From Vallitalea guaymasensis (GTDB lineage Bacteria; Bacillota; Clostridia; Lachnospirales; Vallitaleaceae): a stretch of DNA of 64,000 bases. A program made the position numbers and the translations under genes. The stretch is taken from NCBI RefSeq assembly GCF_018141425.1, contig NZ_CP058561.1, forward strand, positions 4,960,001 to 5,024,000. Reading direction: 5' to 3'. The notes under the pieces were generated by a model, which had not been told where the DNA came from, did not search any database, and was given only the letters and a program-made list of their open reading frames with translations. Shown in pieces: positions 1 to 64,000 of the stretch (positions within the stretch are counted from its first letter, which is position 1; each line of letters starts with the position of its first letter).

Positions 1-2
1 TA

Positions 3-254
3 TTTAAGAAACTAAAAAGAAGAAAACATATTAGGGATGTTTATTTTTTGACGTGTATAGAAGAATCAAAAAATCCTATGGAAATATTATTATCAACTGA
101 ATTATATAGATTGGAAGATAAGGGTAATGATATATTAATAATAGGTATTGCTAAGGGCAGGGATAATGCATTTGAATTAGTAAGAGACATATATGATGAT
201 GTATACACCAGCTCTTCTACTGTTAACTTAAAATCGTATTTTAAGACAAGCTGA
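3..254 (+). CDS. C-terminal part of an unidentified protein (cut by window start)
   Basis: The reading frame is open from the first bases of the window to the stop at 252-254, so this is the last 83 codons of a longer gene whose start lies upstream. The visible part is a charged, soluble-looking segment (basic start KKLKRRKH, then alternating short hydrophobic stretches) with no motif I can name. An internal TTG at 48 has no Shine-Dalgarno sequence and is unlikely to be the true start. It lies 42 bases upstream of the DUF1461 membrane protein on the same strand and may share its transcript. Function unknown. Confidence 0.6.
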   Translation, partial: FKKLKRRKHIRDVYFLTCIEESKNPMEILLSTELYRLEDKGNDILIIGIAKGRDNAFELVRDIYDDVYTSSSTVNLKSYFKTS

Positions 255-296
255 TATTATATCACGATAAAAGATAAATAAAGGAATGGGGATTCT

Positions 297-986
297 ATGA
301 AATGCTTGAATATTGGTGTTAGTATTATAATTGGAGTTTTACTATTTTTTGTTTTGTTATTTACTTCAGCAGAAGTTATAGCATATAATATTAATCATTA
401 TCAATGGCAGTATGAAAGACATGACATTCCAGAACAAACAAACATGAGTCTCGACGAACTAACTAAAGTTACTAAAAATATGATAGCCTATCTAAAAGAC
501 TCTAGAAAAACACTGGATATGAAAGCTGTTATAGATGGGAAAGAACAAGAGGTTTTTGGCGAACGTGAAAAAAGCCACATGGTTGATGTTAAGAAGTTAT
601 TTGTTATAGGTACATATATGAGAAACATTAGTTTTATTATACTTGTTATAGCCATTGGTTATATGGTTTTCAGAAATAAGAAGTTGCTTACCATTACATT
701 TTCTATGGTTAAATATGTATTTGCTGTAATAATTATGTTAATATTAATACTAAGTGGTTTATTATTAATTGATTTCAATAAATATTTTACTATATTTCAT
801 GAAATATTTTTCTCTAATGATTTATGGTTATTGGATCCTAAGACAGATATTCTAATCAATATAGTGCCAGAAATATTTTTCTTCCAAACAGCTATGATTA
901 TATTAGGAATCTTTGTTGTAAGTGTTGTTGTAACACTTGTTATCATTGAAGTAGCAAAGAAAAAATTGATTAGACATTATCATTAA
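297..986 (+). CDS. DUF1461 / TIGR01906-type integral membrane protein
   Basis: A 229-residue membrane protein. It has one transmembrane helix at about residues 5-30 and an extracytoplasmic segment of about 75 residues with a cluster of charged residues (GKEQEVFGEREKSHM). Three further helices follow at about 107-125, 135-155 and 195-220, then a basic tail. Length, topology and the loop pattern match the TIGR01906/DUF1461 family, which is widespread in Firmicutes and has no assigned biochemical function. The ATG at 297 follows a GGAATGGGG Shine-Dalgarno region. It is followed after 32 bases by the DUF2953 gene, so the two may be cotranscribed. Confidence 0.75.
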   Translation: MKCLNIGVSIIIGVLLFFVLLFTSAEVIAYNINHYQWQYERHDIPEQTNMSLDELTKVTKNMIAYLKDSRKTLDMKAVIDGKEQEVFGEREKSHMVDVKKLFVIGTYMRNISFIILVIAIGYMVFRNKKLLTITFSMVKYVFAVIIMLILILSGLLLIDFNKYFTIFHEIFFSNDLWLLDPKTDILINIVPEIFFFQTAMIILGIFVVSVVVTLVIIEVAKKKLIRHYH

Positions 987-1018
987 GAATATAAAATAAG
1001 GTATACAGGTGGTTAATT

Positions 1019-1888
1019 ATGTTAGCTATATTACTTGGAATATTAAAAATTTTTTTATATATAATATTGTTTATAATACTATTTGTGGTATTATGTATAT
1101 TAACTATACTGTTTGTGCCAATAAGATATAGTGCCCAAGGTGAAAAATATGATACAATAAAGCTGGATGTGAAAGTTAATTGGTTGCTTCACATCATATC
1201 CTTTAAGTATCATATGGATGAAGATACCAAAATGAGCCTAAAAATTTTTGGTAAAGACATTATGGCAGAAAAGAAACATAAAAAGGTAAAAAAAGTTAAT
1301 AATAAAAAGAGTAGGAAAAAACAAAAGAAAAAAGACATTAGAGTTAAATCAGATAATGAAATAAAAGAAGACAACAATGACAAAGTAAAGTTAGATGACA
1401 AGGTTAATCAACAAAGTGAAGAATTAAATAAGAAGAGAGTTAAAAAAAGTAGTAAAAGAAAAGAAAAAAAGACAAAGAAGAAAAAGAATAAAGATAGTAA
1501 AGGTAAAGACAAGGTAGCAAGTAAATGGAAACAAATATACAGTACCATAAAAGATTTTATCAAAGATGAAGAAAATCGGGCTGTCATTAAAATGATAAAA
1601 GATAAAGTTCTAAAAATGATAAAACACATTTTACCTAAGAAATTCGAGTCTAAGTTGATTATTGGTACTGGTGATCCAGCTTCAACAGGATATGTAGTAG
1701 GTGCAGTAAGTATATTATATACTGTTACTGGTAATAAATTAAAGGTTGTCCCTGATTTCAATGAGAAAATATTTCAAGGATGTTTTTATGGAAAAGGGAA
1801 AATATATTTAATTGTGCTGCTAAAAAATACATTAAGTATTATTTTAGATAAAAGAGTAAGAAAAATATATAAAACATATAAGGTATAA
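1019..1888 (+). CDS. DUF2953 membrane-anchored protein with Lys-rich insert
   Basis: A 289-residue protein with a strongly hydrophobic N-terminal helix (about residues 3-34) and then the DUF2953 start pattern (KLDVKVNWLLHIISFKY, residues about 50-66). A highly charged, Lys/Asp/Glu-rich low-complexity segment covers about 80-165. The C-terminal part (about 205-289, KLIIGTGDPASTGYVVGA) is the conserved second half of DUF2953. The family is typical of endospore formers and is usually found directly upstream of ytfJ/gerW, as here. Function is unknown. The long lysine-rich linker produces open antisense frames that I regard as shadows. Confidence 0.8.
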   Translation: MLAILLGILKIFLYIILFIILFVVLCILTILFVPIRYSAQGEKYDTIKLDVKVNWLLHIISFKYHMDEDTKMSLKIFGKDIMAEKKHKKVKKVNNKKSRKKQKKKDIRVKSDNEIKEDNNDKVKLDDKVNQQSEELNKKRVKKSSKRKEKKTKKKKNKDSKGKDKVASKWKQIYSTIKDFIKDEENRAVIKMIKDKVLKMIKHILPKKFESKLIIGTGDPASTGYVVGAVSILYTVTGNKLKVVPDFNEKIFQGCFYGKGKIYLIVLLKNTLSIILDKRVRKIYKTYKV

Positions 1889-1925
1889 AAAATAGTATAT
1901 CTAATGAACTTAAGGAGGAAAATAA

Positions 1926-2324
1926 ATGGAATCAAATTTTAAAAAAACTGTGGAATCATTATTTAATGGAATGGAAAATTTCGTTTCTACAAAAACAGTA
2001 GTGGGCGAAGCCATTAATATTGGGAATACTATAATATTACCATTGGTTGATGTTTCATTTGGTGTAGGTGCAGGGGCTTCTGAAGAAGCAAAAGAAAAAA
2101 CAAAAGGTGTTGGTGGAGGAGCCTTAGGTGCTAAGATTAGTCCAAGTGCTGTTCTAGTAATACAAGATGGTCAAACAAGATTAGTTAATGTTAAAAATCA
2201 AGATAGCTTAACTAAAATAATTGACATGGTTCCTAACATAATGGATAAATTTACTGCAAAAAAGAAAGATAATGTGAAGGAAGAAAAAATAACAAAAGAA
2301 GAATATCCAGAAGATGAGGAATAA
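1926..2324 (+). CDS. ytfJ: Spore protein GerW/YtfJ family
   Basis: A 132-residue protein of the GerW (YtfJ) family, found in spore formers and linked in Bacillus to spore germination. The family core is clear. It runs from residues 1-60 (VESLFNGMENF, then VVGEAINIGNTIILPLVDVS), through the glycine-rich block GVGAGA...GVGGGALGAKISPSAVLVI, to the C-terminal helix TKIIDMVPNIMDKF. A short acidic tail is variable. The start has a strong AAGGAGG Shine-Dalgarno seven bases upstream. Its position straight after a DUF2953 gene matches the conserved sporulation pair, which supports assigning the host as a spore former. Confidence 0.9.
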   Translation: MESNFKKTVESLFNGMENFVSTKTVVGEAINIGNTIILPLVDVSFGVGAGASEEAKEKTKGVGGGALGAKISPSAVLVIQDGQTRLVNVKNQDSLTKIIDMVPNIMDKFTAKKKDNVKEEKITKEEYPEDEE

Positions 2325-2334
2325 TATTTATATT

Positions 2335-2392
2335 ATAAGCCTAATTAAATAATTGCTATAGAGCCAGCAGTATTTAGTTGTATTAGGCTTAT
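2335..2392 (+). terminator. Candidate terminator after ytfJ
   Basis: An 11-bp perfect inverted repeat, ataagcctaat at 2335-2345 and attaggcttat at 2382-2392, encloses a 36-base loop that can fold further (gctatagagccagc). Only a weak T-rich tail follows, so termination may be partial. Confidence 0.5.
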
Positions 2393-2409
2393 TAAATCAA
2401 GGAAAATGT

Positions 2410-2450
2410 ATTGAACTTATTGCAATGATATATAGATGTTCAAGTTCAAT
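2410..2450. promoter_or_regulatory. Inverted repeat upstream of the SleB-type gene
   Basis: attgaactt (2410-2418) is repeated in inverse orientation as aagttcaat (2442-2450), just ahead of the Shine-Dalgarno of the gene at 2471. It could be an operator or a 5' UTR hairpin. No clear -35/-10 pair was identified. Confidence 0.3.
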
Positions 2451-2470
2451 ATATATAGGAGAAAATTCTA

Positions 2471-3301
2471 ATGAAAAAATTATGTAAAACATTAATATGT
2501 TTATGTATGAGTTCCATTATTTTATTCAACGTTCCAGTATTAGCGATAGATAAAGTTCCCCCAATATCAGTAAAAGTTAATGATAATTATATTATCATGG
2601 ATACTGAACCAATCATGATGAATGATACCGTGTATGTACCCCTAAGATCCGTAGCCAATGCTCTAAGTGCAGAGGTTCTATGGGATGGCGATACACATAA
2701 GATAACAATCAATGAAGCAGATAATAAGATTGAGTTATCTACAGATTCTAATATTGCAAGTATTAATGGTGAGCAATATGAACTTGAAATTGCACCACCA
2801 GTAGTAGATGATAGAACTATGGTTCCTATCAGATTTTTTGCCGAAGGTATGAACTGTACAGTAAATTGGAACAAGAAAGTATATACTGTAGAAATACTTA
2901 GAGAAAATCTTGTGGTTCCAGCTACTAGCCTCCTTGACAGAGGTTATACAGACGAAGACTTGATTTTATTAGCCAAGATAATCACTGTTGAGGTTAACTA
3001 TATAAGCTTTGATGCTAAGATTGCTGTAGCTAATGTTGTCATAAACAGAAAAAATAATCCAGAGTTTCCTAGTACAATAAAAGGCGTTATCTATGACAAG
3101 ACATATTGTGTACAATTTCCCCCAGCTCACAAAGCTAGTTTTGCAGAGAAAGAACCAACAACAGATTGTATCATTGCGGCTAAAATGGCTTTAGAGGGAG
3201 TAAATAACATAGATAAATGTTTGTTTTTCAATCATAGACCTTTCAAATCCAAATCAAAAGACTTTTATAAAAAAATAGATACTGAGTATTTCTATTATTA
3301 A
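2471..3301 (+). CDS. Secreted stalk-domain protein with SleB-type cell wall hydrolase domain
   Basis: A 276-residue exported protein. A signal peptide (residues 1-25, ending in VLA) is followed by a copper-amine-oxidase-N-like 'stalk' domain (about 30-145; the repeated pattern NDTVYVPLRSVANALSA and DDRTMVPIRFFAEGMNC is diagnostic). The last 110 residues are a Hydrolase_2/SleB-like domain (LLAKIITVEVNYISFDAKIA, then VANVVINRKNNPEFPSTIKG, later FFNHRPFKSKSKDFYKK). Such domains are peptidoglycan lytic enzymes acting in spore cortex germination or cell wall turnover. The stalk domain probably mediates attachment to the wall. SleB-type enzymes next to ytfJ fit a spore role, but this one could act on vegetative peptidoglycan. 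Confidence 0.85.
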   Translation: MKKLCKTLICLCMSSIILFNVPVLAIDKVPPISVKVNDNYIIMDTEPIMMNDTVYVPLRSVANALSAEVLWDGDTHKITINEADNKIELSTDSNIASINGEQYELEIAPPVVDDRTMVPIRFFAEGMNCTVNWNKKVYTVEILRENLVVPATSLLDRGYTDEDLILLAKIITVEVNYISFDAKIAVANVVINRKNNPEFPSTIKGVIYDKTYCVQFPPAHKASFAEKEPTTDCIIAAKMALEGVNNIDKCLFFNHRPFKSKSKDFYKKIDTEYFYY

Positions 3302-3399
3302 TATAAGAGGTATAATAAATAGGTGTTATGATGCCTATCAATTAGATATAGTTATAATATGTAAACCCATAACATATTTTTTACAGAGGGGTGGTCAAT

Positions 3400-3633
3400 A
3401 TGAGTAAGAAGTTTGCACCTATTTTTATAACAGTATTATTATGTCTGATAAATGTGCTCATGTTATATGGCTTTTCATTTAATGCAATCATTTCAGGCAT
3501 TCTAATAGTTCAAATTATTGGAGTAATATTTGCTATAGGTATAATATGGGTGATTATTGCACTTATAGTAAATCTTATAAGAAGACTAGACGAATTAAAG
3601 GAGGAAAATGAAGATGATCTTAGTAAATACTGA
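3400..3633 (+). CDS. Small two-helix membrane protein
   Basis: A 77-residue protein with two transmembrane helices (about residues 5-27 and 34-60) and a short charged C-terminus (RRLDELKEENEDD). The ATG at 3400 is preferred because GAGGGGTGG ends six bases upstream; a GTG at 3391 lies inside that Shine-Dalgarno. No family recognised. Its end overlaps the start of the YbjQ gene by 26 bases in another frame, so the two are translationally coupled and probably work in the same context. Confidence 0.7.
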   Translation: MSKKFAPIFITVLLCLINVLMLYGFSFNAIISGILIVQIIGVIFAIGIIWVIIALIVNLIRRLDELKEENEDDLSKY

Positions 3634-3928
3634 TTACATCTCAGGAAAACAACTAGAAACACTATCAATCGTCAAAGGTTCCACTATTCAATCTAAACAT
3701 GTTGGTAAAGATATTATGAGTTCATTTAAAACAATTGTTGGTGGTGAACTTGGTGCTTACAATAAAATGATGAATGAAGCAAGAGCTTTAGCTACAAAAC
3801 GTATGGTTGAAGAAGCCACAGCTCTAAATGCAGATGGTATAGTTAATATCAGATATGCTTCTAGTGCTATCATGCAAGGCGCTGCTGAAGTTATTGCATA
3901 TGGAACAGCAGTTAAATTCGTAGAATAA
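3608..3928 (+). CDS. ybjQ: YbjQ / UPF0145 family protein
   Basis: A 106-residue protein of the UPF0145/YbjQ family, a small oligomeric fold sometimes called a heavy-metal-binding domain although the function is not settled. Family landmarks are an N-terminal beta strand with ISGKQLETLSIVKG, the central IVGGELGAYNKMMNEARALA helix and the NADGIVNIRY...VIAYGTAVKF end. Two in-frame ATGs (3608 and 3614) follow AAGGAGG; either is possible. The gene overlaps the end of the upstream small membrane protein. In other genomes YbjQ proteins often sit with small membrane proteins, matching this pair. Confidence 0.85.
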   Translation: MKMILVNTDYISGKQLETLSIVKGSTIQSKHVGKDIMSSFKTIVGGELGAYNKMMNEARALATKRMVEEATALNADGIVNIRYASSAIMQGAAEVIAYGTAVKFVE

Positions 3929-3934
3929 TATAAG

Positions 3935-3958
3935 TCTAGGCATCTTGCCTAGATTTTT
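3935..3958 (+). terminator. Intrinsic terminator after ybjQ
   Basis: A perfect 8-bp stem (tctaggca / tgcctaga) with a three-base loop is followed at once by five T residues. This is a compact rho-independent terminator. Confidence 0.85.
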
Positions 3959-4048
3959 CTTATATTATAGGGTAGTCCTTATTTTTAAGCCTATAAAGCA
4001 TAAGTGTTTGTAAAACAACGAAATTTTAGTAGAAAGGATACGAAAATT

Positions 4049-4939
4049 ATGTACTCACATGTAGATTGTATAGCTTGTATAATTAATAAAGCTAATCAAC
4101 TGGCTGACAAATATATTGAAGACAAAAAAGAGAAATATAAATTCATGAACAAGGTTCTATTGGAAGTGGCTGATACTGAATATGAAAAAACAGCACCTTA
4201 CATAAGCACTAAGGTAATGAGAATATTACATAACCTTACAGGGGTTGATGACTTTTATAAAGAAGAGAAGAAACTTTTCAATGAAAAATTATTAGCTATG
4301 GAAGATAATATTAAGGCAATGCTTGATGATTCCGACCATAGATTCCTAGATGCTATAAGAATAGCTATGGCTGGTAATATAGTTGATTTTGGAGCTCTTG
4401 ACAATATTACTATGGAACTTGTTGAAGATATCATCAAAAGAACGATGGATAGTAAGATTGACAAAGAGGTTTATGATAAATTCTATAAGGAATTATCTAA
4501 TGCAAAAGAAATATTATATCTAGGAGATAATACAGGCGAAATTGTTTTTGATAAAATCTTGATGGAAGAACTTAAAAAAGAATTTCCAGATATAACAATC
4601 TATTTTGCAACAAGAGGTAAACCAGCACTTAATGATGCTATTGAAGAAGATGCCTATTTTGTTGGTATAGATAAACATGCTAAAATAATCAATAATGGTA
4701 CAGATATTCCTGGTACAGATTTAGATGAAGTGTCTGACGATTTCAAAGAGGTATTTTATAATAAAGCAGATATGATTATCTCCAAGGGACAAGGTAATTT
4801 TGAGACATTATCTGGTAGCGGTCATAACATTTTCTATTTATTCTTATGTAAATGTGACATGATAACTAAGAGACTCAACATAGATAAGTTATCAGCAATG
4901 TTCTTATACGAAAAGGATATCGATAAAACTTTATTTTAG
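4049..4939 (+). CDS. DUF89 / ARMT1-like damage-control phosphatase family protein
   Basis: A 296-residue DUF89 protein. Members are metal-dependent phosphatases proposed to remove damaged sugar phosphates or other aberrant phosphorylated metabolites. Residues 1-15 carry the typical start MYSHVDCIACIINKA with a CxxC pair. The mid-region has the conserved LGDNTGEIVFDKILMEEL (metal and phosphate site Asp and Asn). Downstream there are TRGKPALNDA, the GTDIPGTDLDEVS block and SKGQGNFETLSG, all family hallmarks. The ATG at 4049 is chosen because it matches the family N-terminus and follows AGAAAGGA; an upstream GTG frame would add unrelated residues. It stands alone between a terminator and the DUF2680 gene. 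Confidence 0.88.
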   Translation: MYSHVDCIACIINKANQLADKYIEDKKEKYKFMNKVLLEVADTEYEKTAPYISTKVMRILHNLTGVDDFYKEEKKLFNEKLLAMEDNIKAMLDDSDHRFLDAIRIAMAGNIVDFGALDNITMELVEDIIKRTMDSKIDKEVYDKFYKELSNAKEILYLGDNTGEIVFDKILMEELKKEFPDITIYFATRGKPALNDAIEEDAYFVGIDKHAKIINNGTDIPGTDLDEVSDDFKEVFYNKADMIISKGQGNFETLSGSGHNIFYLFLCKCDMITKRLNIDKLSAMFLYEKDIDKTLF

Positions 4940-4969
4940 ATTTTCTTATTTCTTCATAACTTTTTCATA

Positions 4970-4995
4970 TTGTTATTTTATAATTACAATAACAA
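4970..4995 (+). promoter_or_regulatory. Candidate promoter/operator of the DUF2680 gene
   Basis: TATAAT lies at 4979-4984, 33 bases ahead of the gene at 5017, but no convincing -35 is seen. An 8-bp inverted repeat, ttgttatt (4970-4977) and aataacaa (4988-4995), straddles the -10, as an operator would. Confidence 0.4.
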
Positions 4996-5016
4996 ATCAA
5001 AAAGGAGGAAATATAT

Positions 5017-5475
5017 ATGAAAAAAACAAAATTAATCACATTCGGTTTGTTAGGATCACTATTAGTAGGAATGGCAGCATTTGCAGCTACTCCAGCACAA
5101 ATTTATTCAGAGCTTACTGGAGTGACAGAAGAAGAAGCTTATGAATTAAGACAAGAAGGTAAAACTTTCGGTGAATTAGCTAAGGAAAATGAAGTCTATG
5201 ATGAATTTGTAGAGAAGATGGTAGACGAAAAAACAGCCTTGATTGAAGAGAAAGTAGAGCAAGGTCAGTTAACTAGAGAAGAAGCTGACGAATTTATAGC
5301 AAATCTAAAAGAAAATGCTGGTAATTGTGATCCAAGTAATCCACAGAGATTAGGACAGAAAATTGGTCTAGGCCGTGGAATGGGAAATGGTCGAGGTGCA
5401 TGTAATGGTACTGGTAATGGCTATGGCAGAGGCAATGGCGGTAGAGGATTAGGCTATGGAAGAGGAGCTAAATAA
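5017..5475 (+). CDS. Secreted DUF2680-type protein with Gly/Arg-rich tail
   Basis: A 152-residue exported protein. The signal peptide covers residues 1-23 (cleavage after AFA). A helical DUF2680-like domain follows (about 26-98; ELTGVTEEEAYELRQEGKT, then LTREEADEFIANL). The tail (about 114-152) is almost entirely Gly, Arg, Asn and Tyr (GLGRGMGNGRG, GRGNGGRGLGYGRG), with Cys104 and Cys129 the only cysteines. DUF2680 proteins are clostridial, secreted and of unknown role. It is followed by its own terminator and then a two-component system whose sensor loop has a similar Gly/Met-rich stretch, so it may be a ligand reservoir or target of that system (inference). Strong AAAGGAGGA Shine-Dalgarno. 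Confidence 0.8.
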   Translation: MKKTKLITFGLLGSLLVGMAAFAATPAQIYSELTGVTEEEAYELRQEGKTFGELAKENEVYDEFVEKMVDEKTALIEEKVEQGQLTREEADEFIANLKENAGNCDPSNPQRLGQKIGLGRGMGNGRGACNGTGNGYGRGNGGRGLGYGRGAK

Positions 5476-5496
5476 TATACTTAATTCAAAAGATGC

Positions 5497-5522
5497 AAAA
5501 AGCAGCTTATAGCTGCTTTTTT
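5497..5522 (+). terminator. Intrinsic terminator after the DUF2680 gene
   Basis: aaaaagcagct (5497-5507) pairs perfectly with agctgcttttt (5511-5521) around a TAT loop, and the 3' arm is itself the T-run. It can act in both directions. Confidence 0.9.
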
Positions 5523-5614
5523 GCATATATAAAGGTAATTTGATAGAATATAATAAAAGTATTATTTATCTATTAACATCCAAAGACTTGATGACTATAT
5601 GAAAGGGAAAAAAG

Positions 5615-6316
5615 ATGGAAGAAAAAATACTTGTTATAGATGATGAACATGGATTGTTGGAAGTAGTGGAAGCATATCTTAAAAAAGACGGTTATGAGGT
5701 TTTTACTGCTGATAATGGAAAAGAAGGATTATCCCTCTATAAAAATATAGCCCCGGATTTTATAATATTAGATTTGATGCTTCCTGATTTATCTGGTGAA
5801 AAGATTTGTGAAATAATAAGGGAAGAATCAGATGTACCTATACTAATGCTTACTGCAAAAAGTATGGAAGATGATAAAATAAGAGGGTTAGCACTTGGTG
5901 CAGATGATTACTTGACTAAGCCTTTCAGTCCTAGGGAATTGGTTATGAGGGTTAAGGCAATACTTAGACGTACTTATAAAAAAACTAATATTAATAATGA
6001 TAATATCATATCATTCAATAATAAAGATATAATAATTGATAAAGAAGAGCACATTGTTAAAAAAGCTGGAGATGTACTTAATATTACTCCTAATGAATAT
6101 GAAATACTATTACTTTTTGTTAGAAATCCAAACAAAGTTTTCACTAGATCTCAAATAATAGATGCAGCACTAGGTTATGAATTTGTAGGCTATGATAGAA
6201 CTATTGATGCACATATAAAAAACCTCCGTAAAAAACTGGAAGATGATATAAAAAAACCTGGATATCTTTTGACTGTTTATGGTGTAGGTTATAAGTTTAA
6301 AGGCAAACAGGACTAG
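5615..6316 (+). CDS. OmpR-family response regulator
   Basis: A 233-residue DNA-binding response regulator. The receiver domain (1-115) has the acidic pocket (DDE at 9-11), phospho-acceptor Asp53 (FIILDLMLPD), the LTAK switch threonine and Lys102 in DYLTKPF. The OmpR/PhoB winged helix occupies about 130-230 (NITPNEYEILLLF, TRSQIIDAALG, DRTIDAHIKNLRKKLE, LTVYGVGYKF). The gene ends 16 bases before the kinase gene, so the two form one operon. It most likely controls the DUF2680 gene upstream and possibly the NRPS gene that follows the kinase, but no repeat-type binding site was identified with certainty. Confidence 0.95.
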   Translation: MEEKILVIDDEHGLLEVVEAYLKKDGYEVFTADNGKEGLSLYKNIAPDFIILDLMLPDLSGEKICEIIREESDVPILMLTAKSMEDDKIRGLALGADDYLTKPFSPRELVMRVKAILRRTYKKTNINNDNIISFNNKDIIIDKEEHIVKKAGDVLNITPNEYEILLLFVRNPNKVFTRSQIIDAALGYEFVGYDRTIDAHIKNLRKKLEDDIKKPGYLLTVYGVGYKFKGKQD

Positions 6317-6332
6317 AAATGGGTGTGAGATA

Positions 6333-7703
6333 ATGATAAGTCTCAGTAAGAGAATAATGAAAAATTCTATAGTGATATCATTGATTACAGTAATAGTTAT
6401 TATCATATTATCTAATATTGGAATAAAATATTATTTTACTGATTACGTATTGGAGCAAAACAAAGTTGATAATGAAGAAATAATAACCTATGTTAATACT
6501 AGTATTGAGAATGATGGCATTATTGATAGTAGAGAGCTATCCTATCTGAAACAGCAAGCACATTTTAAGAATGTGGAGATTGTTTTGCAAGATATAGATA
6601 GGGAAGTTATATTTGTCAGCAGTATGGGAATGGGTAAAGGCATGGGAATGGGTAACGCTATGCATAAAGAGTCTTTTAAGGAAGACTATACCTATTTGGA
6701 GAAACAATTGAGTTATGAAGGTGAAACAATCGGATATCTCAGTATAGGCCATTATAAAAACATTATCACTGCAAAAGAAGATAATGATTTCATATATACG
6801 ATTAACATATTATATGTAATCTCATTTTTTATAGCTGTGCTGCTTGCTATTTTTTTAAGCTTATTACTTGTAAGAAGACTTACACGTCCTATTATTGAGA
6901 TAAAGGATAGCACCCATAATATATCAAAAGGCAATTATGAACGTGTAAAATCAATAAAAACTGATACAAAAGAATTAAACGAATTGGCAACTTCTATTGA
7001 AGAATTAGCAAGGCAACTCAGTGAACAAGAACAACTGAGAAAAAGACTGAGCAACGATATTTCCCATGAACTTAGAAGTCCTCTGGCAGTACTTAGGAGC
7101 CAAATAGAAGCATTGATGGATGGTGTTCTAGAGCCATCACCAGAGAGACTTGCCAAATTGAATGATGAGATTGTGAGAATGACCAAACTAATTAACGACC
7201 TCAATGAATTAGTGATAGTTGAGAGTGAGCACCTAAGACTTAATACCAGTAAGGTAAATCTTGAAAATGAGCTGTCAACTATAATTGAAGGATTCATACC
7301 ACTGATGGATAGTAAAGATATAAAGCTTATGGGTCAATTAGAAAAAGATATATTTATTAATGGAGATAGAGATAGATTGAAACAGATATTCGTAAATCTG
7401 CTAACCAATGCTTATAAATATACTAATAGGGGAGGCAGTATAAAAGTTACATTGACAAAAAGCACAGATGAAGCCATAATTAGATTTATTGATTCTGGTA
7501 TAGGAATCAGAAAAGAAGATTTAACATATGTATTTCAACGATTTTATAGAGGTGATGAATCAAGGAGTAGGAAGACAGGCGGTGCTGGTATAGGATTGTC
7601 CATAGTTAAGGAATTGGTGAAAGCACATGGAGGTATAATAACAGTTGACTCTGAACTTGGAAAAGGGTCTACATTTACTATAAAATTCAAGTTAGCCACT
7701 TAA
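6333..7703 (+). CDS. BaeS/PhoR-type sensor histidine kinase with Gly/Met-rich sensor loop
   Basis: A 456-residue membrane kinase. Helices at about 12-32 and 155-180 flank an extracytoplasmic domain of about 120 residues. HAMP follows (about 181-235; RRLTRPIIEIKDSTHNISKG), then HisKA with His245 in NDISHELRSPLAVL, and HATPase with N (FVNLLTNAYKYT), G1 (IDSGIGI), F (FQRFYRG) and G2 (GGAGIGLSIVKEL) boxes. The sensor domain has an unusual Met/Gly run at 98-110 (MGMGKGMGMGNAM). Met-rich extracellular stretches often bind soft metals, but that is inference. It is 16 bases from the response regulator and 33 bases ahead of the NRPS gene, with no terminator seen in either gap. Confidence 0.93.
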   Translation: MISLSKRIMKNSIVISLITVIVIIILSNIGIKYYFTDYVLEQNKVDNEEIITYVNTSIENDGIIDSRELSYLKQQAHFKNVEIVLQDIDREVIFVSSMGMGKGMGMGNAMHKESFKEDYTYLEKQLSYEGETIGYLSIGHYKNIITAKEDNDFIYTINILYVISFFIAVLLAIFLSLLLVRRLTRPIIEIKDSTHNISKGNYERVKSIKTDTKELNELATSIEELARQLSEQEQLRKRLSNDISHELRSPLAVLRSQIEALMDGVLEPSPERLAKLNDEIVRMTKLINDLNELVIVESEHLRLNTSKVNLENELSTIIEGFIPLMDSKDIKLMGQLEKDIFINGDRDRLKQIFVNLLTNAYKYTNRGGSIKVTLTKSTDEAIIRFIDSGIGIRKEDLTYVFQRFYRGDESRSRKTGGAGIGLSIVKELVKAHGGIITVDSELGKGSTFTIKFKLAT

Positions 7704-7736
7704 AATAATCTTAAGTAATGGGGGAAGAGTATAGAT

Positions 7737-10700
7737 ATGTATCCATTATCAAAAGGTAAAAAAGCTATGTGGGATATAGGAAAAATGTATAAATCCTGTA
7801 TTCCAAGTTTAATAATTGGGGAAATGATTTTCAAAGATAATAACATATCCATTGATAAACTGGATAGGGCTATAAATAAGCTGATTGAATCAGATGATAT
7901 CATAAGAACATCAATAATAGATGATGACAAAGAGACTATAGAACCTTTTTATTATCATAAGGTTAATATAATAGATTTAGTTGAGAAAGCAAATGAAGAA
8001 TCAGATAAGATAATACAGAATTACACACAAGAGAAAATAGAAAAGAATAAGCTGTATTCCTTTAGGATTGTTCTATATAACAATGGTAAAACTGGTATTA
8101 TTATAAAACTTCATCATATTATATCTGATGCTTGGACAATGGTACTGATAGGAAGTAGAATCAATTATTATTATAGAAATGATAAAACAACCACCCTGGA
8201 TAAAGGAATTTCTTATACAGAATATTTAACTAGAGATAATAGATACCTGATTTCTTATAGATATTTACAAGATGAAAATTATTGGAAAGATAAAATAAGT
8301 GATTTTGATGATTCAGCCATAAAATTAAATAATGACTGTATTGGTACAGTTGAAGATATAAAAGCCAGAAGAAAAAGTATTAAGATTAATGAAGAACATA
8401 TAAAACAATACTGTAAGAATAACTCTATAAGTTTGTTTGCATTTCATGTTGCTGTTCTAGCCATTTATATGGCAAGAATGAATCATAAGGATAAAGTAAT
8501 AATTGGTACACCAGTATTAGGCAGAGAAGGAAGAGAAAAATTTTCACTAGGTTACTATGTCAATATGGTTCCACTAAAAATCAATATCAACATGGAGTGG
8601 ACTTTCTATGAATTATTAAAGGAAGTCAAAAAAGAGATCTTCAATACACTCAAACATTCAAAGTATCCTTATATAAAGATACGTGAAGCCTTTACAGCTG
8701 AATTCGGAACCAACAAGAAAATTTTTGATACTGTATTATCTTATCAAAATGCTAAAAATGTTGATTATAAGGATTACAATACTAATTGGATATTCAATCA
8801 ATGTGCCATGGATGGATTAGAAATAAATATCAGCAATAGAGATAGTGAACCTAGCATTACATATGAAATAGACTATCAAATCAATAAATACACAGATAAC
8901 AATATTGACCAGATTCTTTCTCATATGGATGTTATTATTAAAGATGTTATAGGCAACCATAGTAAAAAACTGAGAGAATTAGATATAATGCCAGATAAAG
9001 AAAAAAACATTCTACTTAATGAATTCAATGATACAGAGACAGTGTATGATGATACAAAAGCACTCCATGAGTTGTTTTATGGACAGGTAAAAAAAATACC
9101 TAATAAGAATGCAGTAATATATAAAGAGGAATCTATGACCTATAGAGAGCTTAATGAAAAATCCAATTCATTAGCAAGCGTTCTACAGAATGAAGGTGTC
9201 AGAAGAAATACTATAGTAGGAGTTATTGCAGAGCCATCAATCGAAATGATTATAGGTATTCTTGCAATTTTAAAGGCTGGTGGAACCTATCTTCCACTAG
9301 ATATTAATCAGCCAGCAAATAGAATAATTGATACAATTAAAAATTGTAATGTAAATAAAATAATAGTTCATACAAAAAAAGATATAGCCGATATTTTGAA
9401 TGTTGTAGAACAGGTTATTCCAATAGCAGGACAGCTTAATAATTCAACTGATAATATAGATAACGTTAATGAAGTAGATGACTTGGCTTATATATTGCAT
9501 ACATCTGGTTCAACAGGTAGACCAAAAGGAATTATGACGACCCATAAAAATGTTGTGGGTTATGTAAATACATTACTAAAAGAAATTAATATAGAAGGTA
9601 AGGTTGTGCTTCAACAATCATCTTATACATTTGATCTATTTACTGAAGAAGTTTTTCCAACACTTGTTTCAGGTGGGACATTAGTGATTGTGGAACGAGA
9701 AACGGTTACTAACATTGAAAGGTTAATAAGTGTAATAAGGGATAATGAAGTACAAATTATCAGTAGTGTACCATCATTAGTAGCTATGCTCAATAAACAT
9801 ATGATTATTCCTGAATCCCTTGAAATCATTATTAGTGGGGGAGATGTACTTAAAAATAATCATGTTGATAATCTGATAAAAAAAGATATTGATATATATA
9901 ATTCCTATGGACCTACCGAAACAACAGTATGTGCTACCTATAACAAATGTAATAAGGGTAATGTTTCATTAATCGGTTCACCTATAAGTAATTATAAAGT
10001 TTATATCATGGATAGATATGAAAATTTAATGCCCATAGGATATGAAGGAGAAATAGTAATTGGTGGTATAGGTGTTTCTAAAGGTTATTATAATGATAGT
10101 AGTCTTACTGAAAAGAAATTCATCAAATCACCATTCAATGAAAGTGATATTCTATATAAATCAGGTGATAAAGGAAGATACCTCGTAGATGGTAATATAG
10201 AATATAAAGGGAGATTAGACCGTCAGGTTAAAATATTAGGAAACAGAATTGAATTGGATGAAATAGAAAACAAAATCAATCAAGTGACAGGGGTAAAAAG
10301 CAGTGTAATGACTTGCGTAAAAACGAAAGATACAAAGCAATTAGTTTGTTATTATATTTCATCAACAATAGAAGACAACACACTTAGAGACATACTTAAA
10401 AAATCATTACCAGCTTACATGATACCTAATCAGATAATTAGATTAGAGACATTTCCATTAACGGTGAATGGTAAAATAGATATGGAGAAACTAAATAAGA
10501 ATAAATCAACTAATAAGGTTTATGTTAAGCCAAAAACCAGTTTAGAGAAACAATTAGTATCTTTATATGAAAAAGTATTGAATATAAAAAGAGCAGGAGT
10601 GACTGATGATTTTTTTGAATTAGGTGGTGACTCTCTAAAAGCAATGGAATTAATTGTAGAAGCAGATAAATTAGGAATAGGATTAGAGATAAAAGATGTC

Positions 10701-11894
10701 TATAATTATCCTACCATAAGGAAAATTACTCAAAAAGATTCAGAATTGGATTTTTGGAAATATGAAAACACAATAGATATTATCCCCAATAAAATTAAAA
10801 GAAAGAAATCGGGAGATATATTAATTACAGGTGCAACAGGATGGTTAGGCATCCATATAGTAAATGATTTATTAAAAGAGACGAAAGATAATATATATTG
10901 TATTGTTCGAGGAAATAATACGGAAGAAAAAATGGAAAAGGTATTTGCTTACTATTTTCCAAATATGACACATGAAGAAAAACAAAGAATCAAGATTCTA
11001 AGAGGAGATATTACATTAGATAGACTAGGACTAAGTGACAAAGACTATAATATCATAAAAGATAAGATTAAAACGATTATCCATGCTGCAGCTTATGTTA
11101 AATATCATGGTAAATCAGATATCTTACGTAATATTAATGTAACAGGTACCCGAAATATCATTCACATGACAAAAATGCTGAATGCAGAACTTTATCATAT
11201 GTCTACAATATCTATAAGTGGTAAATATATGCTGCAACACCATAAGGTAAAAGGTAGCTTTACAGAGAAAGATTTGTATATAGGACAGCGTTTTTCTGAG
11301 AACGAGTATATATTTAGTAAGTTCCTTGCAGAGAGTGAAATCATAAAAGAGATAGAAAACGGATTAGATGCTTCTATCATGAGAGTAGGCAATCTGACTC
11401 AACGTACAAGTGATGGCAAATTTCAAAGGAATATAGAAGACAATGGATTCTATGGCAGACTAAGAGAATTACTCATATTGAAAAAGATGCCAAAGGAGTT
11501 ATTGAATCAAAAAGTTGAGATGACACCAGTTGACCAATGTAGTGATGCAATAGTTAAAATTATTAAGAGTGAACCAGAGTATACTGGAATCTATCACGTA
11601 TATAACCCTAATAAAGTTGGTGTTATATCTATTTTGCATATCATTGAAAAAATGGGGTATAAGATATTACCAGTATCTATGGATAATATTACTACTCTTA
11701 TATCTCATAGCAAAGAAAAGCTGAAACATTTATTAAGTATAAGGAATAAAAATGCACATGTCAGTAAAAATATAGCAGTTGATAATTATCTGACAACCAA
11801 TTATTTGGAGAATTTAGGATTTACTTGGGATAAGATAGATGAAGATTATTTGAGAGCATTCATTAAGAATATAGAACTAAGAGATAGTTTGTAG
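7737..11894 (+). CDS. Single-module NRPS with C-A-T-R architecture (reductive release)
   Basis: A 1385-residue nonribosomal peptide synthetase. The condensation domain (about 1-430) has His126-His127 and Asp131 in HHIISDA, with Ala for the usual Gly. The adenylation domain (about 445-890) has LHTSGSTGRPKG from 587, NSYGPTETT, YKSGDKGRY and NGKID. The carrier domain (about 930-1000) has Ser966 in FFELGGDSLKAM, the phosphopantetheine site. The terminal thioester reductase (about 1025-1385) has GATGWLG at 1032 and the Tyr1191-Lys1195 pair. It should join an acyl or aminoacyl donor to one amino acid and release an aldehyde or alcohol. By eye against GrsA the pocket reads D235 L236 E239 S278 I299 S301 S322 V330 C331; I do not assign a substrate. 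No partner NRPS, thioesterase or Sfp gene is visible. Probably cotranscribed with the kinase 33 bases upstream. Confidence 0.93.
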   Translation: MYPLSKGKKAMWDIGKMYKSCIPSLIIGEMIFKDNNISIDKLDRAINKLIESDDIIRTSIIDDDKETIEPFYYHKVNIIDLVEKANEESDKIIQNYTQEKIEKNKLYSFRIVLYNNGKTGIIIKLHHIISDAWTMVLIGSRINYYYRNDKTTTLDKGISYTEYLTRDNRYLISYRYLQDENYWKDKISDFDDSAIKLNNDCIGTVEDIKARRKSIKINEEHIKQYCKNNSISLFAFHVAVLAIYMARMNHKDKVIIGTPVLGREGREKFSLGYYVNMVPLKININMEWTFYELLKEVKKEIFNTLKHSKYPYIKIREAFTAEFGTNKKIFDTVLSYQNAKNVDYKDYNTNWIFNQCAMDGLEINISNRDSEPSITYEIDYQINKYTDNNIDQILSHMDVIIKDVIGNHSKKLRELDIMPDKEKNILLNEFNDTETVYDDTKALHELFYGQVKKIPNKNAVIYKEESMTYRELNEKSNSLASVLQNEGVRRNTIVGVIAEPSIEMIIGILAILKAGGTYLPLDINQPANRIIDTIKNCNVNKIIVHTKKDIADILNVVEQVIPIAGQLNNSTDNIDNVNEVDDLAYILHTSGSTGRPKGIMTTHKNVVGYVNTLLKEINIEGKVVLQQSSYTFDLFTEEVFPTLVSGGTLVIVERETVTNIERLISVIRDNEVQIISSVPSLVAMLNKHMIIPESLEIIISGGDVLKNNHVDNLIKKDIDIYNSYGPTETTVCATYNKCNKGNVSLIGSPISNYKVYIMDRYENLMPIGYEGEIVIGGIGVSKGYYNDSSLTEKKFIKSPFNESDILYKSGDKGRYLVDGNIEYKGRLDRQVKILGNRIELDEIENKINQVTGVKSSVMTCVKTKDTKQLVCYYISSTIEDNTLRDILKKSLPAYMIPNQIIRLETFPLTVNGKIDMEKLNKNKSTNKVYVKPKTSLEKQLVSLYEKVLNIKRAGVTDDFFELGGDSLKAMELIVEADKLGIGLEIKDVYNYPTIRKITQKDSELDFWKYENTIDIIPNKIKRKKSGDILITGATGWLGIHIVNDLLKETKDNIYCIVRGNNTEEKMEKVFAYYFPNMTHEEKQRIKILRGDITLDRLGLSDKDYNIIKDKIKTIIHAAAYVKYHGKSDILRNINVTGTRNIIHMTKMLNAELYHMSTISISGKYMLQHHKVKGSFTEKDLYIGQRFSENEYIFSKFLAESEIIKEIENGLDASIMRVGNLTQRTSDGKFQRNIEDNGFYGRLRELLILKKMPKELLNQKVEMTPVDQCSDAIVKIIKSEPEYTGIYHVYNPNKVGVISILHIIEKMGYKILPVSMDNITTLISHSKEKLKHLLSIRNKNAHVSKNIAVDNYLTTNYLENLGFTWDKIDEDYLRAFIKNIELRDSL

Positions 11895-11917
11895 TCAATA
11901 CAGAAAGAGTGATAACA

Positions 11918-12007
11918 GTGAGACAAATCCTATTATTGGAAGACGACGAAAGTATAGTGATGACTCTTCAAAACTATTCAGTATTGAAGAGTCATCTTAT
12001 AATATAG
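11918..12007 (+). pseudogene. Remnant of a response regulator gene (N-terminus only)
   Basis: GTG at 11918, with AGAAAGAG eight bases upstream, opens a 29-codon frame reading VRQILLLEDDESIVMTLQ and then unrelated residues to TAG at 12005. The first 17-18 residues are the beta1 strand and acidic pocket of an OmpR-type receiver domain (typical sequence ILLLEDDESIV). The receiver match is lost exactly where a 13-bp inverted repeat begins (11959-11971 with 11984-11996). No receiver or DNA-binding residues follow. I read it as a truncated relict of a regulator that once followed the NRPS gene; coincidental coding similarity of a terminator region is the alternative. Confidence 0.6.
11959..11996. 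terminator. 13-bp perfect inverted repeat between convergent NRPS and panD genes
   Basis: gatgactcttcaa (11959-11971) and ttgaagagtcatc (11984-11996) are exact reverse complements around a 12-base loop. Location between convergent genes suggests a bidirectional terminator, although neither side has a good T-tract. It overlaps the response regulator remnant. Confidence 0.6.
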
Positions 12008-12029
12008 TATATTTAGCACTTATCTATGT

Positions 12030-12380
12030 TTAACCAATAATCTGATTATTGTTATCTAGAACAACAACTTTTGGTTTATAGTCTTTCGCTTCTTCTTTAT
12101 CCATTAAGGCGTAGGCGATAATGATTATTATATCACCTGGCTGTACAAGTCTGGCAGCAGCTCCGTTAAGACATATGGTACCGCTGTTACGTTCTCCTTT
12201 TATAACATAAGTCTCTAATCGAGCACCATTATTATTATTGACAATCTGTACTTTCTGTCCAGGCAATATATCCGCTAATTCCATTAGGTTTTCATCAATG
12301 GTGATGCTTCCTACATAGTTAAGGTTAGCATCAGTTACAGTTGCTCTGTGTAGTTTTCCTGTCATCATTTCAATTAACAT
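12030..12380 (-). CDS. panD: Aspartate 1-decarboxylase (pyruvoyl-dependent)
   Basis: A 116-residue PanD, which decarboxylates aspartate to beta-alanine for pantothenate. The proenzyme self-cleavage site Gly24-Ser25 is intact ([14 protein letters not shown]), giving the pyruvoyl group on the alpha chain. GKLHRATVT near the start, [20 protein letters not shown] and the C-terminal [10 protein letters not shown] are typical. The start overlaps the end of panC by seven bases, so the two are translationally coupled. It is the last gene of the minus-strand pantothenate operon. Confidence 0.96.
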
Positions 12381-13231
12381 ATTAGATTTACCTCCATTCT
12401 TAGATTATCAATCAATCTTGTTTGACCGATTTTAACAGCAAGGGCAATGAGAATATTACCCTGAATATAATCTATATCTTCAAGTGTATCTTCATTAACA
12501 ATGCTTATATAGTCTATAGTCGCTGAAGGTTTTTCTTCAATCATTTCTTTTATCATATCTTTTATGATTGTGGCTGATTGTTCACCGTTTTTGATACACT
12601 CTTTTGATTTTTGGAGTGATTCATATAAAATAGTAGCTTGATTGCGCTCTTCAGTATTTAGGTATGTGTTACGAGAACTTAATGCTAGACCATCATTTTC
12701 CCTTACAATAGGGCAGATGATTATATCAATAGGCATGTTCAGGTCTTTAACCATTTTCTTGATGACTATAGCCTGTTGAGCATCTTTCTGTCCAAAATAA
12801 GCTCCATTTGGCTGAACTATATTGAATAATTTAGTTACAATAGTTGTTACACCTCTAAAATGAGTAGGTCTCGATTTACCACATAGATTATCTGTTAGAT
12901 TGTCAACATTCACATAAGTAGCATGATTATCTAGGTACATTACTGAGTTGGTTGGTATAAAAATAACATCTACTCCAGCTTCCTTGGCAAGCTTTTTATC
13001 ATTTTCAAGATCTTTAGGGTATTTATCCAAATCCTCAGTAGGACCGAATTGAGTGGGATTCACATAGATACTTAGTACTGTTATATCATTATCCTTAACT
13101 GATTTTTGTACTAAAGAGATATGTCCCTTATGTAAATATCCCATAGTAGGCACTAAACCTATAGTCTTGCCTTCTGTACGATAGATTTCCAGATGTTTTC
13201 GCAGTTCATTTATATCATTGAATATTTTCAT
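12374..13231 (-). CDS. panC: Pantothenate synthetase
   Basis: A 285-residue PanC, which condenses pantoate and beta-alanine with ATP. It has the nucleotidyltransferase HxGH motif ([13 protein letters not shown], about residues 29-41) and [25 protein letters not shown] and the KMSKS-equivalent LSSRNTYL are also present. The gene overlaps panB by four bases upstream and panD by seven downstream, giving the order panB-panC-panD. Length is normal for the family and no key residue is missing. Confidence 0.97.
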
Positions 13232-14076
13232 GATTTTTTCCCTCCACCATATATTGAATCAATTACATCCTGTTTTATATGAAAAACATGTTCTTTACTA
13301 GGAAAAGCCTTTTGTTCTACGTCTCTTATATAATTGCTGGTAGCTTTCATGATTTCATCTTGTAGATTAGCATATTGCTTAACGAATTTTGGTACCATGT
13401 TGGAATATAGGTTCAATATATCATTGGTAACTAATACCTGACCATCACAGTCAGAACCTGCACCGATACCTATAGTAGGGATTTCTACCTTTTCTGTAAT
13501 CAGTCTTGCTAATTCCGTTGGTATACATTCAAGTACGATTGCAAATGCTCCAGCTTCTTCTAGAGCCATTGCATCTTCAAGTAATTTTTTTGCTTTTTCT
13601 TCGGATTTTCCTTGAATATAATAACCGCCTAATTGATTAATTGATTGAGGGGTTAGTCCAATATGTCCCATAACAGGGATTCCTGCATTTATAATTGCTT
13701 TGGTTTGTTTAATTACTTCTGTTCCGCCTTCAAGTTTTACAGCATTGGCTTTGCCTTCTTGAACAAGACGTCCTGCATTTCTCACAGCTTCGTATTTTCC
13801 TGTGTGGTAAGTCAGGAAGGGAAGGTCAGCAACGATTAATGAGTGTTTGCTGCCTCTAGAAACTGCTTTTACATGATGAAGCATATCTTCTATAGTTACC
13901 TCTGTAGTATTTTCATAACCTAAGATAACCATTCCTAATGAATCGCCAACCAATATTATGTCGATACCTGCTTCATCCAGTATAGCTGCTGTAGGGTAGT
14001 CATATGCTGTCAACATTGTTATTATTTCGTTATTCTTTTTCTTGTTCCTTATTGTTTGTGTAGTTACAGTTTTCAT
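13228..14076 (-). CDS. panB: 3-methyl-2-oxobutanoate hydroxymethyltransferase
   Basis: A 282-residue PanB, which makes ketopantoate from 2-ketoisovalerate and methylenetetrahydrofolate. TIM-barrel landmarks are MLTAYDYPTAAILDEAGID, LVGDSLGMVILGYENTTEVT, VADLPFLTYH, KLEGG, GHIGLTPQS and GIGAGSDCDGQVLV, including metal-binding Asp residues. The ATG at 14076 follows AAAGGAGGT eight bases upstream. Its first 47 bases overlap the end of the DUF2520 gene in another frame, showing a tight operon. Confidence 0.97.
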   Translation of the reverse strand: MKTVTTQTIRNKKKNNEIITMLTAYDYPTAAILDEAGIDIILVGDSLGMVILGYENTTEVTIEDMLHHVKAVSRGSKHSLIVADLPFLTYHTGKYEAVRNAGRLVQEGKANAVKLEGGTEVIKQTKAIINAGIPVMGHIGLTPQSINQLGGYYIQGKSEEKAKKLLEDAMALEEAGAFAIVLECIPTELARLITEKVEIPTIGIGAGSDCDGQVLVTNDILNLYSNMVPKFVKQYANLQDEIMKATSNYIRDVEQKAFPSKEHVFHIKQDVIDSIYGGGKKS

Positions 14077-14932
14077 CTTGTAATACCTCCTTTAAAGTAT
14101 TTAGAGTGTATTCGTTTAATTTGTTTTGTTTTTCTACTAGACTTAGAGTTCTATCACCTAGTAAACAATAAAATTGTTCAAGGCTTCTATCTTCTCTAGA
14201 TAAAGCTCGTATATGTGTCTTGATAGTTTGGACATCACCTCGAGCTAAAGGTCCAGTAAGGGAATTCACAGTCCCTTTTTCAAAAATGTTATTCATTGTT
14301 CCTTTTACTAAGGATTCTATTAGTTCTAATGATGATTCCTGCTTTAATCCAATTCGGTTAAGAGTTTCTATTCCTGTATCAATTACAGTAACAATATAGT
14401 TAGATACTATACAAGCAGCTGCATGATATAGAGATTTTTGCTCTGAACTTATGCTGTGTATTTTAAAATTAATATCTAGCAGGATTTTTCTGAAATCATC
14501 AATCAGATTTCCTTTACCTTCTAATGTAAGTGGTGTTTGCGGTAACATGGTTAATGCATAATTAATATCAGCAAATGATAACATAGGATGTAGTGATAGG
14601 GTAGTTGAACCAAGCTTGGAAAGAGGTTCAAGTATAGTGGAGGGATGAGTACCACTTGTATGACAAACAACTTTATCCTCCCATGCTGCATTTATTGATA
14701 TTAACTGACCAACAACATCTTCTATTGCGTCATCAGTAGTAGTTATCATGATATATTTTGAGGAATCAACTAATTGGGTAATATTTTCATAAGCCTTGCT
14801 ATTGGTTAAAGCAGCACTTTTTTTGGCTGATGCAAGTGACTTACTATTATAACCGCTGATAGGCAGATGCATATTGTTAAAGTACATACCTAATGTTGTT
14901 CCAACTTTTCCAGCTCCTATAAATCCAAACAT
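14030..14932 (-). CDS. Rossmann-like/DUF2520 dehydrogenase, probable ketopantoate reductase substitute
   Basis: A 300-residue protein. The N-terminal NAD(P) Rossmann domain (FGFIGAGKVGTTLGMYF, residues 2-18; TTTDDAIEDVV) is followed by a C-terminal DUF2520 helical domain (LYHAAACIVSNYIVTVID, LTGPLARGDVQTIKTHI). Such proteins are regular members of clostridial panBCD operons and lack similarity to classical PanE. From memory, the PanG ketopantoate reductase described in Francisella belongs to this kind of protein, so reduction of ketopantoate to pantoate is the likely role. No panE is seen in this window. It is the first gene after the terminator that ends coaBC. Confidence 0.85.
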   Translation of the reverse strand: MFGFIGAGKVGTTLGMYFNNMHLPISGYNSKSLASAKKSAALTNSKAYENITQLVDSSKYIMITTTDDAIEDVVGQLISINAAWEDKVVCHTSGTHPSTILEPLSKLGSTTLSLHPMLSFADINYALTMLPQTPLTLEGKGNLIDDFRKILLDINFKIHSISSEQKSLYHAAACIVSNYIVTVIDTGIETLNRIGLKQESSLELIESLVKGTMNNIFEKGTVNSLTGPLARGDVQTIKTHIRALSREDRSLEQFYCLLGDRTLSLVEKQNKLNEYTLNTLKEVLQDENCNYTNNKEQEKE

Positions 14933-14961
14933 TACAACCTCCCATTTTTCATAAGCTACAT

Positions 14962-14995
14962 TAAAAAAACCTTCTTAGACAGCGTCCAAGAAGGT
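14962..14995 (-). terminator. Strong terminator of coaBC (minus strand)
   Basis: On the minus strand a 12-bp stem with one G-U pair and a three-base loop (14969-14995) is followed by seven T residues (14962-14968). It separates coaBC from the panGBCD-type operon, so the latter needs its own promoter in the short gap or read-through. Confidence 0.9.
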
Positions 14996-15077
14996 AGAAT
15001 ATCATAATTAATATACCTTGTTTTTTCTTGATACTGTCTTTGTTCAATGAATCAAAGCAGATATTATCTATTAAATT

Positions 15078-16274
15078 TTAGAAATTAGCTATAATATAAT
15101 CCAGTATACTATGGGCTAATTGTTTTTTAGGCATAACTGGGTAGGCTTTCTTATTACCTTTTTTGTCAATTAATGTTACACAATTGGTATCAGTGCCAAA
15201 ACCTGCATCTGCCCTAGTGACATCATTAACTATTATCATATCAATATTTTTTTTCTTCAGTTTACTAATTCCATTTTCCATAACATCGTTGGTTTCAGCT
15301 GCGAATCCCACTATTAATTGTTCTGGGGTTTTGTGCATGCCGATCCATTTTAGTATGTCTGGATTACGGGTTAGAGTAAGTTTGAAATCTTCGTCTGATT
15401 TCTTTATTTTTTTATCTACATAAACCTCTGGACGATAGTCTGCTACAGCAGCAGATTTAATAATTATATTCTGGTCTTTCAGATTGTCTTTTACAGCAGT
15501 AAACATTTCCTCTGCAGATTCAATCTGAATATATTTTTTTAGGTTATTGGGTTTTTCCAAGGTAACAGGTCCAGATATTAAAGTGACTTCTGCTCCTTTT
15601 ACGGCTGCTGCTTCAGCAATAGCATAACCCATTTTGCCAGAAGAATGATTAGTCATATAACGAACCGGGTCAAGAGCTTCTCTTGTTGGTCCAGCTGTTA
15701 TTAATATTTTTTGCCCAGCTAAAGGTTTATCTTCTATTAAATTCATGGTAATTGATTCAATAATAGTGTCTACATTGGCTAGTTTTCCTATGCCTAAGTC
15801 ACCACATGCTAATCTTCCTGAATCTGGCTTAATGAATTTATAGCCATAATTCTTTAATTTTTTGATATTATCTTGTACTATAGGATTTTCGTACATATTG
15901 GTATTCATAGCAGGTGCAATAATTTTAGGTGCTTTAGTTGCCATGATGGTTGTTGATAACATATCATCTGCTATTCCATTTGCTATTTTACCTATTATAT
16001 TAGCTGTAGCAGGAGCAACTAAGAACAAATCAGCAGCCTTGGCTAAAGCAATATGTTCAATATCCCATTTAACTATTTTTGCAAACATATCTACAATCAC
16101 AGGTTGCAATGATAGTGATTCAAATGTCAAGGGTGCAACAAATTCTGTTGCTGATTCAGTCATAATTACATGTACATCCGCATTTAATTTCTTCAGTTTA
16201 CTAACAAGGTCACATACCTTGTATACTGCAATTCCACCACTTACACCAATAACGATAGTTTTTCCTTTTAGCAT
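15078..16274 (-). CDS. coaBC: Bifunctional CoaBC (phosphopantothenoylcysteine synthetase/decarboxylase)
   Basis: A 398-residue fusion enzyme that turns 4'-phosphopantothenate plus cysteine into 4'-phosphopantetheine. The CoaC flavoprotein part (1-180) has GVSGGIAVYKVCDL, the active-site His in DIEHIALAKAADLFL, APATANIIGKIANGIADD and the PAMNTNMY signature. CoaB (about 185-398) has ITAGPTREALDPVRYMTNHS, SGKMGYAIA, and the KKKNIDMIIVNDV dimerisation and nucleotide region. The start follows GAAAGGAGATTT. Together with the pan genes it covers most of the route to phosphopantetheine, the prosthetic group of the facing NRPS carrier domain. Confidence 0.97.
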   Translation of the reverse strand: MLKGKTIVIGVSGGIAVYKVCDLVSKLKKLNADVHVIMTESATEFVAPLTFESLSLQPVIVDMFAKIVKWDIEHIALAKAADLFLVAPATANIIGKIANGIADDMLSTTIMATKAPKIIAPAMNTNMYENPIVQDNIKKLKNYGYKFIKPDSGRLACGDLGIGKLANVDTIIESITMNLIEDKPLAGQKILITAGPTREALDPVRYMTNHSSGKMGYAIAEAAAVKGAEVTLISGPVTLEKPNNLKKYIQIESAEEMFTAVKDNLKDQNIIIKSAAVADYRPEVYVDKKIKKSDEDFKLTLTRNPDILKWIGMHKTPEQLIVGFAAETNDVMENGISKLKKKNIDMIIVNDVTRADAGFGTDTNCVTLIDKKGNKKAYPVMPKKQLAHSILDYIIANF

Positions 16275-16304
16275 TTGGAAATCTCCTTTCGGTGTAGTAT
16301 CTTC

Positions 16305-16333
16305 AATATACCACTAGAAAAAGTAAAAATCAA
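16305..16333 (-). promoter_or_regulatory. Promoter of coaBC
   Basis: Reading the minus strand, TTGATT (16333-16328), a 17-base spacer and TGG-TATATT (16310-16305) form a good sigma-A promoter with an extended -10, 31 bases ahead of the coaBC start. Confidence 0.65.
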
Positions 16334-16361
16334 TATTAAATTTCAATTATAATGCAAGTAT

Positions 16362-16458
16362 GTCAGAAAAAGTGTTTTGTTCTGACTTGGTTTTTGCAAA
16401 ATAGTATATGTATATGTTTCGCCAGTACCCGTTAATATAATCATAAAACACTTTTTCT
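16362..16458. repeat. Nested inverted repeats in the coaBC / AraC-sensor divergent region
   Basis: agaaaaagtgtttt (16365-16378) recurs as its exact reverse complement at 16445-16458. A smaller repeat, gtcagaa (16362-16368) with ttctgac (16380-16386), uses the same left arm, so two alternative foldings are possible. The rest of the 16275-16640 gap is AT-rich and holds the coaBC promoter and the leader of the AraC-type gene; no further gene is seen. Confidence 0.4.
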
Positions 16459-16640
16459 TCTAATTGCATAACTATTGGCTATTTAATATTTATAAAAAAA
16501 TATTAATTGTGGTTGTTTTGATGCTTTTGTGAATACTTATTATGACATGTTTTAGGATGGTTAGTGAAATATGGTAATAGTTATTATATAATATTTGCAA
16601 ACTTTTTTTTTGAAATAATTGGGGAAAAGGTGGTTTTAGA

Positions 16641-18908
16641 GTGAAAAGATTGTTGTATACATATAAAAGAAAGAATAAGATGTATATTAAATTGTTGATG
16701 ATGATTGTATTTTCTATAATATTGGCTATAGTTTTGACTTCATCCATTTTGTATAAGAGCTATGAAAATTTTGGATTATCCATGATACATAAATATGAAA
16801 GTGATAAACTTGCTCAGACTACTTATAGTGCCACTTATATGAAGACATCAGCCAGTAGATTGGTTATGCAGTTGTATGTTAATAGAAATATAGAAAGATT
16901 CATGTACAATTATTCTGTAGACATGTTAGAGGTCAAGACCAGTATTGATGAATTGATCTCCTATAAAGCTACAGGACCTTTCATTCATTCCATTTATATA
17001 TATAATGGTAAGAATAATACTTTCTTGACTACTATATCATCTGAAGGAGTGGAGAATAATAACGATTTTTTTGATAAGGAATTAGTGGAAATTCTTAATA
17101 ATTATCAAGATTATAAAATTCTCTATCCAATACCTAGGAAAAGTCCTATGCCTTTAATGCCTGTAGATGAAAATCACTATTCAAATGTATATACATTCAT
17201 CTATTACACCAAACCAACAAATGATAAACCACTGAAATCTGCAATAATTGTAAACGTAACTGAAGAATGGTTACAAAATATGATTAAGACAATGGAGATT
17301 AATACAGATGGAGAGATATTTATTATCAATAATGAAGGTGTGGTTGTAACAGGGAATAATACATATTCTATGAAATCCAATATATCAGATAAAAGGTTTG
17401 TTCAAAAAATACTTAATTCAGATAAGGAAACAGGATATTTCTTAGATAAGGTAGATGGTAAAAAAAGTGTTATACATTATAATAAGTCCAATTCCCTTGA
17501 TTGGAAATTCATAAGTATCACTCCTTATAAAAGTATCAAATATAAAGTAAGTAAAATGAAATATTTAACCTTATTGGTTTGCATGTTCATACTAATTCTA
17601 GGTATAGCATGTTCAATTCTCATGTCACATAGGTTATGGAAGCCAATCAAAAAAATACTTAATAAGATGAACAAGTTGGAAAAACACAAAAGAGAGAGTA
17701 CATATGTGTTGAAAAACAGAATGCTGAAGGCTATGCTTCAAAATAAAAATAGTATCAGTATCGATAATCTGGACAAGCTATTCAATGATTTCAATATAAA
17801 ACTGAAACGTGAGACTCCTATAGCATTGATACTTTTCAAAATTGATGATTTCATTGAAATAAAAGATAAGTATAATTATAAGGATAGAGAAGTTCTGAAA
17901 TTCGCTATCATGAACATAGCATCAGAAATGTGTGGTCATAAATACAATCATGAGTGTATTAATCTAGAGGAAGATAATGTGGTATTGATTATGAATGTAG
18001 AAGAAAATCAGTTGTCTTTCTGGGTTAATGATATTAGAGAGATTATAGAAAAAGTGCAATCGGCTATGAATGAGTATTTTGAACTATCAATATCAGCAAC
18101 TATAAGTTCTGTATCAGATGAATTAAGTAATATCTATAATACGTATATAGATACTTTAAATAATTCTCAATATAGATTTTATTTCGGACATAGGAGCATT
18201 CTATATGAAGATGAATTAAAAGAATTAGAGGAAAAAGATTATGAATATCCTGTACAGAAAGAACAGCAGATGATTGATTCACTAATGCTTGGAAAGATAA
18301 AAGATGCCAAATTTTACTATGAGAAAATAATTAACGAGACATTAAATTATTCCTACTATTCTATGAATCAAGTACTTTTGCAAATGAGTCTAGCTATGAG
18401 TAAAGTATTTAATAGAATGGAGAAAAATTATCATTGTAAATTTCCTTTTAATTTTAATTCATTATTTACAGAAATAGGGCAGTTGGAAACAATAGAAAAG
18501 GTGAATATGAAATTCTTGGGCTTTTTTGATCAGATTGATGAGATAATAGAAGAGAATAAAAGCATAAAACATAATCAGTTAATTAATGAAATAATAGAAA
18601 TGATTAATGAAAATTATAAAGATATGAACTTATCTGTTGGCATAATAGCAGACAGATATAATATGACAGCTAATTACTTGAATAGGATTTTTAAAAAACA
18701 TACATCAGTATCTGTTTCACAATTCATTAATAGAACAAGGCTTACGAAAATCAAAGCTATGTTGGAAACAACATCAAAACCCATTAGTGAGATTGCTGAA
18801 GAATGTGGATTCTTGAACATCAGTTATTTTTATACATTATTCAAAAAAGAGTATGGTATTACAGCAAATGGTTACAGGATGAAAGCAAAACAAGAGTTGA
18901 ATAAATAA
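16641..18908 (+). CDS. Membrane-bound AraC-family sensor/regulator
   Basis: A 755-residue one-component regulator. There is a TM helix at about 14-36 and a large extracellular dCache-like sensor (about 37-305; VNVTEEWLQNMI, INTDGEIFIINNEGVVV). A second TM helix at about 307-330 is followed by a cytoplasmic linker of about 300 residues. The AraC DNA-binding domain is at about 655-750 (MNLSVGIIADRYNMTANYLN, PISEIAEECGFLNISYFYTL). It starts with GTG after AAAAGGTGG. Proteins of this design sit next to LplB/CarB/LplA transporters in Paenibacillus-like and clostridial genomes and activate them when the sensor sees the sugar. Here the importer begins 309 bases downstream. Confidence 0.9.
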   Translation: MKRLLYTYKRKNKMYIKLLMMIVFSIILAIVLTSSILYKSYENFGLSMIHKYESDKLAQTTYSATYMKTSASRLVMQLYVNRNIERFMYNYSVDMLEVKTSIDELISYKATGPFIHSIYIYNGKNNTFLTTISSEGVENNNDFFDKELVEILNNYQDYKILYPIPRKSPMPLMPVDENHYSNVYTFIYYTKPTNDKPLKSAIIVNVTEEWLQNMIKTMEINTDGEIFIINNEGVVVTGNNTYSMKSNISDKRFVQKILNSDKETGYFLDKVDGKKSVIHYNKSNSLDWKFISITPYKSIKYKVSKMKYLTLLVCMFILILGIACSILMSHRLWKPIKKILNKMNKLEKHKRESTYVLKNRMLKAMLQNKNSISIDNLDKLFNDFNIKLKRETPIALILFKIDDFIEIKDKYNYKDREVLKFAIMNIASEMCGHKYNHECINLEEDNVVLIMNVEENQLSFWVNDIREIIEKVQSAMNEYFELSISATISSVSDELSNIYNTYIDTLNNSQYRFYFGHRSILYEDELKELEEKDYEYPVQKEQQMIDSLMLGKIKDAKFYYEKIINETLNYSYYSMNQVLLQMSLAMSKVFNRMEKNYHCKFPFNFNSLFTEIGQLETIEKVNMKFLGFFDQIDEIIEENKSIKHNQLINEIIEMINENYKDMNLSVGIIADRYNMTANYLNRIFKKHTSVSVSQFINRTRLTKIKAMLETTSKPISEIAEECGFLNISYFYTLFKKEYGITANGYRMKAKQELNK

Positions 18909-18919
18909 AGGGTCAATAT

Positions 18920-18965
18920 AAGCATTATATAGTACAATTCTAACTTGTATATATAATGCTTTTCT
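18920..18965 (+). terminator. Terminator after the AraC-type gene
   Basis: aagcattatata (18920-18931) pairs with tatataatgctt (18950-18961). The inner bases continue the stem with one bulge (acaa/ttgt). A short T-rich tail (tttct) follows. Confidence 0.75.
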
Positions 18966-19217
18966 ATATGAAACTTATAAAAATGCATAATAGAGAAGAT
19001 GAAGTTACAGAGTATAAATACTATTTTATATTAGTTTTGGACGGCTATTAGTAGCTTTAGTTACCTATTTTAAATAGATTACAGGATTTTAAATAAGTAA
19101 GTTACACAATTTTGGAGTGGACACTTGATTTTATCATTTACAGGTTGAATATGAGAACTTATAGTGTTAATTACAAACACATGAAGCATTCAATTGACAA
19201 ATATAAGGAGGGAGTTA
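18966..19217. other. Control region ahead of the first sugar importer
   Basis: No gene is present in this stretch. It contains three AGTTAC words (19003, 19059, 19100) and a direct repeat attttaaata at 19067 and 19086, 19 bases apart. These are possible contact sites for the upstream AraC regulator. No clean -35/-10 pair could be fixed. Confidence 0.3.
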
Positions 19218-20171
19218 ATGGCGAATAGTATTTGTACTAAAAAAAGAAAAAAGATAAAAAGTAGCAGATCTAAAAGATTCAAAAAAAATTCTCCATTATT
19301 AATAATGTGTTTACCAGCAGTTGTTGCAATTTTTTTATTTAACTACTTGCCTATGATAGGTATTGTTATAGCTTTTAAAAAATTCAAACCTGCAAAGGGT
19401 ATATGGGGCAGCCCTTTTATTGGATTTGATAATTTCAAATTCTTCTTTACTTCTCAAGATGCTTGGAGAATAACTAGAAATACTGTAGGGTTGAATTTCT
19501 TATTTATCCTAGGATGCCTTATTATATCAGTAGCTTTTGCAATTATGTTAAATGAGATAACTAAAAGGGCATTCGTAAAGTTTTATCAGACAGTATTCTT
19601 CTTCCCATATTTTTTATCATGGGTAGTAGTTGGATTCATGTTATTTTCATTTTTAAACTCTAATCTAGGAATGCTTAATAATTTCTTAGGGATATTTGGG
19701 ATAGACCCAATCAACTGGTATAACAAACCCAGTTATTGGCCTGGCATACTGACTTTTTCTTTCCTATGGAAGAATGTTGGTTATTATAGCGTTATCTATT
19801 ATGCAGGAATTATGGGCATAAACCATGAGTATTACGAAGCGGCTGCTATAGATGGTGCAAATAGATTTCAGATGATAAGAAAAATTACATTACCTCTATT
19901 ATCCCCAGTAATAACTGTTATGGTATTGCTGCAGATAGGTAAGATCTTCTATGCAGATTTTGGTATGTTCTTCTTCTTGCCTAGAAACATAGGTACTCTC
20001 TATGCTACTACAGATGTTATTGATACTTATGTATATCGAGCACTTAGAGTTTCAGGTGATATAGGTATGGCTTCTGCTGTAGGGTTCTATCAATCTATTG
20101 TAGGTTTCTTACTAGTAGTTATAGCTAATTGGATGGTAAGGAAATTCAATGAAGATAATGCATTGTTTTAG
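19218..20171 (+). CDS. lplB: Sugar ABC transporter permease, LplB family
   Basis: A 317-residue inner-membrane permease with six predicted helices and a basic N-terminus. The coupling EAA loop is intact (EYYEAAAIDGANRFQMIRK, then ITLPLLSP), as is the LplB signature region FFTSQDAWRITRNTVGLNF. The ATG at 19218 follows AAGGAGGGA; an in-frame ATG 24 bases upstream lacks a ribosome site. It partners with the CarB-type permease 18 bases downstream and the LplA-type lipoprotein, forming an importer for oligosaccharides or complex sugars. No ATPase gene is present, as is usual for this class, which shares an MsmX-like ATPase. Confidence 0.93.
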   Translation: MANSICTKKRKKIKSSRSKRFKKNSPLLIMCLPAVVAIFLFNYLPMIGIVIAFKKFKPAKGIWGSPFIGFDNFKFFFTSQDAWRITRNTVGLNFLFILGCLIISVAFAIMLNEITKRAFVKFYQTVFFFPYFLSWVVVGFMLFSFLNSNLGMLNNFLGIFGIDPINWYNKPSYWPGILTFSFLWKNVGYYSVIYYAGIMGINHEYYEAAAIDGANRFQMIRKITLPLLSPVITVMVLLQIGKIFYADFGMFFFLPRNIGTLYATTDVIDTYVYRALRVSGDIGMASAVGFYQSIVGFLLVVIANWMVRKFNEDNALF

Positions 20172-20189
20172 ATAAGGAGGAACTTAGTA

Positions 20190-21080
20190 ATGATTGAGAA
20201 CAAAAGCTCACAATTAATATCAAAGATTATTATACATATCATTTTAATGATTTTCGCAATTTTATGCATTATCCCTATTATAGCAATTATTTCTATATCT
20301 TTATCAAATGAAACAGATATCGCATTAAAAGGTTATAGTTTAATTCCTAGGGGATTAACCACAAGGGCATACAGTATCATATTTAAGAATCCAAAACAAA
20401 TACTTAATTCTTATTTAGTTTCAATAACTATTACAGCAGTTGGAGGAGCATTAGGTTTATTGGTTACTTCGCTGATAGCTTATCCATTATCCAGAAAAGA
20501 TTTCATCTATAAAAAGAAGTTAACATTTTATGTGTTTTTTACCCTTCTTTTTAATGGAGGCTTAGTTCCTTGGTATATAGTCATCACAAGATATCTGCAT
20601 TTGCAGAATACCATTTGGGTATTGATATTACCTTATATAGCTATACCATGGTACATATTATTGCTTCGTACATATTTCAGTAAAATACCCAAGTCAATAA
20701 TTGAATCAGCTAAGATAGATGGCTCAAGTGAATTTGGAACGTTCTTCAAGATAGTTTTACCGTTGTCAAAACCTGCTCTTGCCACAATAGGGTTATTTAT
20801 TATACTTCATTATTGGAATGATTGGTGGTTAAGCTTGTTGTATATTGAAAAAGAAAAATTGATTCCACTACAATATATGCTTTACCGAATAATGAACAAC
20901 ATACAATTCTTGACAACACAAATGCAAACAGGTGCAGTTACAGTAAAAGTCGGTGACCTGCCCAACGAATCTGCTAGAATGGCAATGTGTATCATTGCAG
21001 CAGGACCAATGCTGTTTTTATTCCCATTCTTCCAAAAATATTTTGTCAAAGGATTAACTGTTGGAGCAGTTAAAGAATAA
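20190..21080 (+). CDS. Sugar ABC transporter permease, CarB/YtcP family
   Basis: A 296-residue permease, second half of the heterodimeric channel. It has six helices, LSNETDIALKGYSLIPRGLT after the first helix, the YVFFTLLFNGGLVPWYIV stretch, an EAA-type loop (SIIESAKIDGSSEFGTFFK, then IVLPLSKPAL) and the conserved end FPFFQKYFVKGLTVGAVKE. The Shine-Dalgarno AAGGAGG lies eight bases ahead. It is 18 bases after lplB and closely resembles the second CarB copy of this window at 33972. Confidence 0.93.
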   Translation: MIENKSSQLISKIIIHIILMIFAILCIIPIIAIISISLSNETDIALKGYSLIPRGLTTRAYSIIFKNPKQILNSYLVSITITAVGGALGLLVTSLIAYPLSRKDFIYKKKLTFYVFFTLLFNGGLVPWYIVITRYLHLQNTIWVLILPYIAIPWYILLLRTYFSKIPKSIIESAKIDGSSEFGTFFKIVLPLSKPALATIGLFIILHYWNDWWLSLLYIEKEKLIPLQYMLYRIMNNIQFLTTQMQTGAVTVKVGDLPNESARMAMCIIAAGPMLFLFPFFQKYFVKGLTVGAVKE

Positions 21081-21160
21081 GGTTATTAAATCTAGTTAAT
21101 CCATATGTTAGTTGGTTACTAGATATAATATATATAAACAATAAAAGAGGAGGAATTAAA

Positions 21161-22696
21161 ATGAGAAAAAGAATTTTTGTATTAGTGATTACAGTTTTAA
21201 TGATTACAAGTACTATGGTAGGGTGTGGAAATAAAGATAAAAAAGAAACATCTAATACCGAAAATGGTAATCAGCAAACAGCTGGTGAAAATGAACCAAA
21301 GAAAGAAAAAGAGTTAGAGTTTGTTGAACTATCATGGTATTACCCAGGTTCACCACAATCAGAACAAGATGTGGTATTTGCAGAAATAAATAAGCTTCTA
21401 AAAGAGAAAATTAATACAAAAGTTAATTTTCACCCTGTAGATTGGGGTAGCTTTGAAGAAAAGATGAAAGTCAAGATTGGTGCATCAGAAGAGTTTGATA
21501 TTTGTTTTACTGCCAATTGGATGAACAATTATCAAAAGAATGTTTCTCAAGAAGCATTTATAGCAATTGATGATCTATTGAATGAGTATGGTTCAAATAT
21601 CTTAAAAGGTATTCCAGAAAAATTCTGGGGTGCTACAAAAATAAAAGGTGAAATATATGGTATACCTAACTATCAAATATCAACTATGACTAATGGATTC
21701 TGGTTCAAAAAAGACTTGATTGACAAATATAAAGTTGATTACAAAGAATTGAATACTCTAGATAAATGGGAAGTATATCTTAAGACTATAAAAGAGAACG
21801 AACCACAGATAATTCCTACAGCTATATGTGCTGAGAGCGGAAGCAACTGGGGACGTATGCTTGTTAATTATGGATTTGATGAAGTTGGGGGACGTAATAT
21901 CCCTGGTGTTGTTCGTTTGACTGACAACTCCTATAAAGTTATTAATCAATTTGCTTCTGATGAATTTAAGAGCTTTGTTTCTAAAATGCATGATTGGTAT
22001 GAAAAAGGATATATACGTGATGATGCTCTAGCAATTCAAGATCCAAAGGGAGATATAGAAGCTGGTAAAATAGCAAGTGGCATGGGTGGAAACTATAAAC
22101 CAGGTGCAGATGCTGAGATGTCAGCATCATATGGTGAGGAATATGTTAATGTCAAGGCTTCTGAATCATATTTATTGACAAGTTCAATTATCGCTACTCT
22201 TAATGCAATTAGTAGAACTTCCAAGAATCCAGAAAGAGCAATGATGGTTCTTGACCTTATGAACAGTGACAAAGAAATATATAACATGTTATGTTATGGT
22301 ATTGAGGGAACACATTATAATAAAACAGGAGACAATTCTATTGAGATTGTTGAAGATAGCAAATATAAGCCTAATACAAATTGGATATTCGGAAATACAT
22401 TCAATGCATATCTTCTTCCAGGACAATCCCAACAGACTTTTGATGATACACAAGCTTTTAATATGAATTCTGAAGCATCACCTATCTTAGGATTCGTCTT
22501 CAATCAAGAGCCTGTAAGTATGCAGATTGCACAATGTACTACTGTAGTTGATGAATTCATATTGAGTCTTGATACTGGAACAGTTGTTCCTGATGAATAC
22601 TTACCAAAATTCTTGGATAAATTAGAAAAAGCAGGTTCACAAAAAATTATAGATGAGATGCAAAAACAAGTTGATGAGTGGCTTAAAACAAAATAA
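21161..22696 (+). CDS. lplA: Sugar-binding lipoprotein, LplA family
   Basis: A 511-residue extracellular solute-binding protein. The lipoprotein signal ends in the lipobox MVGC (Cys22), followed by a Lys/Glu-rich tether. The body starts at about 50 with LSWYYPGSPQSEQDVVF and includes FDICFTANWMNNYQ, GEIYGIPNYQ and PERAMMVLDLMNSDKEIYNM, which are LplA family features. Length is normal. It is anchored on the outer face of the membrane and delivers the substrate to the two upstream permeases. Its ligand is unknown; the GH2 enzyme downstream suggests a beta-linked oligosaccharide. Confidence 0.92.
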   Translation: MRKRIFVLVITVLMITSTMVGCGNKDKKETSNTENGNQQTAGENEPKKEKELEFVELSWYYPGSPQSEQDVVFAEINKLLKEKINTKVNFHPVDWGSFEEKMKVKIGASEEFDICFTANWMNNYQKNVSQEAFIAIDDLLNEYGSNILKGIPEKFWGATKIKGEIYGIPNYQISTMTNGFWFKKDLIDKYKVDYKELNTLDKWEVYLKTIKENEPQIIPTAICAESGSNWGRMLVNYGFDEVGGRNIPGVVRLTDNSYKVINQFASDEFKSFVSKMHDWYEKGYIRDDALAIQDPKGDIEAGKIASGMGGNYKPGADAEMSASYGEEYVNVKASESYLLTSSIIATLNAISRTSKNPERAMMVLDLMNSDKEIYNMLCYGIEGTHYNKTGDNSIEIVEDSKYKPNTNWIFGNTFNAYLLPGQSQQTFDDTQAFNMNSEASPILGFVFNQEPVSMQIAQCTTVVDEFILSLDTGTVVPDEYLPKFLDKLEKAGSQKIIDEMQKQVDEWLKTK

Positions 22697-22866
22697 TGAT
22701 TGTTGATATCAATAATTGAGACAGCATAATTAATGATATAAATATCATCAAAAGTGACAGTTATGATAATCAAGTAAATCATATGTACCAAAAAACATAA
22801 TAGTATTCTTCTTTTATATGAAGATACGGCTTATAATTGATATAGATTTTAGCTGTTATAGAGATG

Positions 22867-22915
22867 AAACAATAAGTATGCAGGTTATTAGTAACAAAAT
22901 GCATACTTATTGTTT
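22867..22915. terminator. 16-bp perfect hairpin between importer and GH2 gene
   Basis: aaacaataagtatgca (22867-22882) and tgcatacttattgttt (22900-22915) are perfect reverse complements around a 17-base loop. There is no strong T-tract after it (agttataac), so it may be a partial terminator, a processing/stability hairpin that lowers expression of the GH2 gene, or an operator. No gene is visible in 22697-22959. Confidence 0.6.
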
Positions 22916-22959
22916 AGTTATAACAATTAGTTTGATAGCTTAATAAGGAGTGATATGAC

Positions 22960-25900
22960 ATGAGAAAAAGAGAATGTTTGAGTGGTGAATGGCTCTTTCT
23001 ACCCGATTATGAGGGGATAGATAGTGGACAAGATAAGATTATGGTACCATCAACTTGGAGGTGGGTCATAAATGAAAAAGCCCAGTTTCAACCATATGAT
23101 ATGTTTGATTATCCCAGAGAATGGAATAAAGCACAGGCTGGTATAATTTCAAGGAAGATTGTAATTGATAGTGAAGATGACCATAGGGTATTTGCTATAT
23201 TTGAAGGTGTGTTTCAAAAATACATGGTCTTCATTAATGATATAAAAGTTCTAGAAACAGAAGAGAGTTTTTTAACAACTGAAATAGATATAACGGATTA
23301 TGTGATTAATGGTGAGGAAAATGAGATAAAAGTATGGTGTGGACCATATGATACCATTAATACAGAAACCGGACTTAAGAGATTATCACCTGATGGCACT
23401 TGGTATGCAAATATGGCTAGAGGAATATGGCAGAATGTTTATTTAGAATATAGACCGAATAAGTATATTGATGATGTGACTGTTAGCACTTCAACTAGAA
23501 ATAAGACTATTGACATAAAAGCCAATATTATAAATGAATATAATCAGACTATGAATATTATTGCAAAAGTTTACAAAGATGAGAAAGTAATCAAAGAATG
23601 GAAACTCAGTAATAATAGTGTTCATCTAGGTAATGTTGAATTTGCTACTCAAGAATTGTGGGAAGATGCAATATATTGGTCTCCAGAGAATCCACATTTA
23701 TATGTTCTGCAGGTAGATCTTACTTGTGATGGGAGGATTATTGATACATATGAAGTTCAGTTCGGATTTAGAGAAATATGGGCAGATGGACATAAACTAT
23801 ATCTTAATGGGAAAAGAATCAATCTTAGAGGAGATGCATGGCATTATCAAGGTTTTGTTCAACAAACTAAGGAGTATGTGAGAAACTGGTATAAAGCATG
23901 TAGAGAAACAGGAATAAATTTTGTTCGTCTTCATGGAATGCCTTATCCTAAGATATATTTGGATATAGCAGATGAGGAAGGTATGCTTATTATAGATGAA
24001 AGCGCTATTTATGGTTCAGCAAAAAGAATTCAAGCTAATCATCCACAGTTTATAAGTAACTGTAAAAATCACCTTATCAAATTGGTTAAGCGAGATAAGA
24101 ATCATCCAAGTGTCATTATATGGAGTATGCAGAATGAAATGAGGTGGGTAGACGGAAGAGATGGTTATAAACAAGCCATGAAGGATCTTTCTGCAACAAT
24201 AAAAGCTCTTGATTGTACAAGACCCATAGCTTACGATGGTGACAATCGTTTAGTTGATCCAGAAGATATGGAAATAGTTAGTATGCATTACAATATTGAT
24301 GGAACCATAAGTGATTGGGATAAAGAAAAACCACTTATTTTTGGTGAACATGGAAAGTGGCATTATGTTTCCCCACAGGTAAGTACAGCTATGAAAGGTT
24401 CTGATGTATACCTTTCTTTTGAAAAGAGTATTGAAAGTATTGGATTAGAGGAAAAGCATTTCATTGAGTATGCCAGAAGAGAAGAAGTAACAGGTATTTC
24501 ACCTTTTAACATGATTAACTACACTATGCATATGCAGCCTCAACAGGATATCATCATACCAGAATCAATGAACATAGAAGAAGTTAGACCAAAGGTTATT
24601 AAAGCTCATACAACTTCTATTAGTAATGGGTTTTTTGAAAAAGAACAGTTGTTTTATCCTAATTCCTCATGGAAACATCTTAAGGATGCTTTTAAACCAG
24701 TGGCGATAATTCCTAATGAATATAATCACTCATTCTATGATAATAGAAGCGTCAAGAGAAGTTTTAACATATATAATGATTGTGAAAATGACGTAGAAGC
24801 TAAGGTGAATTATAAGTTAACTACAAAAGATGGTGATATATTATTTGATAACGAATATATATTTAACCAGTCTGTAGGTGAAAAGCAGGAGTGGGAACTG
24901 ATATTAGACCTGCCAGCAGTATCAGAGAAAACAACATTAATCTTACAGCTGGAGCTTTATCATAATGATAGATGGATGAATCATTTGGAAGAAAAATATA
25001 AGGTATATCCATCTCTTTCCAAGATAGACCTCTTAGATATTAACTGTAAGAAAGTAGGATATCTTGGAAAAGAAGAAGGGTATAAAGCACTTGCTAAGCT
25101 AGTTGAAAAAGTAGAGATTATTGATGAATGTGTAAAAGAGAATATAGATAAATTAGACCTATTGATTATTGGCAATAACTGTACAAACAATGTAAGGAAG
25201 CTACAACCTGTTTTACAAGACTTTGTAAATGATGGGGGATATCTATTGATACTTGAACAAGAGAGTTTTGTACCAGGTGAAATTACACTTTCTGGTAAGA
25301 AATTCTTTAGTGCATTCATAAATGATGAAGGACATCCAGTTTTTGATGGTATAGAACAAGAAGATCTATTATTCTGGGGGTCTGAGAATGTCAATGATTC
25401 TAATTATACACCAGTAGTAACTAATGGATTTAACAAGCCTGTACAGGGTGATCTGAATATCCTTTTAGAATGTGGAGAAGGAGATTTCGGATGGGGCGGA
25501 TTATTGTGGTCACCTCTAGTTGAATATTCTGTAGGAAAAGGAAGAGTCATGCTTAGTCAGCTTAATATAATTAAGCAGTTTGAAGAGACACCACAAGCAG
25601 GTTTAATGTTAAGTAATATGATCAGATATGGTATTGATTTTGCAGATAAGAGACGATTCATTGAAGATAATGATAAACCTTTGACTGGTCTATTAGCTTC
25701 TAATGATTCAAAAAGCTGTAAATTCCTTGCTGATGTAGGAGTTGAATATGAAGTTGTATCTGCGATGGAAAGAATAGAAGATTATTCACAATTGATTGTT
25801 GATCTAAAAGGCTTAAAAGAAAAAGAAATCAATTCACTTACAGAGTATGCTAAACAAGGTGGAAAGCTATTGATTCTTCCTGTTGGAATAGATGAAAAAA

Positions 25901-26895
25901 ATAATCTGCAAGATATTCTTGGTAATGATGTGGAGATTGAAGCAAGACCTGTGTATCAATTAAAACCTGTTAGCAATAAGTTGACTAAGGGGATTTCTAA
26001 TTATGACCTATACCATTATGAAAAAGTCACTTATTCTCCTGGCGATAAAAATAATTTAATAATCTGTGATTATTCTATTTATAGTGAGGGTGGAATACCT
26101 TTTCTTGAAAGCATAAAGAATCCTTGGCATGAGTTCTTCGTTAATGGATTTGATGAAGAGTTCATGAAAATATCTATTGGTGATATAGTTGAAGAAACTG
26201 ATTTTGTAACTAATTCATATGGCATTATTCAAGATGTAGGTAAAGGACAAGCAGCTGTTATACAATTAAATATGATTGATAATAATGATAAGATCAAACG
26301 TATTTATTCAAGATTATTATCTAATCTTGGAGTTGAAATAGATACAACAATATTGACTTATGAAAAAGAAGAAAAAGATTATGGTATACAGTCAGTCATG
26401 GCATTACCTAAAGAAAAGCATCAAGATTATAATGAGATGGTGAAATATTTCAGTGATAAAGATTATCTGCTCAACAACTTAGGTGAAGGGGTATACGGAT
26501 GGATGAAGAGGATTGAGAAAAAAGATGGTTTCATCAGTATATCCAATAGTACTGGAAAGACCTATTTTATAACCTTATTCATTGAATCCAATATTAATCG
26601 TGATCCTGAAAAGAGAGGGAATGGTGAACTGCCAGATAGCAGTATTGTGCCTGATCTTTATGTAGATACCAACTGTTCATTCAAACTTTTTGTTAATGGT
26701 AAAAGTTATGACAATCCAATAGTAGAAGAAGATACGAATTCCATTAAAATAGATGATGTAGTACTTGATAAAGGAATAAATAGAATGTGTATGATATGTA
26801 AAAGTGAAGACAATGATATAAAATTCAATATATGTTTCAAAAACAAGTATGGTGATTATATGAATGGTTTAAAATATTTACTTACACTAGATTGA
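22960..26895 (+). CDS. Long GH2-type glycoside hydrolase with C-terminal GATase-like domains
   Basis: A 1311-residue cytoplasmic enzyme (no signal peptide). Residues 1-185 form a sugar-binding jelly roll (LSGEWLFLPDYEG) and about 190-275 an immunoglobulin-like domain. About 280-520 is the GH2 TIM barrel, with general acid/base Glu393 in WSMQNEMRW and nucleophile Glu463 in LIFGEHGKWHY; their spacing of 70 is close to that in LacZ. The remaining 700 residues are unusual. They contain two GATase-1/trimerisation-like folds (LDLLIIGNNC...DGGYLLILEQ and KEKEINSLTEYAKQGGKLLIL) and a C-terminal beta domain. The substrate cannot be told from sequence: beta-galactoside, beta-glucuronide or beta-mannoside are all possible. 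It probably hydrolyses what the upstream importer brings in. Confidence 0.88.
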   Translation: MRKRECLSGEWLFLPDYEGIDSGQDKIMVPSTWRWVINEKAQFQPYDMFDYPREWNKAQAGIISRKIVIDSEDDHRVFAIFEGVFQKYMVFINDIKVLETEESFLTTEIDITDYVINGEENEIKVWCGPYDTINTETGLKRLSPDGTWYANMARGIWQNVYLEYRPNKYIDDVTVSTSTRNKTIDIKANIINEYNQTMNIIAKVYKDEKVIKEWKLSNNSVHLGNVEFATQELWEDAIYWSPENPHLYVLQVDLTCDGRIIDTYEVQFGFREIWADGHKLYLNGKRINLRGDAWHYQGFVQQTKEYVRNWYKACRETGINFVRLHGMPYPKIYLDIADEEGMLIIDESAIYGSAKRIQANHPQFISNCKNHLIKLVKRDKNHPSVIIWSMQNEMRWVDGRDGYKQAMKDLSATIKALDCTRPIAYDGDNRLVDPEDMEIVSMHYNIDGTISDWDKEKPLIFGEHGKWHYVSPQVSTAMKGSDVYLSFEKSIESIGLEEKHFIEYARREEVTGISPFNMINYTMHMQPQQDIIIPESMNIEEVRPKVIKAHTTSISNGFFEKEQLFYPNSSWKHLKDAFKPVAIIPNEYNHSFYDNRSVKRSFNIYNDCENDVEAKVNYKLTTKDGDILFDNEYIFNQSVGEKQEWELILDLPAVSEKTTLILQLELYHNDRWMNHLEEKYKVYPSLSKIDLLDINCKKVGYLGKEEGYKALAKLVEKVEIIDECVKENIDKLDLLIIGNNCTNNVRKLQPVLQDFVNDGGYLLILEQESFVPGEITLSGKKFFSAFINDEGHPVFDGIEQEDLLFWGSENVNDSNYTPVVTNGFNKPVQGDLNILLECGEGDFGWGGLLWSPLVEYSVGKGRVMLSQLNIIKQFEETPQAGLMLSNMIRYGIDFADKRRFIEDNDKPLTGLLASNDSKSCKFLADVGVEYEVVSAMERIEDYSQLIVDLKGLKEKEINSLTEYAKQGGKLLILPVGIDEKNNLQDILGNDVEIEARPVYQLKPVSNKLTKGISNYDLYHYEKVTYSPGDKNNLIICDYSIYSEGGIPFLESIKNPWHEFFVNGFDEEFMKISIGDIVEETDFVTNSYGIIQDVGKGQAAVIQLNMIDNNDKIKRIYSRLLSNLGVEIDTTILTYEKEEKDYGIQSVMALPKEKHQDYNEMVKYFSDKDYLLNNLGEGVYGWMKRIEKKDGFISISNSTGKTYFITLFIESNINRDPEKRGNGELPDSSIVPDLYVDTNCSFKLFVNGKSYDNPIVEEDTNSIKIDDVVLDKGINRMCMICKSEDNDIKFNICFKNKYGDYMNGLKYLLTLD

Positions 26896-26912
26896 TTAAG
26901 GGGAAGAAGTAC

Positions 26913-27566
26913 ATGAAAAGACATATATTCAAAGCACATATAAAAAAAGGTATGGAAAAACCTGTTATTGAATTCATTAGGGATAGGGAAACTTTTTTGA
27001 ACCAAATGATAAGAGAACAAAAAATAATGACTATCAGTATATTTAGATTTCATCAGACCTTATTTCTATATTATGAATCCATAGAAGATAACTACATAAA
27101 ACCCAAAGACCTCATTGGTGAAACAGTAGAATCCTTTTTAGAAATTTTACCGGGGGTAATGGGACAAGAAAGATATTGGGTGCCTATGGCTGATATCTTC
27201 CACTATAATAGTCCTGTGAGTGTTGAACATTGGAGAAGGAAAACTAAGCCAGAAAAGAGTGTTGGGAGAATATTGCAGTTAAAACCTGAGACATTAAGCA
27301 GGTATATATATTATCATTATCAATATCAAGAAGAAAAACCTGGTGATGGTGATAAATATGGGATAATTGGAATATATGAAAATCTACTGTTTTTTTATAC
27401 TGAGTATCCTACATATGAGGAAGCGGCAATTCAAAAGGGGAAATTGAATACAACTCATACACCAAGTAATTGGAGTGAACTTATGGAGGAGCATTTTTTG
27501 AGTTGGGAAGATGTGAGTGAAGAAGAGAGGTATTGGAGATATATTGAAACTATTACTTACTTGTAA
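26913..27566 (+). CDS. Hypothetical protein, possible double RhaM-like (mutarotase) fold
   Basis: A 217-residue soluble protein with no firm family. Two halves look alike. Residues 1-55 (HIFKAHIKKGMEKPVIEFI, then TISIFRFHQTLFLYYE) and about 115-170 (RILQLKPETLSRYIYYHYQ, then YGIIGIYENLLFFYTEY) both follow the helix, strand, LxFxYxE pattern of L-rhamnose mutarotase-like dimeric alpha/beta barrels. The first half also resembles it in length. The ATG at 26913 follows AAGGGG; the GH2 stop lies 17 bases upstream, so it is in that operon. A role in sugar anomer conversion, or as a chaperone or sensor of the GH2 product, is inference only. Confidence 0.55.
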   Translation: MKRHIFKAHIKKGMEKPVIEFIRDRETFLNQMIREQKIMTISIFRFHQTLFLYYESIEDNYIKPKDLIGETVESFLEILPGVMGQERYWVPMADIFHYNSPVSVEHWRRKTKPEKSVGRILQLKPETLSRYIYYHYQYQEEKPGDGDKYGIIGIYENLLFFYTEYPTYEEAAIQKGKLNTTHTPSNWSELMEEHFLSWEDVSEEERYWRYIETITYL

Positions 27567-27679
27567 TTATCTAGCTTATTATTATAAAATGAATAGCAAA
27601 ATATGTATGATGAGAAGTTAAATCTAATATGAAAAATTGCTATGGAGTAACCTAAAACATAGAATTAATATCCGTTTTA

Positions 27680-27688
27680 TGGTATAAT
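27680..27688 (+). promoter_or_regulatory. Extended -10 promoter for the GGDEF gene
   Basis: TGG-TATAAT (27680-27688) fits an extended -10 element about 108 bases ahead of the gene at 27796; the -35 region is weak. Confidence 0.5.
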
Positions 27689-27795
27689 ATCTACATAATA
27701 CGACATAAAGATCATGATGTTTATTCTTAATAGAGCAAAATTATTATGATTCTCTTTAACTTGTTTGTAGACTGATAAATACGGAGGGACAATAC

Positions 27796-29130
27796 TTGAA
27801 TCTAAAAACCAAGAGACAACATTTTTTCTACTCTATAAGTATAGGTGTCACCATAAGCGCAATTATTATGATATTACTTTTTTTAGCTATTGATACTATA
27901 GAAAATAAAGATAATCAAAGGCAGAGGTTAGAAGTTTTAGAAAGATTTCTTAGATATCAATCAAGAGCTGAGGCTACCATTAATGAGAGCATCAATTTAT
28001 TGGAAGGGTATATGACATACATAAAAATCAATCCAGATATTTCTGAAGAAGATTCTAATAAATATCTAGAGGATCTATTATCACAAAAAGAAACACTTAT
28101 AAGAAATATTGGGATTATGGAGGATACTACAATTATATGGAATTATCCCAAAGAAGGTAATGATAAAGTTATAGGTATAGATTTGACTGCAATTCCTAGT
28201 CAGAGGGATGATATACTTAAGGTGAAAGTAACATCAAGACGCTTATTTATTGGACCTGTAAATCTAGTACAAGGAGGAGTAGGGTTCATAGCTCGTTTAC
28301 CAATAATCATTGATGGTGATTATTGGGGACAGACTAGTATTGTTTTGGATGGGGACAAGTATCTTGAATATATGGATACAATTGCAGAAGAATCAAAACT
28401 TAATGTAGCCATATATAATATGGAGGATTTTCCCATGAAGTCATTTCATGGTGACAGCGAAATAATTGACAGAGATGGTTTAGTTCTTAATATTGAAATT
28501 CTTAATAACAAATGGAAAGTGGTTATTGAGCCATTACAAGGATGGCAAAAGAATAAAACAATGATTTGGGCTTTTAGAGGGTTAAGTATATTAATCAGCC
28601 TAATAATTGGTGCCTTTATCCTTATGATCTTCAATACTAGGTACCAGTTGAACTATCAAGCCATGAATGATCAGTTAACGGGATTGAACAATAGATATTT
28701 TCTGGAGTACTATTATCAAACTATATTAAAAAAAGCAGAAGCGAATAATGAATTTATTGGTCTGTTTTTGATTGATATTAATCATTTCAAAGCCATAAAT
28801 GATAATTATGGTCATAAGGTTGGCGATTTAGTCTTGATTGAATTCGCAAAGAGAATCCAAGCTATTGGAATTAATAAGAAAAGAGGATTTAGAATAGGTG
28901 GGGATGAATTCCTTATCTTAGTTTCCAATATAGATAAATTACAAGATTTAGAATATGCTTTTAGAATAATTAGGGCAGAGACATTATTCAGGTTCAAACA
29001 TCAAGATATTGATATTGAGGTTGTACCTAGTATTGGGCTTGCTACTTATCCAATAGATGGTGAAACTCTGGAAAGAATCATGAATGTTGCAGATTCCAGG
29101 ATGTATGAAGAAAAAAGGTTAACAAAATAA
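27796..29130 (+). CDS. CHASE-domain diguanylate cyclase (GGDEF)
   Basis: A 444-residue membrane enzyme. There is a TM helix at about 12-33 and an extracellular CHASE-type sensor (about 35-255; TAIPSQRDDILKVKVTSRR, GGVGFIARLPIII). A second TM helix at about 258-280 is followed by a GGDEF domain (about 285-444) with an intact GGDEF signature at 368-372 and FLIDINHFKAINDNYGHKVGD. It should make cyclic di-GMP from two GTP. The inhibitory RxxD I-site five residues before GGDEF is absent (KKRGFRI there), so product feedback is unlikely. The start is TTG at 27796 with GGAGGG seven bases upstream. It sits just before the YesN/YesM pair but is separated from it by a hairpin. Confidence 0.92.
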   Translation: MNLKTKRQHFFYSISIGVTISAIIMILLFLAIDTIENKDNQRQRLEVLERFLRYQSRAEATINESINLLEGYMTYIKINPDISEEDSNKYLEDLLSQKETLIRNIGIMEDTTIIWNYPKEGNDKVIGIDLTAIPSQRDDILKVKVTSRRLFIGPVNLVQGGVGFIARLPIIIDGDYWGQTSIVLDGDKYLEYMDTIAEESKLNVAIYNMEDFPMKSFHGDSEIIDRDGLVLNIEILNNKWKVVIEPLQGWQKNKTMIWAFRGLSILISLIIGAFILMIFNTRYQLNYQAMNDQLTGLNNRYFLEYYYQTILKKAEANNEFIGLFLIDINHFKAINDNYGHKVGDLVLIEFAKRIQAIGINKKRGFRIGGDEFLILVSNIDKLQDLEYAFRIIRAETLFRFKHQDIDIEVVPSIGLATYPIDGETLERIMNVADSRMYEEKRLTK

Positions 29131-29169
29131 TGTGATATGAGTAATATCAGATTTATATATTTGGTAATG

Positions 29170-29205
29170 AGACTACTGAAAAGATTAAACTTGCCAGTAG
29201 TCTTA
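29170..29205 (+). terminator. Candidate terminator after the GGDEF gene
   Basis: agactactg (29170-29178) pairs with cagtagtct (29195-29203); the following cttactta is only moderately T-rich. Confidence 0.55.
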
Positions 29206-29240
29206 CTTATTAGACCATTAATGTAAAAGGGCGGGATTGT

Positions 29241-30851
29241 ATGAACTACAAGCTTATTATTGTAGATGATGAAAAAGTAATTAGAGATGGAATGGCTAAT
29301 TTGGTAGATTGGAATTCCATGGGTTTTACAGTAGTCAGAGCTTATTCTGATGGCAAAGATGTCATAAAGTATATAGAAAACAATCAACAAGTTGATATAA
29401 TATTGGCAGATATCAAAATGACTTTTGTGTCTGGATTGGAGTTGGCAAAATATATACATGATAATAAATGTAATGCTAAAATAGTATTGATTAGCGGTTT
29501 CAAAGAATTCGAGTACGCTAAAAAAGCAATCGACTACGGAGTATTGCATTATTTAACAAAACCAATGTCATTAGAAGAAATAGCTAAGACATTTTCAACT
29601 ATCAAAAATGAGTTAGATAAAGAATTTGAAAAGTTAAATAATATAGAAGAGGAAGTAAGCAGATTCGAGGAAGTGAGACCTTTATTGATTCAACAATTTT
29701 TCACGGATCTAGTATTGGGAGGGTTGATAGAACGTAACTTAATTATGGATAGACTACAGTTAATTAAACTGGACATTGATCCAGATACAACTTATTGTTG
29801 TACAATTGATGTACTTATAAAAAAGAATACTATAGGAAAATGGAAATACGATAAGAATCAATTCTTTGCTGCCATAAGTAATTTTATTCAAGGAGAACAT
29901 AATCATATTCAATTCTATACAATCTATAATCAAGAAGAGATAATCAAGATAATAGGATTATCCTCATATTATGATGACACCCAGAAATTTCAAGAAAGTG
30001 TAACCATTCATCTTAAAAGTATTATGAAAACCATTAATTCTATGCTTAGTGTTGATATGGATATTGACATAAGTGGAGTATACAAAACAATCTTAGATAT
30101 CACTAAGCATGATAGATTGGTGAAAAAAACACATTCTTACGATAATAGAAATAATGGTCTGCCAATAGGACATAGTGATTACCTAAAACTTATGGAACAG
30201 CAAAAGTTGATGATGTCTTATGTGAATATAGGTAATTTTGAATATGTAAGTAACATAATGGATAGCGTTATGAAAGAATTAGAGGATATTGATATTACAT
30301 ATGTGAAAAATTTCATAACAGATCTATTTTCCAGGTTTTTCTTCAATCTCCATGAGTTAGGCATTGACCTATATTCTATAAATAACGGTCAAGTTGACTA
30401 TCACAAAATAATGTCCATGAAAAGTATGATGGAGATAAAATCATGGTGTAAACAAGTTCTAAGAGATATTATGGATATAGTCTCTAAGTATCAGCAATCA
30501 TCACAAGCCCAGATAATTCAACAAGCCAAAGAATATATAAATAATAATTATAATCTAGATATTTCATTAGAACAAGTAGCGGATAAAGTATTTCTGAGCT
30601 CTGCTTATTTCAGTAGATTATTTAAAAAGATTGAAGGAGAAAGTTTCACAGACTATCTAATAAAAATTAGAATTGAAAAAGCAATGGAACTAATCAAAAA
30701 TCCTCATTTTAAGACATATGAAATATGTGAAAAAGTAGGATATAAGAATAGCAGGTATTTTTCAAAATTATTCAAAAGAAATACAGGACTTACTCCATCA
30801 GAGTACAGAAAAAAGCTTATAAAGGTAAGTGGGGAAGAGGATGAAGAATAA
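29241..30851 (+). CDS. yesN: YesN-type response regulator with AraC output domain
   Basis: A 536-residue response regulator. The receiver (1-120) has Asp57 (DIILADIKM) and Lys107 (HYLTKPM). A long linker of about 300 residues follows. The C-terminal AraC domain (about 435-530) has NLDISLEQVADKVFLSSAYF and TYEICEKVGYKNSRYFSKLF. Partner of the YesM kinase whose gene overlaps its end by 11 bases. Such pairs control sugar importer operons of the LplB type, and one begins 383 bases downstream of the kinase gene; two helically phased direct repeats there are candidate sites. Confidence 0.94.
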   Translation: MNYKLIIVDDEKVIRDGMANLVDWNSMGFTVVRAYSDGKDVIKYIENNQQVDIILADIKMTFVSGLELAKYIHDNKCNAKIVLISGFKEFEYAKKAIDYGVLHYLTKPMSLEEIAKTFSTIKNELDKEFEKLNNIEEEVSRFEEVRPLLIQQFFTDLVLGGLIERNLIMDRLQLIKLDIDPDTTYCCTIDVLIKKNTIGKWKYDKNQFFAAISNFIQGEHNHIQFYTIYNQEEIIKIIGLSSYYDDTQKFQESVTIHLKSIMKTINSMLSVDMDIDISGVYKTILDITKHDRLVKKTHSYDNRNNGLPIGHSDYLKLMEQQKLMMSYVNIGNFEYVSNIMDSVMKELEDIDITYVKNFITDLFSRFFFNLHELGIDLYSINNGQVDYHKIMSMKSMMEIKSWCKQVLRDIMDIVSKYQQSSQAQIIQQAKEYINNNYNLDISLEQVADKVFLSSAYFSRLFKKIEGESFTDYLIKIRIEKAMELIKNPHFKTYEICEKVGYKNSRYFSKLFKRNTGLTPSEYRKKLIKVSGEEDEE

Positions 30852-32625
30852 AAGATTTTGGCATTACATCAGAAGTTATAGATTTAACAGCTTATTTTTT
30901 AAGAATCTTATTATTATTTTGATCATAATATTATCACCTCTTAGTGCTTTGGATTTAATACTTTATAAACATTTTGATAATGGAGTGCAAAAGGAAATAA
31001 AGGAAGCCAGTAATAATGAGCTATACAGGATATCTAATATTTTCAACAACATGTTCAATGAAATGTACCAGATATCAACCAAGATATTGGTGGATGATGA
31101 TGTTATAACATTTTTCTATTCTGGAAGAGATCAATTGAATAATTTTGTGGCGTTAAATAATTCAATATTTAATACCATTAACAAAGTAAATAACTATGTC
31201 TATATGGATAATATATATTTATATGCTGAAAAAAATGAATATGTTATTTCACCTTATGGTGGACGAATGATTGAGTTATTTGCAGATAATCAATGGTGTG
31301 CAGAATATGAAAAAAATAAGGAAATCAAAAATCTTTGGGGAATGTCAAGGCAAAATGGGATGGAAGATTCTTATGCTAACTATTTGACAATATTCAAAAA
31401 TGTATATTTGGATTATCCAGATTGTTCTGGAACCATTGCATATAATATCAATATTGAACGATTAATGGAAATAACTAATGGAACTATTAATCAAACAATT
31501 ATTCTAACTGATAAAAGTGGTAGAATCCTATTCAATAACAACAATATGGACTCAGCTAATAAAAATATTAATGTTCTACCAACTTTTGACGACCTTAAAC
31601 TTGAGGATAACGATAGGTATTCTTTAACAAAGGGCAAGGATAAAATGATAGTTTTAGTAGATCATTCTCCATATAACGATTTTGAATATATTCTAGCAAT
31701 ACCACTGAAACATTACCAAGACAAAATCGATAATTTCAGAAACTTGATTATCATGGTAATTGTATTGACTTTTGTATTTGCAATAATAATATCTTTTATT
31801 ATCTCTATCAATGTTTTTGAACCAGTAAAAGTAATCTTATCTGTTATTGAAGATTCGGATGAGTACATTGATGATATAACAGTTGATGATACATCAAAAT
31901 TAAATGAAATAAAGTATATTGTACAGAATATAAAAGGATATATTGATAATAATCAAAAACTGGGAAAAGAGTTGAAACGAAGATTACTTCTATTAAGAAA
32001 AACACAGATGGTTGCACTTCAATCCCAGATTAATCCTCATTTTTTACATAATACCTTAGAGACAATAAAATGGAAAGCTATAGGATTGACTAAAAGTGAT
32101 AATGAGGTTTCTATGATGATTACATATTTATCAAGACTAATGAGAATCAGTATAGAAACAAATGATATTCTAACCAGTATCGCTGAAGAGGTTGAACATG
32201 CAAGACTATATTTAGAGATTCAGCAAATTAGATATGAAGATAAACTGGATATACATTGGGATATCAATGAGGAAATAATGAAGTATAAAATAGTGAAAAT
32301 CACGCTTCAACCATTGATTGAGAATGCAATTTATCATGGTATAAAACCAAAAGAAGGCAAAGGGAAAATTATTATAAGGGGATACAAAATCAAAGACCAG
32401 ATTATAATAGAACTTATTGATGATGGTGTTGGAATGAATCCTAGTATTCAACAAAAGATTAATAGATATAAGCCTTCAGATGATTTCATTGAAGATACTC
32501 ATATAGGAGTAATCAATGTAAATAGAAGAATTAAATTAATATTTGGAGATGATTACGGTATTACTGTAAAATCCACCAAGAATGTAGGTACTTCATTACA
32601 TATTAAATTACCTGCACAGTTATAA
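30841..32625 (+). CDS. yesM: YesM-type sensor histidine kinase
   Basis: A 594-residue kinase. TM helices at about 21-43 and 300-325 flank a dCache-like extracellular sensor. A HAMP domain follows, then the His_kinase family signature LQSQINPHFLHNTLETIKW with His400 as phospho-site. The HATPase has LQPLIENAIYHGIKP and IDDGVGMN. The ATG at 30841 gives the usual short basic start MKNKRFW; an in-frame GTG at 30829 is the alternative. It overlaps yesN by 11 bases. It probably senses an extracellular oligosaccharide or a loaded LplA lipoprotein and phosphorylates YesN. Confidence 0.93.
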   Translation: MKNKRFWHYIRSYRFNSLFFKNLIIILIIILSPLSALDLILYKHFDNGVQKEIKEASNNELYRISNIFNNMFNEMYQISTKILVDDDVITFFYSGRDQLNNFVALNNSIFNTINKVNNYVYMDNIYLYAEKNEYVISPYGGRMIELFADNQWCAEYEKNKEIKNLWGMSRQNGMEDSYANYLTIFKNVYLDYPDCSGTIAYNINIERLMEITNGTINQTIILTDKSGRILFNNNNMDSANKNINVLPTFDDLKLEDNDRYSLTKGKDKMIVLVDHSPYNDFEYILAIPLKHYQDKIDNFRNLIIMVIVLTFVFAIIISFIISINVFEPVKVILSVIEDSDEYIDDITVDDTSKLNEIKYIVQNIKGYIDNNQKLGKELKRRLLLLRKTQMVALQSQINPHFLHNTLETIKWKAIGLTKSDNEVSMMITYLSRLMRISIETNDILTSIAEEVEHARLYLEIQQIRYEDKLDIHWDINEEIMKYKIVKITLQPLIENAIYHGIKPKEGKGKIIIRGYKIKDQIIIELIDDGVGMNPSIQQKINRYKPSDDFIEDTHIGVINVNRRIKLIFGDDYGITVKSTKNVGTSLHIKLPAQL

Positions 32626-32687
32626 GTAGAATGATAGAGATTAATAGGATTCTCCTTGAATTGAAGATATTTTATGAAATAAATATT

Positions 32688-32796
32688 GGGCTGTCTTGCA
32701 ATACATTATTATGGTAATAAGCCTTGCTTATTACTAAATAGAGTCAATCCCATTGTACTCTATAGATAAATTGTATTGAGAGAAAGCCCTTTTTTT
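32688..32796 (+). terminator. Branched (three-way junction) RNA terminator after yesM
   Basis: An 18-position outer helix (32688-32705 with 32772-32789; 15 Watson-Crick pairs, one G-U and two G-A mismatches) encloses two hairpins. The first is a perfect 9-bp stem (gtaataagc, 32714-32722, with gcttattac, 32726-32734). The second is tagagtcaat (32739-32748) with attgtactcta (32752-32762), with one extra base. Seven T residues follow at 32790. It works as a terminator on paper but is much more elaborate than the others in the window. Confidence 0.7.
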
Positions 32797-32843
32797 ATTA
32801 GATCCAGTTGAACATTATCAAGTGGTTGAATCAAATATATTAT

Positions 32844-32876
32844 AAAGTCATTATATATGATATGAAAGTCATTATA
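32844..32876 (+). promoter_or_regulatory. Two direct repeats 21 bp apart, candidate YesN site
   Basis: aaagtcattata occurs at 32844-32855 and again at 32865-32876, exactly two helical turns apart, about 130 bases ahead of the second lplB gene. AraC-type output domains bind such phased direct repeats. The rest of 32797-33007 contains no gene that I can support. Confidence 0.5.
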
Positions 32877-33007
32877 AGTGCACAGCATAGTCAGGTAGGT
32901 ATTTTAGGTATACTAAAAATCATTACAGTGTTATTGGTTTTACATATGGAATCAGTATAATAATAAGAGTAATTTAACTAAATCAGGCAGCGAAAGTGGT
33001 GTTATTA

Positions 33008-33919
33008 ATGTTTAAGAAAAATAAGTTTAAAAGCCAAGTCGAATTTTTTAGTATGACCTTACCGGTGATTATTCATATCTTCATATTCTGTTATATACCT
33101 ATGGTTGGGATAATAATAGCATTCAAAGATTTTAGATATGATAAAGGTATTTTTGGAAGTGAGTGGATTGGATTTGAGAATTTCAAGTTCTTCTTTTCAT
33201 CTCAGGATGCGTGGAGAGTAACCAGAAATACTGTTCTAATGAATATAATATTCATAATAACTAATTTGATTGTTTGTGTAGTTGTAGCCATATTAATGTA
33301 TCAGTTGACCAATCGGGTGTTTGTTAAATTCTATCAGACAACTATGATTTTACCACATTTCTTATCTTTTGTAGTTGTTGGTTTCATGACATATGCTTTA
33401 CTGAATCCAGTTCATGGAGTACTTAATCAAATGTTGATTTCTATGGGTTTTGAACCAGTAAATGTATATACATCTCCAAAGTATTGGCCTTTTATATTAC
33501 CTCTGATAAATATTTGGAAAACCGTTGGAATGGGAAGTGTCATCTACTATGCAGCGCTAATGGGAATCAACAAAGAATATTTGGAAGCAGCAGCTATTGA
33601 TGGTGCTAATAAATGGCAGGTCACCACTAAGATAATTATTCCATTTCTAGTACCTGTAATGACGATTTTGACTATATTGGCAATAGGAAACATATTCCGT
33701 GCTGATTTTGGAATGTTCTATCAGATTACAAGAAATTCATCACTCCTATATGAAACAACAGATGTAATAGATACATATATTTTCAGGGCATTGAGAAAAT
33801 TTGGTGACATTGGTATGTCATCTGCAGTTGGTTTATATCAATCCTTTGTAGGATTCATTCTTGTAATTGTAGCAAATACCATAGTTAAAAAAATTGATAA
33901 AGATAGTGCCATGTTCTAG
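33008..33919 (+). CDS. lplB: Sugar ABC transporter permease, LplB family (second copy)
   Basis: A 303-residue permease closely related to the one at 19218 (shared FFFSSQDAWRVTRNTV, RVFVKFYQT, FVVVGFM). Six helices are predicted, and the EAA loop EYLEAAAIDGANKWQVTTK is intact. The ATG at 33008 is preferred because an upstream in-frame GTG pair at 32996 falls where a GTGGTG ribosome site would lie. The product forms the channel with the CarB copy downstream. First gene of an operon that runs through the lipoprotein and two beta-helix proteins to the terminator at 41176. Confidence 0.92.
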   Translation: MFKKNKFKSQVEFFSMTLPVIIHIFIFCYIPMVGIIIAFKDFRYDKGIFGSEWIGFENFKFFFSSQDAWRVTRNTVLMNIIFIITNLIVCVVVAILMYQLTNRVFVKFYQTTMILPHFLSFVVVGFMTYALLNPVHGVLNQMLISMGFEPVNVYTSPKYWPFILPLINIWKTVGMGSVIYYAALMGINKEYLEAAAIDGANKWQVTTKIIIPFLVPVMTILTILAIGNIFRADFGMFYQITRNSSLLYETTDVIDTYIFRALRKFGDIGMSSAVGLYQSFVGFILVIVANTIVKKIDKDSAMF

Positions 33920-33971
33920 ATGGAAGACTATACGATAATAAAACCCTTAATTAATGAAAGGAGCATAAGAA

Positions 33972-34865
33972 ATGATTCAATCAAAAAATGGACAAGTGGT
34001 TCAAAAAATAATTACTCATGCTGTATTAATAATTATCAGTGCTACTTGTTTATTACCATTCATCTTGCTTATATCTGTTTCATTATCTTCAGAACAAGAT
34101 ATCTTGAATTATGGATATAGATTGATACCTCATAAAATAGATTTTACAGCCTATAAATACGTTTTTGAAAATTCAAAAGAACTTATAAGGTCGTATGAGG
34201 TTTCCATTTTCATAACAGTTGTAGCTACTGTTATCAGTGTGTTTTTAAAATTACTTGCGGCATATCCACTATCTCAAAAAGCATTCAAGTGTAGAAAAGT
34301 AATCATGTTCTTTATTTTCTTTACTATGCTATTCAATGGTGGTCTAGTTCCATCATATATTCTGATAAGCCAATATCTAAACCTAGATAATACTATATGG
34401 GTTATGATTATACCTCAATTAGTGTCTGCATGGGACATTATAATAATGAGGACATTCTTACAAAGAATACCAGTTTCCTTATTTGAAGCTGCAAAAATTG
34501 ATGGAGCTAATCAGTACAAGATATTTATTAGGATTGTTATACCATTATCTAAGCCAATAATAGCAACTATAGCATTGTTCACATGTTTGGCTAAATGGAA
34601 TGATTGGTTTACTGCATTATTATACATAAGAGATTCACAATTGTACCCTCTTCAATACCTTTTACAAAGAATATTAATGGATTTACAATTCTTGATTGAT
34701 CATGCTCAGAATGCACCAGCAGGTATGGCAGATTCATTAAAGATACCAGGGGAAAGTATGAGAATGGCAATGTGTATCTTGGCGGCAGGTCCTATGGTCT
34801 TCATTTTTCCTTTCTTCCAGAAATATTTTGTTAAAGGAATTACCATTGGTTCTGTTAAAGGATAG
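33972..34865 (+). CDS. Sugar ABC transporter permease, CarB/YtcP family (second copy)
   Basis: A 297-residue permease with six helices, LSSEQDILNYGYRLIPHKID, MLFNGGLVPSYIL, the coupling loop VSLFEAAKIDGANQYKIFIR and the family end FPFFQKYFVKGITIGSVKG. GAAAGGAG lies nine bases ahead of the ATG. It pairs with lplB 52 bases upstream. A short open frame at 33920-34120 overlaps it and is a shadow. Confidence 0.93.
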   Translation: MIQSKNGQVVQKIITHAVLIIISATCLLPFILLISVSLSSEQDILNYGYRLIPHKIDFTAYKYVFENSKELIRSYEVSIFITVVATVISVFLKLLAAYPLSQKAFKCRKVIMFFIFFTMLFNGGLVPSYILISQYLNLDNTIWVMIIPQLVSAWDIIIMRTFLQRIPVSLFEAAKIDGANQYKIFIRIVIPLSKPIIATIALFTCLAKWNDWFTALLYIRDSQLYPLQYLLQRILMDLQFLIDHAQNAPAGMADSLKIPGESMRMAMCILAAGPMVFIFPFFQKYFVKGITIGSVKG

Positions 34866-34944
34866 AAAATTTGATATAATAGATATTTCAGCTTATTAGC
34901 TTAAATATAAAATAATTAACATTAAATATAAGGAGGATTTTAAG

Positions 34945-36477
34945 ATGGGAAAATTAAAAAAATATGGGATACTACTATTAGTTGTTACTCTATTTGCAAG
35001 TACTCTAATTAGTGGATGTAAAAGTAAAACAGATAGTGTTAAGACTAATACAGATTCTACAAAAACAGATGCAGAAAAAGATGGTGAAAAAACGAAACCT
35101 GTAGAGATTTCATGGTATTATCCAGGTGAAAAGCAAGAAGACGAACAAAAAGTATGGGATAAAATTAATGAATTATTAATAGAAAAACATAATATCAAAG
35201 TAGACTTCAAAAGACTTGATTGGGCAGCATATGATGAGCAAATTAAAATGGCTATTGCTGCAAATGAAGAATTTGATATTTGTTTCACTGCCAACTGGTC
35301 TAATAATTTTTATAACAATGTTTCTAAGGGAGCATTTTTACCACTTGACGATTTGTTGAAAAATGAAGTACCGGATTTAGTGAAAGCACTTCCAGAATTT
35401 TTATTGACTGCCTCAGAATATCAAGGAGAAATCTATGCAATTCCTAACTATCAATCTATTTTCACTCAATGGAGTTTGACAGTACAGAAGGATTTAGCTG
35501 ATAAATATGGATTGGATTTGGAACAATTCAAGACAACTACTGATATACATGAACAAATGAAAATGATAGAGCCATTTTTACAAAAAATCAAAGAAAATGA
35601 AAAAGACCTCTATCCAATTGAAGCCAATGGAGCATATACTCAATTAGTGACAGAGTGGATTCCTGGTACTAATGCAACGATTAAATCAGGTTCGGATGAA
35701 CTTAAGGTGCTTACATATGAAGAAATGATTGAAGTACTTAAGCCTTATCGTGATCTATACCGTGAGTGGTTCAAAAAAGGTTATCTAAGACCTGATGTAG
35801 CAACAATCAAAAAAGAAGATAGAGCAGATAAGAGTAATTTGAAATATGCAGTATGGTGGGAACCATATAGTCCAACAACAAAATCAGCAGCAGAAAATAA
35901 ATATAAAATTGGTTGCGAAGTTATTCCAGTAGGAATTCCTTTCATTGCTGCAAGAGCTGGAGATGCTACCATGAATGCAATCAGTAGAAATTCAAAACAT
36001 CCTGAAGCTGCACTCAAATTCTTAGAGATACTTAATACAGATAAAGAAATCTATAATATGCTTTGTTTTGGTATTGAAGGAGAACATTATAAAAAAGTGG
36101 CAGAGAATAGAATTGAGACTGTAGAGGATTCAAAATATTTCCCTAATTCATCATGGATGTTCGGAAACGTATTCAATTCATATTATGTTCAAGGACAAGA
36201 TGATGGAGTATGGGAAGCAACTGAAAAAATGAATACAGAGTCAAAGGTATCCCCATTGAGAGGTTTTGGAGCTGACCTTAGTTCAATTAAAAATATTCTT
36301 CCACAGGTTGCTGCAGTAAGTGATGAGTTTAGAAATATTGAATTTGTTTATGTAGATGAACAAGATAAATATGATACTTTATTAAAAGAAGCTAAAGAAA
36401 AAATTGAAAAAGCTGGTTATAATGAAGTTGTTGAAGAATTACAGAAACAAATTGATGAGTGGAGTAAGAACAAGTAA
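34945..36477 (+). CDS. lplA: Sugar-binding lipoprotein, LplA family (second copy)
   Basis: A 510-residue solute-binding lipoprotein: signal peptide with lipobox ISGC (Cys25), Lys/Thr/Asp-rich tether, then ISWYYPGEKQEDEQKVWDKI and FDICFTANWSNNFY. It has GEIYAIPNYQ, MNAISRNSKHPEAALKFLEI and the C-terminal helix ELQKQIDEWSKNK. The match to the copy at 21161 runs along the full length, so the two importers arose by duplication or share a recent ancestor. Its ligand probably comes from the substrate of the two beta-helix proteins encoded downstream. Confidence 0.92.
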   Translation: MGKLKKYGILLLVVTLFASTLISGCKSKTDSVKTNTDSTKTDAEKDGEKTKPVEISWYYPGEKQEDEQKVWDKINELLIEKHNIKVDFKRLDWAAYDEQIKMAIAANEEFDICFTANWSNNFYNNVSKGAFLPLDDLLKNEVPDLVKALPEFLLTASEYQGEIYAIPNYQSIFTQWSLTVQKDLADKYGLDLEQFKTTTDIHEQMKMIEPFLQKIKENEKDLYPIEANGAYTQLVTEWIPGTNATIKSGSDELKVLTYEEMIEVLKPYRDLYREWFKKGYLRPDVATIKKEDRADKSNLKYAVWWEPYSPTTKSAAENKYKIGCEVIPVGIPFIAARAGDATMNAISRNSKHPEAALKFLEILNTDKEIYNMLCFGIEGEHYKKVAENRIETVEDSKYFPNSSWMFGNVFNSYYVQGQDDGVWEATEKMNTESKVSPLRGFGADLSSIKNILPQVAAVSDEFRNIEFVYVDEQDKYDTLLKEAKEKIEKAGYNEVVEELQKQIDEWSKNK

Positions 36478-36494
36478 TAGTATTTTTATGTTGA

Positions 36495-38978
<2,484 letters not shown>

Positions 38979-39051
38979 CATATTAATTATTTTGATTATA
39001 GTTAGAGAGAAGATAATCAAGAGTTTCAGAGATTAGTGGAGGAATATTATA

Positions 39052-41145
39052 ATGAGTCAAAGAAATGAATATTATGTTTCTTGTGATGGTAATGATTCAT
39101 GGGATGGAAGTAGACCTGTATTTTCTGGGGATGATGAAGGTCCATTTCGAACAATCAAGGCAGCGAAGGATTCTGTTAGACAATTAATTGAAGATGGTCT
39201 TAATTCAGATGTCATCATTAACATTAGAGGAGGTAATTACTATCTTGATGAAACCCTTATTTATAACGAATTAGATTCAGGTACAGAAGATTATAGAATA
39301 ATATATAAAAACTATGATGAAGAGAAACCAGTTCTAAGTGGGGGAAGGTTGGTTAGTAATTGGCAGCACTACAAAGGCAATATTTATGTTGCAGAAATAG
39401 GAAAAGATATTTGTCCATATTCTCTATTTGAAAATGGTAGAAGATGTATATATGCTAGATATCCGAAGAATGGATATAATAATGCCATCATGTGGGAAGA
39501 TGCTCCTATGGAGAGTTTTCAATATGGGAAACAGGATTTGCCTACAATCCTTGATAAAGATGATCTACAGGTATATATATGGCCAGGTGGTATGGAAGGA
39601 GATTGGAATTGGTTTACCAATACAATTAATATTTCTTCTATAGACGAAAAGAATAGAATTATCAAATTACAAGAAGCTGCTTCATATGAACTTGGAACTG
39701 GTTCAAGATATTATATCCAAGGAGCATTGGATCTGCTAAGTGAACCAGGAGAGTTTTATTATGATAAGAAAGAGGGCAGATTATATTATTATCCCTATAC
39801 TGCACCTATAGAAGAACAAAATATTGTCATACCGGTTATGAATGAAATCATAAGTTTTCAAGGCGAATCCATTGATAAAACAGTAAAGAATATTAGTTTG
39901 CAAAATATTGAAATCAGGTATACTGACAGAAAAGAACAGCTTACTAAAGTAGTAACTTCAGATAGTTTCAATAATGATGGAACCATATGCATTGAGAATG
40001 GAGAAAATATCGAAATTAAGTATTGCAGAATATGTAATACTGGTTCTCATGGTATTTATTTAAAGGGTTATGCTCAAAAGAATTTGATTTATGGAAATAA
40101 GTTCAATGATATCGGTGAAACTGGTGTATACATAGAAGGTATTAGAAAGCCTGAATATTTTGTCAGCAGAAATAATCAGATTGTCAACAATGATATTAGT
40201 GATACTGGAAAAAATGTTGGACATGGTGCAGGGATACAATTATATCAAAGTGGAGAAAATACAATCGCTCATAATAGAATAAGAAACACACCAAGATATT
40301 CAATCAGCCTGAAATCAATATCAATACTTGAAGACGAGTTAAGTAATTCATATGAGACAAAAGATAATACATTATATTCAGGATATAATGTCAAAAATAT
40401 TATTGAGTATAATGATCTAGCACATGCTAACACTGATTCACAAGATACAGGTGTCATTGAAATGTGGGGTGGAGGCTCTAGGAACATTATAAGAAATAAT
40501 TACATTCATGATAGTAATGTTAATTTTTCTTTTGGGTTTGGGATATATCTTGATGACCGGGCTGATTTCTGTCTTGTAGAGAATAATATTATTGAAGGAC
40601 TTCAGAAAAAAGGTAATGGTAAACTTCTATATGCCATATATGCAAAAGGCTTGAATGATAGGATTATCAATAACGTTATAATAAATAACAATGTCTTTAG
40701 AGCAGCTATAGGTACTTTTGAAATGGTATATCCTAATGTTGATATTGAGATTGAACGGAATATAATTTTTGAATCTGGAGATATATATTATTTCCAAAAC
40801 TGGGATGACAAGAGATTTTCCAAATGTGACTATAACCTTTTCTACAGTACACAAGGCAGATATGGAATATTGAATGAAATAAGAGATGTACAGAGTGGTA
40901 ACAAAGAATTAGGTGGTGTTGAGAGTATAAAATGGGAAACTTACAGTCTGGAAAAATGGATAGGAATGTTTGATGATAAATTTGATTCTCATTCAATAAT
41001 TGGTAATCCACAATTTAGAGATATCAATAATAAAGATTTCAGACTTTCACCAAACTCTCCAGCTTATAAACTAGGTTATGAAGACATTGATTTCTGTAAT
41101 ATAGGATTAAAGGAAGATTTTCCAGAAATCAATAAAAGTAACTAG
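39052..41145 (+). CDS. Right-handed beta-helix protein, possible GH141-like glycosidase, cytoplasmic
   Basis: A 697-residue protein without a signal peptide. The start EYYVSCDGNDSWDGSRP, then GPFRTIKAAKDSV is the usual opening of beta-helix glycosidases. About 215-245 has YYIQGALDLLSEPGEFYYDK and RLYYYPY, and about 280-590 carries repeated N-rich coils (NNIIEGL, RNNYIHDSN). The arrangement, in particular the block near 220, resembles GH141-type and related families acting on fucose- or xylose-containing glycans, but I cannot fix the family. In the operon it follows the secreted beta-helix protein by 73 bases; as a cytoplasmic enzyme it would act on imported fragments. Confidence 0.75.
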   Translation: MSQRNEYYVSCDGNDSWDGSRPVFSGDDEGPFRTIKAAKDSVRQLIEDGLNSDVIINIRGGNYYLDETLIYNELDSGTEDYRIIYKNYDEEKPVLSGGRLVSNWQHYKGNIYVAEIGKDICPYSLFENGRRCIYARYPKNGYNNAIMWEDAPMESFQYGKQDLPTILDKDDLQVYIWPGGMEGDWNWFTNTINISSIDEKNRIIKLQEAASYELGTGSRYYIQGALDLLSEPGEFYYDKKEGRLYYYPYTAPIEEQNIVIPVMNEIISFQGESIDKTVKNISLQNIEIRYTDRKEQLTKVVTSDSFNNDGTICIENGENIEIKYCRICNTGSHGIYLKGYAQKNLIYGNKFNDIGETGVYIEGIRKPEYFVSRNNQIVNNDISDTGKNVGHGAGIQLYQSGENTIAHNRIRNTPRYSISLKSISILEDELSNSYETKDNTLYSGYNVKNIIEYNDLAHANTDSQDTGVIEMWGGGSRNIIRNNYIHDSNVNFSFGFGIYLDDRADFCLVENNIIEGLQKKGNGKLLYAIYAKGLNDRIINNVIINNNVFRAAIGTFEMVYPNVDIEIERNIIFESGDIYYFQNWDDKRFSKCDYNLFYSTQGRYGILNEIRDVQSGNKELGGVESIKWETYSLEKWIGMFDDKFDSHSIIGNPQFRDINNKDFRLSPNSPAYKLGYEDIDFCNIGLKEDFPEINKSN

Positions 41146-41175
41146 GCTATAATTGAATTATTGATGTAACAAGGC

Positions 41176-41224
41176 AAAGGGCATCTTACCTAGAATTTAT
41201 CTATGGTAAGACTGCCCTTTTATT
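41176..41224 (+). terminator. Terminator of the second importer operon
   Basis: The arm 41176-41190 (aaagggcatcttacc) pairs with 41205-41220 (ggtaagactgcccttt) over 15 pairs with one bulged base, then TTTTA. Confidence 0.85.
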
Positions 41225-41313
41225 TAATTAAAATAAGGGGATCAGCTAAAAATAATTAAGTTTTATTCTTTTTGGAGATTAATATAAATATCCATAGATT
41301 TTTATTGTAAACA

Positions 41314-41322
41314 TGATATAAT
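41314..41322 (+). promoter_or_regulatory. Extended -10 promoter for the glycyl radical operon
   Basis: TGA-TATAAT at 41314-41322, 58 bases ahead of the activase start; the -35 region is poor. Confidence 0.5.
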
Positions 41323-41379
41323 GGCATATATATAAATAGGAATAGTATAGTCTGATTCTTGTTATAAGGAAGTGATTTA

Positions 41380-42279
41380 ATGACAGGTACTATAATGAAT
41401 ATTCAAAAATACTCTGTTCATGATGGTCCAGGAATTAGAACAACAGTATTTCTAAAAGGATGTCCATTAAGATGCTGGTGGTGCCATAATCCAGAGAGTC
41501 AAAAGTATAAACATGAAATAATTTATTTCAAAGATAGATGTTCTGCTTGTGGAATTTGTGAGGAAACATGTTCCAAGGAAGCTATTATAATACAAGATTT
41601 ACAGGTAATCATTGATAAGGAAAGATGTGATTTGTGTGGTAAGTGCACAGATTTTTGTCCTAATAATGCCCTAGAATATGTGGGTAGGGATATAACTGTC
41701 AGAGACCTCATGAAAGAAATTGAAAAGGATCATGTTTTTTATGAAGAATCTGGTGGAGGTGTTACGTTCTCAGGAGGAGAACCAATGGTTCAATCAGATT
41801 TTCTTGATAAAATGTTACGAGCTTGCAAGGAGAAGGATATACATACAGCTGTAGACACAAGCGGCTACGGTAAATGGGAGGATTTCAGTAAAATATTAGA
41901 CAAAGTTGATTTGTTTTTATATGACCTCAAATTAATTGATAATCAGAGACATAAGAAGTACGTTGGTATATATAATGAAGAGATACTTGATAATTTACGA
42001 AGATTATCTGATGCAGGTGCAGACATATTTGTCAGGATGCCCATTATCAAAGGCATCAATGATGATGATGAACAGATTAGTGCTTCCATTCATTTCTTAT
42101 CAGGTCTTCGTATTCTACAAGTTAATCTGCTCCCTTATCATAAAATGGGTATGGATAAATATAAAAACCTTGGATTACAATATAGATTAACAGGGATGGA
42201 AAGACCTTCAGATACTAGAATGAATGATATAGCAATGAAATTTGATAAAGCTGGTATAAAGGTTAAGATAGGAGGGTAA
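41380..42279 (+). CDS. Glycyl radical enzyme activating protein (radical SAM)
   Basis: A 299-residue radical SAM activase. The SAM cluster is Cys28-x3-Cys32-x2-Cys35 (GCPLRCWWCHNPES). Two ferredoxin-like 4Fe-4S motifs follow (RCSACGICEETC and RCDLCGKCTDFCPNN, about 51-95), then the SAM-binding FSGGEPMVQ. The extra bacterioferredoxin insert is typical of activases for dehydratase- and eliminase-type glycyl radical enzymes, not of PflA. It installs the glycyl radical on the enzyme encoded five bases downstream, so the pair is a functional unit. Because the radical is destroyed by oxygen, the host must be anaerobic when using it. Confidence 0.95.
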   Translation: MTGTIMNIQKYSVHDGPGIRTTVFLKGCPLRCWWCHNPESQKYKHEIIYFKDRCSACGICEETCSKEAIIIQDLQVIIDKERCDLCGKCTDFCPNNALEYVGRDITVRDLMKEIEKDHVFYEESGGGVTFSGGEPMVQSDFLDKMLRACKEKDIHTAVDTSGYGKWEDFSKILDKVDLFLYDLKLIDNQRHKKYVGIYNEEILDNLRRLSDAGADIFVRMPIIKGINDDDEQISASIHFLSGLRILQVNLLPYHKMGMDKYKNLGLQYRLTGMERPSDTRMNDIAMKFDKAGIKVKIGG

Positions 42280-42284
42280 ATATT

Positions 42285-44645
42285 ATGATAACAGAACGAG
42301 TAAGAAAACTTAGAGAGCAAAGCGTAAATGCAATACCTTATATCTCAATGGAAAGGGCAGAAATAGTTGATGCGGTTTATAAAGAGTATGAAGGAAGTGT
42401 ATCAATACCAGTTCTAAGAGGTATGGTATTGAAAGAATTAATGACTCATAAAAAACTTTGTATCAATGACGGAGAACTTATTGTTGGAGAAAGAGGGGAA
42501 AAACCTGCTGGAACACCAACATATCCAGAACTATGTTGTCATACTGTGGAAGATTTTCAGGTTATGAATGATCGAGAAAAAATCACATTCAAAACATCAG
42601 AAGAGTCTAGGAGGATACAGCAGGAAACTATTATTCCTTACTGGGAAAAAAGGTCTATGCGCCATCACATCATAAACAACATGACACAAGAGTGGAAAGA
42701 ATGCTATGAAGCAGGAATTTTCACAGAGTTTATGGAACAAAGAGGACCAGGACATACAGTTGCTGATGGTAAAATCTATAAAAAAGGTTTTATGGATTTC
42801 AAGAAAGAGATAGAAGATTCAATAAGTAAACTGGACTTTTATAATGATGATGAGGCTCTAGATAAGAAAAATCAACTTATGGGTATGAGCCTTGCTTGTG
42901 ATGCTATCATGATTTTGGGTAAACGCTATGGTGAATTAGCCAAAGAGTTGGCTGATAAAGAAGATGACCCTGTGAGAAAAGAGGAACTGCTGCATATCGC
43001 TCATACATGTAATCATGTTCCTGCATATGCACCAAGAAGCTTTGAAGAAGCTCTGCAAATGTATTGGTTCGTACATCTGTGTGTTATTTCCGAGCTCAAT
43101 CCTTGGGATGCTTTTAACCCTGGTAGACTGGACCAACATCTTTATCCGTTTTATAAGAAAGAGATTGAAGAAGGAAATTTGAGCCGTGAAAAAGCGGAAG
43201 AACTCTTACAATGTTTTTGGGTAAAGTTCAATAATCAACCAGCTCCACCCAAGGTTGGTATTACATTAAAAGAAAGTGGAACGTATACAGACTTTGCTAA
43301 CATCAATTGTGGAGGATTAAGAGAAGATGGTTCAGATGGTGTCAATGAAGTAAGTTACATATTACTTGATGTCATAGATGAAATGAAATTATTACAACCA
43401 AGTTCCAATGTGCAAATAAGTAAGAAAACACCACAAAGATTTCTTAAAAGAGCTCTAAAAATAGTTAGAAAGGGTTGGGGGCAACCTTCACTATTTAATA
43501 CAGATGTAGTCATACAGGAAATGCTGCGTGCTGGGAAGACTGTAGAAGATGCAAGAAATGGTGGTACTAGTGGTTGTGTAGAAACAGGAGCATTTGGAAA
43601 AGAAGCATATATTCTTACTGGATACATGAATCTGCCTAAAATATTAGAAATTACATTGAATAATGGTATAGACCCAATGACAGGCAAAAAGCTAGGTATT
43701 GAAACAGGGGATCCAACAGATTTTGAAAGCTATGAAGAGTTATTGGGTGCTTATAAAAAACAACTAAAACATTTTGTAGATATAAAGGTAAAAGGAAATA
43801 GAGTAATAGAGAGATTGTATGCTACAAAAATGCCTGTACCGTTTTTATCGGTTATCATAGATGATTGTATAATAAATGGAAAAGATTATAACTCAGGTGG
43901 TGCAAGATATAATACCACATATATTCAAGGAGTAGGTATCGGTAATATCACAGATATATTATCTTCTATTAAGTACAATGTATTTGATTACAAGAAATTG
44001 ACTATGGATGCGCTCTTAGCAGCTACAAAAGCCAATTTTACAGGGTATGAAGGTATATTGAACTTAGTGAAGAATAAGACACCTAAATATGGTAATGATG
44101 ATGATTATGCTGATAATATCATGAGTGAGGTTTTCCATGCTTATTATGCTGAAGTTACAGGCAGACCTAACGGTAAAGGTGGCGTTCATAGAATAAATAT
44201 GCTTCCAACCACATGCCATGTATATTTCGGTGAAGTTATGGGAGCTACACCTGATGGCAGATTAGCCAATAAACCTCTTGCAGATGGTATTTCACCATCA
44301 AAGGGAGCGGACACAAATGGTCCTACTGGGGTAATTAAGTCAGCTTCTAAAATGGATCATGTCATAACAGGAGGAACATTATTAAACCAGAAATTCACAC
44401 CATCCCTTCTTGAAGGAGAAGAGGGGTTAGATAATATAGCACATCTGGTAAGGGCTTATTTTAGACTAGATGGTCATCATATTCAATTTAATGTTATAAG
44501 TAAGGAAACCCTTTTAAAAGCTCAGGAGAATCCAGATGCTTATAAGAATCTTATTGTAAGGGTTGCAGGTTACAGTGATTATTTCTGTAATCTTAGTAAA
44601 GCGTTGCAAGATGAGATTATAGAGAGAACAGAACAATCTTTCTAG
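42285..44645 (+). CDS. hypD: HypD-like glycyl radical enzyme (probable trans-4-hydroxy-L-proline dehydratase)
   Basis: A 786-residue glycyl radical enzyme. Catalytic Cys431 and Glu433 lie in GTSGCVETGAFG, and the radical Gly762 in VRVAGYSDYF. Over its whole length it reads very like the Clostridioides difficile HypD sequence as I remember it (LNPWDAFNPGRLDQHLYPFY; TYTDFANIN; LLQPSSNVQISKKTPQRFLK; KTPKYGNDDDYAD; RTEQSF end). HypD dehydrates trans-4-hydroxyproline to pyrroline-5-carboxylate. The pyrroline-5-carboxylate reductase gene that often accompanies it is not here, and the neighbours act on polysaccharides. A relative with another hydroxylated substrate therefore cannot be excluded. Hydroxyproline from plant cell wall glycoproteins would fit the context. 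Confidence 0.88.
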   Translation: MITERVRKLREQSVNAIPYISMERAEIVDAVYKEYEGSVSIPVLRGMVLKELMTHKKLCINDGELIVGERGEKPAGTPTYPELCCHTVEDFQVMNDREKITFKTSEESRRIQQETIIPYWEKRSMRHHIINNMTQEWKECYEAGIFTEFMEQRGPGHTVADGKIYKKGFMDFKKEIEDSISKLDFYNDDEALDKKNQLMGMSLACDAIMILGKRYGELAKELADKEDDPVRKEELLHIAHTCNHVPAYAPRSFEEALQMYWFVHLCVISELNPWDAFNPGRLDQHLYPFYKKEIEEGNLSREKAEELLQCFWVKFNNQPAPPKVGITLKESGTYTDFANINCGGLREDGSDGVNEVSYILLDVIDEMKLLQPSSNVQISKKTPQRFLKRALKIVRKGWGQPSLFNTDVVIQEMLRAGKTVEDARNGGTSGCVETGAFGKEAYILTGYMNLPKILEITLNNGIDPMTGKKLGIETGDPTDFESYEELLGAYKKQLKHFVDIKVKGNRVIERLYATKMPVPFLSVIIDDCIINGKDYNSGGARYNTTYIQGVGIGNITDILSSIKYNVFDYKKLTMDALLAATKANFTGYEGILNLVKNKTPKYGNDDDYADNIMSEVFHAYYAEVTGRPNGKGGVHRINMLPTTCHVYFGEVMGATPDGRLANKPLADGISPSKGADTNGPTGVIKSASKMDHVITGGTLLNQKFTPSLLEGEEGLDNIAHLVRAYFRLDGHHIQFNVISKETLLKAQENPDAYKNLIVRVAGYSDYFCNLSKALQDEIIERTEQSF

Positions 44646-44677
44646 ATGATTGTTCTAAAGGATTAGAAATCAAGTAA

Positions 44678-44733
44678 GGGGCTTACGGATAATCATGCCA
44701 TTACAAAAATGTATTATCCGACAGCCCTTTTTA
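44678..44733. terminator. Bidirectional terminator between hypD and the GH31 gene
   Basis: gggcttacggataat (44679-44693) pairs with attatccgacagccc (44713-44727) with two mismatched positions, followed by five T residues. It lies between convergent genes. Confidence 0.8.
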
Positions 44734-44734
44734 T

Positions 44735-47209
44735 TTAGAAAGTTACCTGTATTTCATTACCATCATAATTAATAATTTTGTCTGTATTTATTTGTTTATC
44801 AATACCTGTTCCATGACCTTTTGATACAATTACTATTTTAAATTGCCTGTATGATGACATTCCCTTATAGGAGCCTTCACGGTTACCAATGATTAATGTT
44901 TTATTATCATCTAACCATTTTAAATTAATGAGTGAATAAGAACCGTTTTCATAGTTGTAATTATCTCCCTCATCTTCATAAACAGTAAAACAAGAGTCAG
45001 AACCAATATATATCCTTAATTCTATTGGAGCATCTAATTGTTCATCTGTATATTGAACAACAGGTCCCATAGGTATAATAGAGCCAGCACGTATATAGAT
45101 AGGCATAATATCTAATGTTGCCTTAGATTCTATAATCTGTCCACCTTGATATTGTTTTCCAGTCCAAAAATCATACCAATCATAACCTTTTGGAAGGTAG
45201 ACCTCACGAGTTTTTTCTATACCTGACAACTTTTTAGAATTTTTTCCATAATACATAGGCTTAGTTATAGGATTAATCATAATAGATGGACCGAACATGA
45301 ATTGGTCAGCTATATTATACACATTATTATCATCTCTATAATCAAAGGCTAATGACCTCATTATTGTGTAGTTATCAAATGTGACCTTTCCAGCTAAGGA
45401 ATATATGTAAGGCATAAGTCTGTATCTAAGATTATCAAATTTGACTAGAGTATCATAAAATATGGAACCAGGTTCTCCGAACTGCCATATTTCTCTTGGT
45501 GTATCTGTTCCATGGGAGCGAAACATTGGTAAGAATGCTCCATATTGAAACCAGCGTACATATAATTCACGGTATCCAAGATCGTTACATCCATTATCAT
45601 ATTCACCAGCAAGAAACCAAGGTGCTGGAATATTCTTATCATCGCACCATCGACACCATTTGCTCTTTCCACCAACAAAGAAAGCGCCTATGTCAAGAGT
45701 CCAATATGGCTCACCGGTTACACAGAAATTAAGACCTGCTGGTATCTGTTTCCTTAATGTATCCCAACTTGAAGCTATGTCTCCCGACCATGTTATAGCA
45801 GCATATCTATGTTGTCCTGCGTAAGCAGAACGTGTCAAATTGACAACCCTCTTATGGTCAGTTGTGTTTCTTTGACCTTCATATATACCTTTACAGTGTA
45901 ATAAGGAATAAGCATTTATGTATTCTGGGTCAAGATATTTTTTAGCTTCCTGGGTATTTATATTCATTCGCTCTTCTGGTTCGGGTTTTAGTTCGCCCTT
46001 CCAATCAGCTTCAAAAGGCTCAGTACAATCGCACCACCAAGCATCTGTCCCATGTGAAAATATACCGTCATTAGCTTGATTCCAATATAGTTTACGTGCT
46101 TTTTCGTCAAAGGCGTTATAATTGGCTTGATTCCCCAGTAAAAATCCTTTACTAGACATTTCTGAATGATTATTACTTCCAGATGCCATAATAGGCCATA
46201 TTGAAACCATAAGTTTTGTATTCATATCATGAAGCTGACTCATCATTTCAGTAGGATCAGGAAATCTCTCAGGGTCAAAAGATTTTTGCCCCCATTGTCC
46301 ATCAGTCCAAGAACGCCAATCAAGGACAATCAAATCAAGAGGTATTTTACGCTTTCTGTATTCTTTTACTATTGAGACCAATTCTTCCTGTGTTTTATAT
46401 CTCTCTTTGGATTGAACATAACCATATGCCCAACGAGGTAACATAGGAGTATTTCCAGTTAATTCTCTGTAACCATTTATGATCTCATCAAATTCAGGAC
46501 CATAGATAAAGTAATAATCCATTTCATCATCCACATCTGTCCAGATATAAGAACCATACATATCATCATGGAATGTCATTAATGAGTAGCTGTCAACTAG
46601 AATGCCATATCCTTTTGTAGAAACTAACATAGGAACAACAGATTTCATATTCTGCTGATACAAATATTGATGGTGACCTCTCAGGTTCATGATTCCTTCT
46701 TCGTGGGAACCAAGACCATAGATAGCTTCTCCATCTTCCCAAATGAATTCTAATTTAGTATGATAGGCTTTACGGTCAATTATTTTTTTATAATCAGTTG
46801 CATTGGATCTGATTCCATCAACACTTTGTGTAGCTCTTATTTGTGTTGATTCATCAAATACAGTTTTTACAACATCAATTGATTCCAAACTTTTTCCACC
46901 ATGAGCAGGTTCTTTTGTTAGCAGATTCCCTAAGCTGTCATAATAGGTGAATGCTCCTGTATGCTTATTAATATCAATTTGTAAAGCTTTTGTGATGAAT
47001 GTTATTTTGTCATGAGATTCTTTTAATGACCAGTTTGCACAAGTATCTTCTTCCCATATAATCATGAGACTATCTTTAGGGGAAAAATGCTTTTCTCGAC
47101 TATAGGTAATTCTGACAATTGAATCTGAATATGGTATAAGTCTAATTTTCCCACAATCAGTATTTAGTAAGAGATATTCATTAACCTTCTTATAACTTGT
47201 TATTATCAT
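44735..47209 (-). CDS. GH31 family glycosidase (alpha-glucosidase/alpha-xylosidase type)
   Basis: An 824-residue retaining glycosidase without signal peptide. The N-terminal beta domain (about 1-240) contains GLGSHEEGIMNLRGH. The TIM barrel has LDLIVLDWRSWTDG, nucleophile Asp394 in WWCDCTEPF and acid/base Asp477 in TWSGDIASSWDTL. The C-terminal part has the RAGSIIPMGPVVQYTDE beta domain. GH31 enzymes cleave alpha-linked glucose, xylose or galactose; the cysteine-containing active-site motif and EPYWTLDIGAFF are more like the alpha-xylosidase side than like maltases, but specificity is open. It is transcribed away from the AraC regulator at 47379 and shares a 169-base control region with it. 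Confidence 0.92.
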   Translation of the reverse strand: MIITSYKKVNEYLLLNTDCGKIRLIPYSDSIVRITYSREKHFSPKDSLMIIWEEDTCANWSLKESHDKITFITKALQIDINKHTGAFTYYDSLGNLLTKEPAHGGKSLESIDVVKTVFDESTQIRATQSVDGIRSNATDYKKIIDRKAYHTKLEFIWEDGEAIYGLGSHEEGIMNLRGHHQYLYQQNMKSVVPMLVSTKGYGILVDSYSLMTFHDDMYGSYIWTDVDDEMDYYFIYGPEFDEIINGYRELTGNTPMLPRWAYGYVQSKERYKTQEELVSIVKEYRKRKIPLDLIVLDWRSWTDGQWGQKSFDPERFPDPTEMMSQLHDMNTKLMVSIWPIMASGSNNHSEMSSKGFLLGNQANYNAFDEKARKLYWNQANDGIFSHGTDAWWCDCTEPFEADWKGELKPEPEERMNINTQEAKKYLDPEYINAYSLLHCKGIYEGQRNTTDHKRVVNLTRSAYAGQHRYAAITWSGDIASSWDTLRKQIPAGLNFCVTGEPYWTLDIGAFFVGGKSKWCRWCDDKNIPAPWFLAGEYDNGCNDLGYRELYVRWFQYGAFLPMFRSHGTDTPREIWQFGEPGSIFYDTLVKFDNLRYRLMPYIYSLAGKVTFDNYTIMRSLAFDYRDDNNVYNIADQFMFGPSIMINPITKPMYYGKNSKKLSGIEKTREVYLPKGYDWYDFWTGKQYQGGQIIESKATLDIMPIYIRAGSIIPMGPVVQYTDEQLDAPIELRIYIGSDSCFTVYEDEGDNYNYENGSYSLINLKWLDDNKTLIIGNREGSYKGMSSYRQFKIVIVSKGHGTGIDKQINTDKIINYDGNEIQVTF

Positions 47210-47378
47210 TTTCTAAGCTCCTTACTATTAACATTTTAATGATGGATTCTATGATTAAGATAATTATATATCTATATTAAAAAGGATACTAATAACATTT
47301 TGCTGACAAATAACACAATATTGCTTTTTTGTTGATGTTTTTATATTTTTGTATTATATTAAAATAGAGGTGTCTAAT

Positions 47379-48245
47379 ATGATGAAACATAATCTGAAAG
47401 AGAATATAATACATGGTACTGATAAATATCCATTTGCAATTTATAAAGTGGATTTTGGAGAGTGTAATCAGCAGATACTCCCATGTCATTGGCATGATGA
47501 ATTAGAAATCATATACATAAATAGAGGAAATGCAACTTTTAGAATTAATGATATTAATTATGAGGTACACCAAGGTCAAGCTATAGTTATTAATTCTGGG
47601 GAATTGCACTGGGCATATACACAAAATCAGAGTGGTTGTTCTTATTTTGCTATTGTATTCAATACATGTTTATTAGAGCTGCCTAGTAGAGATATTTCCC
47701 AACAAAATTATATTAATCCCTTATGTTTTAATGAGTATAATCTAAATTCTCTAATTGATGGAGAAAGTACACCTAGCAAGGAACTACTTGGAATAGTTGA
47801 AAAAATTATTGATAAAAATAATAGTATGAGTGTTGGATATGAATTAGCTACAAAAGCTTATTTATTATTATTTTTATCTCTACATATTGAAAATAAATTA
47901 TTAATTCCTGTAACCCTTTCTACGGTTACCAAGAAGAATACACAGAGAATAAAGAATGTATTGAGTTATATTGATATGAATTATACTCAGAAGATTACTG
48001 TTGAAGATCTAGCACAAGTAATAAATGTAAGTAAATATCATTTTTGTAGATTGTTCAAAACATATACGGGACTAAGTCCAATAGAATATATTAATATGAT
48101 AAGAATAAACAAAGCTGAAGAATTACTAAGAACATCAGATTGTACAATAACAGAAACAGCCTTTGAAGTTGGTTTTGAAAATTTAAGTTATTTTACAAGA
48201 CAATTCAAAAGATATAAAGGTATATTACCTTCAAAAATATCATGA
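47379..48245 (+). CDS. AraC-family regulator with cupin sensor
   Basis: A 288-residue cytoplasmic regulator. The N-terminal AraC-type cupin (about 20-100; LPCHWHDELEIIYINRGNAT, INSGELHWAY) binds a small sugar or metabolite. The C-terminal double helix-turn-helix (about 190-285) contains KITVEDLAQVINVSKYHFCR and TITETAFEVGFENLSYFTRQ. The ATG at 47379 follows AGAGGTG; upstream in-frame codons lack a site. Divergent from the GH31 gene, which is the likely target. Confidence 0.9.
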   Translation: MMKHNLKENIIHGTDKYPFAIYKVDFGECNQQILPCHWHDELEIIYINRGNATFRINDINYEVHQGQAIVINSGELHWAYTQNQSGCSYFAIVFNTCLLELPSRDISQQNYINPLCFNEYNLNSLIDGESTPSKELLGIVEKIIDKNNSMSVGYELATKAYLLLFLSLHIENKLLIPVTLSTVTKKNTQRIKNVLSYIDMNYTQKITVEDLAQVINVSKYHFCRLFKTYTGLSPIEYINMIRINKAEELLRTSDCTITETAFEVGFENLSYFTRQFKRYKGILPSKIS

Positions 48246-48264
48246 TAATGTACAGGAGGCATAC

Positions 48265-49080
48265 ATGGACAAATACTTTTCTATAGGAGAAACAGCCAAG
48301 ATAAATAATGTATCCATTCAAGCTTTAAGGTTGTATGATAAAATGGGGCTTCTAAAACCTGCATATGTTGACCCAGAGAGTAAATATAGATATTACACAA
48401 TAGATCAGTTCATATATATTGACTTGATCAAGTATTCCAAACATATAGGAGCACCGTTGAAAGAGCTTAGCGATGTTTTGCAGAAAAAGGATATTGTTAC
48501 CTTGCTGTCATTTATCCAAAAACAACAAGATATAGTGGAGAAAGAGATTGACAGATTAAAAAATATAAATATAGCCATGGGTAATATTGAAAGCAAAATA
48601 AAATATGTTATGGACCTCAAAGAAACCAATAAAATATATTATAGAGATATAAATAAAAGATTTATCGTAAAAAAGAAAATTAAAAAAGATGACAAAGAAA
48701 GTGATATTGAAATAAAGATAAGAAAACTAGATAAGATATTGGAAGAGAATGATATATTATTTGAAGGAGAGACTGGGTATTTTGTTGACTTGAACTTAAT
48801 TATAGAAAAAGGAAAAATGGTCTACCAAAATATCTATACGACCTTATACAACGATAATATTAATAGTAAGAATATAGATGTTAAAGAGATACCGGGAGGA
48901 AGATATATATGTATAGCTTATTATAATCATGAAAGAGAAGAAGCCATAGATAAATTACGGTCATATATAAAAGATAATAATATCAATTACAAAGGTATCT
49001 GTATGCAAGCAGAGTTATTCAATACCCTTAGGCAATGGGAAAATGATAATTTGTTATACGAATTACAAATTTTATTATAA
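48265..49080 (+). CDS. MerR-family regulator with C-terminal effector domain (BmrR-like)
   Basis: A 271-residue regulator. The MerR winged helix (1-70; YFSIGETAKINNVSIQALRL, then YDKMGLLKPAYVDPESKYRY) is followed by a coiled-coil dimerisation helix (about 80-115). The C-terminal domain of about 155 residues has the GyrI-like pattern seen in BmrR-type multidrug sensors (EIPGGRYICIAYYNHEREEA). Its stop lies only seven bases ahead of a TTGACT -35 box whose promoter has the 19-base spacer that MerR proteins remodel, and that promoter drives the MATE pump. It is therefore a drug-responsive activator of the pump. It follows the AraC gene by 19 bases. Confidence 0.93.
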   Translation: MDKYFSIGETAKINNVSIQALRLYDKMGLLKPAYVDPESKYRYYTIDQFIYIDLIKYSKHIGAPLKELSDVLQKKDIVTLLSFIQKQQDIVEKEIDRLKNINIAMGNIESKIKYVMDLKETNKIYYRDINKRFIVKKKIKKDDKESDIEIKIRKLDKILEENDILFEGETGYFVDLNLIIEKGKMVYQNIYTTLYNDNINSKNIDVKEIPGGRYICIAYYNHEREEAIDKLRSYIKDNNINYKGICMQAELFNTLRQWENDNLLYELQILL

Positions 49081-49087
49081 AAAACTA

Positions 49088-49118
49088 TTGACTCTATACA
49101 TGGTATAGACTTTATAAT
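49088..49118 (+). promoter_or_regulatory. MerR-type promoter/operator (19-bp spacer) of the MATE gene
   Basis: TTGACT (49088-49093) and a perfect TATAAT (49113-49118) are separated by 19 bases, two more than optimal. The spacer region carries the imperfect palindrome actctatac-atg-gtatagact. This is the canonical architecture activated by DNA twisting by MerR proteins. Confidence 0.88.
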
Positions 49119-49138
49119 CTTCCACAGGAGGGATGAAA

Positions 49139-50476
49139 ATGAAGTCACTATGGAAAGAGTTTACAAAATATGCAATACCATCAGTAATAGGTATGATGGT
49201 TTCAGCCCTGTATGTTGTTGTTGATGGAATATTTGTTGGTAGAGGAGTAGGCGCTAATGCTTTAGCTTCAATAAATGTTGCTTTACCAGTTACAACCTTG
49301 ATGATTGCAATCAGTATGATGGTAACTATGGGTGGAGCGGCTGTCATGTCAATAAAATTTGGTGAAAATAAGCATAAAGAAGGTAATAATATATTCTTGC
49401 AAAGCTTATTTCTTATAGTAGCTATAACAGGTGTAGTATCAATAATCAGTGTTATTTTTCCAGAACAAATAGCTAGATTATTAGGTGCTAGTGATGAATT
49501 GGTGAAAGGAACTGCTGATTATCTTCGTTATTATATGATGTTTGGTCTTGGTTTTGCTGGAAGTCTGGCATTAAGTGCTTTTATTAGAAATGATGGTAAT
49601 CCTAATCTAGCTATGATTGCACTTATAGCAGGCGCTATTACAAATATAATATTAGATTATTTATTTATATTTAAGTTTGGTCTAGGGATAGCTGGTGCGG
49701 CAGTAGCTTCAGGATTAGGACAATTATCCAGCGTATTTCTGCTTATGACACATTTTATTAGAAAAAAAGGTAAGCTTAGATTATATGTACCTAAGCTAAA
49801 GAAAGAAGAGCTTAAGCGAATTCTTAAGGTAGGAACACCAGAATTCCTTAATCAAATATCACCAGCAGTTTGTATATTTGCATTTAATCAAGTCATAATC
49901 AGAAGGCTTGGAGAAATTGGAGTTGCAGGTTTTAGTATCATCGGTTATATAAGTGTTGTTCTGTTAGCACTATTCATGGGTATCTCACAAGGGATTCAAC
50001 CATTGATAAGTTATAATTATGGTAAGGGAAACATGGAAAAAGTTAATAAGGTATTCAAGATGGGTGTTAAGACTAATTTGATTTCATCTATTGTTATTTA
50101 TTCAATCATGTTATTGGTTGGACAAAAAGTGATTGGTGTTTTCAATAGTAATGCAGAACTTATAAAATTGACTTATGATGCTTTAATAATTTATAGTTTT
50201 TCCTTTATTATTGCTTCAATCAATATAGTTAATGTCACTTACTATCAATCCACAGAGAATTCCAAGACTGCTAATATTATATCAGCTAGTAGAGGAATGG
50301 TATTTACAATTATTTTCTTGTTAGCTCTTCCTTCTATGATTGGAAATATTGGAATCTGGATTTCTATTATTCTTGGTGAGATATGTACTTTGCTCTTAAT
50401 ACAGCTATTTATTAAAAAAGCAGATGTGCATTCTAATAAAAAGGGAATTACTGTTTTTATGTATAAAAGTATATAA
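49139..50476 (+). CDS. MATE-family multidrug efflux transporter
   Basis: A 445-residue membrane protein with about 12 helices in two repeats, opening with FTKYAIPSVIGMMVSALYVV and VDGIFVGRGVGANALASINV. AFIRNDGNPNLAMIALIAGA and the second repeat LKVGTPEFLNQISPAVCIFA, then GISQGIQPLISYNYG follow. It exports cationic drugs in exchange for Na+ or H+. The ATG at 49139 lies six bases after AGGAGGG; the ATG at 49133 touches the Shine-Dalgarno and is less likely. Controlled by the MerR-type promoter just upstream. Confidence 0.93.
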   Translation: MKSLWKEFTKYAIPSVIGMMVSALYVVVDGIFVGRGVGANALASINVALPVTTLMIAISMMVTMGGAAVMSIKFGENKHKEGNNIFLQSLFLIVAITGVVSIISVIFPEQIARLLGASDELVKGTADYLRYYMMFGLGFAGSLALSAFIRNDGNPNLAMIALIAGAITNIILDYLFIFKFGLGIAGAAVASGLGQLSSVFLLMTHFIRKKGKLRLYVPKLKKEELKRILKVGTPEFLNQISPAVCIFAFNQVIIRRLGEIGVAGFSIIGYISVVLLALFMGISQGIQPLISYNYGKGNMEKVNKVFKMGVKTNLISSIVIYSIMLLVGQKVIGVFNSNAELIKLTYDALIIYSFSFIIASINIVNVTYYQSTENSKTANIISASRGMVFTIIFLLALPSMIGNIGIWISIILGEICTLLLIQLFIKKADVHSNKKGITVFMYKSI

Positions 50477-50480
50477 AAGT

Positions 50481-50510
50481 AGTGGGGCTGGTTCATAAGC
50501 CAACCCCACT
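50481..50510. terminator. Hairpin between MATE and UroD-like genes
   Basis: agtggggctgg (50481-50491) pairs with ccaaccccact (50500-50510) with one mismatch. It lies between convergent genes; the T-tract is poor on both sides. Confidence 0.6.
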
Positions 50511-50513
50511 ATG

Positions 50514-51590
50514 CTATTTCCATTTTGTATATAATTTATTTAGAAGTTTTCGAGCTGTCTCTAGTGAGTCAACTCCTGTAATATTTCTCAAGAAAATACC
50601 TTCAGGTGAAAGATTATCAATAAGCATATCAATTTCACTGATATCTATACAATGAAGATCTATGCCTTTTCCAGCTTTTTGTATTTTCTTATATACGTCG
50701 ATCCAATCTTTGAAATTATCATGTCCTGCGCCTGGAACCCATTGTACTGCATTTAGATTTTTCATTGAAAGTATAGTATCCAAATGCCTTAAGGCACCAG
50801 GTCCATCTAAGTGATATATGGATTTATCATAAAACAAAGTTTCGTCAATTAAACCATCCAGAAAAAGTTCCTCAAAATCAGATGTACTTATCATACAAGA
50901 AAAATCATTACTCAGAGCATAGTATTTTTCTTTTGATATGAGAGGTAACCAAGTAGAAGCAGGATTGGAAGCACCATGGATTTTATTGTAGAACATATCA
51001 TATACTTTATAGAATTCTCCTTGTGAATCAGATAATTTCTTCTTTATGTAATTCTTGTTTTCAATAACATCCATTGCTAAGTTTGCTGGGTCACGTAAAG
51101 CTGATAAATGGTCACCCCCTGGATGAAAATCTGGTAATCCTGTAATAAATGTATCTTTTCCAAGATCAATGAGATTATCAGTAAATTTGAGCGCTATTTC
51201 TAGTAGGGGATGGGATGTGTCTAATATTGCTGTATCGTAATCTTCTGCCCAGTCTTTGATACATGGTTCCGACCAAGCTGTTGTTTCTGAGAATGAATAG
51301 TCACAACCACATAATGCACTAAAAAACTCAGGTCCCATATCAGGAAAAGCTACAGGCATTGCATCACCTAGATATATTTGATTATTCAATTGGTGTGCAA
51401 TCTGTTCAGCTCTATAATCTATATCTAGCCATTGCTCTTTATATGAATCATATTTCTTCTTAGGGAATTCAATACAATTATCTTTTGGTAGAATAATAGA
51501 TACTAATGGTCTATCGTCAATTGTTCCTTCAAAAAAAGCCTCATATCTCTTATAACTTTCTTCAAAATCAGGTTTGAGAGAAAAATTCAT
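50514..51590 (-). CDS. UroD/MetE-superfamily protein (methyltransferase-like)
   Basis: A 358-residue soluble protein of the uroporphyrinogen decarboxylase/cobalamin-independent methionine synthase superfamily. Landmarks are YRAEQIAHQLNNQIYLGDAM, the central GGDHLSALRDPANLAMDV, SIYHLDGPGALRHLDTILSM and the late VQWVPGAGHDNFKDWIDVYK. Members of this subgroup sit in carbohydrate clusters of clostridia with an AraC gene and have no proven reaction; methyl transfer is the usual guess. True haem synthesis is unlikely, since no other hem gene is near. It is 96 bases downstream of the AraC gene on the same strand. Confidence 0.75.
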   Translation of the reverse strand: MNFSLKPDFEESYKRYEAFFEGTIDDRPLVSIILPKDNCIEFPKKKYDSYKEQWLDIDYRAEQIAHQLNNQIYLGDAMPVAFPDMGPEFFSALCGCDYSFSETTAWSEPCIKDWAEDYDTAILDTSHPLLEIALKFTDNLIDLGKDTFITGLPDFHPGGDHLSALRDPANLAMDVIENKNYIKKKLSDSQGEFYKVYDMFYNKIHGASNPASTWLPLISKEKYYALSNDFSCMISTSDFEELFLDGLIDETLFYDKSIYHLDGPGALRHLDTILSMKNLNAVQWVPGAGHDNFKDWIDVYKKIQKAGKGIDLHCIDISEIDMLIDNLSPEGIFLRNITGVDSLETARKLLNKLYTKWK

Positions 51591-51686
51591 AGTATAACCT
51601 CCAATAATTTTTGTTATACCAATGATATCTAATTTTCCACCAGCTTAGAATAGAGAGGATTGTATAAAAGATATGAAATCCTGTAT

Positions 51687-52580
51687 TTATCCGTTAATTA
51701 AGTTTTTGTGCTTATAAGAGATGGGAGACAAGCCGTAGTGTTTCTTGAAAACATTACTATAGTAATAAGGTGATGAAAAACCTAGGGATGAAGCTATTTC
51801 TTGTATAGACAGATTGGAAGAGAGCAATAATATTTCAGATTCTTTTAATTTGGAATACAATATGAATTGGTTTGGTGTTATTCCAATGAGCTTTGAAAAA
51901 GATTTGTACAACTTAGATTCACTTATGCATAAAAAGGTACACAAATCATCTATAGTAATTTTCTTGGACAAGTTACTATAGATATAAGATTGACATTTCT
52001 CTATTAGAAATCGGTCACTATCAAACCTGTTCAAACATAGGTCTGATATTTTTTTAGTTGTTAGACAGTTTGTTCTAATTATATATAAGATGATCTCCAT
52101 AAGTACATTAGTGAAGACTAGAAAATGACCTGGTGTCTTGGTACTAAGCTCTGTTGACAGCTTTTCATATAGACTCAACAGATAATCGTCTCCTATGTGT
52201 ATTATTGAATTTTGTTCATTGGTCAGTATGTTGAATAATTCAAATTGCTTATAATAAGGAGAAGTTGAAAAATGCAGCCAATAATTGGTATGGATATCTT
52301 CATCTTTTGTATAGATCTTGTGGGGAGTGAAGGATGGAACTATTATTAAGTCGCTTTCAGATAGAACATAAGTCTTGTCGTTGAATTCTACATATGTGGT
52401 ACCGGATATATTATAGATAAGTTCTATGTCAGTTATTATACGCCAATCACAAATACCATAATTCTCGGGGGTCTGCTTTCCAAAGGCTTTTGGAGTTAGT
52501 TTGAAATCATTGATGAACTTGGTTAATTCATCTATAGTATATTCATTGAAATATGTATTAACGGTTTCTATCTTTTTCAT
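51687..52580 (-). CDS. AraC-family regulator with cupin sensor
   Basis: A 297-residue regulator: N-terminal cupin-like sensor (about 30-120; VEFNDKTYVLSESDLIIVPS, HKIYTKDEDIHTNYWLHFST), then AraC helix-turn-helix (about 195-290; KITIDDLCTFLCISESKLYK, LSIQEIASSLGFSSPYYYSN). It probably controls the UroD-like gene behind it and its own promoter. Upstream lies the AT-rich gap shared with the secreted repeat protein. Confidence 0.9.
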   Translation of the reverse strand: MKKIETVNTYFNEYTIDELTKFINDFKLTPKAFGKQTPENYGICDWRIITDIELIYNISGTTYVEFNDKTYVLSESDLIIVPSFTPHKIYTKDEDIHTNYWLHFSTSPYYKQFELFNILTNEQNSIIHIGDDYLLSLYEKLSTELSTKTPGHFLVFTNVLMEIILYIIRTNCLTTKKISDLCLNRFDSDRFLIEKCQSYIYSNLSKKITIDDLCTFLCISESKLYKSFSKLIGITPNQFILYSKLKESEILLLSSNLSIQEIASSLGFSSPYYYSNVFKKHYGLSPISYKHKNLING

Positions 52581-52815
52581 AATCTAACCAACCCTTCTCA
52601 TATCTACATAAAATTATTAAGATTAGTATATCATCAATTAGAAATAAAACAATATATATGGTAAAAATAATAGTGTGTAGGTTTAAAAAACATTTTCCTA
52701 TAATTTTCCTCTTTAATACTTACAATTCCTTTGAATTTGCTTGTGTTGTATGTAAAAAGATGAAAATAATTGTAATATATCTAGAATTAATTAATAAATA
52801 ACAAGATATTATTTA
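52581..52815. other. AT-rich gap between divergent genes
   Basis: No gene, repeat or clear terminator is visible here. Together with the leader described next it makes up the 394-base gap between the AraC gene and the repeat protein. Confidence 0.4.
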
Positions 52816-52816
52816 A

Positions 52817-52845
52817 TTGACAAAAAATAATGCGAAATATATAAT
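52817..52845 (+). promoter_or_regulatory. Consensus sigma-A promoter of the secreted repeat protein
   Basis: Perfect TTGACA (52817-52822) and TATAAT (52840-52845) with a 17-base spacer. The transcript should begin near 52852, giving a leader of about 120 bases. Confidence 0.85.
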
Positions 52846-52853
52846 GTTTAAGA

Positions 52854-52945
52854 AGATTCTATTTGTTGGAAAAATAAATGATGAGGAGGAGAGTTAACGG
52901 ATTATATTTTAATCCGTTTTCAGCATACAAAAACAAATAGATTCT
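52854..52945 (+). ncRNA. Structured 5' leader with long-range stem and internal hairpin
   Basis: agattctatttgtt (52854-52867) can pair with aacaaatagattct (52932-52945) at 13 of 14 positions. Inside lies a 9-bp perfect hairpin, aacggatta (52896-52904) with taatccgtt (52910-52918), followed by TTTT, which looks like a small terminator. A GAGGAGGAGAG stretch at 52884-52894 lies between the outer left arm and the inner hairpin. The whole leader may be an attenuator or protein-binding RNA. A 20-codon frame (52878-52940) runs through it without a good ribosome site of its own. Confidence 0.55.
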
Positions 52946-52974
52946 GAAATTAGCAAAGGAGAAAGGTGATTAGT

Positions 52975-54300
52975 ATGTTTAGAAAAAACAAATTTACGAT
53001 TTCTTTAATGTTAACTTTAATTATGTGCTTAGTAGTAGGAACAAATGGTTCTTTTGCAAAATCTGTAATTGAAAATAAACTAGTTATGAATGACAATATA
53101 ACTGATAAATCTACTGTTATGGAATTATCGAAGACAGATGTAAAATTAGATGTGAAAGATGGAATAAATAATTTAATAAATAATAAAGCAGTTAATGAAC
53201 CTGCTTCAGTACAACCTTCAGCTATAGAGTGGCAGCATCTATTAAACTATCAAGGATATGACTACAATAATAGTAAACTTTACGAAAATACTTCAGATGG
53301 TGGATTCATGATGGGGGCTACTACTGGAGATAGCCTTATATGGCTTACTAAAATTGATTCAACTGGTAATATTGAATGGTCATATGTCTATGGTCAAGGC
53401 AATAGCTGGGCTGTAAATGGTTTAAGCCAAACTGCTGATAATGGATATATTGTAACTGGAGAAATAAATGAGGATGTTTTCCTTGCAAAATTTAGTTCTG
53501 TTGGAAATTTTGAATGGATTAAACTTTTTGGTGGGGATAAATCTGATAATGGTAATGACGTTATCCAAACAACTGGTGGCGGATATTTTATAATTGGAAC
53601 ATCCAAATCATATGGTGACGGACATTATGAACCATTATTGATTAAAACAGATTCAACTGGAAATATACAATGGGGTACTACTTTAACAACAACTACAAGA
53701 GATGAGTTTGGTCTACAGACTATGTTAGAGCCATCAACTGGTAATATAATCGTTAGGACACATAGTACAGAACTAAGTAATGACCAAACCAAATTATTGA
53801 AGATAAGTAATACTGGTAATTTGATTCAGAGCAAAATCCATAATGATATTATGAATGGTATCGTAGAACATATGGAACTTACTAGTGATGGAGGTTTCAT
53901 AATGTCTGGTAGAGATTCAGAATATGAAAATGGTGAATATGTTTGCAAGATGTCTATAGCAAAATTAGATTCTTCTTTCAATTCCAGTTGGAAGAAAAAT
54001 ATTTTTGTCAATGGATATGATAGTTATCAAGATGCTAGTTATGTAAGCCAGACTAATGATGGTGGTTATGCTATAACTGGAACAGCTAGTTATTATGATT
54101 CTGCTGCAAGTAAATCTTTATATGATATAGCATTAATTAAAGTTAACTCCTCTGGAAATACTGAGTGGATTCAAACATATAATATATCTGATGTTGATTA
54201 TCCATCCTATGTATATCAAACAAGCGATTCAGGATATGTTCTTGGAGGTAAGATAGCTCCTAGTGGTGGTAGTGATATATTTATCTTTAAGCTGAATTAA
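52975..54300 (+). CDS. Secreted repeat protein, probable beta-propeller
   Basis: A 441-residue exported protein: signal peptide (about 1-28, ending SFA), a 50-residue linker, then six or seven repeats of about 50-55 residues. The repeats follow the pattern DGGYxxTG...KxDSxGNxxWxxxxG (DGGFMMGATTGD; DNGYIVTGEINE; GGGYFIIGTSKS; DGGFIMSGRDSE; DGGYAITGTASY; DSGYVLGGKIAP). This is the repeat type of secreted beta-propeller proteins; enzymatic activity is not indicated. The ATG at 52975 is chosen over a GTG at 52966, which overlaps AAAGGTG. Strong promoter and structured leader imply tightly controlled, high expression. The function may be surface adhesion or binding. Confidence 0.7.
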   Translation: MFRKNKFTISLMLTLIMCLVVGTNGSFAKSVIENKLVMNDNITDKSTVMELSKTDVKLDVKDGINNLINNKAVNEPASVQPSAIEWQHLLNYQGYDYNNSKLYENTSDGGFMMGATTGDSLIWLTKIDSTGNIEWSYVYGQGNSWAVNGLSQTADNGYIVTGEINEDVFLAKFSSVGNFEWIKLFGGDKSDNGNDVIQTTGGGYFIIGTSKSYGDGHYEPLLIKTDSTGNIQWGTTLTTTTRDEFGLQTMLEPSTGNIIVRTHSTELSNDQTKLLKISNTGNLIQSKIHNDIMNGIVEHMELTSDGGFIMSGRDSEYENGEYVCKMSIAKLDSSFNSSWKKNIFVNGYDSYQDASYVSQTNDGGYAITGTASYYDSAASKSLYDIALIKVNSSGNTEWIQTYNISDVDYPSYVYQTSDSGYVLGGKIAPSGGSDIFIFKLN

Positions 54301-54341
54301 TTAATTGTAGTATAATATTATTAAACTAAAAGTATCAGATG

Positions 54342-54350
54342 TGTTATAAT
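54342..54350 (+). promoter_or_regulatory. Extended -10 promoter
   Basis: TGT-TATAAT at 54342-54350, 43 bases ahead of the gene at 54394. Confidence 0.5.
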
Positions 54351-54393
54351 GGTATATGACAAAAGATAAAAATATTATGTAAATGGTGATAAG

Positions 54394-54780
54394 ATGAAGA
54401 AGAAGAATGTACCGTACTTTTTTGCATGTTTGATATTAGTAATATTAGTATTATACTTATTCAAGTTACAGAATTCACCACTAGAAAAAATACATAATTC
54501 TACTAGCGTTTGTATAGGATATGGTTATAGCAGTCATATGGCAGAGATTGATAGCAAAGAAGACATTTCAGAATTAGAGGAGTTATTCAATAAAGCAGAA
54601 TTTACTAAATCTGATACAGCTATAAAATTACCATATTTAAACATAATTTTCTATAATAAGAATGGAAAGACTAAATTGAATATTGATGAAAATGGTATTA
54701 TAGAGTTAGATGATAATACATACATAAAATCAGAAGACATAAATTTTAAAGATTTATATTCAATATTTGAGAATAATTGA
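54394..54780 (+). CDS. Hypothetical membrane-anchored protein
   Basis: A 128-residue protein with one N-terminal transmembrane helix (about 7-25, preceded by MKKKN) and an extracellular domain of about 100 residues rich in Asp, Glu, Lys and Asn (SKEDISELEELFNKAEF; LPYLNIIFYNKNGKTKLNID). The pattern of a short beta domain with an ExIxEL helix resembles small clostridial extracellular proteins of unknown function, but no family is recognised. It has its own promoter and is closed by a strong terminator. Confidence 0.6.
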   Translation: MKKKNVPYFFACLILVILVLYLFKLQNSPLEKIHNSTSVCIGYGYSSHMAEIDSKEDISELEELFNKAEFTKSDTAIKLPYLNIIFYNKNGKTKLNIDENGIIELDDNTYIKSEDINFKDLYSIFENN

Positions 54781-54802
54781 ATCATAGCATGTAGCTAATT
54801 AT

Positions 54803-54841
54803 TAAAACACACCTCGTTTATTTGTATTGAGGTGTGTTTTA
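54803..54841. terminator. Bidirectional terminator
   Basis: aaaacacacctc (54804-54815) pairs perfectly with gaggtgtgtttt (54829-54840). A and T runs on both flanks let it serve the plus-strand gene at 54394 and the minus-strand small gene at 54874. Confidence 0.88.
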
Positions 54842-54873
54842 GTATATATGTAAGTATAATTGGAGTGGCATAA

Positions 54874-55032
54874 TTATTGTTTATGATTTACTTCAAAAAA
54901 ATCTTCCATTTCCATACTTTTCTTTAGTTTTCTCCATATCTTCTTTTTAGTATGGTACGAAATACATTCCAGTATTAAATATTTACCCATAGAACCAACT
55001 AAGAAACCAATTACGAAATGTAAAAATAACAT
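54874..55032 (-). CDS. Small single-helix membrane protein (52 residues)
   Basis: A 52-residue gene. The start at 55032 is preceded by AGGGGGGC seven bases away, a very strong ribosome site. The protein has an N-terminal hydrophobic helix (LFLHFVIGFLVGSMGKYLIL, residues 2-21) and a basic then acidic tail (TKKKIWRKLKKSMEMEDFFE). No family recognised. It lies 68 bases downstream of the small XRE gene on the same strand. A copy of the CAATATGATGT word found in the XRE control region stands 25 bases before the start, suggesting common control. Confidence 0.65.
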   Translation of the reverse strand: MLFLHFVIGFLVGSMGKYLILECISYHTKKKIWRKLKKSMEMEDFFEVNHKQ

Positions 55033-55056
55033 CTAAAGCCCCCTGATATTTATATC

Positions 55057-55067
55057 AATATGATGTA
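55057..55067. promoter_or_regulatory. CAATATGATGT site ahead of the small membrane protein
   Basis: caatatgatgt at 55057-55067 is identical to the word at 55405-55415 in the divergent XRE region; a candidate operator. Confidence 0.45.
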
Positions 55068-55100
55068 TTTCAAGCATGATGATTATGTAAATGAAAAGTT

Positions 55101-55322
55101 CTATTTATGTACATGTCCGGTTTTCATTGAAGAAATGTTATCAAAGAATAAATCTTCAATGGAAGTATTATAATAGTTAGCAATATCCATAGCTACATCT
55201 AAGCTGGGATTTCGAACACCAAGTTCAATCATTCCATAATAGCTAGTGGTTATCCCTATGGAATCGGCAACACTTTTTTGTGATTTGTCGCCTCTTTTTT
55301 TAATTAAATTAATTCGTATCAT
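55101..55322 (-). CDS. Small XRE-family (Cro/CI-type) regulator
   Basis: A 73-residue protein consisting almost entirely of a Cro/C1 helix-turn-helix (IRINLIKKRGDKSQKSVADS, then IGITTSYYGMIELGVRNPSL), ending in a short tail with MKTGHVHK. The start follows GAGGTG. It is divergent from a second XRE gene at 55502 across a region with several similar operator-like words. The two resemble a repressor/antirepressor switch of small mobile or phage-derived cassettes, but no integrase or other phage gene is present. Confidence 0.88.
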   Translation of the reverse strand: MIRINLIKKRGDKSQKSVADSIGITTSYYGMIELGVRNPSLDVAMDIANYYNTSIEDLFFDNISSMKTGHVHK

Positions 55323-55350
55323 GATTACACCTCGTTATTAAATCTAATCT

Positions 55351-55440
55351 AATAATATGATGAAATAAAATAATATTAATAATTCTATATATATTTTATA
55401 CAACAATATGATGTTTGTCAATAATATAAACAACATTATG
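55351..55440. promoter_or_regulatory. Operator-like repeats between divergent XRE genes
   Basis: Related words are aataatatgatgaaat (55351-55366), caacaatatgatgttt (55401-55416) and the inverted form aaacaacattatg (about 55428-55440). The last two form an imperfect palindrome. They lie where both divergent promoters must be. Confidence 0.5.
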
Positions 55441-55501
55441 ACTTGATTTATTTACACTTCCAACTTTAAGTTGTAAAATTCATATGAAAGGTGTGATTAG
55501 T

Positions 55502-55909
55502 TTGTTTGTTAAAAGACTTAGACAGTTAAGGGAAGATAGAGGATTAAAACAAAAAGACATAGCTAAGTTGTTAAATATAACTACTAGTGCATATGGCTAT
55601 TATGAGCAGGGTAAACGTAATTTAGATATGAATACACTTAAAACATTATCAGATTATTACAATGTATCAACAGATTACATGTTAGGTAGAACAGATATTC
55701 CAGTACCAATTGAAACATTTTTACAAGATAAGCAGGTAGATGAAAAGTTAAATGACTTAATAGAAGAAATATCTAATAGTAAAAATTTGAAGTTTAATAA
55801 TAAGCAAATGAACACTCAGACAAGGAATTTCTTGATAAAGATGATTACAAATACATGTGATATCGCAGGGGAGATCAACAGTATTGTAAGTGATAATTCT
55901 AAGAAGTAA
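55502..55909 (+). CDS. XRE-family regulator with C-terminal helical domain
   Basis: A 135-residue repressor-like protein. The Cro/C1 helix-turn-helix (about 2-60; VKRLRQLREDRGLKQKDIAK, then LLNITTSAYGYYEQGKRNLD) ends in the typical STDYMLGRTD, followed by a helical tail of 70 residues (EKLNDLIEEISNSK; NFLIKMITNTCDIAGEI). TTG at 55502 is chosen as start because AAAGGTG lies eight bases upstream; an ATG at 55484 has no ribosome site. It is followed after 28 bases by a membrane protein gene, so the two are likely cotranscribed. Confidence 0.85.
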   Translation: MFVKRLRQLREDRGLKQKDIAKLLNITTSAYGYYEQGKRNLDMNTLKTLSDYYNVSTDYMLGRTDIPVPIETFLQDKQVDEKLNDLIEEISNSKNLKFNNKQMNTQTRNFLIKMITNTCDIAGEINSIVSDNSKK

Positions 55910-55937
55910 TAGTCTGTGTATAATAGGGGGACAAAAT

Positions 55938-56681
55938 ATGGCTCTAGAAGGAACTAAAAAGTGGACTAAAAAAAAGAAAATAATTATCTTAGTACTGATA
56001 AGTATTATTCTAATATTTTATTTTAAGATTTTCTTTACTCGTGGAGTATATTTTGAAGATGCTTTTTTGAAAAAGGAAGTTGTAGGTTCTGAATATCATT
56101 ATAAAGGAAACAATGGATATGGTGATATGCTTGTAATTGTAAATGGAGAAGCTGAAGAAGGTAATGATGTTAATGTAACTTTTGATTTGCCCAATAACAT
56201 CTATAAAGAATATACAGTAGCATTTAATAAAAAAACTTACTACAACTCAGACATAGAAATAAAAGAAAATGATAAAGTTGTGTTTAACGGAGAATATAAA
56301 AAAGACAGTCCTTTTTTACGAGACAATAATGGTGAGATTTCAATTGATAATAGTTTGATTAGAGTAACGTATAATAATGAATCACCATTTAATGCTGATT
56401 ATAAAGTATCGTTAATCAATGTAGTAGAGTTTTCGTTACGTGACAATGAACAAAAACGTGGTGTAGGTTATTTAGTACTTCTAGCATTTTTCCTATTTGG
56501 TATTACTATTTTTGACTATAGCTATCCATTATTCTTTTTTAATATGAAGCATATATTATCAGTGAGAGATCCAGAACCATCTGATTTTTATGTCTTTATG
56601 CAAAAGATATCATGGTATGTAATGCCTATAGTAGGTGTTGTTTTAATGATATTGGCACTTTTTCCTAATGTATTTAGTTAA
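55938..56681 (+). CDS. Hypothetical membrane protein
   Basis: A 247-residue protein with three transmembrane helices: about 15-33 at the N-terminus, and about 174-195 and 222-245 near the end. Between the first two lies an extracytoplasmic beta-rich domain of about 130 residues (EVVGSEYHYKGNNGYGDMLV; VNVTFDLPNNIYKEYTVAFN). A short cytoplasmic loop (SVRDPEPSDFYVFMQKISWY) joins the last two. No family is recognised. ATG at 55938 with GGGGG seven bases ahead is preferred to an earlier frame start overlapping the XRE gene. It could be the regulated output of the XRE cassette, for example an envelope or immunity protein; that is inference. Confidence 0.65.
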   Translation: MALEGTKKWTKKKKIIILVLISIILIFYFKIFFTRGVYFEDAFLKKEVVGSEYHYKGNNGYGDMLVIVNGEAEEGNDVNVTFDLPNNIYKEYTVAFNKKTYYNSDIEIKENDKVVFNGEYKKDSPFLRDNNGEISIDNSLIRVTYNNESPFNADYKVSLINVVEFSLRDNEQKRGVGYLVLLAFFLFGITIFDYSYPLFFFNMKHILSVRDPEPSDFYVFMQKISWYVMPIVGVVLMILALFPNVFS

Positions 56682-56736
56682 TAGACTAAAGTACAAGACT
56701 TTATTAAAGAATCAGTATAATTTTCTCATTAAGTAT

Positions 56737-56788
56737 AAAAAAAGATGTATCCCAAAGATAGCTTGTTTTTGGAGATACATCTTTTTTT
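56737..56788. terminator. Bidirectional terminator
   Basis: A perfect 15-bp stem, 56737-56751 with 56774-56788, including A7 and T7 runs, closes both the membrane protein gene and the convergent secreted protein gene. Confidence 0.9.
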
Positions 56789-56830
56789 AATTACATTAAA
56801 ATTGTTTTTAAAAAAAATAATGTGATTTAT

Positions 56831-58183
56831 TTATAGATGTTTTGAAATCTGATATTTATATGACCAATCAACATTATTAGAACTATTATTAACTTCTCCT
56901 TCAAGTTGGAAATAATGAACATCTTTTCTACTCATATATGCTTTACCAGATTCACCATATATCGCCTTTATAATATTATCGTCTCCATACTTATCCTTTT
57001 GCATTTGAATTGTGTCTGGAAAATCTTTTTTTCCTTGAGTTATTGCATTTGTAATACATTCATCATTTGCATAATCCCAAAGAGTAAGTACTGTTCCACC
57101 GTGTGGTAGTAACCCGATTAACCCCTTCACTGAAGATTGTGATTTTAGACTACCATTTAAGCATCTGCTAGTGAATATATTATCATTACTAGCTTTTAGA
57201 TATAGTGCTAATTTTATATTGGATACATTTCCACCGAGTCCATATTGAATGACTTTAGCTTTTTTGGTATAGATATTGTATGACATAACCATCCCATCGT
57301 AGTATTCCAATTGAACGCTAACATTTTCATCTTCATCATGAACTGTTGTATCAAGCATAGTAATTTGAGCCAAATACTCATCACTACCATTTTTACTTGC
57401 ATATACTGAATATGCAAAAGGATTATTTTCTTCATTAGTGTAGTGATAGTGATCCCAACCTGTATCAGTAAATAGAGAAGTAGGTATATCATAATCTGAT
57501 AACTTAACTTCACCATATTTATTCATTGCCGTAAGAAAAGCTGTTAAATCACTTCTGCTCATTCTTGGGGCAGACATAAGTCTTACTGTATTGCTAGAAT
57601 ATTCTATGTTTAATGTTTCAGGCTGATTATCTTCTATATCATATTTATATAATGATAATAACTTTTTATCTAAATCGTTTTCAGAAATAGAAACTTCTTT
57701 TAAGTTTGTCTCAGACTGATTATAGATCATTTCAAATTCTTTGTTGGTAATGTTACTCTTAAGTTCAAAATAATTACTAGTTAATGTCTCCATAAGAACA
57801 ATAATTAATGTGGGTTCACTTACAGAAGTATCAACTTTAACATTTATAACTTTAAAATCTGGAGATGAACTTGAAAAATCACCTACAACTAAATTTTTGT
57901 TATATACTCCTTCATTAAACGGATAGAATAATCCATTAAGTTGTAATTCATACTTAGTATCGTTAATTATTAATTTACCATTAATATTTACATTCGTATC
58001 AAATGAAACATTTACTTCCTTAAACTTATTCTCAGTATTAATATCTTTCATTTCATTTATGTAAATTGATTTTTGTTGAGTAAGAAACTCATCGTCTCTA
58101 TCAGGTTCAATTGCAAAACTTGTAACAGTTGAAATCATAAGCATACTAACAACTAATACTAAACTAATTATTTTCTTATACAT
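56831..58183 (-). CDS. Secreted protein of unknown function
   Basis: A 450-residue exported protein. The signal peptide is residues 1-24 (cleavage after SFA). There are no lipobox and no membrane anchor. An N-terminal beta-rich part (about 50-180; VNINGKLIINDTKYELQLNG) is followed by a segment with PRMSRSDLTAFLTAMNKYGE at about 205-224 and a region with DTGWDHYHYTNEENNPFAYS. A glycine-rich helical part (VKGLIGLLPHGGTVLTLWDY) comes near 350. Only two cysteines are seen, too few for a disulfide-rich toxin. No catalytic motif or family recognised. A MarR-operator-like word lies about 105 bases upstream. Confidence 0.65.
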   Translation of the reverse strand: MYKKIISLVLVVSMLMISTVTSFAIEPDRDDEFLTQQKSIYINEMKDINTENKFKEVNVSFDTNVNINGKLIINDTKYELQLNGLFYPFNEGVYNKNLVVGDFSSSSPDFKVINVKVDTSVSEPTLIIVLMETLTSNYFELKSNITNKEFEMIYNQSETNLKEVSISENDLDKKLLSLYKYDIEDNQPETLNIEYSSNTVRLMSAPRMSRSDLTAFLTAMNKYGEVKLSDYDIPTSLFTDTGWDHYHYTNEENNPFAYSVYASKNGSDEYLAQITMLDTTVHDEDENVSVQLEYYDGMVMSYNIYTKKAKVIQYGLGGNVSNIKLALYLKASNDNIFTSRCLNGSLKSQSSVKGLIGLLPHGGTVLTLWDYANDECITNAITQGKKDFPDTIQMQKDKYGDDNIIKAIYGESGKAYMSRKDVHYFQLEGEVNNSSNNVDWSYKYQISKHL

Positions 58184-58285
58184 CTTTTTCCTCCTAGGTT
58201 ATTATTTTTCTTACATTTGTAAAAATATATCTTACCAAAATGACTTAAATATTATTTTTTCTATCACCTCCAGTTTGAATATTTC
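58184..58285. other. Leader region of the secreted protein gene
   Basis: AT-rich, with a clear AGGAGG ribosome site for the minus-strand gene and no other feature. With the operator-like word at 58286-58303 and the following AT-rich stretch to 58511, it makes a gap of about 370 bases without a gene. Confidence 0.4.
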
Positions 58286-58303
58286 GATACTACCAAGTAT
58301 ATC
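58286..58303 (-). promoter_or_regulatory. Third, degenerate MarR operator-like site
   Basis: On the minus strand it reads gatatacttggtagtatc, sharing tatacttggta with the two sites at 58523 and 59026. It lies upstream of the secreted protein gene. Confidence 0.45.
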
Positions 58304-58522
58304 ATTGAATATTCAAAAAGAATGTAGAAAACCGTTGTGGAACTAGACTCTTTACAAAAATAAGAAAATTATTCATTTGGATAAAATTTTGGAGTTTTTA
58401 AGTTGAAATATATATCAATAATTAATTTTTGAAGCAGCTTATGATATTTGATAAGCAAAGCAGGTATCGAAATATAGAAGTAAATGTAGATTGACACGAT
58501 GAAAAAAGTTCTTGGCAATATT

Positions 58523-58537
58523 ATATACTTGGTATAC
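58523..58537. promoter_or_regulatory. MarR operator ahead of the marR gene
   Basis: atatacttggtatac, 14 of 15 identical to the site at 59026. It overlaps the likely -10 region (tatact/tactat) of the marR promoter, as expected for autorepression; TTGGCA at 58512 may be the -35. Confidence 0.7.
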
Positions 58538-58556
58538 TATAAATGTAGGTGATTAC

Positions 58557-59003
58557 ATGAAGAGTTATAAAAATATTATTAAACTATATTTTTCATCTAT
58601 GGAATCTTTTGATGAAATTAAAAAAACTCCTAAAGATTTTGGAACTGGTGATTTATTATATGGTTCTGAAATCCATACTATTGTAGCAATAGGTAAAAAT
58701 CCAGGGTCTAACATGACAGAGATTGCAAGGATTATGGATATAACAAAAGGAGGAGTGCAGAAATTCACAAAGAAGCTTCTAGCAAAAGATTTGATATACA
58801 AGACACATTTGCCTGATAACAAAAAAGAAGTTATCTTTGGTTTAACTAAGAAGGGAAATATAGCATTTAAGATGCATGAAGACTTTGAACAAAGGCGTTT
58901 TGGGAAAATCTATGATGTAATGGATGCTATGGAAGAAAAAGAACTTCAAGTATTAGAGGATTTCTTAACTAAATTGAACGAAATATTACTTGCCGGCGAG
59001 TAA
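58557..59003 (+). CDS. MarR-family transcriptional regulator
   Basis: A 148-residue winged-helix repressor. DNA-binding core at about 50-100 (NMTEIARIMDITKGGVQKFT, KLLAKDLIYKTHLPDNKKEV, IFGLTKKG) with flanking dimerisation helices. ATG at 58557 is chosen for the TAGGTG five bases ahead; the longer open frame upstream runs through the operator. The palindromic sites before this gene and before the next gene indicate that it represses its own promoter and the downstream operon. Confidence 0.92.
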   Translation: MKSYKNIIKLYFSSMESFDEIKKTPKDFGTGDLLYGSEIHTIVAIGKNPGSNMTEIARIMDITKGGVQKFTKKLLAKDLIYKTHLPDNKKEVIFGLTKKGNIAFKMHEDFEQRRFGKIYDVMDAMEEKELQVLEDFLTKLNEILLAGE

Positions 59004-59011
59004 GCCGGCAA
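58990..59011 (+). other. GC-rich hairpin across the marR stop codon
   Basis: ttgccggc (58990-58997) and gccggcaa (59004-59011) flank gag-taa, the last codon and stop of marR. It is followed by A, not T, residues, so it is not a plus-strand terminator. It may limit read-through or protect an mRNA end. Confidence 0.55.
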
Positions 59012-59025
59012 AAAAACAAATCATA

Positions 59026-59040
59026 GTATACTTGGTATAC
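59026..59040. promoter_or_regulatory. MarR operator ahead of the DUF6064-PNPOx gene
   Basis: gtatacttggtatac, two GTATAC half-sites separated by TTG, 15 bases before the next start codon and immediately ahead of AAAGGAGG. A bound repressor here would block elongation or a local promoter. Confidence 0.75.
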
Positions 59041-59055
59041 AAAAAGGAGGATTTT

Positions 59056-60108
59056 ATGTTATCTAAAATCGAATGGTGGGAAGTCATCGCCACATATAAC
59101 GAAAGTATTTTTCCGTTACAATGGATTGGTTTACTAGTAATGGTATGTATTACGGGATATTTGATGTTTGAAAAAGGGAAAAAAGCAAACATCATAATTA
59201 AAGCAACTTTACTTACCATAAATGTGTTTATAGGAATCAGATTCTTTTTTCTAAGTGAAGGATTTCCTCTACCACTAAGAATAAGTCAAGGAATTTTGTT
59301 CTTATCTATTGCCTTACTCATTGGTCTAGATATCAAGAATAACAAATTGCAATTTCAGTTTCCGAAAAAAGGATGGAAGAGAGCATTCTTTGTTATAGGT
59401 ATTATTATGATGATGATTTATCCATTTGTTGGTGGAATTCTTGGAAAAGAAATGCGTTACTGGATTATGCCAGGAACACTTCCTTGTCCTACAACTGCAT
59501 ATACTTTATTGCTTTTTATTACTGCAAAAAGGCGAAATAACAAACTTTTATTTTTTTTATTATTGGTATGGGCGGTACCCTTTCCGCCACTTGTACAAAT
59601 ACCAAAATATCATGTGTATGAGGATGGAATTATGTTTATTTTAGGGTTAATAGGATTAGTATTTTTTATAAAAGATATAATTACTAAAAAAGGTAATTCT
59701 GAGACATGGGAAAATAATATAAATCTAAAATTGCATAAGGAGATTTTTGAAATTAAAAAAGATACTGTATTAGCAACAGCTTCAAATGAAGGGATTGTAA
59801 ATATCGTACCTATTCATTCAAAACATTTGATTGCCATAGATAAAATTTTGATTAGTGATCAGTTCATGGATAAAACAAAGAGAAATGTAATGAATAATCC
59901 ATATGTAACGTTATCAATTATGGATAATGAGAAGATTTATAAATTGGGAGGTAAATGTATCTACAAAACCTCTGGATTTTTATACGCAATGGCGGTTAGA
60001 GGAGCAAAAAAGTATGCGAAGAATAATGCAACTAATAAAAATATCAAAATCAACTGTAAAGGCATCATACTAATGAAAGTGAATAAATTTAGGATTGAGA
60101 ATATATAG
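59056..60108 (+). CDS. DUF6064 membrane protein fused to a PNPOx-like domain
   Basis: A 350-residue fusion. Residues 1-215 form a membrane domain of about seven helices with DUF6064 hallmarks (EWWEVIATYNESIFPLQWIG; MPGTLPCPTTAYTLLLF; PFPPLVQIPKY). After a linker, residues about 225-350 match a pyridoxamine-phosphate-oxidase-like split barrel (VLATASNEGIVNIVPIHSKH; LISDQFMDKTKRNVMNNPYV), a fold that binds FMN, haem or F420. DUF6064 is of unknown function. Joining it to a flavin-type domain suggests a membrane redox sensor or reductase (inference). ATG at 59056 follows AAAGGAGG. Next gene, a second PNPOx-like protein, starts nine bases later. Confidence 0.8.
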   Translation: MLSKIEWWEVIATYNESIFPLQWIGLLVMVCITGYLMFEKGKKANIIIKATLLTINVFIGIRFFFLSEGFPLPLRISQGILFLSIALLIGLDIKNNKLQFQFPKKGWKRAFFVIGIIMMMIYPFVGGILGKEMRYWIMPGTLPCPTTAYTLLLFITAKRRNNKLLFFLLLVWAVPFPPLVQIPKYHVYEDGIMFILGLIGLVFFIKDIITKKGNSETWENNINLKLHKEIFEIKKDTVLATASNEGIVNIVPIHSKHLIAIDKILISDQFMDKTKRNVMNNPYVTLSIMDNEKIYKLGGKCIYKTSGFLYAMAVRGAKKYAKNNATNKNIKINCKGIILMKVNKFRIENI

Positions 60109-60117
60109 GAGGAAAAG

Positions 60118-60528
60118 ATGAAAAGTAAAATAGAGATAGCTGATTATATAAATTCATGCAATAAGTGTTTTGCAGCTTTTTTAGGAGATGAAAACTATCT
60201 TCAGGTGTTTAGTATTAAGTTTTTTAATATGAAAAAAGATACGCTTATAATAGGTTTAAAAGACAAAGATTTAAAAGAATTTGATAAATTGTCAAATCAT
60301 AAGATTGCAATAACAATGTGGGATAAAATTAAAGGATATCAAATAAAGGGAGTTAAGATAACAGAACAGTTAAACGGATATGAAGTTACATTGGATAGTT
60401 ATAAAAACTATTTAGAGAATAGAGGGGTAAATTGCAAAGATATTACCTTCATCAATTATCATATCAAAGCGATCTATCATGTAACACCTGGTAAATATGC
60501 AGGAAAGAAAGTTGAAATGGAGGTATGA
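60118..60528 (+). CDS. PNPOx-like (FMN-binding split barrel) protein
   Basis: A 136-residue soluble protein with the strand pattern of pyridoxamine 5'-phosphate oxidase-like proteins (YLQVFSIKFFNMKKDTLIIG; HKIAITMWDKIKGYQIKGVK; FINYHIKAIYHVTPGKYAGK). Similarity is at fold level and no specific enzyme can be named. It is sandwiched between the fusion gene (nine bases) and the MBL gene (two-base gap to the chosen start), so all three are cotranslated. Confidence 0.7.
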   Translation: MKSKIEIADYINSCNKCFAAFLGDENYLQVFSIKFFNMKKDTLIIGLKDKDLKEFDKLSNHKIAITMWDKIKGYQIKGVKITEQLNGYEVTLDSYKNYLENRGVNCKDITFINYHIKAIYHVTPGKYAGKKVEMEV

Positions 60529-60530
60529 AC

Positions 60531-61523
60531 ATGAGCTATAAAATAAATCCGTTGTTATGGCCTGCACTTATTTTAAGTACACCTGTTACAATGCCTATGT
60601 TATTTATGAAGAACAAAAAGTTTATACAAAATCAAGAATTAGCTGCTAAGTATAATGAAAAACAAATCAAAGAAGCGTCCAAAATACAGCTACAAGAAGT
60701 AGAGTATGCAGAACTTAAGGTAATAGTTGAATATTATGCAAAACAAGGTTATAAAGGTGAACCTGGTGTTTCTTATTTTTTTACTACCAATAAAGGGAAT
60801 TTATTATATGATATTGGATTTGGGGCAAGTACAAATGTTTTTGAAAACAATCTAAAAGCCTTAGATATACATTCTGATGATATTGATGCATTAGCAATTT
60901 CTCATTTTCATCCAGATCATTGCGGAGGAATGAAAGCATCAAAAGGGCGATACATTAAACTACCAAAAACAATGAGTAATAAGATGAAAGAAAAAACTTG
61001 CTATGTTCCTGAAAAAGGAAATGTAATTTCAATGAAATCAAATTATATTAAAAAACCTCAAGAATTGAGTGGAGGAATTGTATCAACAGGACCTTTGGCT
61101 AGGAGTTTGTTTTTCTATGGTTTGACACAAGAGCAAGCCTTAGTCATTAATATAAAAGACAAGGGATTAGTTATTTTTACAGGATGTGGACACCCAACGA
61201 TAGAAATAATTATAGACATGGTAAGAAAAATATCAGATATTCCTATATATGCAATAGGAGGTGGGTTGCACTTTCCAGTTAAGAAGGGACGAGGAAATTA
61301 TATTGGCGTTCAGGCTCAAAGGATAATTGGAACAGGTAAAAAACCATGGGAAAGTATTAATAGAGAAGATATTCAAAGAACTATAAAAGCAATTAATGAA
61401 TGTGAAGTCAAGAAAGTTTTTTTATCACCACATGATACATGTGATTATGCATTAGAGGTATTTAAAGAAGGGTTAAAGGCTAAAACCTATGTGCTAAAGG
61501 CAGGAGAGAGTTATTCTTTTTGA
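60531..61523 (+). CDS. MBL-fold metallo-hydrolase with N-terminal membrane-anchor-like helix
   Basis: A 330-residue protein. A short hydrophobic stretch (about 6-24; NPLLWPALILSTPVTMPMLF) precedes a metallo-beta-lactamase fold. The zinc motif HFHPDH stands in LAISHFHPDHCGGM, with a later metal His in FTGCGHPTIEI and a final SPHDTCDY. Related single-domain MBL proteins act as thioesterases, phosphodiesterases or oxygen/NO reductase partners; here the flavin-type neighbours favour a redox link (inference). ATG at 60531 is preferred because GGAGGT ends six bases ahead; ATG at 60525 abuts it. Confidence 0.88.
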   Translation: MSYKINPLLWPALILSTPVTMPMLFMKNKKFIQNQELAAKYNEKQIKEASKIQLQEVEYAELKVIVEYYAKQGYKGEPGVSYFFTTNKGNLLYDIGFGASTNVFENNLKALDIHSDDIDALAISHFHPDHCGGMKASKGRYIKLPKTMSNKMKEKTCYVPEKGNVISMKSNYIKKPQELSGGIVSTGPLARSLFFYGLTQEQALVINIKDKGLVIFTGCGHPTIEIIIDMVRKISDIPIYAIGGGLHFPVKKGRGNYIGVQAQRIIGTGKKPWESINREDIQRTIKAINECEVKKVFLSPHDTCDYALEVFKEGLKAKTYVLKAGESYSF

Positions 61524-61540
61524 CAAATAAAAAATCACAC

Positions 61541-61581
61541 AAGGAGGAAGAGACATGCAATTATTGCCGTTACATGCTTAA
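61541..61581 (+). pseudogene. Possible gene remnant: strong ribosome site with an eight-codon frame
   Basis: AAGGAGG (61541-61547) is followed, seven bases on, by ATG at 61555 and the short frame MQLLPLHA ending at TAA. The stretch after it contains open fragments such as WDIDSFEEASG (about 61654-61686) interrupted by stops, as in a decayed gene. The original product cannot be recognised, and a short leader peptide is an alternative. Confidence 0.35.
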
Positions 61582-61672
61582 CTAGTATGAACTAGAAATA
61601 ATATTATAGATGGAAAGTCTTATAGAACCTAAAGATAAGTGATGGGATATAGATTCTTTTGAAGAAGCATCA

Positions 61673-61704
61673 GGGGCTGTGAAAATAGATTTTTCAACAG
61701 CCCC
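61673..61704. terminator. Bidirectional terminator
   Basis: ggggctgtgaaaa (61673-61685) pairs with ttttcaacagcccc (61691-61704) with one bulged base, between the MarR operon and the convergent membrane protein gene. Confidence 0.75.
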
Positions 61705-61711
61705 ATTAAAT

Positions 61712-62224
61712 TTAATCGTCAATATTTGACATACATTCAGTTATATTATTTTCTTTCATAATAGCAACTACTTTTTCTGTTTCATCTTCTGGAAAGTAGA
61801 AGGTTGCCATTTCTTCATTTTTATTAGGATTATACGGTCTCATATATAAGATGACACCTTCAACGATCTCATTATCTGAAGAGTATATCAATTCATAGGA
61901 AATAATTCTGTCCCATCTGCAAATCTTGTGGTATGATTCTATGCCTGATTCATAAAACTTTTGATTCCTAGCGAATTTTCCAAGATAGAAAATAAAAGGT
62001 ATGATAAATAGTATTGCATAAAAACTCAATCGTAAAACTGTATTAATAATGATGTAAGCGATAATTAATAATAAATATATTATATTAGAATTAAAAGTCC
62101 ACTTGAAATTTATTAATACTTTTCCTAGATTGCGCATTAATTTTACTTCTCGGTAAACCATGATTAAAAATATCGTATATATTACTATGATAAAGATTAT
62201 ACCTAAATAGAAAGGGACATCCAT
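61712..62224 (-). CDS. Small membrane protein, DUF5673-like
   Basis: A 170-residue protein with an N-terminal helix (about 5-24) and a helical pair at about 48-82. A C-terminal cytoplasmic domain (about 88-170) has the order FYESGIESYHKICRWDRIIS, YELIY, VILYMRPY and FYFPEDETEKVVAIMKENN. This fits membrane proteins labelled DUF5673 or YcxB-like; function unknown. The start at 62224 follows AAAGGAGTGG on the minus strand. Confidence 0.6.
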   Translation of the reverse strand: MDVPFYLGIIFIIVIYTIFLIMVYREVKLMRNLGKVLINFKWTFNSNIIYLLLIIAYIIINTVLRLSFYAILFIIPFIFYLGKFARNQKFYESGIESYHKICRWDRIISYELIYSSDNEIVEGVILYMRPYNPNKNEEMATFYFPEDETEKVVAIMKENNITECMSNIDD

Positions 62225-62397
62225 TGACTACCACTCCTTTATCTTAATTTCAAGATATAGATTCAGTTACAAATGACATTTGGTTATTGATTATTTAATA
62301 ATATAGTATCTTAATTACTATAAAATATCAAGAAATATTATTTTCCATAACTATAGATCATAAAACCTTAATTTTTTTATGTGAAAAGTAATTATTC

Positions 62398-62426
62398 TTG
62401 ACAAAATTATTAGTAGCTACTATAAT
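62398..62426 (+). promoter_or_regulatory. Consensus promoter of azlCD with overlapping operator
   Basis: Perfect TTGACA (62398-62403) and TATAAT (62421-62426), 17-base spacer. The perfect palindrome tagtagctacta (62411-62422) sits in the spacer and enters the -10, as a repressor site would. A second inverted repeat, tatagtag (62443-62450) with ttactata (62463-62470), follows the expected start site. Confidence 0.8.
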
Positions 62427-62491
62427 AATTACTAATCAATTATATAGTAGTTATTTTGGTAGTTACTATATTATAAGAGCAGGTGATATAG

Positions 62492-63202
62492 ATGAAAAGA
62501 GAAAGAATAAAATATAGTTATAGTAATGGATTTATTGATGGTTTACCCATAGTAATAGGTTTTGTACCTATAGCTATGACATTTGGTATATTAGCAAAAA
62601 CCTGCAGTATTTCATTATTAGAGGGAATATTATTTTCTGTACTAGTATTTGCAGGAGCAAGTCAGTTCATTGCCCTTAATCTATTAATGGTAGGTGCTGG
62701 TATAGGAGAAATCATAGTAACTACTTTGCTAGTGAATATGAGACATATGCTTATGAGTGCTTCTCTAGCTTCAAGATTGACAAAAGATATGAAGAAATGG
62801 AGTCCACTAATTGCATTTGGTATAACAGATGAAACATTCTCAGTAAGTTCTTTTAAACATGGAACATTGACTAAAGAGTATATGCTGTCTTTAGAATTCA
62901 TAGCATATCTTTCATGGGTAGGAGGGGCTGCTTTAGGATATATAGTAGGAGGTATTTTGCCTGATATAGTCAAGGCAAGTATGGGTGTCGCATTATATGC
63001 TATGTTTGCCGCTATATTAATTCCTGAGGTCAAGAAATCAAACAAAGCATTAATTCTAGCATGTTTATCAGGTGTAACAAATACAGTTTGTAAATATATT
63101 CTTATAATTCCTCAAGGATGGAGCATTGTTATATCCATTGTCCTTGTGTCACTACTAGGAGTATATTTATTCAGAGAACAGGAAGTGAAAGAATATGAAT
63201 AA
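62492..63202 (+). CDS. azlC: Branched-chain amino acid exporter subunit AzlC
   Basis: A 236-residue membrane protein, large subunit of the AzlCD branched-chain amino acid exporter. Family landmarks: GFIDGLPIVIGFVPIAMTFG, FAGASQFIALNLLMVGAG, NMRHMLMSASLASRL, GITDETFSVSSF, and the late ALILACLSGVTNTVCKYIL. The small subunit overlaps its end by eight bases. Strong own promoter with palindromic sites suggests control by the TrmB-type or another local regulator. Confidence 0.95.
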   Translation: MKRERIKYSYSNGFIDGLPIVIGFVPIAMTFGILAKTCSISLLEGILFSVLVFAGASQFIALNLLMVGAGIGEIIVTTLLVNMRHMLMSASLASRLTKDMKKWSPLIAFGITDETFSVSSFKHGTLTKEYMLSLEFIAYLSWVGGAALGYIVGGILPDIVKASMGVALYAMFAAILIPEVKKSNKALILACLSGVTNTVCKYILIIPQGWSIVISIVLVSLLGVYLFREQEVKEYE

Positions 63203-63500
63203 TATAATGATTTTAATTATAGGAATGATGATAGTAACGTACATACCTAGATTATTACCTTTTATAATAATGTCAGATAATGAAATAAAACCTAATCTAA
63301 AGAAATTTTTAGAGTATATACCGTATACAGCACTTGGAGCATTAATTATTCCAGGAGTATTTTCAGCTACTCCAGAATTACCACAGGCTTCGTTGGTTGG
63401 TATAGGTTTCTGTGTTATATATGCATGGTATAAAGGCGGTATAATAATACCTGTTATAGGCTCCATTATAGTAACATTCATAACTCTTTTACTTAATTAA
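63195..63500 (+). CDS. azlD: Branched-chain amino acid exporter subunit AzlD
   Basis: A 101-residue protein with three or four helices typical of AzlD (IIGMMIVTYIPRLLPFIIMS, LEYIPYTALGALIIPGVFSA). It forms the transporter with AzlC; the eight-base gene overlap ensures coupled translation. Confidence 0.93.
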   Translation: MNNIMILIIGMMIVTYIPRLLPFIIMSDNEIKPNLKKFLEYIPYTALGALIIPGVFSATPELPQASLVGIGFCVIYAWYKGGIIIPVIGSIIVTFITLLLN

Positions 63501-63594
63501 CAGCTTTGTTTTTCTCATGGAATATGAGATAATGTACATACGTTTTTATATTAGATATAAAATAACATATTGAAGATAAATAGAGGTGGATTAC

Positions 63595-64000
63595 ATGGAT
63601 AAAAAAATATCGATTATAGAGGATATGAAGAAGCTGGGATTAAGCGAATATGAGGTAAAAGCTTATCTCAATCTATTAGAAGAATATCCAGTGAATGGCT
63701 ATGTTCTTAGTAAGAATTCTGGTATTCCAAGGTCAAGAATATATGAAGTATTGGACAACTTGAAAAATAAGCAGATTGTATTTGAACAAGTAGAGAATGA
63801 CACCACACAATATTATCCACTTGAACCAAAATTGTTAATAGGTAAATTAAAAAACAACTTTGATGATATTTTGAATAACGTAGACGAATACACAAAAAAA
63901 GTATACTATGAACAGCAAAATGATAATAAATTGATAGTTATCAAAGGAAGGGACAAGATTATTGATTTTGTCAACACTTTGATCTCACAAGCCAATAAGC
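63595..64000 (+). CDS. TrmB-family transcriptional regulator (cut by window end)
   Basis: The frame from ATG at 63595 (AGAGGTGGA five bases ahead) stays open to the window end, giving the first 135 residues. The N-terminal TrmB winged helix is clear (MKKLGLSEYEVKAYLNLLEE, VLSKNSGIPRSRIYEVLDNL), followed by a coiled-coil (PLEPKLLIGKLKNNFDDILN) and the start of the effector domain (LIVIKGRDKIIDFVNTLISQ). TrmB-type regulators in Firmicutes often sense sugars or amino acids; its position 94 bases after azlD makes azlCD a candidate target. Confidence 0.9.
   Translation, partial: MDKKISIIEDMKKLGLSEYEVKAYLNLLEEYPVNGYVLSKNSGIPRSRIYEVLDNLKNKQIVFEQVENDTTQYYPLEPKLLIGKLKNNFDDILNNVDEYTKKVYYEQQNDNKLIVIKGRDKIIDFVNTLISQANK

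Follow-up and report, generated by a model that had tools for sequence, protein, structure and literature searches.

A candidate acyl-lysine NRPS with reductive release behind a two-component system in Vallitalea

A stretch of 64,000 nucleotides (the window; G000:C1:4960001-5024000) out of a 5.63-Mb Vallitalea genome carries a response regulator (RR), a membrane histidine kinase (HK) and a one-module NRPS in direct succession. The reading that we prefer, with a rough probability of 0.55, is that this NRPS makes an acyl-lysine product by reductive release and has been placed under a pre-existing envelope- or metal-stress sensor operon. In such a system, a DUF2680-like protein, the OmpR-type RR and the membrane HK would form the older stress operon, driving itself through a direct-repeat operator, and the NRPS would have become the last gene of this operon in part of the genus. 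The A domain would load lysine (ornithine being less likely) onto the single carrier domain, the starter-type C domain would N-acylate the loaded amino acid, using an acyl group that another part of the cell provides, and with NAD(P)H the R domain would release N-acyl-lysinal or, following another round of reduction, the alcohol; firing of the sensor would thus switch production on. A small NRPS under a two-component sensor is attractive in that it offers one enzyme, one predicted product class and one operator-like site.

The three genes are intact and all lie on the + strand with intergenic gaps of 16 and 33 nt (Table 1), confirming the order and spacing given in an earlier note on this DNA. 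That note had seen no terminator, and indeed no terminator-like site was found between RR, HK and NRPS, which supports an operon-like unit; a good ribosome-binding site precedes the NRPS start at 7737. Three parts had been missed, i.e., the upstream DUF2680-like gene as a member of the unit, the hairpin that follows it, and the stub of a second response regulator (RR2) behind the NRPS. The DUF2680-like protein scores 19.9 bits against a Pfam gathering score of 25, below the cut-off.

Table 1. Features of the locus in the window and, in the last two rows, of the NRPS-kinase cassettes of other Clostridia
Feature	Position	Strand	Basis or remark
Putative RR operator TTCATAACTTTTTCATA	4953..4969	+	two TTCATA half-sites, 11 bp spacing
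Putative -10 box TATAAT	4979..4984	+	9 nt past the direct repeat; sequence
DUF2680-like secreted protein, 152 aa, Gly/Asn-rich tail	5017..5475	+	weak Pfam match, position
Hairpin with T-run, terminator or attenuator	5497..5521		between DUF2680-like gene and RR
OmpR/PhoB-family response regulator (RR)	5615..6316	+	Pfam, NCBIfam
Membrane histidine kinase (HK), BaeS/WalK-like core, extracellular mixed alpha/beta sensor	6333..7703	+	
HK Met-rich extracellular loop MGMGKGMGMGNAMH	6624..6665	+	character kept in six orthologues
One-module NRPS, C-A-T-R, 1385 aa	7737..11894	+	
C domain, HHIISDA active site, starter-type clade	7740..9014	+	Pfam, trees
A domain, pocket code DLESIGSVCK (Lys-like)	9084..10496	+	
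T domain, LGGDSL	10551..10730	+	Pfam
R domain, SDR type, TGATGWLG and YIFSK	10818..11876	+	
Second response regulator (RR2) stub, first 12 codons	11918..11953	+	likeness to G003 RR2
Perfect 12-bp inverted repeat, terminator-like	11960..11995		common to G005
Class cassette loci (G728, G591, G426, G745, G545, G694, G646, G677, G455, G551)	L156-L165		
Further cassette loci	L072, L074, L076, L012/L089		multi-TM HAMP histidine kinase of one family

The RR consists of Response_reg and Trans_reg_C domains and the HK of HAMP, HisKA and HATPase_c domains (Pfam), i.e., the receiver plus winged-helix regulator and the HAMP-HisKA-HATPase kinase of an OmpR/PhoB-type two-component system. In this respect, and in the CusS and WalK matches to its core fold, the pair resembles BaeSR/CusS-type systems, and the domain and family comparison upholds the previous description of an envelope-type kinase. 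The best NCBIfam kinase score is for BaeS (255 vs. a cut-off of 500), the heavy-metal family TIGR01386 (CusS/CzcS) gives 181.3 vs. 292.55, and the HK stays under every curated cut-off among the matches listed, which sets it apart from those systems, as does its gene partner, the DUF2680-like protein. A structure model of the HK (mean pLDDT 77, pTM 0.39) shows an extracellular helix and a small sheet, with the Met-rich loop disordered (pLDDT <50, residues 99-112), and its fold matches cover mostly the catalytic core. Nine distant relatives of the kinase were examined for their neighbours, and four have genes for a copper P-type ATPase or an HMA-domain chaperone beside them, although these copper-neighbour kinases are just 29-38% identical to the window HK, mostly across the shared core. 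Based on the Met-rich loop and these copper genes, a metal (Cu/Ag-like) or envelope/membrane-stress stimulus is plausible.

Upstream of the DUF2680-like gene, CTTCATAACTTTTTCATA is found in the same letters in all six Vallitalea genomes. The spacing of the repeat and the placement of the -10 box (Table 1) are the geometry of PhoB/OmpR-type activator sites and of PhoB class-II promoters. The exact site has a single intergenic copy genome-wide, the other zero-mismatch match lying inside the NRPS coding sequence, and a wider regulon was rejected, with 19 one-mismatch matches vs. 11 for a reversed-pattern control and thus no clear excess. The natural reading of these counts is that the RR would drive mainly its own operon through the putative operator, and little else. 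Hairpins occur at the same position between the DUF2680-like gene and the RR in most of the other Vallitalea genomes, as read from the alignment. Because this hairpin separates the operator-driven gene from the RR, transcription of the NRPS may depend on read-through or on a different promoter, and the natural reading is that RR, HK and NRPS would all be reached by read-through or from a weak second start. A separate NRPS promoter at 7452 was rejected: the best promoter-like match near the HK 3′ end (7452-7480, 11 of 12 positions) is shared by the NRPS-less G005 and absent from G003, which bears the enzyme.

The history of the locus was followed in six Vallitalea genomes, i.e., the window genome G000 and G001-G005. 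The DUF2680-like gene, RR and HK occur as a unit in all six, with the DUF2680-like gene immediately before the RR, and the HK of the other five is 93, 78, 77, 68 and 65% identical to that of the window. An intact NRPS, however, follows the HK in only two of them, G000 and G003, and is absent there in the other four. Judged from this distribution, the HK is older than the NRPS and is not dedicated to it. The idea that the NRPS is hard-wired to its own sensor kinase was thus abandoned, since the supposed dedicated sensor is also present in NRPS-less genomes. The distribution also bears on a closed autoinducer circuit, in which the NRPS product is the signal sensed by the adjacent HK: such a circuit fits poorly with an HK kept in six genomes and accompanied by an intact NRPS in two, and with G005, in which a 93% identical HK has no NRPS at the locus.

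In G003 the order RR-HK-NRPS recurs, with NRPSs that are 61% identical and that start, in G000 and G003, 25-33 nt behind the HK among the same neighbours. This recurrence makes chance adjacency unlikely, and as far as the gene arrangement can tell, coupling of the NRPS to the sensor is likely. Sibling genomes that naturally carry or lack the NRPS provide a tractable comparison. A contig scan with the single NRPS protein as query found no relative.

Downstream of the NRPS, G003 has a further 2 kb and then RR2, a second kinase (HK2), an ABC ATPase and an 809-aa permease, the last named by inspection. In the window the RR2-HK2-ABC part is gone, and the RR2 stub is 86% identical at the DNA level to the start of the G003 RR2 (L061:14697-14731). 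The closest relative, G005, retains the leader of the NRPS, ribosome-binding site included, and then a stub that matches the 3′-terminal part of the permease (exporter) gene of G003; the 12-bp inverted repeat of the window comes next. In G001 an R-domain stub lies ~7.6 kb from the HK. The region downstream of the HK thus forms a loss series (L062, L061, L060, L057), in which the island is whole in G003 and cut back in the window, G005 and G001. As these remnants show, the lineages of G000, G005, G003 and G001 formerly had parts of a larger island, which then disappeared bit by bit. Loss of the NRPS in relatives suggests that its product would be dispensable.

The stubs in G005 and G001 and the deletion in the window also suit a different view, namely that a biosynthetic island is decaying and carries the NRPS along as a passenger, that the NRPS lies beside the HK without functional consequence, and that it is expressed alone if at all. 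The faster evolution of the NRPS points the same way (pairwise dN/dS 0.17, compared with 0.07 for the HK, with dS near saturation). However, the NRPS value shows purifying selection in two species, every catalytic motif is kept, and the neighbours and the short distance to the HK are the same in both, so that we regard a mere passenger as unlikely. A plasmid-borne origin was rejected as well, plasmid NRPSs being only 26-30% identical among the matches listed.

The Pfam domains of the NRPS are Condensation (residues 2-426), AMP-binding (450-785), PP-binding (939-998) and NAD_binding_4 (1030-1272), and the catalytic motifs HHIISDA, LGGDSL, TGATGWLG and YIFSK are all intact, in line with the one-module C-A-T-R architecture first noted. 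In two trees the C domain falls inside the starter-position clade (support 100/99), where its companions are further one-module C-A-T-R proteins (98 and 91/91); internal C domains and those of the A-T-C-A-T-R (AusA-like) type branch elsewhere, which answers the question of starter vs. internal clade that the earlier note had posed. The C domain is therefore predicted to be of the starter (acylating) type and to accept an acyl group, a subtype assigned by position rather than with NaPDoS references. The motif is HHxxxDA in 14 of the 16 one-module NRPSs of this group, against HHxxxDG in the domains included in that tree for comparison; in the window, the HHxxxDA variant is located at 8112-8132.

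The A-domain pocket was read with a GrsA guide, which returned its known code, DAWTIAAICK, and gave DLESIGSVCK for the window and DVESIGTVCK for G003. The nearest published signature checked is the BacB-M1-Lys signature of bacitracin, DAESIGSV (PMC3207962, Table 2), which the window code matches at seven of eight positions. The specificity check suggested earlier thus yields a Lys-like code, and the substrate is predicted to be a basic amino acid, lysine with ornithine less likely, bearing in mind that pocket codes sometimes mispredict basic residues. The C-terminal SDR-type R domain contains both TGxxGxxG and YxxxK, in agreement with the reductive release originally proposed, and is nearest by sequence to the solved R-domain structures of AusA and of 6vtj, from an archaeal NRPS. 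The product would then be N-acyl-lysinal, predicted to carry a fatty acyl group, or its alcohol. Neither an acyl ligase or other acyl-activating enzyme nor a carrier protein or thioesterase was found among the neighbouring genes. The earlier remark that no Sfp is nearby is true locally but loses its force genome-wide, as three ACPS-family PPTase loci are located elsewhere.

The window NRPS shares with AusA and the dipeptide-aldehyde NRPSs of gut clostridia a C-A-T-R terminal half (NF047350 aligns over 36-1379) and a related R domain. In contrast to their A-T-C-A-T-R plan, it has a single module, scores 700.9 vs. an NF047350 cut-off of 2500, and has a C domain in a separate supported clade; its sequence places it outside the AusA/gut dipeptide-aldehyde family. 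Vallitalea is not, to our knowledge, known as a gut genus. In actinobacterial isonitrile-lipopeptide clusters, ScoA and MmaA are one-module C-A-T-R lysine NRPSs that combine N-acylation with reductive release, and isonitrile formation needs a TauD-family oxygenase. Compared by architecture and description, the window NRPS resembles ScoA and MmaA in its one-module C-A-T-R plan and Lys code, but it lacks their FadD-type ligase, ACP, thioesterase and isonitrile oxygenase, and it is tied to a two-component system.

This likeness raises the alternative of a metallophore pathway similar to the lysine-based isonitrile lipopeptides (chalkophores) and switched by a copper sensor. The isonitrile lipopeptides are lysine-cored and bind copper (PMC9600254), and the HK is possibly copper-responsive. 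However, the acyl ligase, carrier protein and thioesterase are absent nearby and no TauD-family oxygenase was found in the whole genome; the isonitrile chalkophore was judged unlikely for the latter reason, and we give the metallophore alternative very little credence. The earlier statement that no described cluster matches accordingly stands in part: one-module lysine R-domain NRPSs are known (ScoA/MmaA) and C-A-T-R genes occur elsewhere in Clostridia, whereas the rest of the isonitrile pathway is absent here. The Vallitalea combination is new; its component parts are known. The G228 and G195 clusters of related Clostridia have the same domain order, with an HHxxxDA-type C domain in G228, but they carry their own acyl-loading genes (acyl ligase, ACP and Sfp) and no kinase. 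At L073:4523-11138 and L075:3-5523, in an arrangement other than that of the NRPS-kinase cassettes, a C-A-T-R NRPS is accompanied by an acyl-CoA ligase-like gene, a stand-alone ACP and an Sfp-type PPTase, with the kinase absent.

In 14 other Clostridia genomes, cousins of the NRPS lie directly before a multi-TM membrane HK, with a HAMP domain, of one family, which is not the family of the Vallitalea HK. Four of these (G034, G063, G218 and G052) are the only ones with the full-length cassette kinase among 392 genomes of the order, and the kinase follows the NRPS at once; in G052 a thioesterase-like end replaces R, as read from the sequence, and the R domain was not found. Ten more full-length kinases occur among 391 genomes of the class, each directly behind an NRPS R end (10 of 10). 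Nine of these contigs carry the complete C-A-T-R protein, the tenth stretch ending inside the A domain, and stop codons occur within the kinase match of G551. The gaps between NRPS and kinase range from -47 to 126 nt, and most loci continue with a gene for an HD-GYP response regulator. With a kinase profile built from the NRPS-linked kinases, matches covering the catalytic core alone are mostly not NRPS-linked, suggesting that the link to the NRPS goes with the sensor part of the kinase. The A pocket codes differ among the cassette NRPSs, and we take them to be Asn-like, Gly-like, Thr-like and others; such diversity would be expected for a signal family and equally for any NRPS family.

Rpf/DSF systems show a similar order of synthase, sensor and HD-GYP regulator. 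The cassettes are thus what speaks most for the autoinducer circuit, but with the Vallitalea HK belonging to another family we hold that circuit to be distinctly improbable in the window. A broader proposal can be made, though only tentatively: one-module starter-C C-A-T-R NRPSs could be signal synthases whose N-acyl amino aldehydes are read by a cognate membrane kinase, acting in most Clostridia via an HD-GYP (c-di-GMP) response regulator, and in Vallitalea an enzyme of this type would be coupled to a stress kinase that is both older and different. A literature search for NRPSs paired with HD-GYP proteins or kinases found no description, and a search for C-A-T-R aldehydes in clostridia and for Vallitalea NRPSs found nothing on point. 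The repeated pairing of NRPS and kinase may point to a form of chemical signalling not yet described, and if the enzyme-kinase-regulator cassette, widespread in Clostridia, is such a system, anaerobes would have a small-molecule language that is new.

An HtrA-like trypsin/PDZ serine protease gene is divergent from the cassette at two loci (L159:13172-14302 and L162:14439-15566), and similar-looking genes, judged by sequence only, are seen in L163-L165. An acyl amino aldehyde could inhibit the neighbouring HtrA-like protease.

Beyond the NRPS of the window, panD, panC, panB and coaBC were considered as members of the unit and rejected; they lie on the opposite strand and recur nearby in NRPS-less Vallitalea. 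Between coaBC and the gene at 27796 there is a region with an AraC-type regulator and sugar-ABC genes (16641-27566). The likely G005 orthologue of the gene at 27796 (L060:12559) directly follows coaBC, and the sugar region is probably an inserted or translocated island.
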